Of a stretch of DNA of 64,000 nucleotides, positions 1 through 64,000 are shown one piece after another (positions within the stretch are counted from its first letter, which is position 1; every line of letters starts with the position of its first letter). A model generated the notes under the pieces. The model searched no databases. It saw only the letters and a list, made by a program, of their open reading frames with translations, and was not told where the DNA came from. The DNA is from Brevibacillus sp. DP1.3A (GTDB lineage: Bacteria; Bacillota; Bacilli; Brevibacillales; Brevibacillaceae), in contig NZ_CP085876.1 of the NCBI RefSeq assembly GCF_013284245.2, positions 3,455,001 through 3,519,000 on the forward strand, given 5' to 3'. A program made the translations under genes and the position numbers.

Positions 1-690
1 TCTCCCAGTTTATCGAGTGAAGGCTGATGTGGCGGCATCAACACCAGCTTCGCTCCGTTTAACAACGCACCCCAAATTTCAAAGGTAGCAGCATCAAACG
101 ATACGGTGGAGGCTTGCAAGAATACGTCCTCTTCCGAAATGGTCACGTAATTCGTGTTTTTGATCAGGCGAATAATCCCGCGATGGACGACCAGCACTCC
201 TTTTGGTGTACCTGTTGACCCCGATGTGTAAATGACGTAGGCGAGGCTGTCGGCGGTCATTTCTACTTGAGGAGCAAGTGTACTTTCTTCTGCCCATTTC
301 TCCCAAGCATGGTCGAGATTGAGAATGCTAAGCTCTTGTTCTTGCCACTTGTCAGACAAATGCTTCTGTGTCAATAAAATGGAAATCTGGGCATCTGCCA
401 GCATGAAAGCCAGACGTTCTTCTGGATACGCAGGGTCAAGTGGCACATACGCTCCACCTGCTTTGAGAATCCCGAGCATACCAACGAACATATCTAACGA
501 GCGATCTACGCAAAGCCCGACAAAAGTACCCGTTTCTACTCCTTTCTTTTGCAAGTAGTTGGCAAGCTGATTGGCTTTTGCTTCCAGCTCGGCGTAGGTC
601 AACTGTTCTTCCCCCGCAACGATGGCGATACGATCTGGGTATTGGGCCGCTGTTTCGGCAAACAGTTGTGGAACAGTTTGATCCCGAGGG
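1..690 (-). repeat. Repeated valine adenylation segment in lgrC, copy 2 (cut by window edge)
   Basis: Partner of 3,190-3,880. The identity suggests that the second module of lgrC also loads valine, although its decisive pocket residues after position 239 lie outside the window. Confidence 0.8.
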
Positions 691-3600
691 TAGTCGCTAT
701 CTGTGTTGTTAAGCTCTACCACCTGTTTATTTCGTTCGCTCTCCCTTAGAAGATCAAGTTTTTCAATCGACTCCTCTGGTTGGGAGATGATAGCCTCAAG
801 CAGATTTTGCAAATGTCCAGTCATTCGCTCTATCGTCGATCTGTCGAACAAATCTGTGCTGTACTCAAAGGAAGCTACGAGTCCGTCTGCCTGCTCTCTC
901 ATTGTCAATGTGAGATCAAACTTGGAAGTCGTCAAATGTCGCTCAGAATCCAATGGTGTGAGCTGAATGCCAGACGTTACTACTTCCTCCAGCGGGAAGT
1001 TTTGCAGGACAAACATGACCTGGAACAACTGCGAGTAGCTGAGGCTACGCTCTAGCTGTAGCTCATCGACCAATTTTTCAAAAGGTAAATCTTGATGTGC
1101 ATATGCCTCCAACGCTGTTTCGCGAACGCGTGCCAGTAATTCTGTAAATGTTACATCTCCTGTTACGTTGGTTCGGAGTGCCAAAGTATTGACGAAGAAT
1201 CCAATCAAATTCTCTGTTTCTTGACGATTGCGTCCAGCTACCGGACTTCCCACAACGATGTCTTCTTGACCACTATAGCGATAAAGAAGGGTTTGGAATG
1301 CAGCCAGCAACGTCATAAACAAGGTAGAACTGGACTCCTGGCTAAGTACTTTCAATTTGGCGAGCAAGTCCGTAGAAAATGTCTCAGTGTAAATAGCTCC
1401 TTGATAGGATTGCACAGCAGGGCGCGAACGGTCTGTCGGCAGTGTTAGAAGAGGTTCTGCTCCACTCAGTTTTTCTTTCCAATACGTAACCTGCTGCTCT
1501 AAGATTTCGCCATCCAGCCACTCACGCTGCCATGTGGCAAAATCCGCATATTGAATCGGTAGGTCTGCCAGCTCTGGTGTTTCTTTTTTACTGAAGGCTT
1601 CGTAATTGGCAAGCAATTCGCGATAGAATATGCCCATCGACCAACCATCAGAGATGATGTGGTGCATGTTGATCAAGAAAACATATGCGTGATCATCTGT
1701 TTGGATCATCGTCGCGCGTATCAGCGGCCCTTGTCCAAGGGCAAAAGCTCGGGCCGTTTCGGCTTCAGCCAATTGCTCTATCTTTTGCTCTTTCTTTTCA
1801 GCTGATCGATCGCGTAAGTCCAGAATGTCCATTTTCCAGTCCATATGCGGATGAATCACTTGTATGGATTGTCCGTCTATTTCTTGGAACGTGGTACGCA
1901 AGCTTTCGTGACGCAAAATGATCGCCTGTAAACTCTTCTCCCATGCCACTACGTCGAGTTCGCCTTGCAAGCGAAGGGCAGATGGAATGTTGTACATCGG
2001 ACTTTCTGGCATGAATTGATCAAAGAACCACAATCGCTGCTGGGCAAAAGACAACGGGAGATTGCTCTGTCTTGGTACAGGTTGAATCGATCCACCAATC
2101 GCTTCTTTCTCTCCCAAATGAAGTGCTGCTCCCTGTTCACTCCATGCTGCAATGGTCGGATGTTCAAAAATGGAGCGCACCGTCTGCTCTATTCCAAACG
2201 CCTCTCGTAGACGTGAAATGACTCGTGTCGCCAAAAGTGAATGTCCACCAAGCTCGAAAAAGTTATCGTGAATCCCCACTTTTTCGACTCCAAGCACCTG
2301 CGACCATATGTTGGCAATCAATTCTTCTACCTGATTGCGCGGCTCCATGTAGCCTTTGGCGGAAGCTGGATTTGTCCATTCCGGTTCCGGCAGTTTTTTG
2401 CGGTCGATTTTACCATTTACCGTCAAAGGCATCACATCAAGGAAAATATAAAATGAAGGCCTCATGAATTCTGGTAGCTTCGTTTTTGTCCATGCACGCA
2501 AATCAGAAGTTTCGAGCGTGATGTCTCCTGAAACGGTAAGATACGCAGTTAAATGCTTCTCGCCCGGCGTAATCTCACGGACCATGACCACAACTTCGTT
2601 CACAGACGGATGCAAGCTGAGTGCTGCTTCCACCTCACCTAATTCGATGCGGAAGCCGCGGATTTTCACCTGATTGTCGATACGACCGATAAACTCAATC
2701 GTGCCATCAGGCAAATAACGAACCAAGTCACCAGTACGGTACAGGCGAGAACCCCCTTGTGGGTCAAACGGATTCTTCACAAAACGTTCTGCGGTTAACT
2801 CCGGATTGTTCAAATAGCCAAGAGCGAGACCATCTCCGCCTATATATAATTCGCCTGCCGCACCCAGAGGGACAGGCTGTTGATGTTTGTCTAATACGTA
2901 CACCGTGGTATTGCTGATCGGTCGGCCGATCGGGAAGGAGTTGACGCCTTCTGGAAGCTCCGTGACGGGATTGCAGCAAGTAAATGTCGTGTTTTCCGTC
3001 GGGCCATAGCCGTTAATCACCGTGATACCGTCAAGCGAAAGTACCTTGCGTACATGAGATGCGGAGACTACATCCCCACCGACAAGTAGTTGGCGCACGC
3101 CGCGCAAGTACTCCACCTTGTGATCAACCATGACCGTAAACAGACCAGCCGTCAGCCAAAGTATCGTCACCTTGTGATTCTGAATCGTCTCTCCCAGTTC
3201 ATCGAGTGAAGGCTGATGTGGCGGCATCAACACCAGCTTCGCTCCGTTTAACAACGCACCCCAAATTTCAAAGGTAGCAGCATCGAACGATACAGTAGAG
3301 GCTTGCAGGAACACGTCCTCTTCCGTAATGGTCACGTAGTTCGTGTTTTTGATCAGGCGAACAATTCCGCGATGAACGACCAGCACTCCTTTTGGTGTAC
3401 CTGTTGATCCAGATGTGTAAATGACATACGCGAGGCTGTCAGCTGTCATATCTACCTGGGGAGCAAGTGTGCTCTCTTCCGCCCATTTTTCCCCAGCATG
3501 GTCGAGATTGAGAATGGTAAGCTCTTGTCCTTGCCACTTGTCAGACAAATGCTCCTGTGTCAATAAAATGGAAATCTGGGCATCTGCCAGCATGAAAGCC

Positions 3601-5252
3601 AGACGTTGTTGGGGATACGCAGGGTCGAGTGGCACATACGCTCCACCTGCTTTGAGAATCCCGAGCATACCAACGAGCATATCTAACGAGCGTTCTACGC
3701 AAAGTCCGACAAAAGTACCTGTTGCTACTCCTTGCTTTTGCAAGTAGTTGGCAAGCTGGTTGGCTTTTGCCTCCAGCTCGGCGTAGGTCAACTGTTTTTC
3801 CCCTGCAACGATGGCGATACGATCTGGGTATTGGGCCGCTGTTTCGGCAAACAGTTGTTGAACGGTTTTATCACCAGGGTAATCGCTCGTAGTATCGTTT
3901 AGCCCGACCAGGAGATGCTGTCTTTCTTCTTGACTGATAAAAGAGATAGAGGACAGGCGTTGTTTGGGATTCTCGACGATGGCCACTAGAATGGATGCCA
4001 TTTGGTCAAGTGTCCGTTCGATTGCCGCCTGCTCAAAGCGGTCTGTCCTGTATATCATTTTGATGCTAAACTGTTCGCCCGGAATCCCGACAATCGTGAG
4101 CGGATTATCTACTTCTTGGAAGTGCTGTACATTAGAGATGGAAAAACCGAATTCCTTCTCTTCCCCTTCTCCCAGCGGATAGTTCTCAAATACGAAAATA
4201 CTTTCAAATAGTGGTAGTCCACGCGGTACATCCGTCCAGCCCTGGATATCCACCAATGGAGAGTATTCATACTGTCGGACTCTCGATTGCTGATCCTGTA
4301 ACTCTTTGAACCACTGATCCAACGTTTGCTCAGGCTCGACTTTCGTTTTCATCGGCAACGTGTTGATAAACATTCCAACCATCTGCTCTACACCTGGCAG
4401 TTCGCTCGGGCGCCCGGAACCAGTTACGCCGTATACCACGCTTTCTTCTCCGCTCAAACGGCTGAGGAGAATGGCCCATGCCCCTTGCACGATAGTGTTG
4501 ATCGTAACCTTATACGTTCGAGCTAATTTTAAGAGAGCTTTCGAGACCTCATCAGTCAAGGTTCGAGTCGATTCATGAATCCCTTTTTCCTGCTCTGAAC
4601 CTCTCAAGGGATAAGATTCAAAGGGAAGAGGTGTGGGACTCTCGACGGACGTTAGGAACTCGCGCCAGAACTTTTCAGACTCCGTGTTGTCCTGACGGCG
4701 AAGCCAGGAGATATAATCTTTGAATGGCTTTGGCTGTGGAAGTCTCAAGTCCTTGCCTTGGCAGTACGCCTCATAGAAGTCGAGGACTTCCTGAAAAAGA
4801 ATAGGGCTGCTCCATCCATCCAACAGCAAATGGTGAAAGGTCCAGATGAACTGGTGCACATCGTTGGCCTTTTTGATGACCGTTACTTGCATGAGGGGGG
4901 CTTCGCTCAAATCGAAGCCCGCCTCTTTTTCTTTTTGCAAAAACGATGTCAGCATGGTTTCTTGCTCTTCATCGGTGTGATGTGACCAGTCATCCTGACG
5001 TATGGAAAAAGGAACACTTTCGAAGACCACCTGAAGCGGCTTCTCCACTTCTTCCCAAAGGAATCCAGTACGCAAAATGGAATGTCTTTGAACCACTTTG
5101 TTCCAGGCTTTTTCAAAGTTGACGATGTCAAGCTCGCCTGTAAGAATGGCAATGTTCTGCACCATATAGGCTGAACCCTCAGAGTACAGCGAATGGAACA
5201 ACATCCCTTCTTGCAGCGGGGATAAGGTGTATAGATCAGTAAAATCCCCCAT
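1..5252 (-). CDS. lgrC: Linear gramicidin synthetase subunit C, N-terminal part (NRPS; runs off the left edge)
   Basis: The reading frame is open from an ATG at 5252 to the window edge (about 1,750 residues) with no stop. Visible domains: condensation (about 1-440, of the type that accepts a D-residue donor, with an HHxxxDG motif near residue 138), adenylation (about 450-960), carrier protein (GGHS near 1000), a second condensation domain of L-L type (about 1040-1460) and the start of a second adenylation domain (from about 1470). The first module has no epimerase, so its residue stays L. Its pocket reads DAFWLGGTF, the classic valine code; the second A domain has the same FDAATFEIW core. Linear gramicidin positions 7 and 8 are Val and D-Val, the first two residues added by LgrC. 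The start lies 4 bp after the lgrB stop, and its AAGGGG ribosome site lies inside lgrB, so the two are probably translationally coupled. The rest, including any reductase subunit, is outside the window. Confidence 0.9.
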   Translation of the reverse strand, partial: MGDFTDLYTLSPLQEGMLFHSLYSEGSAYMVQNIAILTGELDIVNFEKAWNKVVQRHSILRTGFLWEEVEKPLQVVFESVPFSIRQDDWSHHTDEEQETMLTSFLQKEKEAGFDLSEAPLMQVTVIKKANDVHQFIWTFHHLLLDGWSSPILFQEVLDFYEAYCQGKDLRLPQPKPFKDYISWLRRQDNTESEKFWREFLTSVESPTPLPFESYPLRGSEQEKGIHESTRTLTDEVSKALLKLARTYKVTINTIVQGAWAILLSRLSGEESVVYGVTGSGRPSELPGVEQMVGMFINTLPMKTKVEPEQTLDQWFKELQDQQSRVRQYEYSPLVDIQGWTDVPRGLPLFESIFVFENYPLGEGEEKEFGFSISNVQHFQEVDNPLTIVGIPGEQFSIKMIYRTDRFEQAAIERTLDQMASILVAIVENPKQRLSSISFISQEERQHLLVGLNDTTSDYPGDKTVQQLFAETAAQYPDRIAIVAGEKQLTYAELEAKANQLANYLQKQGVATGTFVGLCVERSLDMLVGMLGILKAGGAYVPLDPAYPQQRLAFMLADAQISILLTQEHLSDKWQGQELTILNLDHAGEKWAEESTLAPQVDMTADSLAYVIYTSGSTGTPKGVLVVHRGIVRLIKNTNYVTITEEDVFLQASTVSFDAATFEIWGALLNGAKLVLMPPHQPSLDELGETIQNHKVTILWLTAGLFTVMVDHKVEYLRGVRQLLVGGDVVSASHVRKVLSLDGITVINGYGPTENTTFTCCNPVTELPEGVNSFPIGRPISNTTVYVLDKHQQPVPLGAAGELYIGGDGLALGYLNNPELTAERFVKNPFDPQGGSRLYRTGDLVRYLPDGTIEFIGRIDNQVKIRGFRIELGEVEAALSLHPSVNEVVVMVREITPGEKHLTAYLTVSGDITLETSDLRAWTKTKLPEFMRPSFYIFLDVMPLTVNGKIDRKKLPEPEWTNPASAKGYMEPRNQVEELIANIWSQVLGVEKVGIHDNFFELGGHSLLATRVISRLREAFGIEQTVRSIFEHPTIAAWSEQGAALHLGEKEAIGGSIQPVPRQSNLPLSFAQQRLWFFDQFMPESPMYNIPSALRLQGELDVVAWEKSLQAIILRHESLRTTFQEIDGQSIQVIHPHMDWKMDILDLRDRSAEKKEQKIEQLAEAETARAFALGQGPLIRATMIQTDDHAYVFLINMHHIISDGWSMGIFYRELLANYEAFSKKETPELADLPIQYADFATWQREWLDGEILEQQVTYWKEKLSGAEPLLTLPTDRSRPAVQSYQGAIYTETFSTDLLAKLKVLSQESSSTLFMTLLAAFQTLLYRYSGQEDIVVGSPVAGRNRQETENLIGFFVNTLALRTNVTGDVTFTELLARVRETALEAYAHQDLPFEKLVDELQLERSLSYSQLFQVMFVLQNFPLEEVVTSGIQLTPLDSERHLTTSKFDLTLTMREQADGLVASFEYSTDLFDRSTIERMTGHLQNLLEAIISQPEESIEKLDLLRESERNKQVVELNNTDSDYPRDQTVPQLFAETAAQYPDRIAIVAGEEQLTYAELEAKANQLANYLQKKGVETGTFVGLCVDRSLDMFVGMLGILKAGGAYVPLDPAYPEERLAFMLADAQISILLTQKHLSDKWQEQELSILNLDHAWEKWAEESTLAPQVEMTADSLAYVIYTSGSTGTPKGVLVVHRGIIRLIKNTNYVTISEEDVFLQASTVSFDAATFEIWGALLNGAKLVLMPPHQPSLDKLG
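2140..5252 (-). other. LgrC first module: C-A-T, valine
   Basis: The pocket reads DAFWLGGTF (valine). The condensation domain starts with LSPLQEGMLFHSL, the type that follows an epimerase, which fits D-Val delivered by LgrB. No epimerase is present, so L-Val is added (Val7 in the standard numbering, Val9 here). Confidence 0.8.
3190..3880 (-). repeat. Repeated valine adenylation segment in lgrC, copy 1
   Basis: Nearly identical to 1-690 at an offset of 3,189 bp (1,063 codons, one module). It encodes the N-terminal half of the adenylation domain including the TSGSTG loop. The match continues beyond the left edge for the other copy. Confidence 0.85.
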
Positions 5253-5256
5253 TGGA

Positions 5257-8200
5257 TTAATTCCCCTTTCTTTTCTTCAGCTTGGAGAGAACCTTGTTTA
5301 ACTCCGTCTGACTCAAGTCTGCATCCTCGAAGTCTTCGACTCTATAGCTTTGTTTCTCCGCTTGTATCAGTGAACGCAGGATTTCCGTGAACTGATGGGC
5401 GAAAGTCTCGACGCTCGCTTCACTATGCAATGTCTCGCTGTATAGGAAGCTTAGGTTCAGCTTGCCTCCTGTGACTGCCCCTACCACATCAATCAGATGA
5501 GCCCTTCTGTTGTCCGGACTGATGTTGGAGCCTCTTTCTCCTGTCGCAAATCCAAACAGGGAATCTCCTTCTCCCGCCTGATTGAATTGTCCCAGATAGT
5601 TGAAGCTAATCGGTGGTTGCGGAATAGCCGCTAGCTTTTCGGACACCTCGTTATCTTTCGTCAGGTAGCGCAGGATGCCGTATCCAAGGCCTTTGTTCGG
5701 AATTTGTTGAAGCTTCTCTTTGACTATTACCAGCGCATTTTCCTGAGTCATGTTCTGATCCAGTCGAATCAGGAGTGGATACATGGACGTAAACCAGCCG
5801 ACCGTGCGGGAGAGATCGACCTCCGAGAACAATTCTTCTCGACCGTGACCTTCTAGGTTGACTAGTAGGGACTGTTCTCCCGTCCACTTAGCGTGTGCCA
5901 ATGCTAACGCGGTCAATAGAACATCATTGATTTGCGCGCGATAACGGGACGGTACTTTCTGTAACAGGGTTTCCGTCTCTTCTTCTTCCAGTGAAATCGT
6001 AATCGTCCGGCAGTTCCCTTCTGTGTTCAACTCACCGTCATGGATTGGCGGTGTAAAGGAGACCATCTCGTCTGCTGCAGTTATCCAGTACTCCTTTTCA
6101 GCGACAATACGTTCAGAAGATGCGTACTCATTCATTTTTACTGCCCATGCCTTGTAGGAGGTTGTCTTTGCTCGCAATTGAATCTCTGTTCCTTCAGCAG
6201 CTTGCCTATATGCCGTTTGCAAGTCTTCGATCAGAACTCGCCACGATACGCCGTCTACCGCCAAATGGTGGATGACAATCAGCAAGCGACCCGGTCGATC
6301 ATATCCGAGATCGAAGTACACGATCTTCATGAGCGGTCCGTTTTCTAAATCTAGGCTCGCTTGTGCTTGGTGTGAAAGTTTTTCGATTCTTCTCATGTGC
6401 TGAGCTGGCGAGACCATGCTAAGATCCTCCAGCATGAGCAAACCTTCCGATTCGACTTCTGCGTGTGTCTGCTTCCACTGTCCATCTGTGTAGGTATAAC
6501 GCAGGCGTAGCGCGTCGTGGTGAGTGAGCAGTTGGGTAATGGCTCGCTCCAGATGCTCTTCGTCCAATTGCTCATTTACTTGCAGGAGCATCGATTGGTT
6601 CCAGTGATGTGGTGTTGGTTGCTCTTGCTCGAAGAACCATTTTTGGATCGGCAATAGTGGAGCTTCACCTGTTACCATTCCTTGCTCTGCTTCCATTTTC
6701 GTGCTATGGCCTGCAACCTTTGCCAACTCTGCAATCGTTTGATGGTCAAAAAGATTTTTCGGAGTTAGATGGATGCCAGCTGTGTTTGCACGCGCGACGA
6801 TTTGAATGCTGAGAATGGAGTCGCCCCCAAGCTCAAAAAAGTTATCGTGAATGCCGATGCGATCCATTCGGAGAACAGCGCACCAGATTTCCGTCAGTCT
6901 TTGTTCGATTAGGCTCGTAGCCTGTGCAAACGAATGAACATCTTGGCTGCGATCATAGACAGGGACTGGAAGTGCTTTTCTGTCTACTTTTCCGTTTGGC
7001 GTAAGCGGCAATTCATCCAGCATGACGAAAGCGGTCGGCACCATATAATCCGGAACATGTGCTTTGAAGTGTTGGCGCAGTTCGACTGTATCCATTTCTT
7101 GCTCCGCTTCTTTGACCGCATAAGCTACGAGCTGTTTCTTTCCTGGTTCATCTTCACGGACAATGACTACGGATGCGGCAAGTGAAGGGTGTTTGGCTAA
7201 AACTGCCTCTACTTCACTTAGCTCGATACGGAATCCGCGGATTTTTACCTGATTATCGATTCGGCCGATGAATTCGATGAGGCCATCTGGCAGGTAACGA
7301 ACCAAGTCACCAGTCCGATAGAGTCGTGCCTGCGGATCGGTTGAGAACGGGTTGGGTACAAAGCGTTCTTCCGTCAAATCAGGACGATTCAAATATCCTG
7401 TAGCCAGACCATCTCCACCGATGTACAGCTCACCTGTTACACCAATTGGGACGGGGTGCATTTTGCCATCAAGAACGTACACAGTCGTATTCTTGATGGG
7501 ACGGCCAATCGGGAAAGAACTAATCGTCTCTGGCAACTCCGTGACCGGATAGCAGCAGGTGAATGTCGTGTTTTCCGTTGGACCGTACCCGTTGATAATC
7601 GTGATCCCTTCGATTTCCAACGCTTTTCTTACGTGAGGAACCGAGACGACATCTCCACCCACGAGCAGTTGCCGAACCCCCGTCAGGTATTCTTTGTAAT
7701 GATCGACCATCAGTGTGAACAGTCCCGCCGTCAGCCAAAACGTCGTAACCTTATGCGTCTGAATGGCTTGTCCCAACTCTTCCAAGGAAGGCAGATCAGG
7801 TGGCATCAGCACTAGCTTTGCCCCATTCAGCAAGCTGCCCCAAATCTCAAAGGTCGCCGCATCGAACGATACCGTGGACGCTTGCAGGAAAACGTCCTGC
7901 TCTGTGATCGTCACGTAGTCTGTTTCTTTGACGAGACGGGCAATGCCTCGATGGATGACAAGCGTTCCTTTTGGCAACCCGGTAGAACCAGAGGTGTAGA
8001 TCACGTAAGCGAGACTTTCCGCTGTGGTGTCAATGTCAGGTGCCAGTTCACTTTCTTCGTCCATCATCACCCAGTCGCGATCCAGACAAATGACTGTATG
8101 CTCTCCAGGTGGGAGTGATGGTAGAAGCTGCTCCTGTGTGAGCAAAACAGTAACGTGAGCATCGTCCATCATGTATGCCAGACGTTCTTTTGGATAGTCC

Positions 8201-9840
8201 GAATCGAGCGGTACATAAGCCCCACCAGCTTTGAGAATCCCGAGCACCCCGATCAGCATTTCGAGAGAACGCTTCACGCAGATACCGACGAGTGAACCTG
8301 GGCGAACGCCTTGCTTTTGCAGGTAGTTAGCCACTTGGTTGGCTCGTGTCTCTAACTGGGAGTAAGTGAGACTCTGGTCACCCGCTACCACTGCTATGCG
8401 ATTCGGGTAAAGCATCGCGGTCTGTTGGAACAATTGATCCACGCGTTGATCCCGTGGGTAAGCCGTCGTGGTGTCGTTCCATTCCACAAGCAGTTGCTCC
8501 TGTTCTGCCTGAGGCAAAAACGGCAATTGAGTAATGGTTAGTTCCGGCATCTGAACGATGGCTTCAAGTAAGTGATGGAAGTGCTGTGACATTCGCACAA
8601 TCGTCGTTTCATCAAACAACGCTGTATTGTACTCAAACGTTGCGATCAGTTCATCTTGTTTTTCTGCCATGGTCAACGTCAGGTCGAACTTGGCGGTGAC
8701 GAGGTGTTTGTCCATATCGAATTCCGATACGCGAATGCCAGCCTTTTCGTCTAAATCTAGCTGGAAGTTTTGGAGGACAAACATCACTTGGAACAGCGGC
8801 GAGTAACTGAGACTACGCTCTAGCGCCAGTTCATCGACCAATTTTTCAAACGGAAGATCCTGATAGGCATAGGCTTCTAGCGCCGTCTCCTTCACTCTTG
8901 CCAGTAAGTCACGGAATGTCGGTTCCCCTGACATGTTCGTACGGAGCACCAATGTATTAATGAAGAATCCAATCAATTGTTCCGTCTCTTGTCTATTGCG
9001 TCCTGCGACAGGGCTTCCGACGAGGATGTCTTCCTGTCCACTGTAGCGGTAGAGAAGAGTTTGGAAGGCAGCCAGCAAGGTCATGAACAGCGTCGATTCT
9101 TCTTTACGGCTAAGTGTTTGTAATTTGTCGAGAAGTTCACCTGCGAGCGTCGTTGAGTAAATCGCTCCCTCGTACGTTTGTACAGCAGGACGTGAACGGT
9201 CTGTCGGCAAGGTGAGAAGCGGTTCAGCACCACCTAATTTTCCACTCCAGTAAGAAAGTTGTTCGTCTAATACCGAACCTTGGAGCCACTCGCGTTGCCA
9301 AGCCGCGTAGTCAGCATACTGCACAGGTAAATCAGCCAATGCTGGTATATCGTTTTGGCTAATCGCTTCGTAGGAGGTGAACCATTCGCGAATGAATACT
9401 CCCATCGACCAACCGTCAGAGATGATGTGATGCATGTTCAAAAGGAAGACTGTTTCTTGCTCGCTTATGCGAATCAAGGTGGTACGGAACAACGGACCTT
9501 CGCTCAGGTTGAATGGCGTAGCTGCCTCTATTCCTGCCAGACGCTGTGTTTCTGCTTCGCACTCGTCCGTTGGTAGCTCCCGCAAGTCGATTACACGTAA
9601 CGACTGTTCTTGGTAAGCGTGAATCATTTGTACGGCTTGCCCATCTACGTGGTCAAAGGTTGTCCGCAAGCTTTCATGGCGCTGGATCAGTACCTGCAAG
9701 CTCTTGTTCCAAGCCTCCAGTTTCAGGTCTCCGTGCAATCGCATCGCGGACGGGATGTTGTACAAGGCACTGTCTGGCATCAGACGATCCAGGAACCACA
9801 GACGTTGTTGCGCAAAGGACAATGGCAGATGACCTTCCCG
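5257..9840 (-). other. LgrB module 8: C-A-T-E, D-valine (second copy)
   Basis: Same valine pocket as module 6 (DAFWLGGTF). The epimerase (HHLAVDG) is more diverged from module 6 than the adenylation domain is. The protein ends in a lysine-rich tail (LSKLKKRKGN) that probably forms the docking end towards LgrC. Confidence 0.78.
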
Positions 9841-12800
9841 TGAAACAGGTACGATCGAAGCTCCGGTTGTTTCTTGCAAAAAGCTTCCGAGTGCTTCGGA
9901 CAGTTCTGCAACGGTTGGGTTTTCGAAAAGCGTACGGATAGGTACTTCTCCTGCAAACATGTCACGAAGACGGGAAATGACCCGTGTCGCTAAGAGAGAA
10001 TGCCCACCCAACTCGAAGAAGTTGTCATGAATCCCGACTTTTTCGATACCGAGCACATGCGACCAGATTGTGGTGACCAGCTCCTCCGTTTGGGTGCGTG
10101 GCGCTACATACTCTTGAGTAGAAGCCATCTGCCCCCACTCCGGCTCTGGCAGTTGCTTCCGGTCGATCTTGCCGTTCGGTGTGAGCGGCATAGCGTCCAG
10201 CCAGACAAAGACTGATGGAACCATAAACTCTGGCAATTTTGCTTTTGCCCAGACCGCTAAGTCAGTGGCCTCTTCGCTACTTTCGTCTTTTGTCGTCACA
10301 TACGCCGCCAGACGTTTGTCACCCAGCTTGTCTTCTCTTGCCATCACCACGGCTTCCTTGACAGCCGGATGGGTGCGAAGGACAGCCTCCAACTCTCCCA
10401 ACTCGATCCGATAGCCGCGAATCTTCACCTGGTGGTCAATTCGTCCCAAATACTCGATTTGACCATCTGGGAGATACCTGACCAAGTCACCGGTGCCGTA
10501 CATCCGTGCATGCGGGTCAGCGTGGAATGGATTGGACAAGAATTGTTCTGCTGTCAGCTCGGGGCGATTCAGGTACCCGCGAGCCAATCCGTCACCGCCA
10601 AGATACAGTTCCCCAGGTAAGCCCAATGGTACAGGTTGTAGGTTGGTATCAAGAATATACGCTTGTGTGTTGGACAAAGGACGGCCAATCGTCGGTTCTG
10701 ACGTGGCGCCTTTGGTGACCTGTACATACGTGGAGTAGGTCGTATCTTCAGACGGACCATAAAGATTAAAGACTTTTTCGACATGCTCCAGTGCATATAG
10801 GCTTTGCACCAATGTGTTTGGCAGTGGCTCTCCAGCTAGGTTGACCACTCGTACCGTCGACGGGATCGCGTTCATCCGCACCAGTTCTTTCGCCGCAGAT
10901 GGAACGGTATTGATTAAGGTCACTTCGTTGACTGCTGGCAGGCTCGGTACATGCAAGGCGTTGTCAGCCAAGATGACTTTCCCGCCGTAGCTTAAGGTCA
11001 CGAATATTTCATAGACAGACAGATCGAAGCAGATGGAAGTGGAAGCGAGCACGCCACTCATTTCTTCAGCCGAAAAGATAGTTTTCGCCCAAGCGATGAA
11101 GGCAATGACACTACTGTGCTGAATCGCTACCCCTTTAGGCAGACCTGTCGACCCCGAGGTGTAAATGACATACGAAAGGTTCGTTGGCTCTACCAGATTG
11201 AGCAAGTTCTCTTCGCTTTTCTCTGCAATAAGCTCCCAGTCACGATCCAGGCAGATCACTTGTGCTGGATGTTCAGGCAGCATGGATAGCAGGCTTTCTT
11301 GGGTCAACAGGATCGCCGCTTGCGAATCCTCCAAGGTATAGCCGATTCTCTCTTGTGGATACGCGGGATCAATCGGTACATACGCCCCACCAGCTTTGAG
11401 AATCCCCATCATCGCTACGATCATCTCAGTCGTGCGTTCCATGAGAACAGCGACCAAGACCTCTGGACCGATCCCTTGCGCACGCAGATAGTGAGCCAAC
11501 TGGTTTGCTCGTCGGTTCAGCTCCGCGTACGTCAGTCTTTCTTCTCCGACGATTAAAGCCTCGGCATCCGGTGTAGCGACTACTTGTGCTTCAAACAGCT
11601 GGTGCATCACTGCATCACGAGCATATTCCGTTTCCGTTGCGTTCCATTCCACTACCAGCTTGTGGCGTTCCTCATCCGTAATAAATGAAAGTGTAGTCAG
11701 CGGCTGTTCCGCTTGTGCAGTTAGGGCATGTAAAACCTGCGACATCTGTTCTAATACTTTAACAATCACTTCCGTATCAAAACGCCCTTGCTCATAGATC
11801 AATTTGAGAGCAAGTTCATCGCCAGGAGCCGCCACCAATGTCAGTGGGTAATTGGTTTGCTCCACTGCTTGGACTTCACTCAGCGACACCCCAGAATCTG
11901 AATCCTCACTCGTGCTGTTCAAGTAGTTCTCAAAAACGAGAATACTGTCAAACAACGATTGTCCATGTGGAACCTCACTCCAGCCTTGGACGTCTACAAG
12001 TGGTGTGTATTCATACTGGCGGATGTCTAATTGTGTCTTTTGCAAGTGTTGTAACCATTCCTGTATCGTTTGGCTTGGATCAAACATGACGCGGACAGGT
12101 AACGTATTAATAAAGAGTCCTACCATGTTTTCCACTCCTGGCAGCTCTGCTGGACGACCAGAAACTGTCGTTCCAAAGACAACATCGTCTGATCCGCTGT
12201 AACCGCTCAGGATGAGTGCCCATGCCCCTTGTACTAACGTATTTAGCGTCAACTGCTGCTTGCGGGCAAAAGCTTGCAGGTGGGCCGTTACTTCCTTGGA
12301 TAAGTAAACGGTTCGATCTCTGTAGGTTTTAGGCTGTATGGCATGACTGCCTGCTTTTCCTATAGCAAGTGGTGTTGACTCGTAGAAACCTTTTAACTGC
12401 TCACGCCAATAGCGCTCTGCAACTTGCTTATCTTGCTTATTGATCCATGCGATATAGCGACTGAATGGTTGGACTGCTTCTAATTTTTCTTCTTCGCCTC
12501 TATAGATCGCTTGGTAACTTGCCTGCCAATCTTGCAAGATAAGTGGCATACTCCAGCCATCTAGCAAGATATGATGGAAGCTCCATAAGAAGCGATACGT
12601 ATTATCGTTTGTGGAAAACAATGTCCAACGCATTAATGGCGCCTGATTAAACTGGAAGTTTCGCACGCGGTCTTTTTCCATGTACGCTTGGATTTCAGCT
12701 TCCTGTTTAGCGACATCCACATGGCGTAGGTCGATTTTATCTATGCTTACTTTTACTTGTTTTCGGACAATTTGATGCGGTTGTTCCAAACCTTCCCATA

Positions 12801-15800
12801 TAAAGGAGGTACGAAGAATCGAATGACGGTCGACTATTTTCTGCCATGCCTGCTCGAATGCTTCCAAGCTAATATCTCGCATTGTCATGAGGAACTGTAC
12901 AACATAATCGCCACCCTCTTGTTCATACAGAGAGTGGAACAGCATCCCCTCTTGCAGTGGAGTCAGCGAGTATACACTTTCGATCTGACGATCCGAAGCG
13001 ATGTATTTGTCGATAGACTGCTGATTTAGATTAGCCAGTGGGAAGTCTGACGGTGTGTAGCCGATTTCTTCTGCCGATTGAGTGTAAGACATAATCTCTC
13101 GCAGTGCTTCCATGTAATCATCAGCAACCGCCGCAATCGTCTGTTCGTCATGGATGTTTTCGTTGTACAACCAGGTGACGTGTAGCTGATCTCCTGTAAC
13201 CGCACTAATGATATCTAGCAAGTTCTCTCGAATCGAATCAGGGGCAAGATTGGCTCCACTGCATTCAGACGCTATGCCAAAAGTAGAGGAAACCGCCACC
13301 GTCTGATCAAATTGCCCAAGATAGTTGAAGCTGATTTGCGGTTTCGGTTGGGCGTTCAGGTGGTGGTGTAGTTCAAGATCATCACTTAGATAGCGCAAAA
13401 TCCCATAGCCAACACCCTTATTTGGAATCTGGCGGAGCTGTTCCTTGACTGTCTTCAGCGTATGTCCCCAAGTTTTTTCTTGCTCGATAGAGATCTGTAA
13501 CGGGTACATACTTGTGAACCAGCCAACCGTATGGGATAAATCTGCCCCTTCGATAATCTCCTCGCGTCCATGCCCTTCCAGAAGTACGACCATCGTCTCT
13601 TTTCTTGTCCATCGAGTCAGTGCTTTTGCTAAGGAAGCAAGCAATACGTCATTGATTTGCAGCCGGTAGGAAGGGAGCGTTTCGTGAAGCAAGTTGCGCG
13701 TCTCTTCGGCGGTCAGCGTAAGTGTAATCTGTTTCGTGGATGCCTCGGTGTTTTGGGCTGACTCATACGTACGGTCTACAGGAAGTGGCTCCACTTCATA
13801 TGCTTGATTTGTCCAAAAGTTTTTTTCCATTTCGAGCGCATCAGAGTTGGCATAAGCGTGTAACTGTTCAGCCCATGCCTTAAACGAGGTCGTTTTTGAC
13901 GGCAATTGCACCGCCTGACCATTTACAGCTTGCTCATAAGCCGCCTGCAAGTCTTCCAGCAAAATGCGCCAGGATACCCCGTCGACTACCAAGTGATGAA
14001 TAGCGAGCAGGAGTCGTCCCGCGCGTTCTTTTCCAAGGTGGAAGTACACTGCTCGGAACATCGGGCCTTCTGTGATGTTCAGACTCGCCTGCTTCTCGCC
14101 TGCAATTTCTTCCAATCGCGCGAATTGTTCCTCTGGTGAGATGTCAGTCAAATCAACCAAATCGAAAGGTGCAGGTTCGCCCAAGCCCTCGATGTGTTGT
14201 GACCATAAACCGTCGTTGTTGGTATAACGCATGCGTAAAGCATCGTGGTGTGCAAGCAACTCGGTAATGGCACGCTCCAATGCGTCCGTATCCACCGGTT
14301 CCTCGACTGTCAACAAGAAGGATTGATTCCAGTGATGGATAGACGGTTGATTTGCGGCAAAGAACCACTTCTGGATTGGTGTAAGCAACACATTTCCGGT
14401 CACAATGCCTTGCTCCGCCAGTTGAATAGCGTTTTCCCCGTTTCCAGTGGTTGAAACGAGAGCTGCCAGTTCAGCGATTGTTTGGTTTTCAAAGATCTGT
14501 TTAGGTGTAAGACGAATCCCTGCTTGGTTAGCCCGAGAGACGATTTGGATACTCAGGATCGAGTCTCCTCCGAGTTCGAAGAAGTTGGAGTTGATACTGA
14601 TTTCTTCGATTCTGAGAACGTCTTGCCAAATCTCAGACAGTTTGCGCTCGATATTGGTATGTGGTGCAACGTAGTGCTCATCACTTGTGTTCGCATAGTC
14701 AGGTTTTGGCAGGGCCCTACGGTCTACTTTCCCGTTTGGCGTAAGCGGCAATTCATCCAGCATGACGAAAGCAGATGGCACCATATAATCCGGAACATGT
14801 GCTTTGAAGTGCTTGCGCAGTTCGGCTGTATCCATTTCTTGCTCCGCTTCTTTGACCGCATAAGCTACGAGCTGTTTCTTGCCCGGTTCATCTTCTCGAA
14901 CAATGACAACGGATGCGACAAGATCTGGGTGTTTGGCTAAAACTGCCTCTACTTCACTCAGCTCGATACGGAATCCGCGGATTTTCACCTGATTATCGAT
15001 TCGGCCGATGAATTCGATAAGACCATCGGGCAGATAACGAACCAAGTCACCCGTTCGATAGAGTCGTGCCTGCGGATCGGTTGAGAACGGGTTGGGTACA
15101 AAACGTTCTTCCGTCAAATCAGGACGATTCAAATATCCTGTAGCCAGACCATCTCCACCGATGTACAGCTCACCTGTTACGCCAATCGGGACGGGCTGTA
15201 TTTTGCCATCAAGAACGTACACAGTCGTATTCTTGATGGGACGGCCAATCGGGAAAGAACTATTCGTCTCTGGCAACTCCGTGACCGGATAGCAGCAGGT
15301 GAATGTCGTGTTTTCCGTTGGACCGTACCCGTTGATAATCGTTAGTCCTTCGATTTCCAACGCTTTTCTTACGTGAGGAACCGAGACGACATCTCCACCC
15401 ACGAGCAGTTGCCGAACCCCCGTCAGGTATTCTTTGTGATGATCCACCATCAGTGTGAACAGTCCCGCTGTCAGCCAAAGCGTTGTAACCTTATGCTTCT
15501 GAATGGCCTGTCCCAACTCTTCCAAGGAAGGTAGATCAGGTGGCATCAGCACTAGCTTTGCCCCATTCAGCAAGCTGCCCCAAATCTCAAAGGTCGCCGC
15601 ATCGAATGATACCGTCGATGCTTGCAGGAAAACATCCTGTTCTGTGATCGTCACGTAATCAGTTTCTTTGACGAGACGGACAATGCCTCGATGGATGACA
15701 AGCGTTCCTTTTGGCAACCCGGTAGAACCAGAGGTGTAGATCACGTAAGCGAGACTTTCCGCTGTGGTGTCAATGTCAGGTGCACGTTCACTTTCTTCGG

Positions 15801-18800
15801 CAATCATCGCCCAGTCGCGATCCAGACAAATCACGGTATGCTCTCCAGATGGAAGTGACGATAGAAGCTGCTCCTGCGTGAGCAAAACAGTGACTTGCGC
15901 GTCGTCCATCATGTAGGCCAAACGTTCTTTTGGATAATCCGAATCGAGCGGTACATAAGCCCCACCAGCTTTGAGAATCCCGAGCACCCCGATCAGCATT
16001 TCGAGAGAACGCTTCACGCAGATACCGACGAGTGAACCTGAGCGAACGCCTTGTTTTTGCAGGTAGTTCGCTACTTGGTTGGCTCGTGTCTCTAACTGGG
16101 AGTATGTGAGGCTCTGGTCTCCCGCTACCAATGCTATGCGATTCGGGTAAAGCATCGCGGTCTGCTGGAACAATTGATCCACACGTTGATCCCGTGGGTA
16201 AGCCGTCGTGCTGTCGTTCCATTCCACAAGCAATTGCTCCCGTTCTGCCTGAGGCAAAAACGGCAATTGAGTAATGGTCTGCTCCGGCATCTGAACGATG
16301 GCTTCGAGTAAGTGATGGAAGTGCTGTGACATTCGCACAATCGTCGTTTCATCAAACAGCGCTGTATTGTACTCAAACGTTGCGATCAATCCGTTTTGTC
16401 TTTCTGTCATCGTCAACGTCAGGTCGAACTTGGCGGTGACGAGGTGTTTGTCCATATCGAATTCCGATACGCGAATGCCAGCCTTTTCGTCTAAATCTAG
16501 CTGGAAGTTTTGGAGGACAAACATCACTTGGAACAGCGGCGAGTAGCTGAGACTACGCTCTAGCGCTAGTTCATCGACCAATTTTTCAAACGGAAGATCC
16601 TGATGAGCATAAGCTTCGAGCGCCGTCTCTTTCACTCTCGCCAGCAAATCACGGAATGTCGGTTCTCCTGACAGATCCGTACGTAGCACCAATGTATTAA
16701 TGAAAAAACCGATGAGCGACTCGGTCTCCTCCCGATTTCGTCCTGCAACCGGGCTTCCGACGAGGATGTCTTCCTGTCCACTGTAGCGGTAGAGCAAAGT
16801 TTGGAAGGCAGTCAGCAGTGTCATGAACAGCGTCGATCCTTCTTCACGGCTGAGCAAATTCAACTTTGCTAACAGTTCAGCTGAAAGTGTAATGGTATGC
16901 ATCGCGCCAACGTGGCCTTGAACGGCTGGACGCGGACGATCTGTCGGCAAAGCTAATAGTGGTTCGGCATCGACTAGCTTTTCTTTCCAGTACGCTAGCT
17001 GTTGCGTAAGCACATCTTCTTCCATCCACTTCCGTTGCCATACAGCGTAATCGGCGTACTGCAATGTCAGATCAGCTAATGCAGGTTCTTTGCCGTGAAC
17101 AAATGCCTCGTACAGTGCTCGCATTTCTTTGATGAAAATACCGATAGACCAGCCATCGAAAATAATATGGTGCATGTTAAATAAGAAGACGGCCTCTTGC
17201 TCGCTTATGCGAATCAAGGTGGTACGGAACAACGGACCTTCGCTCAGGTTGAATGGCGTAGCTGCCTCTATTCCTGCCAGACGCTGTGTTTCTGCTTCAC
17301 ACTCGTCCGTTGGTAGCTCGCTCAAGTCGATTACACGTAGCGACTGCTCTTGGTAAGGGTGAATGATTTGAACGGCTTGCCCATTGACGTGGTCAAAGGT
17401 TGTCCGCAAGCTTTCGTGGCGCTGGATCAGTACCTGCAAGCTCTTGTTCCAAGCCTCCAGTTTCAGATCCCCGTGCAATCGCATCGCGGACGGGATGTTG
17501 TACAAGGCGCTGTTTGGCATCAGACGATCCAGGAACCACAGACGTTGTTGCGCAAAGGACAATGGCAGTTGACCTTCCCGTGAAACAGGTACGATCGAAG
17601 CTCCGGTTGTTTCTTGCAAAAAGCTTCCGAGTGCTTCGGACAGTTCTGCAACGGTTGGGTTTTCGAAAAGTGTACGGATAGGTACTTCCCCTGCAAACAT
17701 GTCACGAAGACGGGAAATGACCCGTGTCGCTAAGAGAGAATGTCCGCCCAACTCGAAGAAGTTGTCATGAATCCCAACTTTTTCGATCCCGAGTACGTGC
17801 GACCAGCTCGTGGCTATCAGCTCCTCCGTTTGGGTGCGTGGCGCTACATACTCTTGTGTAGAAGCCATCTGCCCCCACTCCGGCTCTGGCAGTTGCTTCC
17901 GGTCGATCTTGCCGTTCGGTGTGAGTGGCATAGCGTCCAGCCAGACAAAGACTGATGGAACCATAAACTCCGGTAATTTTGCTTTTGCCCATGCCGCAAA
18001 GTCAGTGCCGTCTTCCCTACTTTCCTCTTCTGTCGTCACATACGCTGCCAGACGTTTGTCACCCAGCTTGTCTTCTCTTGCCATCACCACGGCTTCCTTG
18101 ACAGCTGGATGGGTTCGAAGGACAGCCTCCAACTCTCCCAACTCGATCCGATAGCCGCGAATCTTTACCTGATGGTCAATTCGCCCCAAATACTCGATTT
18201 CTCCATCTGGGAGATAACGGACCAAGTCGCCAGTGCTGTACATCCGTGCATGCGGGTCAGCGTGGAATGGATTGGACAAGAAACGTTCTGCCGTCAGCTC
18301 TGGGCGATTCAGGTACCCGCGAGCCAATCCTTCCCCGCCAAGATACAGTTCCCCCGGTAAGCCCAATGGTACAGGTTGTAGGTTGGTATCAAGAATATAC
18401 GCTTGTGTGTTGGACAAAGGACGGCCAATCGTCGGTTCTGACGTGGCGCCTTTGGTGACCTGTACATACGTGGAGTAGGTCGTATCTTCAGACGGACCAT
18501 AAAGATTAAAGACTTTTTCGACATGCTCCAGTGCATATAGGCTTTGCACCAATGTGTTTGGCAGTGGCTCTCCAGCTAGGTTGACCACTCGTACCGTCGA
18601 CGGGATCGCGTTCATCCGCACCAGTTCTTTCGCCGCAGATGGAACGGTATTGATTAAGGTCACTTCGTTGACTGCTGGCAGGCTCGGTACATGCAAGGCG
18701 TTGTCAGCCAAGATGACTTTCCCGCCGTAGCTTAAGGTCACGAATATTTCATAAACAGACAAATCGAAGCAGATGGAAGTGGAGGCGAGCACCCCACTCA

Positions 18801-21800
18801 TTTCTTCAGCCGAAAAGACGGTTTTCGCCCAGGCGATAAAGGCAAGGACACTGCTGTGCTGAATCGCTACCCCTTTGGGCAGACCTGTCGAGCCCGAGGT
18901 GTAAATGACATAGGAAAGGCTCGTTGGTAACGCCAAATTTGGCAGGTTCTCTTCGCTTTGCTCCGCGATGAGCTCCCAGTCACGATCCAGGCAGATCACT
19001 TGTGCTGGATGTTCAGGCAGCATCGACAGCAAGCTTTCTTGGGTCAACAGGATCGCCGCTTGCGAATCCTCCAACGTATAGCCGATTCTCTCCTGTGGAT
19101 ACGCGGGATCAATCGGTACATACGCGCCGCCAGCTTTGAGAATACCCATCATCGCTACGATCATCTCAGTCGTACGTTCCATAAGAACAGCGACCAAGAC
19201 CTCTGGGCCGATGCCTTGCGCACGCAGATAGTGAGCCAACTGGTTTGCTCGTCGGTTCAGCTCCGCGTACGTCAGTCTTTCTTCTCCGACGATTAAAGCC
19301 TCGGCATCCGGTGTTGCGACTACTTGTGCTTCAAATAGTTGGTGCATCACTGCGTCACGAGCATATTCCGTTTCCGTTGCGTTCCATTCCACTACCAGCT
19401 TGTGGCGTTCCTCGTCTGTGATGAATGAAATGGTAGAGAGATGTTCCGTAGGCTGAGCCATCATTGACTCTAATACTTTGATCAATTGAGCCAATACCTT
19501 ATCCATGGTGAACTGCTCGAATCGATTGGTTTCATAAATCAGCTTGAGCATTAGCTCTTCGCCAGGCGCTGCCACCAATGTCAATGGATAGTTCGTCTGC
19601 TCAACTGCTTTGATTGCGTTTAGCGACATGTCTGTATTGGCATTTGTTTTTGCACCAGACAAGTAGTTCTCGAAAACGAGTATGCTGTCAAACAACGCCT
19701 GTCCAAGTGGCACTTCGCTCCAGCTTTGAATGTCAACGAGCGGCGTGAACTCGTACTGACGTATCTCACTCTGTTCCTGTTGGATGTTCTGCAGCCAGTC
19801 GATCACCGTCATTTGTTCCGAGAAAAGTACGCGAACAGGCAGAGTATTGATAAACAGACCCACCATGGAGTCCACTCCACGCAAATCTGTAGGACGTCCC
19901 AGGTTGGTTGTCCCAAATACCACTTCCGACTCACCTGCGTAACGACTTAAAATCAAGGCCCACGCACCTTGGACCAGCGTATTCATCGTCAGTTGATGCC
20001 TACGGGCAAAAGTTTGCAGACTCGCAGTTGTTTCCTTCGATAAAAGAGTCATATGATCTGCGTATTCTTTTTGTTGCACAGCCCTTCCACCCGGGTTCCC
20101 CATGCTAAGGGGAGTTGGTATTCGGAAGCCCCGCAGATGATTTCGCCAATACTGCTCTGATACCTCAAGACTCTGCTGCTTTAACCAGGCAATATAAGAG
20201 GAAAACGGAGGAGCGACAGACAGTTTTGCTTCGGTACCATCAACAGATGCCTGATAATAGGCCAACCAATCGTTAAGGACGATCGGTGTACTCCAACCAT
20301 CCAACAACATATGGTGAAAGCTCCAAACGAGTTGACTGGTTTTCGAATCTAGACGAATCAACGACCACCGCATCAATGGCGGGTGAGCGAGATCAAAGCC
20401 TAGCTTGCGATCTTGTTCGAGATAGGTTTGCAAGTTCGCTTCTTGCTTTTCTTTCGTTAAGTGACTCCAGTCCAGTTGTTCGACATGTGCTTTTACTTTT
20501 GTATGAACAACCTGATGTGGTTTTTCTAATCCGCTCCATAAGAAGGAGGTTCGGAGGATGGCATGACGCTCAACAACTTTTTGCCATGCTTCTGAAAACA
20601 TCGCCACATTCAAGTGATCCAAATTCACGACCAGTTGAACGACGTAGTCCCCGCCTTCTTGCTCATAAAGTGAGTGGAACAGCATCCCCTCTTGTAACGG
20701 GGTGAGCGTGTAAATGTTCTCGATCAGACGATTGTTTCCGATGAACTTGTCGAGGCTTTTTTGATCCAACTCTGCCAATGCGAAATCGGATGGTGTATAG
20801 CCACCTGCCTCTTCAGAGCGACAATGGGCAATGATCGCTTGCAATGATTGCACATAGTCACGAGCAAGCTCTTCAATCGTTTGTTGTTCGTACATATCGC
20901 CGCTGTACGTCCAGGTCATTTCTAACTGATCTCCCGCCACCATGCTCTGGAAATCAAGTTTATGGAGTCGGGCTTCATCCTTGCTCAGATTTGATGCTGA
21001 CCAGTTCGGAATGATCTGGAACAAGGAAGAATCAGCCGTTTGATCCTGATCAAATTGTCCTAAATAATTGAAGCTAATCTCAGGTTGCGGATAAGCTTGC
21101 AGGGTATTTAACGTTTGTTCATCTTTGCTTACATAACGATGAATGCCGTAGCCAATCCCTTTGTCAGGAATCGTGCGCAATTGTTCTTTGACTGATTTTA
21201 TCAGGGAACCCCAAGGCGTCTTTGGCTCCATTTCCAGCAAGACCGGGTACATGATTGTGAACCAGCCTACTGTACGAGAAATGTCCACGCCATCGATGAT
21301 CTCTTCACGCCCGTGTCCCTCCACTGAAACATAGAGTGTCTCTTGCCCCGTCCAGTTGTTATAGGCTCGGATCAAAGCACTGAGTAACACGTCGTTAATC
21401 TGAGTACGGTAAGCGGCTGGTACCTCCTGCAATAAGGCACGAGTCTCGTCCACATCCAGTTTTATCTTTACTTGAACGGCCAGACTTTCTGTGTTCTTTC
21501 CATTTGGATGGTCAACAGGCAGGTTGAGTACATGACTTGTATCCAGATTCGCCCAGTATTCGTCGACTACGCTTTGCTCTGCGTACTGTGTCAACTGTTC
21601 CGACCATTGCTTGAAAGAAGTCGTTTTCTGAGGCAAATTCAGCTGTTGCAACCCTGTCAATTGTTGATAGGCCATTTGCAAGTCTTCCAGAATAATTCTC
21701 CAAGAAACACCATCGACAGCGAGATGATGAATCGCAATGAACAGACGCTGTTTGGCCCCGCATTGGAAGTATGCAGCACGAAGCAATGGTCCTTTTTCGA

Positions 21801-24800
21801 TATCCAGACTTTCTTGTAGCTGGTCTGCAATGGCTTGCATTTGTTCCTCTATGTCCGTTTCAAGTACAGCTGTCAAATCTACTACCTGAAACACGTCCTC
21901 ATCCGAAACGACATCATGATATTGCTCCCATTTTCCGTTGACGTTCCGAAAACGCAGGCGCAAGGCATCATGGTGAGCAAGAATCGTCGCAAAAGCTTTT
22001 GCCAATAAACTTGCATCCATCTCTTCACGCACAGCAAGCATGACAGATTGATTCCAGTGGTTTACATGGCAAATTTCCTGCTCAAAGAACCACGTCTGAA
22101 TGGGTGTCAGAGGCAATTCGCCTGTAACAACACCCTGCTCCATTTGCACTTGTGGTGCATCCTCAAGAACAACGACACTTGCAGCCAATTCTGCCAATGT
22201 TTGAGAGTCAAACAAGTGCTTTGGTGTAAATCTGATACCCGCCTGATTGGCACGCGACACAATTTGAATAGTCAGAATCGAATCGCCGCCCAGTTCAAAA
22301 AAGTTATCGTGAATCCCGATTGACTCTACACCTAGAACTCCTTGCCAGATTTCGGCCAGCTTGTGTTCTATTTCTGTTTGTGGGGCAACAAAGCAATCTT
22401 CCCATTGAGCTCGCAAGGCATCGGGTACCGGCAAAGCACGGCGATCAACTTTTCCGTTTGGAGTGAGAGGCAGGGCATCCATCAGTATGATGACAGATGG
22501 CACCATGTAGTCTGGAAGTCTATCTTTCAAAGACTGACGCAATTCATTCGTCTGTACCTCTTCTCCCTCATGAAGCACGGCATAAGCCACCAGTCGTTTC
22601 ACTCCAGGCGTCAAGTCTTCCCTGACGATCACCACTGCTTCCGAAACAGCTGAATGTGCATACAAGGCCGACTCTATTTCCCCCAGCTCAACCCTGAATC
22701 CCCGAATGCTTACTTGATCATCGGCGCGTCCAATAAACTCCAAATTGCCATCTACCAAATAGCGAACCAAGTCGCCAGTGCGATACATCCGTGCCCCTTC
22801 ATCTGTAGAGAACGGATTGGGTACAAAGCTGGCTTCCGTCAGATCAGGACGGTTCAGATAGCCGCGTGCTAAGCTTTTCCCCGCGATGTAAAGTTCCCCG
22901 ACAACTCCTACAGGCACAGGCTTTCTGCTTGCGTCGAGTACATAGACAGATACGTTGTCAATGGGACGTCCAATGGAAGGAGCCGCTTCTCGTTCTCCCT
23001 GCACGGGCACGATGCCAGCAGTAGCAACGACAGTATTTTCTGTTGGTCCGTATTGGTTTACCAACGTAAACGGTACATTCGCAGACGGGTAATGGTGCAA
23101 GGTATCACCACCCGTCAACATGTAGCGCAATGCTGAGTCGGCTGGCCAATTCAAGGTAAGCAGGCTCTCTGCCAAAGGCGTTGGTAAAAAGCTTATTGTG
23201 ATGCCTGATTCGACTAACCAAGTACGCAGTTTTTCCGGTACGAGACGAATCTCTTCCTGTGGCAGGCAAATCGTAGCACCTGCCGTCAAATACGGCCAAA
23301 TCTCCCACACCGAAGCATCAAAAGCTGTACCTGCTATTTGCGATGCACGGTTCGCAGCGATTACGTTGTACGCTCGCTGATGCCAATTGACTAGATTCAA
23401 GAGTGATCCGTGCTCGATCTCCACTCCCTTTGGTGTTCCTGTAGAACCTGACGTATAGATGACATAGGCGAGTTGTTCTGCTTTGGCCGTAACCGCTGGC
23501 GCAACCGAACTCATCTCAGCAATGACATGCCAATCTCGATCCAAGCAAAGGAACGTTGCAGCGTCTTTTGGTAATGCACCTACCAACCGCTCTTGGGTTA
23601 AGACCAATGACATCTGTGAGTTCCTGATCATAAAAGCGAGTCGTTCTTGGGGGTATGCAGGGTCCATCGGCACATAAGCGGCACCTGCTTTGAGAATCGC
23701 GAGTTGACCGATCACCATCTCGATGGAACGCTCCACGCAGATTCCTACCAAGTCTTCCGAGCCAACCCCTTGTTTTAGCAAGAGATGAGCGAGCTGATTG
23801 GCCTTCGCATCCAGGTCTGCATAGGTGATTGCACCTTGCTCACCCGAAACGGCAATCTGATCAGGCAACGTTTGTGCCAGTTGGGCAACACGTTCGTGCA
23901 CGCAAAGATCGCGGGAATAATCAACCTCAGTATCATTCCAACCGACGAGTAGCTGATCTCGTTCTACATCGCCTAACAGTTCCACTTCCGTTATTTTCTG
24001 TGCTGGGTTGGTCGCAATAGCTTGCAAAAGATTGCGGAAATGCTCAGCCATGCGCTCAATCGTCGTACGATCAAATAGATCTGTGCTGTATTCAAACACA
24101 CCCTTGAATCCGTAATCCTCGTCTTCAATCATAGTGAGAGTCAAATCAAATTTGGTCGTCTTGTTGAGATTGACTTCATTAGGTGTAATGGATATCGTCT
24201 CGCCTTTCCGTACACCCGTTGACATTCCCTGTACGGAGAAAAGTACCTGGAATAGCGGCGAATAGCTAAGACTGCGCTCAATTTGTAATTCATCGACCAA
24301 TCTTTCAAAAGGAATATCCTGATTGGCAAAAGCATCAAATGCCGTCTCACGAACACGTCGTAACAGCTCAACGAATGTAGGCTCGTTAGACAGGTCAGTA
24401 CGAAGAACCAGCATGTTGACAAAGAACCCGATTAGGTTTTCTATTTCCTGACGATTACGTCCCGCAACAGGTGTGCCTATCAGAATATCTGTGGTATGTG
24501 TATAGCGGTACACGAAGTGCTTGAATGCCGCTAAGAGCGTCATGAACAGTGTCGCGCCTTCTTGTCGCCCAAGCTCGCGTAGCTTTTGCCCCACTTCACC
24601 TGGCACGAAGAAAGAATAATTGTCACCGCGATAGCTTTGCACGACTGTCCGTGGGCGATCCGTCGGAAGTGGCAAAAGTGGTTCACTCTGGCCCAGTTTC
24701 TTTTTCCAATAGCTGAGCTGCTGCTCCCATACATTGTCTTGCCAGTTCTCTCGTTGCCAGATTGCGTAATCGCGATATTGAATGGGTAAATCGGCAAGCG

Positions 24801-27800
24801 GTACTTCTGCTTCTTTGACGAATGCTTCATACACTGTGCTTAGCTCGTTTACCATTACATCCATAGACCAACCGTCTGAGATGATGTGATGCATATTCAT
24901 CCAGAGAACGGACTCTTGTTCCTCCAGTCGGATCAACGCTGCTCTCATCAGCGGCCATTGATCCAGTTGGAATGGAGTCGCGCCATCTTCTTCCACCTTA
25001 CTCATCCATATAGCGCCTTTTTCCGCTGCTGGCATGTCGCGTAGGTCAGTGACAGGAAGTGACAAATGTACATTTGAATGAATTACTTGAACCGCTCGTC
25101 CTTCTATGTCCTTAACCGTTGTTCGAAGGGATTCATGCCGCTTGATGATTTCATTCAAAGCACGTTCCATTACATTCGTATCGACTGCTCCACGCAGATG
25201 GAATCCGACCGGAATGTTGTACATGGCGCTATTCGGAATAAGCCGATCAAGGAACCATAGACGTTGTTGGGCGTAAGACAGCGGTAACTCTTGAGAACTG
25301 TCCAATGAAAGCGGTTTTATCGGACTTTGCTTTATCGGCTCCGCACCTTGGCGAGTGAATTGAATACGTTCAGCCAATTCTGCTACCGTCTGATAGGTAA
25401 AAATCTCACGCATCTGAAGCTGAGTTTGAAATAGTTTGGATGTACGGGACAGCAATTGTGTCGCTAAAAGCGAATGCCCTCCCAATTCGAAAAAGTTATC
25501 GTGGATCCCGACTTGTGATACACCAAGAACCTCCTCCCAAATCCGGGCGAGCAATTCCTCAATTGGATTGCGCGGCGCACTGTACGCGTTGCCTGTTTGC
25601 ACATTGCCATCTGGGAGTGGCAAAGCTTTGCGATCAATTTTGCCGCTCGAGGTCAGTGGGAACTCTTCCATTTGAATGAAATGAGACGGAACCATGTAAT
25701 CTGGCAGCGTTTCGCGAAGCAGTGTACGTAATGAGGCAACAGTCCACACCTGATCGGCGATGATATAGGCGCATAGATACGCTTGATTGTTATGATCTGT
25801 GTGTGCCACTACCACTGCATCACGAATCGATTCTTCTTCAATCAACTGGTTACGAATTTCGTTCAACTCAATCCGAAAGCCACGAATTTTCACTTGATGG
25901 TCAATACGTCCGAGGTATTCGATGTTTCCATCCTTGCGATAACGAGCCAGGTCGCCTGTACGGTACATGCGTTTGCCTGCTTCAAACGGATGGGGAACAA
26001 ACTTTTCGTTCGTCAATTCTTCATTATTTAGATATCCTCTCGCCAATCCAGCTCCGGCAATGCATAATTCACCAGGAACTCCGATTGGCTGCAATTGACC
26101 ATACTGATTGACGATATGCATTTGATAGTTGGCCAATGGCTTTCCAATAGGCACAGGATTTTCTATCAAGTCTACCGTGAGTGAGTAGCAGGAAGCATAA
26201 ATCGTAGCTTCGGTCGGACCATAGATGTTCTCCACTTTCACTTCTGGCAATACGTTATATACTTTTGGCGCAAGATCATTCGGCATTGCTTCCCCGGCAG
26301 CCATGATGTATCGCAGGCGGTTTCTCTCTTTTCGCCCCTCTAGATACTCGACAAAAGGAATGAGCATAGATGGAACAAAATTGACGTGAGTTACGTCATA
26401 ATTTACAATGAATCCCCAAATTTTGTCAGGTTCTTTCTCCGCGCCAGGTTCGAGAATCACCAGTCTGCCGTTGCCGGGAATCCAGCCGAAGATTTCTGCG
26501 ATAGATACGTCGAAGGTATAGGTCGTTTTTAACAAATACGCATCTTTTTCTTGTAGCGGATATTTCTCTTGCAGTGCGAAGATTTGATTCAATAGACTCG
26601 CATGCTCGATCATGACGCCTTTCGGTTTGCCTGTCGAACCCGATGTATAGATGACGTATGCAAGATTACTCGTTTGGACAACATTCGCAAGATTACCCGG
26701 TGCTCCCTGATAAAGCTCCTCCGCCTCTAGATCAAAGATCCGATTTGCAAAATCAATTGTCTCTAAAAAGCGTTTTTTTGTAAGAAGTAGCACACTGCCG
26801 CTATCCTGTAAAATGTATTCGATGCGTTCCTTCGGATGAGTCGGGTCTATTGGTAAATATGCTCCGCCTGCTTTAAAAATCGCAAGAATGGCAATGATCA
26901 TTTCCGGTGAGCGTTCTGTGAGCAAGCTGACAATACTTTCTGGTCCGACCCCTTTTGCACGTAAAAATGTAGCAAGTTGATTAGCCTTTTCGTTTAGCTC
27001 ACGATAAGTTAGCTTTTGCTCTCCCATGACCAGCGCAATGAAGTGTGGTTGTTTCTCTGCACGCTCTTCAAAAATCTGGTGAATCAGATAATCAATAGGA
27101 TAATTGCGATATGTATCATTAAAAGTATGGAGCTGAAGGTGCTTCTCTTCGGAATTTACCACTTCTAGATTTTTTAGAAGGATATCCGGTGTATTTGTCA
27201 CTTGCGTCATGATCGTTGTGAGTTGTTGGTTGAGGTGCTGGAGTTGATCTTCCGTAAATACGGATGCATTGTATATATACGTAACTGTGAGGGTATCGTC
27301 TGAGGTGACCATTATGTTTAGGTCGTAGTTGGTTTGTTCAAAAGCATGCAGATTTGTGAGAGTGAATTCTTGGTTATATTGGTTCAGACGGGTCAAAAGC
27401 TCTGCGCCCATCGGATAGTTTTGGAACAGAATAATATGATCGATCAGTTGTTGATTTTTCTGAATGTCCGCGAGGGAAAGATAATGATATTTTTCCAGCG
27501 AAATCGACTCTTCTTGTACTTGTTTCACCAGATCAGAAAACGTTTGATTCTCTCTCATCTGAACACGGATAGGTATGGTATTGATAAAAAGTCCAACCAT
27601 CTGCTCGACATTCGGGATATCGATTGGACGGCCAGAGACAACCGATCCGAATACAACGTCATCGATATTGCTTTGGCGCTGCAACATGAGACCCCAGATG
27701 GTACGAAAGAGATTGTTTACAGTCACTTGCAATTGTTTTGCGATTTTATTCAAGTGGCTCGTCAACGACTGACCAATCGTGAAGACCAGCTCTGCTTGAT

Positions 27801-28464
27801 TGTATTTGATTCCGGTACCCTGGTTTTGAATAAATGTGCTCGGCTCATAGCTACTTAAATACCGTGACCAGTTGACTTTTGCCTCTTCTGCATCCTGTTC
27901 CCCTAACCAGCTTATGTACGTGCTGTACGGATAAACTTGGCCGAGATTTACTGGTCGTTCGTCTTTTAATTGTTGATAGATTTGGAAAAAGTCATGTAAC
28001 ACAATCGGAATGCACCAGCCGTCAAGCAAAATGTGATGGTGACTCCAGATCAGTGTATAGGCATCAGAAGCGGTTTGGACAAGAGTGAGGCGAATGAGCA
28101 CATCTTTTGCCAAATCAAAGTTTTTCTGACGTTCTCTTTTAGCAAAGTCCTCCAAAAAGACAGCTTGCTCGTCTTCAGAGAGGTGTGTGATATCTATCAC
28201 CTGCACGTTTGTCTTTCTTTCCTTGAGTACAATTTGTCGCGGCTTTTGAACCTTTTCAAGGATAAAGACAGTTCGGAGAATATCGTGTCGCTCGATCAGC
28301 GCGTTTAAGCTTTGTTCGAGAAGAGCTGGATCGATGAGTCCTCTAATGGTAAATCGCAATTGTTCAAAATAGGACTCTGTTCCTTCGTCCAGGAGGGAAT
28401 GAAATAACATTCCCTCTTGCATGGGAGATAACGGATATATATTGGCGATCTTTTTACTTGACAC
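5257..28464 (-). CDS. lgrB: Linear gramicidin synthetase subunit B, six-module form (NRPS, 7,735 aa)
   Basis: Six complete NRPS modules, arranged as three bimodules of C-A-T followed by C-A-T-E. Each pair adds an L-residue then a D-residue. The start is a GTG at 28464 behind a strong AGGAGGAG site, 28 bp after lgrA. Carrier serines lie near residues 1000, 2060, 3575, 4635, 6150 and 7215. The three epimerase domains keep HHxxxDG (HHLAVDG or HHLVVDG), and the condensation domains keep their HHxxxDG motif. Condensation domains 1, 3 and 5 start with the LxPxQEGMLFHSL signature of domains that follow an epimerase; 2, 4 and 6 are L-L type. Predicted residues: small, D-Leu, Ala, D-Val, Ala, D-Val. 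Published linear gramicidin LgrB has four modules (Ala, D-Leu, Ala, D-Val), so this protein carries an extra Ala-D-Val bimodule. Modules 5-6 and 7-8 are a tandem duplication with an exact 7,740 bp period. Its size is close to LgrC by coincidence; its order and codes are those of LgrB. Confidence 0.88.
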   Translation of the reverse strand: MSSKKIANIYPLSPMQEGMLFHSLLDEGTESYFEQLRFTIRGLIDPALLEQSLNALIERHDILRTVFILEKVQKPRQIVLKERKTNVQVIDITHLSEDEQAVFLEDFAKRERQKNFDLAKDVLIRLTLVQTASDAYTLIWSHHHILLDGWCIPIVLHDFFQIYQQLKDERPVNLGQVYPYSTYISWLGEQDAEEAKVNWSRYLSSYEPSTFIQNQGTGIKYNQAELVFTIGQSLTSHLNKIAKQLQVTVNNLFRTIWGLMLQRQSNIDDVVFGSVVSGRPIDIPNVEQMVGLFINTIPIRVQMRENQTFSDLVKQVQEESISLEKYHYLSLADIQKNQQLIDHIILFQNYPMGAELLTRLNQYNQEFTLTNLHAFEQTNYDLNIMVTSDDTLTVTYIYNASVFTEDQLQHLNQQLTTIMTQVTNTPDILLKNLEVVNSEEKHLQLHTFNDTYRNYPIDYLIHQIFEERAEKQPHFIALVMGEQKLTYRELNEKANQLATFLRAKGVGPESIVSLLTERSPEMIIAILAIFKAGGAYLPIDPTHPKERIEYILQDSGSVLLLTKKRFLETIDFANRIFDLEAEELYQGAPGNLANVVQTSNLAYVIYTSGSTGKPKGVMIEHASLLNQIFALQEKYPLQEKDAYLLKTTYTFDVSIAEIFGWIPGNGRLVILEPGAEKEPDKIWGFIVNYDVTHVNFVPSMLIPFVEYLEGRKERNRLRYIMAAGEAMPNDLAPKVYNVLPEVKVENIYGPTEATIYASCYSLTVDLIENPVPIGKPLANYQMHIVNQYGQLQPIGVPGELCIAGAGLARGYLNNEELTNEKFVPHPFEAGKRMYRTGDLARYRKDGNIEYLGRIDHQVKIRGFRIELNEIRNQLIEEESIRDAVVVAHTDHNNQAYLCAYIIADQVWTVASLRTLLRETLPDYMVPSHFIQMEEFPLTSSGKIDRKALPLPDGNVQTGNAYSAPRNPIEELLARIWEEVLGVSQVGIHDNFFELGGHSLLATQLLSRTSKLFQTQLQMREIFTYQTVAELAERIQFTRQGAEPIKQSPIKPLSLDSSQELPLSYAQQRLWFLDRLIPNSAMYNIPVGFHLRGAVDTNVMERALNEIIKRHESLRTTVKDIEGRAVQVIHSNVHLSLPVTDLRDMPAAEKGAIWMSKVEEDGATPFQLDQWPLMRAALIRLEEQESVLWMNMHHIISDGWSMDVMVNELSTVYEAFVKEAEVPLADLPIQYRDYAIWQRENWQDNVWEQQLSYWKKKLGQSEPLLPLPTDRPRTVVQSYRGDNYSFFVPGEVGQKLRELGRQEGATLFMTLLAAFKHFVYRYTHTTDILIGTPVAGRNRQEIENLIGFFVNMLVLRTDLSNEPTFVELLRRVRETAFDAFANQDIPFERLVDELQIERSLSYSPLFQVLFSVQGMSTGVRKGETISITPNEVNLNKTTKFDLTLTMIEDEDYGFKGVFEYSTDLFDRTTIERMAEHFRNLLQAIATNPAQKITEVELLGDVERDQLLVGWNDTEVDYSRDLCVHERVAQLAQTLPDQIAVSGEQGAITYADLDAKANQLAHLLLKQGVGSEDLVGICVERSIEMVIGQLAILKAGAAYVPMDPAYPQERLAFMIRNSQMSLVLTQERLVGALPKDAATFLCLDRDWHVIAEMSSVAPAVTAKAEQLAYVIYTSGSTGTPKGVEIEHGSLLNLVNWHQRAYNVIAANRASQIAGTAFDASVWEIWPYLTAGATICLPQEEIRLVPEKLRTWLVESGITISFLPTPLAESLLTLNWPADSALRYMLTGGDTLHHYPSANVPFTLVNQYGPTENTVVATAGIVPVQGEREAAPSIGRPIDNVSVYVLDASRKPVPVGVVGELYIAGKSLARGYLNRPDLTEASFVPNPFSTDEGARMYRTGDLVRYLVDGNLEFIGRADDQVSIRGFRVELGEIESALYAHSAVSEAVVIVREDLTPGVKRLVAYAVLHEGEEVQTNELRQSLKDRLPDYMVPSVIILMDALPLTPNGKVDRRALPVPDALRAQWEDCFVAPQTEIEHKLAEIWQGVLGVESIGIHDNFFELGGDSILTIQIVSRANQAGIRFTPKHLFDSQTLAELAASVVVLEDAPQVQMEQGVVTGELPLTPIQTWFFEQEICHVNHWNQSVMLAVREEMDASLLAKAFATILAHHDALRLRFRNVNGKWEQYHDVVSDEDVFQVVDLTAVLETDIEEQMQAIADQLQESLDIEKGPLLRAAYFQCGAKQRLFIAIHHLAVDGVSWRIILEDLQMAYQQLTGLQQLNLPQKTTSFKQWSEQLTQYAEQSVVDEYWANLDTSHVLNLPVDHPNGKNTESLAVQVKIKLDVDETRALLQEVPAAYRTQINDVLLSALIRAYNNWTGQETLYVSVEGHGREEIIDGVDISRTVGWFTIMYPVLLEMEPKTPWGSLIKSVKEQLRTIPDKGIGYGIHRYVSKDEQTLNTLQAYPQPEISFNYLGQFDQDQTADSSLFQIIPNWSASNLSKDEARLHKLDFQSMVAGDQLEMTWTYSGDMYEQQTIEELARDYVQSLQAIIAHCRSEEAGGYTPSDFALAELDQKSLDKFIGNNRLIENIYTLTPLQEGMLFHSLYEQEGGDYVVQLVVNLDHLNVAMFSEAWQKVVERHAILRTSFLWSGLEKPHQVVHTKVKAHVEQLDWSHLTKEKQEANLQTYLEQDRKLGFDLAHPPLMRWSLIRLDSKTSQLVWSFHHMLLDGWSTPIVLNDWLAYYQASVDGTEAKLSVAPPFSSYIAWLKQQSLEVSEQYWRNHLRGFRIPTPLSMGNPGGRAVQQKEYADHMTLLSKETTASLQTFARRHQLTMNTLVQGAWALILSRYAGESEVVFGTTNLGRPTDLRGVDSMVGLFINTLPVRVLFSEQMTVIDWLQNIQQEQSEIRQYEFTPLVDIQSWSEVPLGQALFDSILVFENYLSGAKTNANTDMSLNAIKAVEQTNYPLTLVAAPGEELMLKLIYETNRFEQFTMDKVLAQLIKVLESMMAQPTEHLSTISFITDEERHKLVVEWNATETEYARDAVMHQLFEAQVVATPDAEALIVGEERLTYAELNRRANQLAHYLRAQGIGPEVLVAVLMERTTEMIVAMMGILKAGGAYVPIDPAYPQERIGYTLEDSQAAILLTQESLLSMLPEHPAQVICLDRDWELIAEQSEENLPNLALPTSLSYVIYTSGSTGLPKGVAIQHSSVLAFIAWAKTVFSAEEMSGVLASTSICFDLSVYEIFVTLSYGGKVILADNALHVPSLPAVNEVTLINTVPSAAKELVRMNAIPSTVRVVNLAGEPLPNTLVQSLYALEHVEKVFNLYGPSEDTTYSTYVQVTKGATSEPTIGRPLSNTQAYILDTNLQPVPLGLPGELYLGGEGLARGYLNRPELTAERFLSNPFHADPHARMYSTGDLVRYLPDGEIEYLGRIDHQVKIRGYRIELGELEAVLRTHPAVKEAVVMAREDKLGDKRLAAYVTTEEESREDGTDFAAWAKAKLPEFMVPSVFVWLDAMPLTPNGKIDRKQLPEPEWGQMASTQEYVAPRTQTEELIATSWSHVLGIEKVGIHDNFFELGGHSLLATRVISRLRDMFAGEVPIRTLFENPTVAELSEALGSFLQETTGASIVPVSREGQLPLSFAQQRLWFLDRLMPNSALYNIPSAMRLHGDLKLEAWNKSLQVLIQRHESLRTTFDHVNGQAVQIIHPYQEQSLRVIDLSELPTDECEAETQRLAGIEAATPFNLSEGPLFRTTLIRISEQEAVFLFNMHHIIFDGWSIGIFIKEMRALYEAFVHGKEPALADLTLQYADYAVWQRKWMEEDVLTQQLAYWKEKLVDAEPLLALPTDRPRPAVQGHVGAMHTITLSAELLAKLNLLSREEGSTLFMTLLTAFQTLLYRYSGQEDILVGSPVAGRNREETESLIGFFINTLVLRTDLSGEPTFRDLLARVKETALEAYAHQDLPFEKLVDELALERSLSYSPLFQVMFVLQNFQLDLDEKAGIRVSEFDMDKHLVTAKFDLTLTMTERQNGLIATFEYNTALFDETTIVRMSQHFHHLLEAIVQMPEQTITQLPFLPQAEREQLLVEWNDSTTAYPRDQRVDQLFQQTAMLYPNRIALVAGDQSLTYSQLETRANQVANYLQKQGVRSGSLVGICVKRSLEMLIGVLGILKAGGAYVPLDSDYPKERLAYMMDDAQVTVLLTQEQLLSSLPSGEHTVICLDRDWAMIAEESERAPDIDTTAESLAYVIYTSGSTGLPKGTLVIHRGIVRLVKETDYVTITEQDVFLQASTVSFDAATFEIWGSLLNGAKLVLMPPDLPSLEELGQAIQKHKVTTLWLTAGLFTLMVDHHKEYLTGVRQLLVGGDVVSVPHVRKALEIEGLTIINGYGPTENTTFTCCYPVTELPETNSSFPIGRPIKNTTVYVLDGKIQPVPIGVTGELYIGGDGLATGYLNRPDLTEERFVPNPFSTDPQARLYRTGDLVRYLPDGLIEFIGRIDNQVKIRGFRIELSEVEAVLAKHPDLVASVVIVREDEPGKKQLVAYAVKEAEQEMDTAELRKHFKAHVPDYMVPSAFVMLDELPLTPNGKVDRRALPKPDYANTSDEHYVAPHTNIERKLSEIWQDVLRIEEISINSNFFELGGDSILSIQIVSRANQAGIRLTPKQIFENQTIAELAALVSTTGNGENAIQLAEQGIVTGNVLLTPIQKWFFAANQPSIHHWNQSFLLTVEEPVDTDALERAITELLAHHDALRMRYTNNDGLWSQHIEGLGEPAPFDLVDLTDISPEEQFARLEEIAGEKQASLNITEGPMFRAVYFHLGKERAGRLLLAIHHLVVDGVSWRILLEDLQAAYEQAVNGQAVQLPSKTTSFKAWAEQLHAYANSDALEMEKNFWTNQAYEVEPLPVDRTYESAQNTEASTKQITLTLTAEETRNLLHETLPSYRLQINDVLLASLAKALTRWTRKETMVVLLEGHGREEIIEGADLSHTVGWFTSMYPLQISIEQEKTWGHTLKTVKEQLRQIPNKGVGYGILRYLSDDLELHHHLNAQPKPQISFNYLGQFDQTVAVSSTFGIASECSGANLAPDSIRENLLDIISAVTGDQLHVTWLYNENIHDEQTIAAVADDYMEALREIMSYTQSAEEIGYTPSDFPLANLNQQSIDKYIASDRQIESVYSLTPLQEGMLFHSLYEQEGGDYVVQFLMTMRDISLEAFEQAWQKIVDRHSILRTSFIWEGLEQPHQIVRKQVKVSIDKIDLRHVDVAKQEAEIQAYMEKDRVRNFQFNQAPLMRWTLFSTNDNTYRFLWSFHHILLDGWSMPLILQDWQASYQAIYRGEEEKLEAVQPFSRYIAWINKQDKQVAERYWREQLKGFYESTPLAIGKAGSHAIQPKTYRDRTVYLSKEVTAHLQAFARKQQLTLNTLVQGAWALILSGYSGSDDVVFGTTVSGRPAELPGVENMVGLFINTLPVRVMFDPSQTIQEWLQHLQKTQLDIRQYEYTPLVDVQGWSEVPHGQSLFDSILVFENYLNSTSEDSDSGVSLSEVQAVEQTNYPLTLVAAPGDELALKLIYEQGRFDTEVIVKVLEQMSQVLHALTAQAEQPLTTLSFITDEERHKLVVEWNATETEYARDAVMHQLFEAQVVATPDAEALIVGEERLTYAELNRRANQLAHYLRAQGIGPEVLVAVLMERTTEMIVAMMGILKAGGAYVPIDPAYPQERIGYTLEDSQAAILLTQESLLSMLPEHPAQVICLDRDWELIAEKSEENLLNLVEPTNLSYVIYTSGSTGLPKGVAIQHSSVIAFIAWAKTIFSAEEMSGVLASTSICFDLSVYEIFVTLSYGGKVILADNALHVPSLPAVNEVTLINTVPSAAKELVRMNAIPSTVRVVNLAGEPLPNTLVQSLYALEHVEKVFNLYGPSEDTTYSTYVQVTKGATSEPTIGRPLSNTQAYILDTNLQPVPLGLPGELYLGGDGLARGYLNRPELTAEQFLSNPFHADPHARMYGTGDLVRYLPDGQIEYLGRIDHQVKIRGYRIELGELEAVLRTHPAVKEAVVMAREDKLGDKRLAAYVTTKDESSEEATDLAVWAKAKLPEFMVPSVFVWLDAMPLTPNGKIDRKQLPEPEWGQMASTQEYVAPRTQTEELVTTIWSHVLGIEKVGIHDNFFELGGHSLLATRVISRLRDMFAGEVPIRTLFENPTVAELSEALGSFLQETTGASIVPVSREGHLPLSFAQQRLWFLDRLMPDSALYNIPSAMRLHGDLKLEAWNKSLQVLIQRHESLRTTFDHVDGQAVQMIHAYQEQSLRVIDLRELPTDECEAETQRLAGIEAATPFNLSEGPLFRTTLIRISEQETVFLLNMHHIISDGWSMGVFIREWFTSYEAISQNDIPALADLPVQYADYAAWQREWLQGSVLDEQLSYWSGKLGGAEPLLTLPTDRSRPAVQTYEGAIYSTTLAGELLDKLQTLSRKEESTLFMTLLAAFQTLLYRYSGQEDILVGSPVAGRNRQETEQLIGFFINTLVLRTNMSGEPTFRDLLARVKETALEAYAYQDLPFEKLVDELALERSLSYSPLFQVMFVLQNFQLDLDEKAGIRVSEFDMDKHLVTAKFDLTLTMAEKQDELIATFEYNTALFDETTIVRMSQHFHHLLEAIVQMPELTITQLPFLPQAEQEQLLVEWNDTTTAYPRDQRVDQLFQQTAMLYPNRIAVVAGDQSLTYSQLETRANQVANYLQKQGVRPGSLVGICVKRSLEMLIGVLGILKAGGAYVPLDSDYPKERLAYMMDDAHVTVLLTQEQLLPSLPPGEHTVICLDRDWVMMDEESELAPDIDTTAESLAYVIYTSGSTGLPKGTLVIHRGIARLVKETDYVTITEQDVFLQASTVSFDAATFEIWGSLLNGAKLVLMPPDLPSLEELGQAIQTHKVTTFWLTAGLFTLMVDHYKEYLTGVRQLLVGGDVVSVPHVRKALEIEGITIINGYGPTENTTFTCCYPVTELPETISSFPIGRPIKNTTVYVLDGKMHPVPIGVTGELYIGGDGLATGYLNRPDLTEERFVPNPFSTDPQARLYRTGDLVRYLPDGLIEFIGRIDNQVKIRGFRIELSEVEAVLAKHPSLAASVVIVREDEPGKKQLVAYAVKEAEQEMDTVELRQHFKAHVPDYMVPTAFVMLDELPLTPNGKVDRKALPVPVYDRSQDVHSFAQATSLIEQRLTEIWCAVLRMDRIGIHDNFFELGGDSILSIQIVARANTAGIHLTPKNLFDHQTIAELAKVAGHSTKMEAEQGMVTGEAPLLPIQKWFFEQEQPTPHHWNQSMLLQVNEQLDEEHLERAITQLLTHHDALRLRYTYTDGQWKQTHAEVESEGLLMLEDLSMVSPAQHMRRIEKLSHQAQASLDLENGPLMKIVYFDLGYDRPGRLLIVIHHLAVDGVSWRVLIEDLQTAYRQAAEGTEIQLRAKTTSYKAWAVKMNEYASSERIVAEKEYWITAADEMVSFTPPIHDGELNTEGNCRTITISLEEEETETLLQKVPSRYRAQINDVLLTALALAHAKWTGEQSLLVNLEGHGREELFSEVDLSRTVGWFTSMYPLLIRLDQNMTQENALVIVKEKLQQIPNKGLGYGILRYLTKDNEVSEKLAAIPQPPISFNYLGQFNQAGEGDSLFGFATGERGSNISPDNRRAHLIDVVGAVTGGKLNLSFLYSETLHSEASVETFAHQFTEILRSLIQAEKQSYRVEDFEDADLSQTELNKVLSKLKKRKGN
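6993..11690 (-). repeat. Tandem bimodule repeat, downstream copy (lgrB modules 7-8)
   Basis: Partner of 14,733-19,430 at 7,740 bp distance. The high-identity blocks are 6,993-9,110 and 9,455-11,690; the patch between them (about 9,111-9,455) diverges and resembles the second condensation domain of lgrC instead. Confidence 0.9.
9880..12995 (-). other. LgrB module 7: C-A-T, probably alanine (second copy)
   Basis: Same pocket residues as module 5 (DLYNNALTY), with only scattered differences elsewhere in the adenylation domain. Linear gramicidin synthetase has no module at this place: after D-Val6 the standard line goes directly to LgrC. Confidence 0.65.
13000..17580 (-). other. LgrB module 6: C-A-T-E, D-valine (first copy)
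   Basis: The pocket reads DAFWLGGTF (core FDAATFEIW, WLTAGL, LVGGD, NGYGPTENTTF), one conservative step from the GrsB/TycC valine code DAFWIGGTF. The carrier (GGDSILSIQ) and the epimerase (HHLVVDG) follow. It corresponds to D-Val6 of linear gramicidin. Confidence 0.8.
14733..19430 (-). repeat. Tandem bimodule repeat, upstream copy (lgrB modules 5-6)
   Basis: Covers A5-T5-C6-A6 and the start of T6 (synthetase numbering). It is nearly identical to 6,993-11,690 at a constant offset of 7,740 bp (2,580 codons), except for a diverged patch at about 16,851-17,195. Outside these limits the pair drops to ordinary family similarity. Confidence 0.9.
17620..20735 (-). other. LgrB module 5: C-A-T, probably alanine (first copy)
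   Basis: The pocket reads DLYNNALTY (core FDLSVYEIF, NTVPSA, NLAGEP, NLYGPSEDTTY; position 278 may read T depending on alignment). It resembles the alanine code DLFNNALTY. No epimerase. Its adenylation domain is nearly identical to that of module 7 at 7,740 bp distance. Confidence 0.65.
20740..25330 (-). other. LgrB module 4: C-A-T-E, probably D-leucine
   Basis: The pocket reads DAWFLGQVV (core FDASVWEIW, SFLPTP, LTGGD, NQYGPTENTVV). It differs at one position from the well known leucine code DAWFLGNVV of lichenysin-type synthetases. An epimerase follows the carrier, giving D-Leu, as at position 4 of linear gramicidin. Confidence 0.75.
25380..28464 (-). other. LgrB module 3: C-A-T, probably alanine or another small residue
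   Basis: The pocket reads DVAFMAIIY, differing from lgrA module 2 at three positions (I to V, L to M, C to A). The two adenylation domains share long segments such as [17 protein letters not shown]. In linear gramicidin these positions are Gly2 and Ala3. The assignment rests mainly on position in the assembly line. Confidence 0.55.
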
Positions 28465-28492
28465 GTCTACTCTCCTCCTGAGCTACATTTAC

Positions 28493-35822
<7,330 letters not shown>

Positions 35823-36758
35823 ATGGAGCCTGCAATCGTAATTAAGGATCTCAAAAAGTCGTTCGGAGACAAAAAAGTTCTCGATGGCATTTCCCTCTCG
35901 ATTCCCAAAGGTACTATTTTTGGTCTACTTGGGCCTAATGGAGCTGGAAAAACAACCTCCCTCCGAATCCTTTCCTGCCTCATTGAGCCTACGTCAGGAG
36001 AAGTCACCATCCTCGGTCATCAAATCAGCAAGAATAAAGAAGAGATTCGCAAAAAAATTGGTTGTGTAACAGAATCTCCCGGGGTGTATGACAAGCTTTC
36101 TCTGTTGGACAACCTGGAATTCTTCGCCTCCTGCTACCAGATTCCCAAAGCCAAGCGTGCTTCACGCATCGAGTATTTGCTTCGCCAGTTCGATTTGTGG
36201 GACAGAAGAAACGATCCTGCTGGCAGATTGTCTAAAGGAATGAAACAAAAACTTTCGATTGTTTGCGCGATTTTACACGATCCAGAAGTGCTTTTCTTAG
36301 ACGAGGTCACAGCCAATCTCGATCCTGTCAGCACTCGGAAGCTGAAAGATCTGATTCGGGAGTGGGCTGCCGCTGGAAAAACGATCATCTTTTGTTCACA
36401 TATCCTGGCAGAAATTGATGAGTTATGTCATGAATTCGCCATCATTAAGGGTGAGGTGATTCGTTTAACTACCCCACAGAAGTTCCGCGAAGAGTGGACC
36501 ACCTACAATGTGCTTCTTGATGTAGGATCGGATTCACAAAAGTCAGAACAGATTATTAAAGCCTCCGAGGAAGTGGAGACGTATCAGCGCACCGAAGATC
36601 AGTTCCATCTGAGGGTAGCCAATCCAAAGACCTCGAACCCACAGCTGATCAAAAAGCTGGTCGCAGCGGATATTACCGTCAATTACATAGCCCCCATCTC
36701 CGTGTCACTGGAGGACTCCTATCTCAGCTTGTTGAATCAAGAAAAGGAGGCGATCTAG
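35823..36758 (+). CDS. ABC transporter ATP-binding protein (ABC-2 type exporter)
   Basis: ATPase of a two-gene exporter, 311 aa. The ATG at 35823 has AAAAGGAG eight bases upstream; the frame stays open a further 25 codons upstream but without a better site. Visible motifs: Walker A GPNGAGKTT (about 39-47), signature LSKGMKQKLS, Walker B VLFLDEVTANLD and the switch histidine in FCSHIL. The roughly 80-residue C-terminal extension is typical of the bacitracin/Na+ (BcrA/NatA-like) branch. It is divergent from lgrA and directly followed by its permease, with an AGGAGG site at the end of the gene. It may export or detoxify the gramicidin-like product; its position is the only evidence for that. Confidence 0.88.
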   Translation: MEPAIVIKDLKKSFGDKKVLDGISLSIPKGTIFGLLGPNGAGKTTSLRILSCLIEPTSGEVTILGHQISKNKEEIRKKIGCVTESPGVYDKLSLLDNLEFFASCYQIPKAKRASRIEYLLRQFDLWDRRNDPAGRLSKGMKQKLSIVCAILHDPEVLFLDEVTANLDPVSTRKLKDLIREWAAAGKTIIFCSHILAEIDELCHEFAIIKGEVIRLTTPQKFREEWTTYNVLLDVGSDSQKSEQIIKASEEVETYQRTEDQFHLRVANPKTSNPQLIKKLVAADITVNYIAPISVSLEDSYLSLLNQEKEAI

Positions 36759-36759
36759 G

Positions 36760-37524
36760 ATGCCGGGATTTGTTATTATCCGGGAATGGAAAGAGCTTTT
36801 CGCAGCCCGTTCCGTATTGATTACGAATCTTGCTGCACCATTCGTAATATTGGTTGTAGCTCTGATCACAACTGTATTTGCCCAAAACGGTAAGATGGAG
36901 TTCATCCTTAATCTAATGAAATTGACTAATCCCCTCCTTAACATGGCAGGTGAAGATGGTCATATTGCCATTGCCCGCTTCTATTTCCTCTTGTTCCTGA
37001 TCGTACCGGCGATGATCCCCTTAACATTTGCCACGACGAGCATCATCATGGAAAAAATGACAGGAACATTAGAAAGCGTACTGGTCACCCCGATTTCCAC
37101 CAAGGAGTTTTTGCTTGGTAAGGTCCTAGCTTACTCCTTGCCTTCCATCGCTCTGACCTGGGTGGTCCAGCTAATCTTTCTAGGGTTCATCTTTGCAACC
37201 TTTGACAATGCTAGCGAGTATTTTTCCATCGTATTTATTCTCGCGATGCTCCTGCTCGTCCCATTTATTTCGATCATCAGCGTATCCATGAGCGTCATTG
37301 TTTCCTCCAAAGTTGACAATGTCGCAGCAGCCCAACAATTTGGTGCCATACTGGTTCTGCCGATCATCGGACTTGCTGTCAGTCAGGTCATCTTCCTCTC
37401 CATGATGAGCAATCCGGTAATCTATTTGGGAATGGTCACGATTTGTGCGGTGGTTGCCCTGATCATGTTCCAGATAAGTATTAAGGTGTTTGATCGTGAG
37501 CATATCATCAGCAAGTGGAAATAA
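36760..37524 (+). CDS. ABC-2 type transporter permease
   Basis: Membrane partner of the preceding ATPase (1 bp gap), 254 aa. There are about six hydrophobic segments: one near the N-terminus (LAAPFVILVVALITTVFA), then a cluster from about residue 75 to the end. It contains the ABC-2 type core MEKMTGTLESVLVTPIS before the third segment, typical of NatB-like permeases. A strong bidirectional terminator follows at 37,542-37,590. Substrate unknown; its location beside lgrA suggests peptide export or self-protection. Confidence 0.85.
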   Translation: MPGFVIIREWKELFAARSVLITNLAAPFVILVVALITTVFAQNGKMEFILNLMKLTNPLLNMAGEDGHIAIARFYFLLFLIVPAMIPLTFATTSIIMEKMTGTLESVLVTPISTKEFLLGKVLAYSLPSIALTWVVQLIFLGFIFATFDNASEYFSIVFILAMLLLVPFISIISVSMSVIVSSKVDNVAAAQQFGAILVLPIIGLAVSQVIFLSMMSNPVIYLGMVTICAVVALIMFQISIKVFDREHIISKWK

Positions 37525-37541
37525 CCGAAAGTATGAAAAAT

Positions 37542-37590
37542 AACCACTTGATGAAATCGTTGTTGTCACACGATTTCATCAGGTGGTTTT
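37542..37590. terminator. Bidirectional intrinsic terminator between ABC permease and aldo/keto reductase
   Basis: An 18 bp stem with one G-T pair (arms 37,542-37,559 and 37,571-37,588) and an 11-base loop, with a T-run on the plus side and a T-rich tail on the minus side. It separates convergent genes. Confidence 0.85.
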
Positions 37591-37608
37591 ACTATTTGGG
37601 GAGTGTTT

Positions 37609-39153
37609 TTAGCCAATAACCGCTTTAAGGGTTTGGGTCATTGTATGCCAGTCCTCTTCTTGCATGATCGTATCCAAAGGTCTCTTCAATTCCATGAGTA
37701 CATCATCTACATAATGCTCACGTCTCATCCCTACGAGGACGCTGTGTACCTCTGGAGTGGCGCGCATCGTTCTAATCGCAGCTTGGCTGAGGTTATCTGT
37801 TGTCATCAAATGCGGTTTCACCCTCGTCACCTCTTTCGAGATATCCAGTGAACGCTGGTAGTCTTTGGGGGCGTAGTAGTTCTTCAAAGCTTCAGCTGTC
37901 TCCATGAGAGTTGCCTTGTAGGTATCCAGCCATTGCTGCGTCTGGTCGTCCAAGCCCTCATGTTTTTTAATCGTATTGCGAATATCTTCGATGACCGGCT
38001 CAAACAAGAAGCTTCTCACATTTTGCACATTTGTGGTAGAGTATAGCTTTTTCCAGTATTTGCGGAGTGTAGCTCCAGATGATATTTTTTTCTTCAGCTC
38101 TTTCACATCTTCTTTCTCCATTTTAAGTAATGGCAAGACACGATAGACGATCTGATCCTCTACATCATCTACACGATTCAGACAATCCTTGATTTGACGA
38201 ATGGCTTCTTTTTCGTCAATGACTGTGCTCTGATCTAGTTGGAAGTTCGTCAGGCGGAAGATTTTTTCCTTCGCTGTCACATCTAGCGTCCGGTTGGTCA
38301 TTACACCAAGTCCTTTTTCCTTGGCAAATAACAAGGCACTCTTGCCTTGCGCATGGCTTTTTTCCAGCATGGCACCGGATTCGTACATGTTCATTGGAAA
38401 CTGTATGACGCGAAAATGGTGATTCGGCGTAATCTTTTCTGCAATCTCCCAAAGGGTATCCAGCGCAACAAAATCAAATTCCTTGACATTGCTGACAAAC
38501 GAATTGGCACTGACTCCATAGCATTGAATCCGGCCTGATTCTACTTCTTTCTCCAGATGTCGAAAAGCCTTCTCCATTCGCTCTAATAATTCATCATACG
38601 CTTCCTGTTGTTTGATCTTTTTCATCTTTGCCCATAGCAAATACCACTCTGGATTGTGCAGCATGAGGCAATCAATCGTGTCCACCTGCAGGCGCTGCAG
38701 ACTGCGTGTCAGCTGGTCTTGAAGGTATTCTGGGTGGATACATATCGACATTCCATCATGTACCGTTGTGAAGTCTTGATACGGTTTGCCTTCCGCTGTC
38801 CTCTTCGTCGTCTCTTCGGAATCCTCGCCTTGGACGATACCAGCCTTGGACACGATTACAAGCTCTTCCCGCTTTATTTTTTCTTCACTTATCAGCTGCT
38901 TCAGCACATGACCGATGACTTTCTCAGCGCTACCATTTGTATACATACTACTCGTGTCTATTAGATTGATTCCTTCGAGCAGTGCCTTACGGAGAGCTTG
39001 CTGGTACTGCTCATCTTGTTCATCAATCCGGTACGTTCCGAATCCAACCTGACTGATCCACACATCGAAGCTACCAAATTGCTTATAGAAAAGATGGGTA
39101 TTGGCCTGTGCTAGGCGCTGTGTCCCCTCTCGCGTTGCTTTTCCTGTCATCAT
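37609..39153 (-). CDS. Aldo/keto reductase with long C-terminal extension; candidate gramicidin aldehyde reductase
   Basis: 514 aa. The start is the first ATG of a double ATG at 39153, overlapping the thioesterase stop as ATGA; the longer frame upstream lies inside that gene. The N-terminal half is an aldo/keto reductase barrel with a visible catalytic tetrad: Asp66, Tyr71 (LIDTSSMY), Lys103 (VIVSKAG) and His166 (CLMLHNP). After about residue 330 comes a 180-residue, mostly helical, charged extension. Linear gramicidin is finished by two reductases: the terminal reductase domain of LgrD gives a peptide aldehyde and an aldoreductase named LgrE reduces it to the ethanolamide. This gene is the best candidate for that second step by chemistry and position. 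I leave the symbol empty because the name lgrE has, as I recall, also been attached to a thioesterase-like protein such as the gene just upstream. Confidence 0.85.
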   Translation of the reverse strand: MMTGKATREGTQRLAQANTHLFYKQFGSFDVWISQVGFGTYRIDEQDEQYQQALRKALLEGINLIDTSSMYTNGSAEKVIGHVLKQLISEEKIKREELVIVSKAGIVQGEDSEETTKRTAEGKPYQDFTTVHDGMSICIHPEYLQDQLTRSLQRLQVDTIDCLMLHNPEWYLLWAKMKKIKQQEAYDELLERMEKAFRHLEKEVESGRIQCYGVSANSFVSNVKEFDFVALDTLWEIAEKITPNHHFRVIQFPMNMYESGAMLEKSHAQGKSALLFAKEKGLGVMTNRTLDVTAKEKIFRLTNFQLDQSTVIDEKEAIRQIKDCLNRVDDVEDQIVYRVLPLLKMEKEDVKELKKKISSGATLRKYWKKLYSTTNVQNVRSFLFEPVIEDIRNTIKKHEGLDDQTQQWLDTYKATLMETAEALKNYYAPKDYQRSLDISKEVTRVKPHLMTTDNLSQAAIRTMRATPEVHSVLVGMRREHYVDDVLMELKRPLDTIMQEEDWHTMTQTLKAVIG

Positions 39154-39932
39154 CCTATCCCCCTGTACCCAGCAAGATAATTTTGAAGAGTTGACCCGAC
39201 AATAGTAAGGACTTGGTCCTGTTGAGAATGGATGAAAAAATGGTCCCCTTCTAGTATGTGCGTTTGAAAAGAAGCGTTCGTGTGATCTCTCCAGGCTTCG
39301 AGATGGGTTACGGAAAAATCCGGGTCCTGCCAACCGCCAATGGCCGTCAGTCCGAACTCCAGCGGTTGATCGTCTTGATAGCGATACGTCTCGCATATCG
39401 TGAAATCAGCCCGAAGCGTAGGGAGAAGCATGTTCAGAATCTCCTTGTCCTCAAAAACTTCCTTTGGCGTGCCATTCATCGTTCGTACGCCCTCCAGAAA
39501 CTCATGATCTGGGAGATGATGGATGGCTTCACCCGGATCTGGCAGATGCGGGGCATGGTATCCGGATGCAAACAGGTGCTGCGGCTTGAGGTCGTAATGT
39601 TTGCGTAAATATCTGGCCAGCTCAAAGCTGACCAGCGTTCCCATGCTATGTCCAAAAAAGGCAAACGGTCGATTCAGATAGGGAAGTAGCGCTTCTGCCA
39701 GATCACGAATCATTACAGACAAATCCGTGTAGCAAGGCTCTAAAAAGCGATTACTTCTCCCTGGTAGCTGCACAGGACAAACGCCAATCTGAACGGGCAG
39801 CTTTTTTTGCCAATCCCGATAAATACCAGCATGACCACCAGCATAGTGAAAGCAAAATAATAGCACTTCTGCCTCTGCTGTCATTTTTGCAGAGAGTAGC
39901 CATCGGTTCTGGGAAGCGTACATCTTTTGCAT
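39150..39932 (-). CDS. Type II thioesterase (alpha/beta hydrolase) of the NRPS cluster
   Basis: 260 aa, cytosolic. It has the type II thioesterase signature: oxyanion region FHYAGGHAG, nucleophile Ser96 in GHSMG, acid in the GWQDPDF region (about 207) and His in EGDHFFIH (about 238). Such enzymes remove wrong acyl groups from carrier proteins and restore stalled synthetases. A GAGGAGG site precedes the ATG. It lies 21 bp after the adaptor lipoprotein and overlaps the reductase by 4 bp, so it is part of the pump-adaptor-thioesterase-reductase operon. A protein of this family and length is annotated as LgrE in the original cluster as far as I recall, so it may be the positional lgrE. Confidence 0.9.
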   Translation of the reverse strand: MQKMYASQNRWLLSAKMTAEAEVLLFCFHYAGGHAGIYRDWQKKLPVQIGVCPVQLPGRSNRFLEPCYTDLSVMIRDLAEALLPYLNRPFAFFGHSMGTLVSFELARYLRKHYDLKPQHLFASGYHAPHLPDPGEAIHHLPDHEFLEGVRTMNGTPKEVFEDKEILNMLLPTLRADFTICETYRYQDDQPLEFGLTAIGGWQDPDFSVTHLEAWRDHTNASFQTHILEGDHFFIHSQQDQVLTIVGSTLQNYLAGYRGIG

Positions 39933-39953
39933 AGGTATCCTCCTCGATATTAC

Positions 39954-41288
39954 TTAGGGAACAATGCGAATTTTTGCGCCATCTTTTAATTGTGATTGTC
40001 CTTTGATAACTACCTTGTCTCCTGATTTCACTCCAGAGCCGATAAGCGTCTTCTCAGTTCCTTTTGAAGCGATCGAGATTTCCTTCTCAGCTACTCTTTC
40101 ACCATTCACGACGTAGGCAACCGATTTCCCATTTCGCTCAAGGATGGCATCTGTCGGTATGAGAATGCCTGCTTGTCCTTTGATTGAAGACACAACCGCC
40201 TTCATTCCAGGAAGTAGCGTACCTTTTGGATTTGGCACTTCTATTTCCACAGGGAAAAGCTTAGATTGGTCAGAGGCCTTTAGTCCCACGTAGGTAATAC
40301 TACCTTTGACCTTGATATTTTGAGATGGAACCTGCAAATCTAGTTGTATTCCTTTTTGGAAGCTTGCCAACGCTTTTTCTGACACATTCACCTTCACAAT
40401 CATCGGGTCAAGGTTAATTACCGTTGCAACAGGCTTTTGCGGGTTAATCGTATCACCTTCTTGGACTTGTATATCGGTGACAATGCCGTCTACTGTTGAT
40501 TTGATCAGTGTGTTTTCCAACGCATTTCTGGAAATATCCACTTCAACCTTTCCTTGTTGAACATTTGCTTGCGTGACTCGTCCATTTTTATCGGCTGTAT
40601 TCACTTGCGTCCGAGCATTAATTAAAGCGATTTGTGCCTGATCTAGCTGGCTTTGATACTGATTTTTTGCTTGCAGATATGCGTTTTCTGCATTGTCAAG
40701 CTCACTTTTGGACAATGCTTTCTCTTCAAACAGCTTTTTAGCGCGATCGTAATTTGCTTTCGCCAGCGTCAATCCTTGTGCAATCGTACGATTTGCATTC
40801 GCAAAGGTTTGCTCCGCCTGCTTCAGATGACTGTTTGCCAATTGACTGGACGTCCCCATTTTGTTGGAATGCTCTAGATTTGCGTTGGCGACTGCTAATG
40901 CCGCCTCAGCTTGACGTAGTTTCAATTGCGCTTCGGTTTGATCCAGCTTTCCGATGACTTGCCCTTTTTTGACTGTGTCCCCTTTTTTCACTAGGATTTG
41001 TGAGACGGTCCCGGTAGTTTTGCCGTAAATACTCACATCCGTGTTAGCAAATACCTCCGCCAGCAACCTGTCGGATTCTTTGAGTTCTCCTTCTATTACT
41101 TCCTCTACTTGAACATCAACGGAATTCTCCACTTTAATGGTTTCAATTTCAGTACTCGACGGGCTTTCGATTTGTGTTCTTCCTTCATTAGAATTGGTCT
41201 TTTCTGCGGATTGAGAATTGCATCCCGAGATGATCGCCAAGCCTAAAAGACATGTCACAACTGAGCTGATTAGCTTCGTCTTCTTCAT
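39954..41288 (-). CDS. RND efflux adaptor (membrane fusion) lipoprotein
   Basis: 444 aa. The N-terminus is a lipoprotein signal ending in the lipobox ISGC (Cys near residue 23), followed by a Ser/Thr/Glu-rich linker. Then come the lipoyl half-motifs (VSQILVKKGDTVKKGQVIG and a second half near residue 270), a coiled-coil hairpin of about 110 residues and a beta-barrel region. This is the HlyD/AcrA architecture. In Gram-positives such adaptors are anchored to the outer face of the membrane and pair with an RND pump; the pump gene lies 24 bp upstream. Probable role: export of, or protection from, the lipophilic peptide. Confidence 0.9.
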   Translation of the reverse strand: MKKTKLISSVVTCLLGLAIISGCNSQSAEKTNSNEGRTQIESPSSTEIETIKVENSVDVQVEEVIEGELKESDRLLAEVFANTDVSIYGKTTGTVSQILVKKGDTVKKGQVIGKLDQTEAQLKLRQAEAALAVANANLEHSNKMGTSSQLANSHLKQAEQTFANANRTIAQGLTLAKANYDRAKKLFEEKALSKSELDNAENAYLQAKNQYQSQLDQAQIALINARTQVNTADKNGRVTQANVQQGKVEVDISRNALENTLIKSTVDGIVTDIQVQEGDTINPQKPVATVINLDPMIVKVNVSEKALASFQKGIQLDLQVPSQNIKVKGSITYVGLKASDQSKLFPVEIEVPNPKGTLLPGMKAVVSSIKGQAGILIPTDAILERNGKSVAYVVNGERVAEKEISIASKGTEKTLIGSGVKSGDKVVIKGQSQLKDGAKIRIVP

Positions 41289-41312
41289 TTTTAGTAAATT
41301 CCTCCCTCTGCC

Positions 41313-44300
41313 TTACCCAGACTTTTTCATATCGCGTAAACTTCTCAGCACGGAAATAAACATATCCTCACTTGGCTCGATCTCTGCTTCTTTGGTATCC
41401 GGGGCAAAAAACTCTTTTTTGATCCGATACAGTAATTCATACCCGACAGGAACTACGATTAAGGTCAGGATCGTCGAAGTAACAAGTCCACCAATAACCA
41501 CAATCGCCAAGCTTTTGGTCATCAAGGCTCCTTCAGAAAAGCCGAGGTAAAGCGGCAAGAGCGCGCTGACTGTCGCAACTGCTGTCATAATGATGGGGCG
41601 TAATCGGGTAACGCCAGCTTCGACAACTGCCTCACGCATAGAAGTACCTTCCAGTCTTCGATGCTGGATATTGTCCACATACACGATTGCATTGGTAACA
41701 ACAATTCCGACCAGCATCAAAAAGCCGATAAGTGCCGTTATATCGAGAACGGTATCCGAAATGAACAGGCCAAATAATCCACCGATCACAGCAAGTGGTA
41801 GGGACAGTAGAATCGCGAGCGGAGCCGTAGCATTGCCAAAAGTGATGAGCATGACAATATAGACGATAAAAATGGCTGCTCCAATAGCTAAGAGCATATC
41901 TTTAAAGCTTTTTTCCATGTCACTTGAGACACCTTCAGATGACAATGTAACTCCAGCAGGTAATTTTTCCGCTTGCAACATCGCAAACAGGAAATTACTC
42001 GCTCCTCCTTTGTTGTCGCTCGTGATATCTGCTGTAATTTGTACGAATTGTTTTTCCTCTTTGCGCATGATTTGTGATTGCACTTTTTCTTGATCAATCT
42101 CAGCAAAGTCCACCAAACGCACTTGTTGCTTGCTTGGCGTTTGAATGTAGATATTGTTCAGTTCCTCTAGCGATTTCGCATGGTTTTGACCGAGTCCAAA
42201 GAAAAGACTATAGTCTTTGTCGTCGACTTTGATTTTGCCAATTTGAGTATCCGAGACTAGGAGGTTGACCTCTTGAGCCACCTGTACAGGGGAAACTCCC
42301 AGCTCCGAAGCTTTGTCTCTATCGACTTTGATGACAACTTCATTTTTGAAATCGTTCAAATTGTCCTTCACGTTGGTCAACAAAGGACTTACTTTCAAGT
42401 TTGATTTGACTATTTCGCTTGCCTCTTTCAAACGATCCAGATCTGGCCCGTACAGGATTACCTTGAACTTGTTGGTATCGCTGCTACCAGGTTTAGTCAA
42501 GGCCATTTCAGATCCTAGTGGAATCATTGGTTTGACGATTCCCTCAAATTTCTTGATGGTTTGGTCGAGATTCACATCTGGCCCTGTTTTGATTATTAAG
42601 AGGGCTTGGTTCGATTGGCGTATTTCCGCTTCATTTTCAGAGCCAAGATTGATTTCTATGTACTCTACTTCAGGCTGCTCCAGCAATTTACTTTCGACCT
42701 GGGCAACCGTTTGATCGAGACCATCTAGTTGAGTACCTTTTGGCATAGTTACTTGCGCGAATATGAACTTCGCTTCTGGATCAGGAAACAATCCGTATTT
42801 CATATACGGGAGAAGCGCTAGACTTGCGACAAATAGAACGAGTGCCAGAAATCCGACAGCAGGCTTGCGGTTGAGCGCCCAGTGCAGTAACTTCCTGTAC
42901 GTATCAGACCCTTTCCCATGTTCATATTCCTTGATCTTGTGGTCTTTTAGGATCAACAGCTTCGCTAACAGTGGAACAATCGTCACGGCTACTAATAGTG
43001 AGGCAAACAACGAGCAGACGACGGTTAGTGCAAATGGGCGGAATACTTCTCCGATCATCCCTCCAACAAACACAATGGGTAAAAATACGGCAGTTGTCGT
43101 AAAAGTCGATGAGGTAATTGCATGTAGCACTTCGTGGGTGGCAATTTGAATCAAGTTTTCCTTGCGCTCTTTGTTCAATTGCAAATGGCGGAAAATATTC
43201 TCGATGACGACGATACTGTCATCCACTACTCGTCCTACAGCCACTGCCATCCCGAACAGTGTGATCATATTGAGAGTAATGCCCATCCAGGACATGAAGA
43301 TCATACTCACTAGGATGGATGTTGGGATAGAGACTAGGACGATGAGGGTTGCATTCACATGACGCAAAAACAGCAAGATGACTACAGAAGCCATAATAGC
43401 TCCGAGCATGCCTTCCTTGAGCATGCCGTTAATCGAATTCTTGATATCGACAGAGGTGTCATAAATCGTGGTAAAGGTTAAGTTCGGATACTCTTCTTTT
43501 AATAGGGATAGTTTTTCATTGATGGCATCACCGGTTTCTACTGCATTGGCGTCACGTGTTTTGTAAATATTGATGTTAATTCCATTCTGGCCGTTAAAGC
43601 GGCTGATCGAATTAATGACCTGATCAAAATTGACTTCTGCGATATCGCCAAGCCTGACGTAGGTAAGCCCATTTTTGGGGTCACTTGGGAGGAATATCTT
43701 GGTGTTACGGATATCCTCCACATTGAGGTAACGGCTCACCACGCGAATGACGCGCTCTTCCCCATCCTCGGTGATCGAACCGATTGGCAGAGCTACGTGA
43801 TTGTCTAGTAAAAGCTGTTTCAACTGCAACGGAGTGATTCCGTAGTAGTTTAGCGCATCTATATTTGGCAGGATTTTCATTTCTTTGAATTGTCCGCCTA
43901 TTGTCGATACTTTATCAACACTTTCAATACCTTCTAACTCTTTGAGCAGTGTTTCTTTCACATCGTTGTCAAAATGATCGAGTCCACTCTCCTTATCCTG
44001 TCCTGTCACAAACAAATAATAGACGGGTTGATTGCTGAAGCCCTGAATCATCACTTGTGGTCTGCTTACTTTGCTAGGAAGCGCGATACTGGAAATTTTT
44101 CTTTCCAGCTCGTCCCTGACAGCTTGTACATCTGAACCAGTCTCCAAGTAGACCTGTAGCGTGGAACTATTGTTGCTTGAGTATGACTCCACTGCCTTAA
44201 CGCCTGTTACATGCGCAATTTCACGTTCCAATGGCTTCGTTACATCATCGAGAACATCTTCTGGTGATGCATCCGGATAAGTAGTATTGACTAGAAGCAC

Positions 44301-44432
44301 AGGGAAAGTGACATCTGGCATGTTCTCTACCTTGAGAGACATGGCGGCAATGATTCCACTGACTACGACAAGCAGGCTCATAATAATAATAGCTGTTGAG
44401 TTTCTGAGAGAAAAATTCGTTAGAAAACGCAA
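41313..44432 (-). CDS. RND family efflux pump (AcrB/SwrC-like)
   Basis: 1,039 aa, the usual length for the hydrophobe/amphiphile efflux family. The start is a TTG at 44432 behind GAGGGGGG with a 6-base spacer. It has a first membrane helix near residues 12-32, a large periplasm-type loop, a helix bundle from about 335 with the proton relay pair in VGRVVDDSIVVIENI, a second loop and a second helix bundle (about 850-1010). B. subtilis SwrC, of the same family, protects against surfactin. It is the first gene of the operon with adaptor, thioesterase and reductase, with a promoter at 44,470-44,498. Confidence 0.92.
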   Translation of the reverse strand: MRFLTNFSLRNSTAIIIMSLLVVVSGIIAAMSLKVENMPDVTFPVLLVNTTYPDASPEDVLDDVTKPLEREIAHVTGVKAVESYSSNNSSTLQVYLETGSDVQAVRDELERKISSIALPSKVSRPQVMIQGFSNQPVYYLFVTGQDKESGLDHFDNDVKETLLKELEGIESVDKVSTIGGQFKEMKILPNIDALNYYGITPLQLKQLLLDNHVALPIGSITEDGEERVIRVVSRYLNVEDIRNTKIFLPSDPKNGLTYVRLGDIAEVNFDQVINSISRFNGQNGININIYKTRDANAVETGDAINEKLSLLKEEYPNLTFTTIYDTSVDIKNSINGMLKEGMLGAIMASVVILLFLRHVNATLIVLVSIPTSILVSMIFMSWMGITLNMITLFGMAVAVGRVVDDSIVVIENIFRHLQLNKERKENLIQIATHEVLHAITSSTFTTTAVFLPIVFVGGMIGEVFRPFALTVVCSLFASLLVAVTIVPLLAKLLILKDHKIKEYEHGKGSDTYRKLLHWALNRKPAVGFLALVLFVASLALLPYMKYGLFPDPEAKFIFAQVTMPKGTQLDGLDQTVAQVESKLLEQPEVEYIEINLGSENEAEIRQSNQALLIIKTGPDVNLDQTIKKFEGIVKPMIPLGSEMALTKPGSSDTNKFKVILYGPDLDRLKEASEIVKSNLKVSPLLTNVKDNLNDFKNEVVIKVDRDKASELGVSPVQVAQEVNLLVSDTQIGKIKVDDKDYSLFFGLGQNHAKSLEELNNIYIQTPSKQQVRLVDFAEIDQEKVQSQIMRKEEKQFVQITADITSDNKGGASNFLFAMLQAEKLPAGVTLSSEGVSSDMEKSFKDMLLAIGAAIFIVYIVMLITFGNATAPLAILLSLPLAVIGGLFGLFISDTVLDITALIGFLMLVGIVVTNAIVYVDNIQHRRLEGTSMREAVVEAGVTRLRPIIMTAVATVSALLPLYLGFSEGALMTKSLAIVVIGGLVTSTILTLIVVPVGYELLYRIKKEFFAPDTKEAEIEPSEDMFISVLRSLRDMKKSG

Positions 44433-44469
44433 GGCATGCCCCCCTCATTCCTAATAAATTCCATTCTCT

Positions 44470-44498
44470 ATATTACCGCTCATTTTTTTGGTATTCAA
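44470..44498 (-). promoter_or_regulatory. Promoter of the RND-adaptor-thioesterase-reductase operon
   Basis: On the minus strand, TTGAAT (44,493-44,498) and TAATAT (44,470-44,475) are separated by exactly 17 bp, about 38 bases before the TTG start of the pump gene. Confidence 0.6.
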
Positions 44499-44562
44499 TA
44501 AATTTCCATAAAAATTAAAATTTGTTTTTCATTCCGCTTTTTTACGAAACAGGAAAGAAGAC

Positions 44563-44588
44563 CAAAAACCCCTTGTGACGGAGTTTTT
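44563..44588 (-). terminator. Intrinsic terminator after the CPBP gene
   Basis: On the minus strand AAAAACTCC pairs with GGGGTTTTT across a 7-base loop, ending in a T-run. It lies about 80 bases after the stop of the CPBP protease gene. Confidence 0.65.
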
Positions 44589-44669
44589 GATCTACTTACT
44601 CGAATCATCTCTCGAAATGTAAAGAAATTGTATGTTTCTACACACAACAGAATCGTATGCGAGGCGGTC

Positions 44670-45425
44670 TTATTTAATGAAACCATGAAGGATGATATCC
44701 CCTATCGCGTGAGCAATCATTGCGTACTCCAGCCCGCGCTTCCAATAGAGGTAACCAAATAATATTCCTGCCACCCCGTTAAGAGCCATCGTGCGAATGA
44801 ACAACAGCGGGGTAATCTCACCAAAATAGACATTTGCCGCAGGGAGATGACCAAGCCCAAATATAAGGGCTGCCCCAATGATGCCTGCCCAGTACATCCA
44901 GGGCTTAGGGGAGGCTTTACGTCCGAATAACTTGCTCAAAATCCACACGATCATTGTCATCATGAACAAGCGAACCATGACTTCCTCGTATACTCCGCCT
45001 TGAATGGATGTCAGGATACCTGCCCAAGTCGACACTTCTACGTCTTGGGCTTTTTCCGCCAAGATTGGTAGTAATGGTTGGAAAACAGCGAGTTCCAGTA
45101 TGAGGAGAAGACCTGTTGCTGCAAATCCAAAGATGACTGCCTGAATGATTCCCTTTTTGTTGAAGGATTCTCCACCTGTTTTATATAGCCACTTCCGAAT
45201 GACAGGGGCATCCAGCCCCACCTTGATTGCAAAGGTCAATCCAATCCACGAAAACAAAAATGCCATAATGCTTCCTTGCAAGACGAAAATTGCCATTGCA
45301 ACCGGTATCGGGAGAGGTATCATTGCCAATGCATCCCCACCGATTGCCAGCATATATGGAATAGCTGCGATAAAACCAATAGCGCTCACCAATGATAACA
45401 GAATTGCTATTTTTAAGTTTTTCAT
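44670..45425 (-). CDS. CPBP family intramembrane metalloprotease (Abi/CAAX protease-like)
   Basis: 251 aa membrane protein with about seven to eight hydrophobic segments. It has the CPBP motifs: EEVMVRLF (motif 1, about 145-152), FGLGH (motif 2, about 190) and HAIGD near the C-terminus (motif 4). Related proteins process prenylated proteins in eukaryotes and act as bacteriocin immunity or maturation proteins in Gram-positives. It is the third gene of the SdpR-SdpI operon, starting 1 bp after the SdpI stop, which suggests a role in envelope or toxin immunity. Confidence 0.85.
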   Translation of the reverse strand: MKNLKIAILLSLVSAIGFIAAIPYMLAIGGDALAMIPLPIPVAMAIFVLQGSIMAFLFSWIGLTFAIKVGLDAPVIRKWLYKTGGESFNKKGIIQAVIFGFAATGLLLILELAVFQPLLPILAEKAQDVEVSTWAGILTSIQGGVYEEVMVRLFMMTMIVWILSKLFGRKASPKPWMYWAGIIGAALIFGLGHLPAANVYFGEITPLLFIRTMALNGVAGILFGYLYWKRGLEYAMIAHAIGDIILHGFIK

Positions 45426-45426
45426 T

Positions 45427-46050
45427 CTACTTTCCCCTTCCTGTTCTTTTGTAATAGTAGTGGCTGCTTCCGAAAGAAATCAGAATCGTCACCAATACAA
45501 TGATTAACATCAGGACATAATGAATGGTCGTTGGTAAAAATGAGGTGAGCATGATGAGGATTCCTCCGAAGAAGAACACACGGGAACTCAATAGGTGGGT
45601 ATTTTTCCAGACCTCTTCACTAGCGAGTGACCATGGCGTGCGTATCCCAATCAGATAGTTATGTCGAAAACGAGGCATAAAATTTCCTATCGTTACAAAG
45701 AGAATTCCTAAAATAAGCGTGACAAAAATCCCAATATTTAACATATATCCATATCCATATGCGATTATCACGCTATGGATGACGAGAAGTACGATCATTA
45801 ATGTATTCAAGATTGTATCGTGACTGCTTTGGAACTTTTGGTAATACTGTTTTTGACTGCGAACAGCCACGAAAATAAACAGCATCACAACCGGAATAAA
45901 GGATACACCCACAAACTTAGGCGCAAAACCATTCGGTTCGCCATTTGGTCCCCAATGAATTACCATCTGATCTGGCATGGAGGGATAACAAATGACGCCC
46001 AAGACAACACTGATGAAAAAAAATAAAATAGACAAATTCGATTTATTCAT
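45427..46050 (-). CDS. SdpI family membrane protein
   Basis: 207 aa with about six membrane segments. The N-terminal part has the DUF1648 signature (PDQMVIHWGPNGEPNG), and the C-terminal half has the SdpI core (NYLIGIRTPWSLASEEVWKN). B. subtilis SdpI gives immunity to the killing factor SDP and, when bound to the toxin, sequesters the repressor SdpR at the membrane. It lies 16 bp after the SdpR-like repressor gene. No SDP toxin gene is visible nearby. Confidence 0.88.
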   Translation of the reverse strand: MNKSNLSILFFFISVVLGVICYPSMPDQMVIHWGPNGEPNGFAPKFVGVSFIPVVMLFIFVAVRSQKQYYQKFQSSHDTILNTLMIVLLVIHSVIIAYGYGYMLNIGIFVTLILGILFVTIGNFMPRFRHNYLIGIRTPWSLASEEVWKNTHLLSSRVFFFGGILIMLTSFLPTTIHYVLMLIIVLVTILISFGSSHYYYKRTGRGK

Positions 46051-46066
46051 GTGATTACCTCACTTT

Positions 46067-46324
46067 CTAATGGAATTGGATAAACCATTTTAATAAGTCT
46101 TGAAAAACGGTCGTATTAAGTGAGTAGTAGATGTTTTGCCCCTTTCGTTCGTCGTAAACCATTTGTGCCTGTTTCAACAAACTGAGGTGGTGGGAGATGC
46201 TGGGCTTTGTCATTTGAAAATGGTCGGCTATCTCTCCAGCCGTCATATCTTTCTCCCTCAACAGGTCAAGAATTTTTCTTCTTGTGGGATCAGAGAGTGC
46301 CTTAAATGCGTAATTCATTGACAT
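46067..46324 (-). CDS. SdpR-like ArsR family repressor
   Basis: 85 aa winged-helix protein (ALSDPTRRKILDLLREKDMT, then recognition helix MTKPSISHHLSLL). I chose the ATG at 46324, seven bases after AGGATGG; a TTG two codons upstream is also possible. No metal-binding cysteines are seen, which fits the SdpR branch rather than metal sensors. It heads the operon with SdpI and the CPBP protease and probably represses it through the inverted repeat 35 bp upstream. Confidence 0.9.
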   Translation of the reverse strand: MSMNYAFKALSDPTRRKILDLLREKDMTAGEIADHFQMTKPSISHHLSLLKQAQMVYDERKGQNIYYSLNTTVFQDLLKWFIQFH

Positions 46325-46358
46325 AATCAATCCATCCTACTTTCATCCATCATTTTTA

Positions 46359-46384
46359 GATATTTAGGAATTTATCTAAATATC
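46359..46384. promoter_or_regulatory. Operator candidate for the SdpR-like repressor
   Basis: Perfect 9 bp inverted repeat GATATTTAG / CTAAATATC with an 8-base centre, upstream of the repressor start. ArsR family proteins bind such AT-rich dyads and repress their own operons. Confidence 0.6.
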
Positions 46385-46800
46385 GCGTTTAGAAATGCCT
46401 TGTGCCAGCTCGTAAGTAACCACTGGATGGAGGGAGTTTTAGGATATTCGTGTAGTTTATCAATTCTACCATAAATTCAAAATTCCTCCAATAATTTGCA
46501 CATGGTATGTAATTCGTCAATGAAATCGAATATAAGCAGCCATCCCCTATGCCCGTGATCTCCAAATCAGTGAGTATCTCCATTTTCCATTTCGTGAATA
46601 AAGGGACGTTTCATGAGGAGTTTGCAAATATACAATTTATCCCAACTTATACGCACAATTACATTTAATTACACTTTCACTGAATATTCAAGTCTCTTTT
46701 TATAGGCTATTATTCTCAACCATCAAAATGACATCAGTCTGCCACTTTTTTGGTTTGGGCTAAATATTTGCTTACATAGCACTTTCCGAAGTATGTATAA
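46385..46800. other. Intergenic stretch without a convincing gene
   Basis: About 400 bp of AT-rich sequence between the sdpR-like operon and the coiled-coil protein gene. A 64-codon frame on the minus strand (46,389-46,583) lacks a ribosome site and family features. I see no RNA gene or clear promoter. Confidence 0.4.
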
Positions 46801-46864
46801 TGTCGAGTGACATAAGCATTTTCTAGCAACACGCAGTCAGTATCCTTGGTTATATCACTCGACA
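46801..46864. repeat. Inverted repeat with 15-base arms
   Basis: The left arm TGTCGAGTGACATAA (46,801-46,815) and the right arm TTATATCACTCGACA (46,850-46,864) match as an inverted repeat with one mismatch, around a 34-base centre. It lies just after the stop of the coiled-coil protein gene. It could act as a weak terminator for that gene, but it has no T-run directly after the stem; a mobile-element relic is also possible. Confidence 0.5.
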
Positions 46865-46883
46865 CATGAGCACAACTTGTCAA

Positions 46884-47354
46884 TTACGATTGGATACGTG
46901 AATATCGAAATGTATGCCAAATTCCATTATCATCCTGAATGGTTAGATAGATTTGCCCCGCTCCATAATCCGCCATGGCTACGTATACTTTTCCAGGGGT
47001 ATATTCGCCTACATAATTACCATAATAATCGCTATCAAATGTTAATCTTCTTCCCGATATTTCAAAGGTTACCGATGTCCCTGTAGCTGCTATACATTTG
47101 ACATTTACTTTATCTACTGCTGGTTGTTGATAGGTTTGATCATTTTGAGTTTGCATTGAGCTTTGCTGTCTAACAACTTCTAAATCCTTTTTTAATGCGT
47201 CATTCTTTTTCGTACATGCTGACAAGGCTTCTTGTACTTCCGCCAGACGTCGCTCTAATCTGGCAATGTGTCTCAGTAATTCGTAATCGTTGTATTGTCT
47301 GCCTTCTCCCGCCGAAATTGGATAATAGCCCTCTTGTGGATACCACCCGTACAT
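46884..47354 (-). CDS. Hypothetical coiled-coil protein, 156 aa
   Basis: Not recognised. A GAGGAGG site precedes the ATG. It begins with a Tyr/Gly-rich segment (MYGWYPQEGYYPIS), as in spore or surface-associated small proteins, followed by a coiled coil (about 25-65, HIARLERRLAEVQEALS), a Gln-rich linker and a beta-rich C-terminal domain (about 80-156). No signal peptide or membrane segment. It stands alone between two hairpins. Confidence 0.7.
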   Translation of the reverse strand: MYGWYPQEGYYPISAGEGRQYNDYELLRHIARLERRLAEVQEALSACTKKNDALKKDLEVVRQQSSMQTQNDQTYQQPAVDKVNVKCIAATGTSVTFEISGRRLTFDSDYYGNYVGEYTPGKVYVAMADYGAGQIYLTIQDDNGIWHTFRYSRIQS

Positions 47355-47460
47355 AAATTCCCTCCTCTATTGGCTTTGATACACTTTACGTTATGGATTT
47401 TCTGCCTAATTGTTCGCCTATTTTACCATAAATTGGTTTTATACTAACTCCACGAAATGA

Positions 47461-47515
47461 AACAGCGGCCACCTAAGACCTGAAAATCAAGTCTTAGACT
47501 GACCGCTGTTATTAT
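47461..47515 (-). terminator. Hairpin terminator after the DUF4304 gene
   Basis: Outer arms AACAGCGG / CCGCTGTT and inner arms TAAGAC / GTCTTA form a two-part stem about 65 bases after the stop at 47582. It probably ends the DUF2809-DUF4304 transcript. Confidence 0.6.
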
Positions 47516-47581
47516 TAAACGAACGTTCCCGTTAGGTTCATGTCATAGCCCGAGGAATGGGTGAGACCCCTTTGTGCTGAC

Positions 47582-48190
47582 TTATCGCTTATCAATTTCC
47601 ACTTCGTATTTATTGAAGATGGCCGAGTATTTATTCTCAAATATGGTCCATCGCTTTTCAGTTCCGTACTTTTCCTGCAAAGCCTTCAAATATTTTTTCG
47701 CCTCTACTACATTATTGGATTGTAAGAGCAAATGAAAGCTCTCTTCGCTCAGATGTAAAAATGGACCTGAAGTGTAATAATCAACAATGGATCTGGCACT
47801 GGTCATAGTATCATAAAACTGAATAACCTCATCTAATCCACTTAGCAACGTTTTTCTTAAATCATCCATATTCGTATCAAGAGTGATTGAAAATCGATCT
47901 GGAACAGACTCAACAATTTCCCCAATTCTTGCTCTGAAGTGACACTCCGCTTCTTGAGGTGCTGTTAGAATCTCTCTCGATTGTATTTGTGCCAACTCCG
48001 CTGCATAAATACCACAGTTCACATAAAACATTACATTGTCCGCTGCATTGCCAGCAGATTTTTGGAGGTTGAACATGTAGATGAGGCTTTCCGTTCTCTT
48101 AGTGAAATTCAAACTCTTCTTTGCGAAGCCACGTTTGGAAAGGAACGGCTTTACATCCTGTTTAATCATATCGGTAAAGATCTGCTGCAA
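47582..48190 (-). CDS. DUF4304 domain protein
   Basis: 202 aa. The start is a TTG at 48190 with a strong AGGAGGG six bases upstream; a GTG at 48238 overlaps the preceding stop as GTGA but adds residues unlike the family. The N-terminal part (IFTDMIKQDVKPFLSKRGF, then FTKRTESLIYMFNLQ) is typical of DUF4304, cytosolic proteins of unknown function. The C-terminal 60 residues look helical (LQSNNVVEAKKYLKALQEK). It shares an operon with the DUF2809 gene. No function proposed. Confidence 0.75.
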   Translation of the reverse strand: MQQIFTDMIKQDVKPFLSKRGFAKKSLNFTKRTESLIYMFNLQKSAGNAADNVMFYVNCGIYAAELAQIQSREILTAPQEAECHFRARIGEIVESVPDRFSITLDTNMDDLRKTLLSGLDEVIQFYDTMTSARSIVDYYTSGPFLHLSEESFHLLLQSNNVVEAKKYLKALQEKYGTEKRWTIFENKYSAIFNKYEVEIDKR

Positions 48191-48234
48191 CTTGATCCCT
48201 CCTAGAAGTTTACGATAGTTACATCCTCCAAAAA

Positions 48235-48693
48235 TCACGAGCGCTTACGCCAAGGCCAAGCTAGATCGAGCAGGGCAGCGACGGCAGCTCCCGCAGTGTA
48301 CCGTACAAGGTCCGCCGTCAAAAATCCTTTTCCTAATACCAACGCCCCAATAGTTGTCGCCCGGAGGTAATTGATCCAACCGGCCTGATACAATTGGCTG
48401 GCCTCGATCGCAAAGCAAAACGCGAGGCTGCACCACAGCGCGAAAGAAATCTTTTTATGAGCATAACAGGTGCGAAAGCCGAAGTAGATCATACACGCCC
48501 ATAATGCATCGCCAAAATGCTCAGCTACAAAGACAGGCAACACATCGGCGAACGCTCTGGACCCTAAGCCCAAAGCCATGACAACAAAAACGGCCACGAA
48601 ATAGGCGAGCCTCTCTCTCCATCGACATGCGGAGTGCTTGTTACATGTGCTCATAGGTATCGTTCGGTAGTACTTCCATTCGGTTTTGTGCAT
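48235..48693 (-). CDS. DUF2809 family membrane protein
   Basis: 152 aa with about four hydrophobic segments (from residue 28 to 145). The family signature is seen in LGLGSRAF, HFGDALWACMIYFGF and FCFAIEASQLYQAGW. These are small predicted membrane proteins without a known function. The chosen ATG has AGAGGAAG eleven bases upstream; an internal ATG at codon 14 has no ribosome site. Confidence 0.75.
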   Translation of the reverse strand: MHKTEWKYYRTIPMSTCNKHSACRWRERLAYFVAVFVVMALGLGSRAFADVLPVFVAEHFGDALWACMIYFGFRTCYAHKKISFALWCSLAFCFAIEASQLYQAGWINYLRATTIGALVLGKGFLTADLVRYTAGAAVAALLDLAWPWRKRS

Positions 48694-48915
48694 ATACCAT
48701 CAATCTTCCTCTACAGAGAGAGTAATCTAAGTCTATTTTTTCACAGTCTAACACTTTCATATTGAATCTAAAACATTATTTTTAGTGAACAACTAGATTG
48801 AGCTACGTTCTCGTCAATACGTTCTTTCGTCTACTTTATAGCTTCTCAAGTTGTTCACTTTGCGTTGAGACCTTTTTGGATTTTTGCTTGAAAAGCTAGG
48901 ATTAGAGAAACATAT

Positions 48916-48963
48916 AAAAACAGATCACTGAATGGTATCTAGGCCAATCAAGTGATCTGTTTT
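48916..48963 (-). terminator. Intrinsic terminator after the DUF1801 gene
   Basis: A 12 bp perfect stem (AAACAGATCACT / AGTGATCTGTTT) with a 21-base loop, followed by a T-run on the minus strand, 12 bases after the stop at 48975. Confidence 0.85.
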
Positions 48964-48974
48964 ATGATGGTGAG

Positions 48975-49346
48975 CTATTTCCGCCAAAAAGTTGAACAAT
49001 CTGCCTTATCCAAGATATTAAATTCGATCATTTTCTCAAGTAATGCGAAATCAACCGGACTATCCCACCGGATACGTACCAACTCTTTGGTGTGATCATA
49101 GCCAGCCTGTACAATTTCATCAGAAAAACGAGAAATCCCTACCCTTTCTGGGGAAACAGCCAAATGATGTTTGGCAACGCTAAAGCCAATAATAAATGTG
49201 CCGTGATCGGTAAACATAGGCTGATTCCACGCAATTTTTGGCATTAAATTTGGAAATTTCTTAGTTACCCACCCCAAAACTTCTTCCGTTCGGGCATGAT
49301 GTTGCGGGTTATCAATACGCGCTAAATATTCTTCAAAAACTTCCAT
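48975..49346 (-). CDS. DUF1801 / YdhG-like protein
   Basis: 123 aa. The ATG at 49346 follows GGAGG by eight bases; a longer frame reaches into the upstream gene and is not used. The family core is visible: [32 protein letters not shown] and HHLAVSPE. B. subtilis YdhG and relatives have been described as possible iron chaperones, but the function is weakly established. It is the last gene of the ArsR-SRPBCC-DUF1801 operon, 16 bp after the SRPBCC gene. Confidence 0.82.
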
Positions 49347-49362
49347 GTTGTTTCCTCCGCGG

Positions 49363-49761
49363 TTATTGTTCCAATACCGTTTCAAACTTGCCGAACCATG
49401 CACTCCAGCCATACTTGGCGCCTTCGAGTCCGTGAACATTTGAGAATCCAGTTTGTTCGAGATGAAGGTTAACCTTTCCGTCCCCTAAATCCTGCAGCGT
49501 CCAGGTGACCGTATGCCGCTCGTCTCCGGTAGCCCAAGAATAGGACAACCGGTGTGGTGCTTCCACGACAAGCACTTCACCGTCAACGATTCCATCCCAA
49601 TATTCGGATGGCTGATGGCGAAACTGAAAGCGATGCCCCACGACGGGTTTAAAATCATTTTCCGCGATCCACTTTGCTAACTTGCTTGAATCGGTCAGTG
49701 CGGACCAAGCCTTCTCAATCGATGTCGTGTACTGAAAATCCAAGGACAATGCTAAACTCAT
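49363..49761 (-). CDS. SRPBCC (AHSA1/START-like) domain protein
   Basis: 132 aa, a complete single AHSA1 domain: [17 protein letters not shown] at the start, GHRFQFRH and [20 protein letters not shown] in the beta sheet, and a C-terminal helix ([15 protein letters not shown]). Such proteins bind hydrophobic ligands; many pair with an ArsR repressor as here. It overlaps the repressor gene by 4 bp (ATGA), indicating coupled translation. Confidence 0.88.
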
Positions 49762-50087
49762 TCTTCTTCCTCCTCAAATAGTTGGTTCAAGCGCAACATA
49801 TTCATACTCCAGTACTTGCTGTAGAAAGCCACCCAATCTTGAATTTCTTTGAGTGGAGAGGCGTTGAGCCTAAAACGCGTTTCTCTGCCGACTTTTCGAT
49901 CAAGTACCAGTCCAGCCTCTTTGAGAATCGTCAAATGCTTGGATACCGCTGTACGGCCCATTGGAAACTGCGACGTCAACTCGTGAAGCGGCAACTCCTC
50001 TGCCTCTGCTAACAGACGAATCAGTCGGCGCCTAGTAGGATCTGCAATCGCGGCGAACACATCCCGCAACTGGTTGTTCTCGCTCAC
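49758..50087 (-). CDS. ArsR family transcriptional repressor
   Basis: 109 aa winged-helix repressor (AIADPTRRRLIRLLAE; recognition helix GRTAVSKHLTILKEAGLV). No metal-binding cysteines are visible. The C-terminal tail is acidic (FEEEEE). First gene of the operon with SRPBCC and DUF1801 genes. It probably regulates itself through the two operator copies at 50,201-50,246, one of which fills the space between the -35 and -10 boxes. Confidence 0.9.
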   Translation of the reverse strand: MSENNQLRDVFAAIADPTRRRLIRLLAEAEELPLHELTSQFPMGRTAVSKHLTILKEAGLVLDRKVGRETRFRLNASPLKEIQDWVAFYSKYWSMNMLRLNQLFEEEEE

Positions 50088-50200
50088 ATCACCCGCTCCT
50101 TAATATTTTTACCAAGGGGCAGCCATTCATGTCTTCGGGTCTAGTGCCCACGAGGCGCGGACCCCAAAATGGACCACTTTTCGTGTCTCATTGATTATAG

Positions 50201-50252
50201 GACACCATTTGGTGACGTTTTAATTTTATGACACCATTTAGTGTCATGTCAA
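50201..50252 (-). promoter_or_regulatory. Promoter of the ArsR operon with two operator copies
   Basis: On the minus strand, TTGACA (50,247-50,252) and TAAAAT (50,223-50,228) have an 18 bp spacer made up exactly of the dyad TGACACCATTTAGTGTCA (50,229-50,246, plus-strand reading). A second copy, GACACCATTTGGTGAC, lies at 50,201-50,216, 29 bp further downstream, near the expected transcript start. This is the layout of an autoregulated repressor operon. Confidence 0.75.
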
Positions 50253-50517
50253 CATTATTTTAAACTCCACATGAAAAAGAGTTTTTTCTCGATTTTGGCC
50301 TTGAGGTCCTACTGTCGTGGGCCAGAGGGAATTGTTTTAGAGTTGGCGGAGCCAATTAAATAAATTGGTTCGCCTTTTTGAACAGTTCTTTCCCCTAAAA
50401 TGCAAAAAGGCAGCCATTTTGGGCTGCCTGCGGCGCTTCTATCCATAAAACACTATCGGACGGTCAATTAAGCGTAAGGAAGAATTTAACTTCTCTACTA
50501 CCCTTTTTCTTCTGTAC
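50253..50517. terminator. Intergenic stretch with terminator of the kinase operon
   Basis: The hairpin at 50,408-50,429 (AGGCAGCC / GGCTGCCT) is followed by TTTTT on the minus strand and ends the ABC-two-component operon. A second hairpin at about 50,343-50,374 (centre CCAATT..AATTGG) with a T-run on the plus strand serves no visible plus-strand gene. No coding sequence is seen. Confidence 0.65.
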
Positions 50518-51756
50518 TTAAAACTTCATGAAAGTAATCGTAAATCTTGTAAAGCTGTCTTTCTCACTCTCCACTTTAATCAAGGCATGATGTGCTTCGA
50601 TAATGGCTTTGACTAGCGCCAATCCAATCCCAGTCGAATCATGCTTTTTAGAACCTGTTGCTTTGTAAAATCGATCAAAAATATGGGACAATTCCTCAGG
50701 TGCAATTCCTTCTCCAAAATCTTGAATCACCAACTCCGTATAAATTGGCGTATCTTTTACTTGAATCATGATTGTACTGCTGGGTTTGGAATGCTCGATC
50801 GCATTCTTCAGCAGGTTCAACAAAGCTTCCTGCATCCATAGTTTATCGTGGGCAACGACGATTTCCTTTGGCGCATCCCAGTCAATCGCTATATGCTTAT
50901 CACTGATCATGCTTGCCAAGCGATCCAAAACTTCCTCGATCGTCTCCACCAAATTGGCTGGCTCTTTATCAAATGAAATAGCTCTGGCATCGATTTTCGC
51001 TACTTTTAACAAATTTTGAATTAAGACATTCATTCTCGCGATTTGAACTTCATTATTTTGCAGGAGTTGAACTTGCTGCTGACGAGGCAGCTCTGCATTC
51101 AACAACATTTCATTGTAGATGGATATCGTTGAAAGAGGCGTTTTTAATTGATGGGAGATATCTTGCAGCATTAGTGCTAAAAACTCTTTCTCTTCCAGAA
51201 GATCCTGCATGCTTTTTCGAATGATATCTTTCATGGAACGAAAGGAAGCCGCTAGTTTGGCGAGATCCCCTTCTTTATTTTCATTGATGACTACCGTGTA
51301 GTCCCCATCGATTATTTTTTTTGCTGCGGAAGTAAGTTGTCTAATTTTATGGAAGACCATCTTGTATTGCAAATAGCTTGCCCCAAGCAATATCAATCCG
51401 AAACAAATCAATCCCCAATAAATCCATTGATTATGGCTGGCAATATGTTTATTTAATAGGGGAAAAAGCTCTGATTCCAAATCTTCATATAATCCATACT
51501 GTCTAAAGATCTCTCTTCCTTTTTCCTGATACACACTTGAATTAGATGCGTGACTTGTTAAGACTTTCATAATTTCCGCTTCATTCTCGGGATTTTGTTC
51601 AACCAATCTAGCCGTAATTTCACTCCAGGTTGCAATAGAGTCGCTTTTCAAAGCATCATAAAACAGTTGATGTGCAATAAACTGGTGAATGGTAAATAGT
51701 GATAACAGAACGGCCAGTATCGTCATATACCCTTTCAATTCGGTATTCTTCATCAT
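50518..51756 (-). CDS. Sensor histidine kinase
   Basis: 412 aa. Two membrane helices (about 10-28 and 112-132) flank an extracellular domain of about 85 residues. Then come a HAMP-like region, the H-box DISHQLKTPLS (His near 205), N-box LLNLLKNAIEHS, and G-boxes DFGEGI and STGIGLALV. It pairs with the response regulator gene ending 1 bp upstream. Its location after an ATPase-permease pair suggests that it senses what that transporter handles, as in peptide-antibiotic resistance modules, but its extracellular loop is longer than that of BceS-type kinases. Confidence 0.9.
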   Translation of the reverse strand: MMKNTELKGYMTILAVLLSLFTIHQFIAHQLFYDALKSDSIATWSEITARLVEQNPENEAEIMKVLTSHASNSSVYQEKGREIFRQYGLYEDLESELFPLLNKHIASHNQWIYWGLICFGLILLGASYLQYKMVFHKIRQLTSAAKKIIDGDYTVVINENKEGDLAKLAASFRSMKDIIRKSMQDLLEEKEFLALMLQDISHQLKTPLSTISIYNEMLLNAELPRQQQVQLLQNNEVQIARMNVLIQNLLKVAKIDARAISFDKEPANLVETIEEVLDRLASMISDKHIAIDWDAPKEIVVAHDKLWMQEALLNLLKNAIEHSKPSSTIMIQVKDTPIYTELVIQDFGEGIAPEELSHIFDRFYKATGSKKHDSTGIGLALVKAIIEAHHALIKVESEKDSFTRFTITFMKF

Positions 51757-51757
51757 C

Positions 51758-52456
51758 TTACTCTCTACTCACATCCTTATTCCACCGATAACCTAATCCT
51801 CTTTGGGTGACGATAAACTGCGGATTTTTGGGGTCATCTTCCACTTTATCTCTTAGACGCTTAATGTATACAGAAAGCGTATTTTCATCAAAAAAAGCAT
51901 CTTCTCCTTCCGATACTTTCATCAAGAGATCATCTCTTTTTAGTACTTTATGGGCGTTCATCATGAAAGTTAACAGAAGCTTGTATTCAAGATTGGTTAA
52001 TGGAATGTTTTCCTGATTTTTAAAAGCCTTGACGAGGTTCGTATCCATTTTTATATTTTCAGATGCTAAGGTGATGGAGGAAGTCTCCAACCGCCCACGT
52101 TTACGCAATTGCACTTTCACTCTGGATATGAATTCCTTGACTCGGAATGGTTTCGTTATATAATCGTCCCCGCCAATATCCAAGCCCATTACTACATTTG
52201 CTTCTTCATCCAAGGCCGTTAAGAAGATAATAACCGATGAATCGTTTTGTTTTTTGAAATGCAGACATAAATCATAGCCGTTTCCATCTGGAAGGCCAAC
52301 ATCTAGGATCGCCAAATCAAAAGGTTGATGATCAAACTGGCGTTTCGCTTCTTTTACACTAGAGGCTCTGACCACCTCATAGCCTTCATTTCGCAATGAG
52401 AATTCGATGGCTAGACCTAGCGCCTCATCATCTTCCACAAGCAATATTTTATTCAA
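51758..52456 (-). CDS. OmpR family response regulator
   Basis: 232 aa. Receiver domain with acidic pair Asp9/Asp10, phosphoacceptor Asp52 (AILDVGLPDG), Thr in FLTAL and Lys in ITKPF, followed by a winged-helix DNA-binding domain (about 130-228, ending FIVTQRGLGYRW). It probably controls the upstream exported protein and ABC genes. It lies between the permease (84 bp gap) and its kinase. Confidence 0.92.
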   Translation of the reverse strand: MNKILLVEDDEALGLAIEFSLRNEGYEVVRASSVKEAKRQFDHQPFDLAILDVGLPDGNGYDLCLHFKKQNDSSVIIFLTALDEEANVVMGLDIGGDDYITKPFRVKEFISRVKVQLRKRGRLETSSITLASENIKMDTNLVKAFKNQENIPLTNLEYKLLLTFMMNAHKVLKRDDLLMKVSEGEDAFFDENTLSVYIKRLRDKVEDDPKNPQFIVTQRGLGYRWNKDVSRE

Positions 52457-52540
52457 GGTTGTCCTCTCCCTATCATCATTCCATTTCAGCCATTAACCAA
52501 ATCCGAATAGCCCGACTATAAAATAGCCAGGCCCATTCTA

Positions 52541-54529
52541 TCATTGTTCCCTGATAACATCGATAAGATTATCTTTTTGGATTTTTCTCAGTGGTAATAG
52601 AACAGATAAAAAGCTGATGATCAAAGCTGAAGCAAACGTAATGAGACAAGCTTCGTAGGGGATCGTCCATTCGACCCTCAAGACACCGGAAGCCGCCAAA
52701 TAGATAATATAAGAAAGTATACAACCGAAAAAGATCCCTTGCAAACTTCCAGAAAAACCGTAAATCAGCGCTTCATAGATGATCATTTTTTTCAAATTCC
52801 TTTGTGACATGCCTATGGATTTTAACGCAGCCAGTTCTTTTCGTCTGATGATAATGCTAATCGTAATCGTATTAAGGATATTGAGACTGCCAATCAAAGA
52901 AATGACTGTGATAAAACTGTATACCAGCACTTTTATGACGAGCTCCGAATCTTTCTTCACTTTATTCTCTTCGATGTGATTCACAATGGTAATGGCGTGT
53001 TTTTTACCAACAGACTCCTCGATGTGAGTAACTGTTGCAAGAGATTGTGTCTTATCCTTCAAATCGATTTCAAAATGGAGGTCCTGTTCCTTCACTCCGG
53101 ATACATTTTCAACCGACTTCAAAAGCTCCAACATTTGCTGTCTTTCTGCTAAAGAATCTTCATGATCTTGTTCCAGATAGATGGATAGATCTGATTTCGT
53201 GGATAAGTCCTTCATATATTTGGATGCAAATGCGATATCCATCATAGACGAGAAAGTAATAAACAATACACTGGATATAATGATAGATAGAATCGTAATG
53301 GTATAACGATTTTTATTTCTTTTGACATTTTTCAAGGCTAGGCTCAAGGGAAAAGATAACGGCTTTCTCAACACGGTATTCTTGTGTTTTTTGATCGCCT
53401 CTTTTTTAATGGATAGCCTGCTGCTGATTGCCAGCAGTGGGGATATTCTACCCGCAAAAAAAGCCGGATAATAACTGGACGCTAGTACGGCCGTCAGCGT
53501 AATGATCGAACTGATGAATAAAATCTGCCAATCGATATGGAAGAACGAAACACCTGCACCATCTTCTAAAATGATCGAGAAAATGGATTGGAGTGCAGCA
53601 ACCGCCAATATGCTACATACAAGCCCAACCGGTATGGCGATAACAGCCAGCACAGCAGCTTCTCTCATCACGATTTGTCTAATTTGCTTTCGCGTAGCGC
53701 CGATGCTTCGGAGCAAGCCGAACTGCTTCATTCGCTCTACGACGCTGATTTGAAAAGCGTTGTAAATCACCACGACTGTCGCGATCACAACAATACTAAC
53801 GACGATGACGAGAACAGCCAAAATCGATTGATTCGATCCCGGTTTCAAAACTTTGATCAATTCCTCATTGATAACCAGATTCTCGTCTTTCGTAAGTGAT
53901 TTTATCTCCTCTACAACCGCTTTAAAGTCCGCCTTCTCGTTTATTTCGGCTAAGATCCTACCCTCTCCGATAGCAAAATCATGTTTATAGGTTAGTAAAC
54001 GTCCCACTTTATTTATCTGAGTGAACGCCCGATTATCTAGTAAACCAACTAGTTGATAGGTTTGACCATCCAATACAAATGAGTCGCCGATCTGAAGACC
54101 CTTTTTCATATAAGGAAGCGTCCATGAATCGACAGCTGCTTCACGGTCATTGGCCGGTAATCTGCCATCAATGAGACTGTAGGTTAAAAACTCCATGGCG
54201 CTATGATCAGCGAAATTCTTTTGAACAGAAACCTCTCCAACCGGAACGATCCCGCCCTGAGACATCAAGCCATACGATGCTATTTGTGGATTATATTTGA
54301 TTTTGTTTAATAGTGCTTCATCGTAATTTGAAATACCGAGATGAAAAGAAAACCCGTTTATCTTCTTGATGTTCTCGATTTGGGATAGTTGTGATCCTTT
54401 CATAAAAAGGCCGACTGTGGAAATTAACGCTACAGAGAGTATGATTCCGATCAAAGTCAAAATCGTTCGTTTCATATTCCCCTTTAAATACTTGCTGCTT
54501 AATTGTTTATAACTGCTGATCAAAATCAT
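52541..54529 (-). CDS. ABC transporter permease with two FtsX domains
   Basis: 662 aa. Membrane helices near residues 20-42, 235-258, 290-312, 335-358, 410-432, 535-560, 583-610 and 622-645, with extracellular loops of about 190 and 100 residues after the first and fifth. The duplicated FtsX-type layout occurs in MacB-like and BceB-like proteins. With the ATPase 18 bp upstream it likely forms a transporter that acts on envelope substrates or peptide antibiotics; no substrate can be read from sequence. Confidence 0.88.
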   Translation of the reverse strand: MILISSYKQLSSKYLKGNMKRTILTLIGIILSVALISTVGLFMKGSQLSQIENIKKINGFSFHLGISNYDEALLNKIKYNPQIASYGLMSQGGIVPVGEVSVQKNFADHSAMEFLTYSLIDGRLPANDREAAVDSWTLPYMKKGLQIGDSFVLDGQTYQLVGLLDNRAFTQINKVGRLLTYKHDFAIGEGRILAEINEKADFKAVVEEIKSLTKDENLVINEELIKVLKPGSNQSILAVLVIVVSIVVIATVVVIYNAFQISVVERMKQFGLLRSIGATRKQIRQIVMREAAVLAVIAIPVGLVCSILAVAALQSIFSIILEDGAGVSFFHIDWQILFISSIITLTAVLASSYYPAFFAGRISPLLAISSRLSIKKEAIKKHKNTVLRKPLSFPLSLALKNVKRNKNRYTITILSIIISSVLFITFSSMMDIAFASKYMKDLSTKSDLSIYLEQDHEDSLAERQQMLELLKSVENVSGVKEQDLHFEIDLKDKTQSLATVTHIEESVGKKHAITIVNHIEENKVKKDSELVIKVLVYSFITVISLIGSLNILNTITISIIIRRKELAALKSIGMSQRNLKKMIIYEALIYGFSGSLQGIFFGCILSYIIYLAASGVLRVEWTIPYEACLITFASALIISFLSVLLPLRKIQKDNLIDVIREQ

Positions 54530-54547
54530 TCTCCTCCAGTCTTTTGG

Positions 54548-55234
54548 CTAATTCGCAGCAAGCCGTTGATCTGAAATGATCGTACCGTCTTCTATCGTGA
54601 TGATCCGGTCAGAAGCCGAAGCAATCGCAAGATCGTGCGTAATCAAGACAATGGTTTGATTGTATTTTCTAGCAGTCAATCGTAATAAATCTATGACTTC
54701 CTTCGTATTTCGCGTATCCAGATTACCTGTGGGCTCATCCGCCAAAATCAAATGCGGTCGATTCATTAAGGCTCTGCCGATGGAGACGCGTTGCTGTTGA
54801 CCGCCCGATAATTCGGAAGGCAAGTGGTCTTTCCGTTCATGGAGACCCAGGATTTCAATCAGTTCATCCAAATATGTCATATCTATCGGTTCATCATCCA
54901 ATAACATGGGCAACGCGATATTTTCCTGGACATTCAATACCGGGATCAAATTAAAAAATTGAAAAATAAACCCGACTTTTCTTCTTCTGAATATCGAAAG
55001 CTCATCATCTGTATAATCGTAAATATTATGATCCCCAATGAATACTTGTCCTGAAGTTGGACGATCCAACCCGCCTAAAATATGCAGCAGTGTACTTTTA
55101 CCTGAGCCGGAAACACCAACGATGGAAACAAACTCTCCTTGCTGAATCGAAAGGTGAATCCCTTTTAACGCATCTACCTTGTTATTACCTTCCCCATAAC
55201 TTTTTACTACGTTTTCCATCCGTACAACTTCCAT
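54548..55234 (-). CDS. ABC transporter ATP-binding protein (MacB/LolD type)
   Basis: 228 aa. I chose the ATG at 55234 ([14 protein letters not shown]) behind GAGAGGG; an upstream TTG overlaps the preceding stop. Walker [10 protein letters not shown] (about 43-51), Q-loop, signature [15 protein letters not shown], Walker [13 protein letters not shown] and the His switch in LITHDL are all present. Partner of the FtsX-type permease. Confidence 0.93.
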
Positions 55235-55260
55235 ACCGTTCACCCTCTCATCACCCAAAC

Positions 55261-55980
55261 TCAATCTTGTACGTCTACGAAGTTTACTTTGTCTTCACTA
55301 TTTGCGTATACGTTCCCGATTTCTTGTAAGACTTGGTTCACCTGATCTTTCTTCTTATAATCGAAGCTGCGATTTTCAAACTGGATCAAGGAGAGCGTTG
55401 ACTCTGCTTCGGTTAATTGGTTGTAAGTCTGTTCGTCAACAATAACAAGATCCGCTTGTGGTATATACCCGATCCACATCTGATGCTTCACATACGCTAC
55501 AGGTACCATCTTGCCGTTCAAATCGATTTGGTTATTCTTCATTTCTGCATCAATTATAGAGTAAAACAGATTTTGACCATTCGATAATTCTTTGATGCTG
55601 GTAACAGGGTCTGAAATAATAGACGTGCTGTCTGGATCTTGTCTGGCTCTGAGAATCCCCTTCTTGACGAATTGCTCTGCGGTGGATCGAGTAACAACCG
55701 AATATTTGATCTCTCTAGTATCAAATTCTTGACCTGTTTCTTTCTGATCTTGCTCTGACAATTTCGTAATTTTTTTCGTTGTAACCAATTTCATTTTGTA
55801 GTCCATCGTTTGTTTGGTGTCATCTTTATACAACTCTTTGACCTTATTCGCGTTGTTTTCTGTGCCAATAACGAGCACGCCATCGACCGCTTGCGATGGA
55901 CCTTCTACAAATCGTTTTACTCCGAATCCAATCCCTGCAAAAATCACAATAACCAATAAGAAACCTATTACTTTTTTCAT
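55261..55980 (-). CDS. Membrane-anchored exported protein of the ABC operon
   Basis: 239 aa. An uncleaved N-terminal anchor or signal (VIGFLLVIVIFAGIGFGV) is followed by a hydrophilic extracellular domain; there is no lipobox cysteine. The sequence resembles a family of Bacillus predicted lipoproteins found next to ABC transporter genes, but I cannot name its function. An AAGGGAG site precedes the ATG. It is the first gene of the operon exported protein-ATPase-permease-regulator-kinase, and it could be a substrate-binding or adaptor part of that transporter. Confidence 0.75.
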   Translation of the reverse strand: MKKVIGFLLVIVIFAGIGFGVKRFVEGPSQAVDGVLVIGTENNANKVKELYKDDTKQTMDYKMKLVTTKKITKLSEQDQKETGQEFDTREIKYSVVTRSTAEQFVKKGILRARQDPDSTSIISDPVTSIKELSNGQNLFYSIIDAEMKNNQIDLNGKMVPVAYVKHQMWIGYIPQADLVIVDEQTYNQLTEAESTLSLIQFENRSFDYKKKDQVNQVLQEIGNVYANSEDKVNFVDVQD

Positions 55981-56014
55981 CTTAATTGCTCCCTTATAAA
56001 CTATTTATGTCTGG

Positions 56015-56045
56015 ATTATAGACGAGACTTTCATGTAATTGAATG
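56015..56045 (-). promoter_or_regulatory. Probable promoter of the ABC-two-component operon
   Basis: A perfect TATAAT on the minus strand (56,015-56,020) lies about 35 bases before the ATG at 55980, with a poor -35 (TTCAAT) at 17 bp distance. The weak -35 suggests activation by a regulator, possibly the operon's own response regulator. Confidence 0.45.
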
Positions 56046-56124
56046 ACTCTTGTCTAACGATTTTGACCTTCTTTCTTACATTTTAGTAAGAATGGAGATA
56101 ATGATACGTTTGTTCGAAAGAAAA

Positions 56125-56165
56125 AGGCTGTCTCGCAGTCATTGTTCATGACTTTTGGGACAGTC
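56125..56165 (-). terminator. Terminator downstream of the second kinase gene
   Basis: Minus strand: GACTGTCCC and AAAGTCAT pair with ATGACT and GAGACAGCC to form a long imperfect stem ending in TTTTT. It follows the katG tail remnant and may be the original katG terminator. Confidence 0.65.
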
Positions 56166-56174
56166 CTCTCTACT

Positions 56175-56212
56175 TTTTCAGATTATGCTTTTTTAAGATT
56201 GAACCGATCCGC
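56175..56212 (-). repeat. Direct repeat of the katG end, distal copy
   Basis: Direct-orientation partner of 59,513-59,550, 3,338 bp away. Together they bracket the AT-rich two-component block. Confidence 0.8.
56183..56212 (-). pseudogene. Remnant of a katG 3' end (nine codons and stop)
   Basis: On the minus strand this reads ADRFNLKKA and a TAA stop, against ADRFDLKKA and stop at the true end of katG. The shared block is exact over 25 bases (56,175-56,199 and 59,513-59,537) and similar for 13 more. It lies 9 bp after the stop of the kinase gene. Confidence 0.8.
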
Positions 56213-56221
56213 TCCCGGGTG

Positions 56222-57658
56222 TTAACAATGAAAAACCAATTGGATAATTGTACCTTCACCGAGCTTACTTTCTATTCTAATTTCTGCGTCATGAATTTTA
56301 GCTATCTCCTTACATAATGAAAGCCCGAGCCCGAGGCCTCCTCCATTCGCTCTCGATCTCGATTTGTCGGACATAAAGAATGGCTCAAAGACTTTTGTTA
56401 TGTCGTCATCAGGAATACCGATCCCTGTATCTTTCACTTCAAGAATAATTTTTGACTCCGTATCTCTGTATGAACGTACAAGTATTTTATCGTTGTTCTT
56501 CGATGCTTTAATCGCATTGTCTATCAGGTTTGCAAGTAAAATTTTCATCAAATCCTTATCCATTAAAACACTCAGATGCTCCGTCGATATTTCCAGATCC
56601 ATATTCTTTATGTTCAGCTTTGGAATAAAGGAATGTTTGATTTCCACAAAAAGTTCGTCAAGTTTTCCCTTTTTCAACTCAAAATCTTCTTCTCGCAAAA
56701 CAATGAGCTCCATAAGCTTAAATGTCAGTTTCTCTAGCCGCTTTCCTTCTTCATAGATAAAGCTTAATGAGTTGATATAAGTCTCTTCATCATGTTTATT
56801 CGTTCGTAAATAATCCGCATAGCCTATGATCGAAGTTAAAGGAGTCCTAAGTTCATGTACCAGGTTATCGATAAACCTTTGCTTGTCTTCTGAAGTTTTT
56901 TTAAGCTGGTTTACTTTATCTTCTACATCAGCGGCCATCAAATTGAAATTTTCCGCTAACAACCCGATTTCATCATTCGATTTCACCTTTACTCTTTCGC
57001 TGAAATTCCCGCCTGCAATTATTCTTGTTGACTGGATCAGTTTATTAATCGGTTTTACGATAAACATGCTCATGATTATGGTAACAATGACCAAAATTGC
57101 TGAAACAAGAGCATTTAACTTGATTAAAAGGCTTAATAAGTCTTCTCTATTTTCATAAACACTCGAAATATCTTTCACATAAGAAAGCTTATAGTGATTA
57201 TTTTCCAAATAAATATTCTTAGCTATAAATAAGTAAGTCTTTTCCCCTAGATCCCGTATGATGTAATTTACTTTATCGGATGGGATGTTTAATTCTTCTC
57301 GATGAGTAAGAGTTATCTTGTTGTTTTTAAAATGGCTAAAAATCACTTCGTTATTTTCATCTATTACATCCAGATACACATCCTGTTCTCCGAGGTTGTC
57401 CAAGTACGTACGAATCATGGAATCTATGTTTGGTTTGCCAACTCCTTCAGCATCCGGGTTTGAAGATTTTTGAACTTTAAGTAGATATAGATTTGATTCT
57501 AAAGAGTTAGCAAATCGATTCTGTTCACTTATCCCGGAACGGATCTCCATATTGAGATTGAGTTCAAAGCTGCTATTAATAAGGTAAATGGATGCTGGTA
57601 CAAAAAAGATCTCAAATATGATTAATGTACATAAAAATATCCTCTGCCAAAATTTCAT
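56222..57658 (-). CDS. Sensor histidine kinase of the AT-rich block
   Basis: 478 aa. Helices at about 8-28 and 180-202 flank an extracellular domain of about 150 residues; then HAMP (about 203-255), H-box NLVHELRTPLTS (His near 270), N-box NLIDNAIKAS, and G-boxes DTGIGIP and GGGLGLGLSL. The gene starts directly after the stop of its response regulator. It is visibly richer in A and T than the surrounding genes. Signal unknown; the adjacent secreted protein may be its target or ligand. Confidence 0.9.
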   Translation of the reverse strand: MKFWQRIFLCTLIIFEIFFVPASIYLINSSFELNLNMEIRSGISEQNRFANSLESNLYLLKVQKSSNPDAEGVGKPNIDSMIRTYLDNLGEQDVYLDVIDENNEVIFSHFKNNKITLTHREELNIPSDKVNYIIRDLGEKTYLFIAKNIYLENNHYKLSYVKDISSVYENREDLLSLLIKLNALVSAILVIVTIIMSMFIVKPINKLIQSTRIIAGGNFSERVKVKSNDEIGLLAENFNLMAADVEDKVNQLKKTSEDKQRFIDNLVHELRTPLTSIIGYADYLRTNKHDEETYINSLSFIYEEGKRLEKLTFKLMELIVLREEDFELKKGKLDELFVEIKHSFIPKLNIKNMDLEISTEHLSVLMDKDLMKILLANLIDNAIKASKNNDKILVRSYRDTESKIILEVKDTGIGIPDDDITKVFEPFFMSDKSRSRANGGGLGLGLSLCKEIAKIHDAEIRIESKLGEGTIIQLVFHC

Positions 57659-58312
57659 TTATTCCTCCAGCCTATACCCCAATTTAAATACTGTTTTAAT
57701 TTCATCTTTCCATCCCAGCTTTTTTCTTAGCTTTTGTATATGATTGTCTATCGTCCGAGTTTCGCCAATGTAGTCATATCCCCAAATTTTTTCTATGATT
57801 TTTTCCCTCGTTAATACGATGTTTTTATTTTGTACTAAAAACACCAATAACTCGAACTCTTTCAAGGTAAGCTCAATCATTTCACCGTTCTTTTTCACCT
57901 GCATTTCTTGCAAGTATACTTCTGTGTCTTTAAAATTTATGATGTTGCTTTTTTTATTGTAATGCCTTAATACATTTTCAATTCTGGCCAGTAATTCAAT
58001 CCCTTCAAAGGGTTTCGTCATATAGTCATCTACTCCCGCTTTTAATCCATACACCTTATCCGCAACTGAACTTTTCGCAGTTAAAAAAATGACAGGTATC
58101 CCTAAAGGTTTTATTTTTTCAAATAAAGTAAATCCATCAACTTTTGGAAGCATGACATCCAAAAGTATGAGATCAAAACGATCGCTTTCAATTACACTCA
58201 GGGCTTCCTCTCCATTAAAAACGATTGAACTCTCATAATTTGCGGTATTTAAATTCAATTTTATTAAATTTGCTACTGCGATATCATCTTCTACAACTAA
58301 AATTTTTATCAT
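57659..58312 (-). CDS. OmpR family response regulator of the AT-rich block
   Basis: 217 aa. Receiver domain with Asp9/Asp10, phosphoacceptor Asp52 (LILLDVMLP), Thr in FLTAKS and Lys in MTKPF; winged-helix domain from about 125 to 217 (TIDNHIQKLRKKLG). Cognate partner of the adjacent kinase. A hairpin between it and the upstream secreted protein gene could allow partial read-through. Confidence 0.92.
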   Translation of the reverse strand: MIKILVVEDDIAVANLIKLNLNTANYESSIVFNGEEALSVIESDRFDLILLDVMLPKVDGFTLFEKIKPLGIPVIFLTAKSSVADKVYGLKAGVDDYMTKPFEGIELLARIENVLRHYNKKSNIINFKDTEVYLQEMQVKKNGEMIELTLKEFELLVFLVQNKNIVLTREKIIEKIWGYDYIGETRTIDNHIQKLRKKLGWKDEIKTVFKLGYRLEE

Positions 58313-58343
58313 CTGTTTTTACCTCATTCCTTTTGTAACGGTT

Positions 58344-58382
58344 AGATGGAGTAAGTACCATTTTGGGCACTTACTCCATCTT
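58344..58382 (-). terminator. Inverted repeat between secreted protein gene and response regulator
   Basis: Stem GATGGAGTAAGT / ACTTACTCCATC (12 bp) followed by bases without a U-run on the minus strand. It could attenuate transcription into the two-component genes or stabilise the upstream message. Confidence 0.5.
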
Positions 58383-58408
58383 TTACGTCCTACAATATCT
58401 TAATTTAC

Positions 58409-59194
58409 TTACAGTTCTCTGAAATTCTCACGGTAATCTTTTTCTTCGGAAGGTAGAGGGATTAGTCTGTCATAATTAATCTCATATCTAGATACTGAAT
58501 AATTCTTCAGACTAATTGTCATATCTACATCTCTTCCATCTTCCAGGTTGCAAAGAACACGTACGGTTCCGGAACTAGCATTCTTACTAACCTTCATGGT
58601 ATTTTCCTTAACATTTTTCTGTTGTTTATCAAAAAAGTTGATAACCGCAGATTTAACTTTCTCATCATCGATTGTTGTCACTGAGCTTTGAGCTTCATTA
58701 GTGAAAGCAGTTAAAGAAACAATTTCACCTGTTTTTTCATTTATGACAATCTGATTAGAAGCGGCCATGGGCTGGTTTAAGTCTTCAGCACGAACAAACT
58801 GTACAACGATAACATCTGCTGTATCTTTTTTGGCGTTTTCTTTTAATACAGCTGCATCTTCTTTTGAATATAAATCCATAAAGAACTTAAAGTTATCTTG
58901 GTTGTTCGTTCGATTTACACGCGCCTCACCAAAAGATTTCGCGTCAAGCCCCATATAGTCTTTTAGAGCTTTGGTTGCCATTTTTACCGCTTCTTCATCA
59001 CTAATCTTTCCATTTGCTACTTTGACTACATCATTTGTAGTGGTTTGATTTGTGCCATTTCCTTCTTTGCTTGCCAACGTTACGACTTTGTTTTTAGTAG
59101 AATTAACTGCGTTATCGCTTGCAAATACAGCTGCTGTAGCACCGCCTACAATTGTTAGTGCCATTGACAAAACGAGAATATTTTTTTTGTTCAT
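58409..59194 (-). CDS. Secreted hypothetical protein, 261 aa
   Basis: The ATG at 59194 follows AGGAGGC; a longer frame upstream lacks a site. It has a signal peptide (MNKKNILVLSMALTIVGGAT, cleavage likely after AVFAS near residue 26) and no lipobox or later membrane helix. Residues about 55-90 (ISDEEAVKMATKALKDYMG) and 140-175 resemble the helix-plus-strand units of PepSY-like domains, but the match is weak. It lies upstream of the AT-rich two-component pair in the same direction and may be part of the same signalling unit. No function assigned. Confidence 0.75.
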   Translation of the reverse strand: MNKKNILVLSMALTIVGGATAAVFASDNAVNSTKNKVVTLASKEGNGTNQTTTNDVVKVANGKISDEEAVKMATKALKDYMGLDAKSFGEARVNRTNNQDNFKFFMDLYSKEDAAVLKENAKKDTADVIVVQFVRAEDLNQPMAASNQIVINEKTGEIVSLTAFTNEAQSSVTTIDDEKVKSAVINFFDKQQKNVKENTMKVSKNASSGTVRVLCNLEDGRDVDMTISLKNYSVSRYEINYDRLIPLPSEEKDYRENFREL

Positions 59195-59512
59195 GGTAAT
59201 GCCTCCTGAAATTTTTGTTTTTGGTTTGGGCACGAAACCCTTGTTACAGTTAATAGAATATAGCGTTCATATGTTAAAAGTATCTTTCAGTTGTCTCCAA
59301 GTTGTAAATTCTATAAAAACCATTTCGTTCGTTGTTACAGGGAAGATTGAAAACCACCTGGAGGCTTGCTTCAGATGGTTTTCAAGAGCGGGTTTCACAT
59401 TCCTACCGTTGAATGAGATTAGAACATCGTAACCGATTCAATTTCTAATATTACTATAGAAAAGAAAAGCAAAGAACAGTATCCAACAACAAATACTGTT
59501 CTTTGCTTTTCA

Positions 59513-59520
<8 letters not shown>
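59195..59520. terminator. Intergenic stretch with katG terminator
   Basis: Contains a perfect 19 bp stem (59,464-59,482 with 59,493-59,511) ending in a T-rich tail on the minus strand, the katG terminator. A second dyad at 59,349-59,383 (GAAAACCA / TGGTTTTC) has no T-run. The promoter of the secreted protein gene should also lie here, but I cannot place it with confidence. Confidence 0.75.
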
Positions 59521-61728
<2,208 letters not shown>

Positions 61729-61735
61729 TTAAATT

Positions 61736-61756
61736 AAGTATTACATAATAATACTT
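61736..61756. promoter_or_regulatory. Palindromic operator upstream of katG (PerR/Fur-like candidate)
   Basis: Perfect 8 bp arms AAGTATTA / TAATACTT with a 5-base centre, between the -10 box and the start codon of katG. Size and AT-richness fit PerR-type boxes, which control katG-like genes in Bacillales, but the match to the PerR consensus is only partial. Confidence 0.5.
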
Positions 61757-61764
61757 CTAATTAA

Positions 61765-61793
61765 TTTATATAGCAGTTAACAAGAGAAATCAA
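61765..61793 (-). promoter_or_regulatory. katG promoter
   Basis: Minus strand TTGATT (61,788-61,793) and TATAAA (61,765-61,770) with a 17 bp spacer, about 55 bases before the katG start. The palindrome at 61,736-61,756 lies just downstream of the expected start of transcription. Confidence 0.6.
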
Positions 61794-61931
61794 CATCTTT
61801 TTGTTTTTTCCTCCTGAGGATTAAAATATATGAACTCTTTCATTTCCGAAAGGTTGATTCTAACGTATGCATGGACCGTGTAGATTATGATCTTGTCAAA
61901 CTCCATTGTTCGCCTTCTATTCGATCCATCA

Positions 61932-61975
61932 CAAAAAGCCCACTATTATCCGCGTAACGGAATGTGTGGGCTTTT
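61932..61975 (-). terminator. Terminator after the truncated protein fragment
   Basis: AAAAAGCCCAC pairs with GTGGGCTTTTT around a 22-base loop, just after the stop at 61990. Confidence 0.75.
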
Positions 61976-61989
61976 TGGGCGTAACTGGC

Positions 61990-62316
61990 TTACTTGATTG
62001 TTACTTGAAATTCCGAGCCTGGAGCACCGGTGAATACCATTGTTCCGCTCTTCGGCAGAGTCACTTTGTTGTTGCCACTGACGATGGAATAGTTGAGAGG
62101 GTATTCGCCTTCCTTATCATATACAGCGAAAGACCCCTCCTTTGGTAGTTTGACCGTTATCGTTTTGCCTATTGCTTCTGCCGCGATTTTCTCCAATCCT
62201 TGGCTATCCGCAACCGCAGGGGCGACGCTTGCAGCCGTTGCTCCGGTTGGTGCTATCACAGTCAAAGCAAGTAAGCCCCCATTTTCTTCGTAATAATGTC
62301 TCTGCCATCTGAGCAA
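61990..62316 (-). pseudogene. C-terminal fragment of an unrecognised protein
   Basis: An open frame of 108 codons whose only upstream start is a TTG without a ribosome site. The translation (ENGGLLALTVIAP, then ITVKLPKEGSFAVYD and KVTLPKSGTMVFTG) is beta-rich and looks like a C-terminal domain rather than a whole protein. The acetyltransferase gene ends only 40 bp upstream, leaving no room for the missing N-terminus, so a deletion is likely. A normal terminator still follows. It could instead be a short expressed protein. Confidence 0.5.
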
Positions 62317-62355
62317 ATGAATGATTCAATCAATATGAGACGAGACATGGGACTC

Positions 62356-63108
62356 TCATTCCATGCAGTCGGGAGAAATCACTTCCCATTTTCCAAACAG
62401 CGTGAAACCCGCTGCTTTCGCCAAAGCCGTAGACGTATGGTTATCGAGTTGGCATCGATACTGCGGTTCGTATCCCTGACCATAGGCGTATTTGCAGATA
62501 GAACGAACCACTTTGCGGGCGTGACCTTTTCCTCTAAAGGATGTCAGCGTCAGTACCCCAAGATCCGCAATTTGCGCATCCTCCTCCCATGGATACATAC
62601 TGGAAGCGCTGACTAAGCGATTTTGCTCAAAAGACCCGAACACCGCCCAATGATCCAATTCCACATAAGCGTCATCCAAATCTTGTTCCGAGGCGGAGGA
62701 TGCGAACTCGGAGAAAACCGCCTCATCATGCACGGTTAACCGGCGTAAGTCACCTTCGAGGTTTTCTTGCAGCAATACGTTCTTATCGGCTTTTGAAAAA
62801 TAAAAAAGATAGTCTGCGCCATGCAGTGTGACGCCCGCTTCATTCAATTTCTGGCGAAAGATCGACTCAGACAAGGATTGTCGTGGAGAGAGGCCTATCT
62901 TATCAGCCAGCGCAGGCGTCAAGACCGCCATAACACGTCCGTCGGAGGTTTCCAACACCATGACCCGACTATCTTCGTCAAGTGCAGGGTTTATGGCAAC
63001 AGTAAAAGAGTCATCACTATAGAGGACGTCACCGTTCAAAAATTGCTCCCGCCAAAAGTCAGTGATCGTTTGTGAAAATACAGGCGCACTTCTTACTGGA
63101 TTTGTCAT
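62356..63108 (-). CDS. GNAT family N-acetyltransferase
   Basis: 250 aa. The ATG at 63108 follows AAGGAAG by eight bases. The C-terminal 120 residues form the acetyl-CoA domain: strand LGVLTLTSFRGKGHARKVV (pyrophosphate loop RGKGHA), then YRCQLDNHTSTALAKAAGF. The N-terminal half is a less conserved extension that may bind the acceptor. Substrate unknown. Confidence 0.85.
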   Translation of the reverse strand: MTNPVRSAPVFSQTITDFWREQFLNGDVLYSDDSFTVAINPALDEDSRVMVLETSDGRVMAVLTPALADKIGLSPRQSLSESIFRQKLNEAGVTLHGADYLFYFSKADKNVLLQENLEGDLRRLTVHDEAVFSEFASSASEQDLDDAYVELDHWAVFGSFEQNRLVSASSMYPWEEDAQIADLGVLTLTSFRGKGHARKVVRSICKYAYGQGYEPQYRCQLDNHTSTALAKAAGFTLFGKWEVISPDCME

Positions 63109-63242
63109 TATGTTCACTTCCTTATACGTTAGACTTATGTGAAGCACATTCTTTACCTTGATATAGTGTGAAGGTCAACAACAAAACACCATTGGAATGC
63201 ATCACCTTCATTGTTTAGACTCATCGAATAGTTCTTCCGCCA

Positions 63243-64000
63243 TTATGTATGCTTCGGAAGTTTCTTTAGAAATTGATCGATTGCATCCATATAACCCGGT
63301 ATCGTAATTTGTCTGGGAGCGAAAAGACTAATGAGGACTGCACGTATATTTGAATTAGCCGTTTGCTTGCTTAACATGGAGTGATCAGCGTCAGGGAAGA
63401 CCGATACGGTCAGCAGCTCAGGTTTTACGATATCGCGATATACCCTTTCTGTATCCTTCACATCGACATGTATATCTTCTTCCCCCAGAAGCAGAAGCAC
63501 AGGCGAATTGAAATTTCGAAGGTCATCAGTGGCATCTGACAAGAAATTTTTGCTCACAAATGTCCATCTTTCTTTTGACATCAAATTATTTTCGCGAGCG
63601 GTTTTTACATACTCCTCATAGGAGACCTGTTTTTCCAAAAGGGTGAGTACTTGCAAGTCATACGCCTCTTTGTCTTGAATTTCCGCTTCTGAGTACCCGT
63701 CTATCACCATTTTTTTGCGTGTATGGTATTGCCCTTGACTTACCCAATTAATGGCGGGCGATAGAAGAAGGCTGAATGCGAGCGGTTCCTTCTTGGCGAG
63801 CTTTGGAATGACCCATCCTGCCTGGCTTGCTCCCCAAACCCCAATTTGTTTCTCGTCAATCATTGGCTGCTCTTTTGCCCAAGCAATAGCCTCACGCGCT
63901 TCTTCCACGCGGTCATCTATACTCTGATGTAACCAATTGCCCTCGGAACCGTTCATTCCTCTCTTATTAAGGGACAAGGAGGCGTAACCAAGAGAGGCTA
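63243..64000 (-). CDS. Alpha/beta hydrolase, C-terminal part (start outside the window)
   Basis: The frame is open to the right edge (GYASLSLNKRG before residue 1 of the visible ATG/TTG-type starts), so the N-terminus is missing. The visible 252 residues include the nucleophile elbow GASQAG, the acid in LLLGEEDIHVD and the catalytic His in DADHSML. The layout fits the dienelactone hydrolase/BAAT-like peptidase S9 branch. Substrate unknown. Confidence 0.85.
   Translation of the reverse strand, partial: ASLGYASLSLNKRGMNGSEGNWLHQSIDDRVEEAREAIAWAKEQPMIDEKQIGVWGASQAGWVIPKLAKKEPLAFSLLLSPAINWVSQGQYHTRKKMVIDGYSEAEIQDKEAYDLQVLTLLEKQVSYEEYVKTARENNLMSKERWTFVSKNFLSDATDDLRNFNSPVLLLLGEEDIHVDVKDTERVYRDIVKPELLTVSVFPDADHSMLSKQTANSNIRAVLISLFAPRQITIPGYMDAIDQFLKKLPKHT

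Follow-up and report, generated by a model that had tools for sequence, protein, structure and literature searches.

The britacidin (C17-gramicidin) synthetase locus of Brevibacillus sp. DP1.3A: a six-module LgrB with a probably old extra bimodule reshaped by gene conversion

The classic linear gramicidin synthetases LgrA-D (B. brevis ATCC 8185 from the literature; B. parabrevis G018 compared here) comprise 16 modules, four of them in LgrB, for a product of 15 residues. A longer relative is britacidin A, the 17-residue product of B. brevis Ag35, the structure of which was solved and published in 2020 and which carries Ile1, Tyr11 and Ala-Val at positions 7-8; its synthetase BriA-D has two extra A domains (Ala, Val) in the second gene (PMC7448283). 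Ag35 is another strain than DP1.3A, for which an 18-module cluster has already been described (PMC9867215) and C17-gramicidin (~2043) has been reported by mass spectrometry, with a parent ion of 2043.1 for HB2.2 and "the same result" for DP1.3A (PMC10753013). The cluster and its 17-residue product are thus already known in print, and an earlier note on this DNA, which had proposed a new gramicidin type, was anticipated in this respect by both the britacidins and the C17-gramicidin of DP1.3A. The published account of this same locus, with its 2-6-6-4 modules, speaks of a partial duplication, whereas mosaic structure, gene conversion and age do not occur in the covered parts of PMC9867215 and PMC10753013; in the main text of PMC7448283, "duplicat" is not found and the origin of the extra modules is untreated in such words. 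From our point of view, the locus is the britacidin (C17-gramicidin) synthetase of DP1.3A, and the extra bimodule looks old, with its A-T-C-A part converted, a reading that we put at about 0.9; this figure excludes the further step to an ancestral six-module LgrB.

Within the 64,000 nucleotides analysed here (the window) and directly beside them, the genes are arranged as follows:

28493..35407, minus strand: lgrA (briA), F-A-T-C-A-T-E, modules 1-2; Pfam Formyl_trans_N, 2 AMP-binding, 2 PP-binding and 2 Condensation stretches
5257..28464, minus strand: lgrB (briB), modules 3-8 of the line, by open frame, C/E matches, pocket codes and T/C/E motifs
3..5252, minus strand: start of lgrC (briC), which continues beyond the left edge of the window (from stop to stop, C1:3437039-3460276)
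C1:3421710-3437057, following lgrC outside the window: lgrD, with the terminal reductase
37609..39396, minus strand: aldo/keto reductase, candidate LgrE (Pfam Aldo_ket_red 1.6e-28), which presumably performs the second reduction to the ethanolamide
39150..39932, minus strand: thioesterase-like protein adjoining the cluster (Pfam Thioesterase 4.4e-47)

The four genes lgrA-lgrD are colinear and carry 2-6-6-4, in total 18, modules with E domains in every second one, which bears out the L/D alternation that had been expected from the sequence of lgrB. The latter is a single open frame of 7735 aa with six A domains, as the earlier note had it, and its C, T and E motifs are intact across the modules. 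The first module of LgrA matches Formyl_trans_N (1.3e-19) and the terminal reductase of LgrD is NAD_binding_4 (3.4e-75). A compensating loss of modules in lgrC or lgrD, named beforehand as a finding that would speak against an elongated product, was looked for and is absent; both genes, read beyond the window, are standard, and the count of 18 modules for 17 residues stands. The F-domain start, the gene order, the LgrB tail and the reductase end are shared with the classic line.

Pocket codes were extracted with the genome's own TycA (DAWTIAAIC) as reference. LgrA gives DGLFLGLIV and DIANLCIIY, and modules 3-8 of LgrB give DVANMAIIY, DAWFLGQVV, DLYNNALTY, DAFWLGGTF, DLYNNALTY and DAFWLGGTF, so that the same pair of codes in modules 5-6 and 7-8 is recovered that had been noticed before. 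The codes of modules 2 and 4-6, of the two Val modules of LgrC, of the D-Leu modules and of LgrD are the same as in B. parabrevis, including that of the last module (DLYNNCLVY), which is assigned to Gly (or Ala by antiSMASH) in PMC9867215. Unlike DP1.3A, B. parabrevis has DGLYIGGIM for residue 1, DVANFAIIY for residue 3 and, in the first two aromatic modules of LgrC, DVSSIGCVC and DVSAIGCVT, compared to DVAMVGCVC (the residue-11 pocket) and DVSTIGCVT here. In Ag35, the residue-11 pocket likewise differs (Tyr), Ile comes first, and both predicted peptide and mass are alike (PMC7448283).

As such, LgrA would formylate and start the chain, LgrB would add residues 3-8 through six modules instead of four, and LgrC and LgrD would complete it, the LgrD reductase, probably together with the aldo/keto reductase, releasing the ethanolamide. 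The predicted peptide is formyl-Ile-Gly-Ala-D-Leu-Ala-D-Val-Ala-D-Val-Val-D-Val-Tyr-D-Leu-(Trp-D-Leu)2-Trp-ethanolamide, with the D-residues placed by the E domains and with the release enzymes as a putative assignment. While gene anatomy and codes come from the present analysis, product mass and sequence are published ones: the mass that we compute for the Ile1/Tyr11 17-mer, 2042.1757, equals the value published for britacidin A (PMC7448283). The earlier expectation of Val or Ile first and of an additional Ala-D-Val at 7-8 agrees with the codes and with that structure. The shift of simply about 170 Da that had been predicted does not hold, as the residue-11 pocket differs and britacidin A, with Tyr11 and Ile1, has its main product at 2042.18 (PMC7448283); nor is the peptide lengthened at its formyl end, since the extra pair is internal, in the formyl-terminal half.

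Module skipping is known in some NRPS, and the extra modules could in principle be present and yet passed over, so that the line yields 15-mers. We see only the slightest chance of this, as C17-gramicidin is reported for both DP1.3A and HB2.2 (PMC10753013), britacidin A carries Ala-Val at 7-8 (PMC7448283), and the extra modules have intact motifs and are under purifying selection. For the main product, an output of 15-mers only is contradicted, although minor 15-mers may occur.

The question then arises how lgrB came to have six modules. The repeat period of 7,740 bases noticed earlier is present in the window and real as a spacing, but near-identity is confined to A-T-C-A, minus a patch in C8, and from C5 onwards the gene resolves into the following parts (edges of the repeat copies and of T6-E6-C7 approximate):

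19432..20724, minus strand: C5, orthologous to its namesake in four-module LgrB (aa identity of 74% to that of B. parabrevis/gelatini vs 59% to C7 of the same protein)
14710..19431, minus strand: A5-T5-C6-A6, repeat copy 1, delimited by identity edges
11692..14709, minus strand: T6-E6-C7, without counterpart in four-module LgrB, linking both repeat copies
6970..11691, minus strand: A7-T7-C8-A8, repeat copy 2, which apart from the C8 patch is 0.915-0.968 identical to copy 1 in nt
9082..9423, minus strand: diverged C8 patch, beginning about the HHxxxDG active-site motif and likewise lacking a counterpart in four-module LgrB
5257..6969, minus strand: T8-E8 plus the C-terminal tail, orthologous to the T-E at the end of four-module LgrB (T 83-85% and E 72-74% identical in aa to those of B. 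parabrevis/gelatini)

The identity of 0.915-0.968 between A5-T5-C6-A6 and A7-T7-C8-A8 was found for three stretches within each of four genomes, and about 5% of sites differ between the copies. Along the same period, C5/C7 are only 0.61-0.63 identical and the T-E parts 0.56-0.58, and some 110-120 residues inside C6/C8 fall to 0.64-0.67. The repeat edges fall within the C-A linker and, in the A-T linker, immediately past NGKVDR. The extra bimodule is a mosaic that looks old and not a plain bimodule copy, which appears to be new: a mosaic lgrB with gene conversion was not found in the covered parts of the open-licence papers (including PMC9867215, PMC4256081, PMC9205934, PMC8097286, PMC10753013 and PMC7448283).

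An intact six-module lgrB is present in four of the seven genomes with a complete lgrB (G000, G005, G007 and G023, all of the B. brevis group) and is thus no product of chance; parabrevis, gelatini and dissolubilis have a four-module LgrB. T6-E6-C7 occurs at 93-100% identity in 6 of 39 family genomes (up to 21 candidates per genome scored), two further brevis-group drafts included. In fortis and formosus, the contigs stop within lgrB. Repeats of such a kind do break assemblies, as in these two cases, and an assembly artefact or expanded repeat could mimic additional modules; given the several genomes that carry the linking T-E-C or the intact gene and the divergence between the copies, this is very unlikely, even negligibly so, the more as DP1.3A was sequenced with nanopore reads (PMC9867215) and its 17-mer product is reported (PMC10753013). 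Gramicidin genes have also been described where the product was not detected (PMC11705897).

In the trees of both tracts, each copy groups with the other copy from its own genome, and this in all four genomes (bootstrap 97-100). Across A-T, not one of 1860 sites shows a fixed difference between the copies and 101 vary among genomes but agree within each, whereas across T-E 447 of 1629 sites are fixed and a single one agrees within and varies among genomes; in the C8 patch (taken over residues 3770-3890 of copy 1), 83 of 360 sites are fixed between copies in the four genomes. A shuffle test on the longest run was strong (at most 9 of 2000) in four of eight tests, weak in two (46 and 60) and null in two (268 and 313), and for the short N part of C6/C8 the range of identities within genomes overlaps with that between genomes. 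Modules 5-6 would repeatedly overwrite A7-T7-C8-A8 by gene conversion and so lend it the look of a fresh copy, while T6-E6-C7 and the C8 patch would escape and retain old sequence. Because conversion keeps resetting A-T-C-A, its near-identity dates no module gain. The extra parts are under purifying selection (mean dN/dS 0.20, 0.14 and 0.15, compared to 0.16 for C5 and 0.18 for T8-E8).

The age of the bimodule has to be read from the parts outside these tracts. In quick trees, the LgrC T-E-C of brevis, parabrevis and gelatini form a group to which T6-E6-C7 does not belong (SH-aLRT 98-99). AU tests reject trees that join T6-E6-C7 to brevis-only paralogues (p-AU 5e-48, 4e-8 and, for brevis LgrB E4-C5, 6e-35), as well as trees that join C7 alone to brevis C5 (6e-5) or place it in a second brevis-only arrangement (1e-6); these groupings state duplication hypotheses and were picked after inspection of the first tree. 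T+E alone sides with LgrC and C7 alone with LgrB C5 (SH-aLRT 96), so T6-E6-C7 may itself be composite. For the short C8 patch, also placed by quick trees, a grouping with brevis C6 only is weakly rejected (0.033) and one with all C6 is not (0.18). As the divergence of T6-E6-C7 precedes the brevis/parabrevis split, the extra bimodule appears old and would predate the point at which the B. brevis group and B. parabrevis/gelatini parted.

These results bear on the simple in-frame tandem duplication of modules 5-6, as a recent event, that the earlier note had assumed and that the period, the shared pocket codes and the near-identical A-T-C-A would suggest. C5, T8-E8 and C6 did not serve as templates for C7, T6-E6 and the C8 patch, the p-AU values above reject that T6-E6-C7 arose locally and recently, and the differences fixed in four genomes contradict the proposal, the rescue of which needs three separate replacements in one ancestor; we regard it as highly improbable.

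Where the bimodule came from is a matter of more even weights. The reading that we prefer, at roughly even odds, is that the 17-residue line is ancestral in the B. brevis/parabrevis group and the 15-residue gramicidin secondarily shortened: the common ancestor would have had a six-module LgrB, and recombination between the two homogenised A-T-C-A copies would have deleted one L/D bimodule to give the four-module LgrB of B. parabrevis. Against this stands that dissolubilis, the outgroup in the lgr trees, is four-module, so that a gain and then a loss are required, and that import from an unsampled donor gives an identical pattern. In that alternative, which we hold possible though we would not bet on it, the bimodule entered the brevis-group ancestor from an unsampled gramicidin-like synthetase, A-T-C-A was then converted by modules 5-6, and four-module LgrB, as in dissolubilis and parabrevis/gelatini, is ancestral. 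The different affinities of T-E and C7 are in line with import, and it is likewise favoured, at the expense of the ancestral six-module LgrB, by the result that neither parabrevis nor gelatini yielded T6-E6-C7 at full length under a strict cut-off (short relics sought within lgrB only). On the other hand, the branch lengths of T6-E6-C7 resemble those of LgrC paralogues evolving within the cluster, and no donor emerged from 398 class genomes (E <= 1e-230, two candidates per genome scored), where beyond the nine lgr-bearing genomes nothing exceeds 49% over full length or 55% over 739 residues. The best match outside the six carriers is the LgrC T-E-C of B. gelatini (63%); among plasmids, the best of the matches listed reaches 46%, and all 813 matching records stay below 60%. 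The LgrA F domain was not found at E <= 1e-15 in seven class genomes with distant T-E-C matches, in a search run without positive control. An rpoB tree does not settle in which order dissolubilis, parabrevis/gelatini, the brevis group and G020 branch; 4 of its 19 rows (G004, G008, G009 and G025), which differ in length, sit on an extremely long branch and were probably read in a wrong frame, are disregarded.

Concerted evolution has been described for NRPS/PKS, with A and most C domains homogenised per cluster in daptomycin, A54145 and CDA; gramicidin is not found in the main text of that paper (PMC4256081). Natural NRPS exchange takes place for the most part within the A core and preserves the C-A linker and the A-sub/T interface (PMC8097286), and the crossovers of lgrB, which fall in the C-A linker and, within the A-T linker, just behind NGKVDR, provide a further natural example for NRPS engineering. 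For the reading of NRPS repeats in general, it follows from this locus that the flanking T-E-C keeps the age signal, which the converted A-T-C-A does not. Lastly, synthetic gramicidin analogues of 13, 15 and 17 residues have been studied previously, and with the related lines compared here nature itself supplies channels of both 15 and 17 residues.

The window (C1:3455001-3519000) lies on the 6,601,295-base contig C1 of a genome of 6,663,250 bases in four contigs. According to genome-wide condensation and epimerisation domain matches, motifs and alignment, LgrA has two modules, LgrB six (modules 3-8 of the line), LgrC six and LgrD four plus a reductase domain, and pocket codes calibrated on TycA from the same genome read as follows.

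5257-28464: lgrB, one uninterrupted frame
LgrA pockets: DGLFLGLIV, DIANLCIIY
LgrB pockets: DVANMAIIY, DAWFLGQVV, then (DLYNNALTY, DAFWLGGTF) twice
LgrC pockets: DAFWLGGTF twice, DVAMVGCVC, DAWFLGQVV, DVSTIGCVT, DAWFLGQVV
LgrD pockets: DVSSIGCVC, DAWFLGQVV, DVSSEGCVG, DLYNNCLVY

The six modules of LgrB and its repeated pair of codes, both claimed in an earlier note, are thus borne out, and since lgrC and lgrD, taken from the contig to the left of the window, are standard, there is no compensating loss of two modules. Upstream of lgrA, an aldo/keto reductase frame (37609-39396), whose true start may fall later than the listed ORF start, overlaps a thioesterase frame (39150-39932) on the same strand.

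The 18-module cluster and its 17-residue product are already known. PMC9867215 describes the cluster in Brevibacillus sp. DP1.3A and puts forward a heptadecapeptide whose positions 7 and 8 are Ala and D-Val, and PMC7448283 (2020) names these peptides britacidins, with an exact mass of 2042.1757, Ile as the first residue, Ala-Val as residues 7-8 and Tyr as residue 11, and assigns the two extra briB (lgrB) A domains. The "new gramicidin type" proposed earlier had therefore been described, and its implied mass (gramicidin A plus Ala and Val, computed as 2051.176) departs from the published value; the mass calculated for an Ile1/Tyr11 17-mer is exactly 2042.1757. The condensation (C), carrier (T) and epimerisation (E) motifs are intact throughout the 18 modules, two additional matches in the module motif scan being attributed to chance. 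Mean dN/dS over six genome pairs is 0.20 for T6-E6, 0.14 for C7 and 0.15 for the diverged patch inside C8, alike to the orthologous C5 (0.16) and T8-E8 (0.18), and the LgrB tail is the same as in the four-module protein. Combined with the published product, these data settle the working of the line; its stereochemistry and release enzymes are predicted from the domains present and from known gramicidin biochemistry.

Compared over the 7,740-base period, the two bimodules are about 0.6 identical up to the C-A linker, where identity rises to about 0.95; it drops again directly after NGKVDR in the A-T linker.

Window 19431 (second copy 11691): C-A linker edge, around residue 3018 of the LgrB stop-to-stop frame
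Window 14709 (second copy 6969): A-T linker edge, around residue 4592

The period described in the earlier note is real, with the near-identical copies A5-T5-C6-A6 and A7-T7-C8-A8 (A, adenylation), but the bimodule duplication postulated there is not supported for a low-identity patch inside C6/C8, within the otherwise high-identity tract, or for the joining stretch T6-E6-C7. C5 (74%) and T8-E8 (72-85%) have their orthologues in the four-module LgrB found in B. parabrevis and B. gelatini; T6-E6-C7 resembles LgrC T-E-C stretches, with no more than 63% identity.

Nucleotide identities in four six-module genomes suggest that the A-T-C-A copies are kept alike by conversion. In A-T, copies within one genome share 0.952-0.968 and the same copy across genomes 0.910-0.938; in C6C-A the values are 0.930-0.953 and 0.912-0.929, and in the short N part of C6/C8 the ranges overlap.

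Sites fixed between copies; sites equal within each genome and variable among genomes
A-T: 0/1860; 101
C6C-A: 11/1998; 66
N part of C6/C8: 1/375; 11
C5/C7: 329/1281; 0
C8 patch: 83/360; 0
T-E: 447/1629; 1

In both tract trees the copies pair by genome (4/4, bootstrap 97-100); shuffling of run lengths gave a strong result in only four of eight cases. Synonymous divergence between copies in one genome (A-T-C-A including the patch) is 0.19-0.24, which argues for repeated conversion rather than a single very recent event.

T6-E6-C7 was found in 6/39 family genomes at 93-100% identity (up to 21 candidates scored per genome), any T-E-C match at E <= 1e-250 in 9/39 and the start domain of LgrA likewise in 9/39 (E <= 1e-80); the family search (E <= 1e-250) did not find T6-E6-C7 at full length in B. 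parabrevis or B. gelatini. Complete lgrB genes have six modules in four genomes (G000, G005, G007, G023) and four in B. gelatini, B. parabrevis and B. dissolubilis.

In a quick tree of 45 T-E-C stretches, the T6-E6-C7 of the six genomes stands beside a pair of LgrC branches (SH-aLRT 98-99), each holding the brevis group (six-module carriers and kin), B. parabrevis and B. gelatini; a 27-row tree gives the same placement, and in these trees the earliest branch of the LgrB E4-C5 group and of the LgrD group is B. dissolubilis (99-100). For groupings picked after the first tree, AU tests reject T6-E6-C7 with brevis-group LgrC E2-C3 (p-AU 5e-48), LgrC E4-C5 (4e-8) and LgrB E4-C5 (6e-35), and give 0.009 with all LgrC E4-C5 (brevis, parabrevis, gelatini). 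In trees of the separate parts T-E joins LgrC and C7 joins LgrB C5, near the point where B. dissolubilis splits off (p-AU 6e-5 for C7 held with brevis C5 alone, 1e-6 with brevis LgrC C5). By these trees and tests, T6-E6-C7 is hence older than the divergence between brevis and parabrevis/gelatini. The patch in C8 is weakly consistent with the same age (with brevis C6 only, 0.033; with all C6, 0.18, not rejected).

A four-module LgrB equals C5, one A-T-C-A and T8-E8, so if an ancestor had six modules, crossing over from one A-T-C-A copy to the other would yield the four-module form, which may have arisen in this way. The live alternative is that the extra bimodule was imported into an ancestor of the brevis group. 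rpoB pairs B. parabrevis with B. gelatini (91/99) and places the six carriers in one group with three genomes without lgrA, and does not fix the order of this group, parabrevis/gelatini, B. dissolubilis and G020.

Among close relatives from either side of the tree, G001, G002, G006 and G019 (rpoB loci L065, L078, L072, L074) gave no strong match to the LgrA start domain; loss or absence of the entire cluster therefore seems frequent. The B. fortis and B. formosus contigs end inside lgrB and their T-E-C stretch sits on separate small contigs (L046, G013:C65, 7760 bases; L049; L050); "truncated" clusters read from drafts may thus be assembly losses. The formyltransferase domain of the B. formosus LgrA (G012:C56:132858-133447, L043) has one internal TGA and is divided between two matches, which may reflect a frame error or a disrupted start.

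In G007, which we take to be B. brevis NBRC 100599, lgrC is split after residue 6407 by a prophage, followed by the remaining lgrC and an open lgrD.

G007:C1:3071710-3111389 (L025, L026, L054): prophage, about 39.7 kb
3071726-3073099: large serine integrase at the prophage edge (phrog_95, 9e-129; Pfam Resolvase, Recombinase)
G027, C12:67401-147400 (L039-L042): B. dissolubilis gramicidin-like line, four genes, 16 modules, reductase end

The prophage interior carries terminase, portal, tape measure and DnaB-like genes, and five of six proteins tested have a named phage function. Because 2+6+5 modules precede the break, the prophage may account for the 13-module "gramicidin" record BGC0000367, attributed in PMC9867215 to a 3' deletion in lgrD. 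The pockets of the B. dissolubilis line differ at residue 11 (DVGLVGAIA), in LgrD (two Val-type DAFWLGGTF) and in the last module (DILQLGMIW), which suggests another gramicidin variant.
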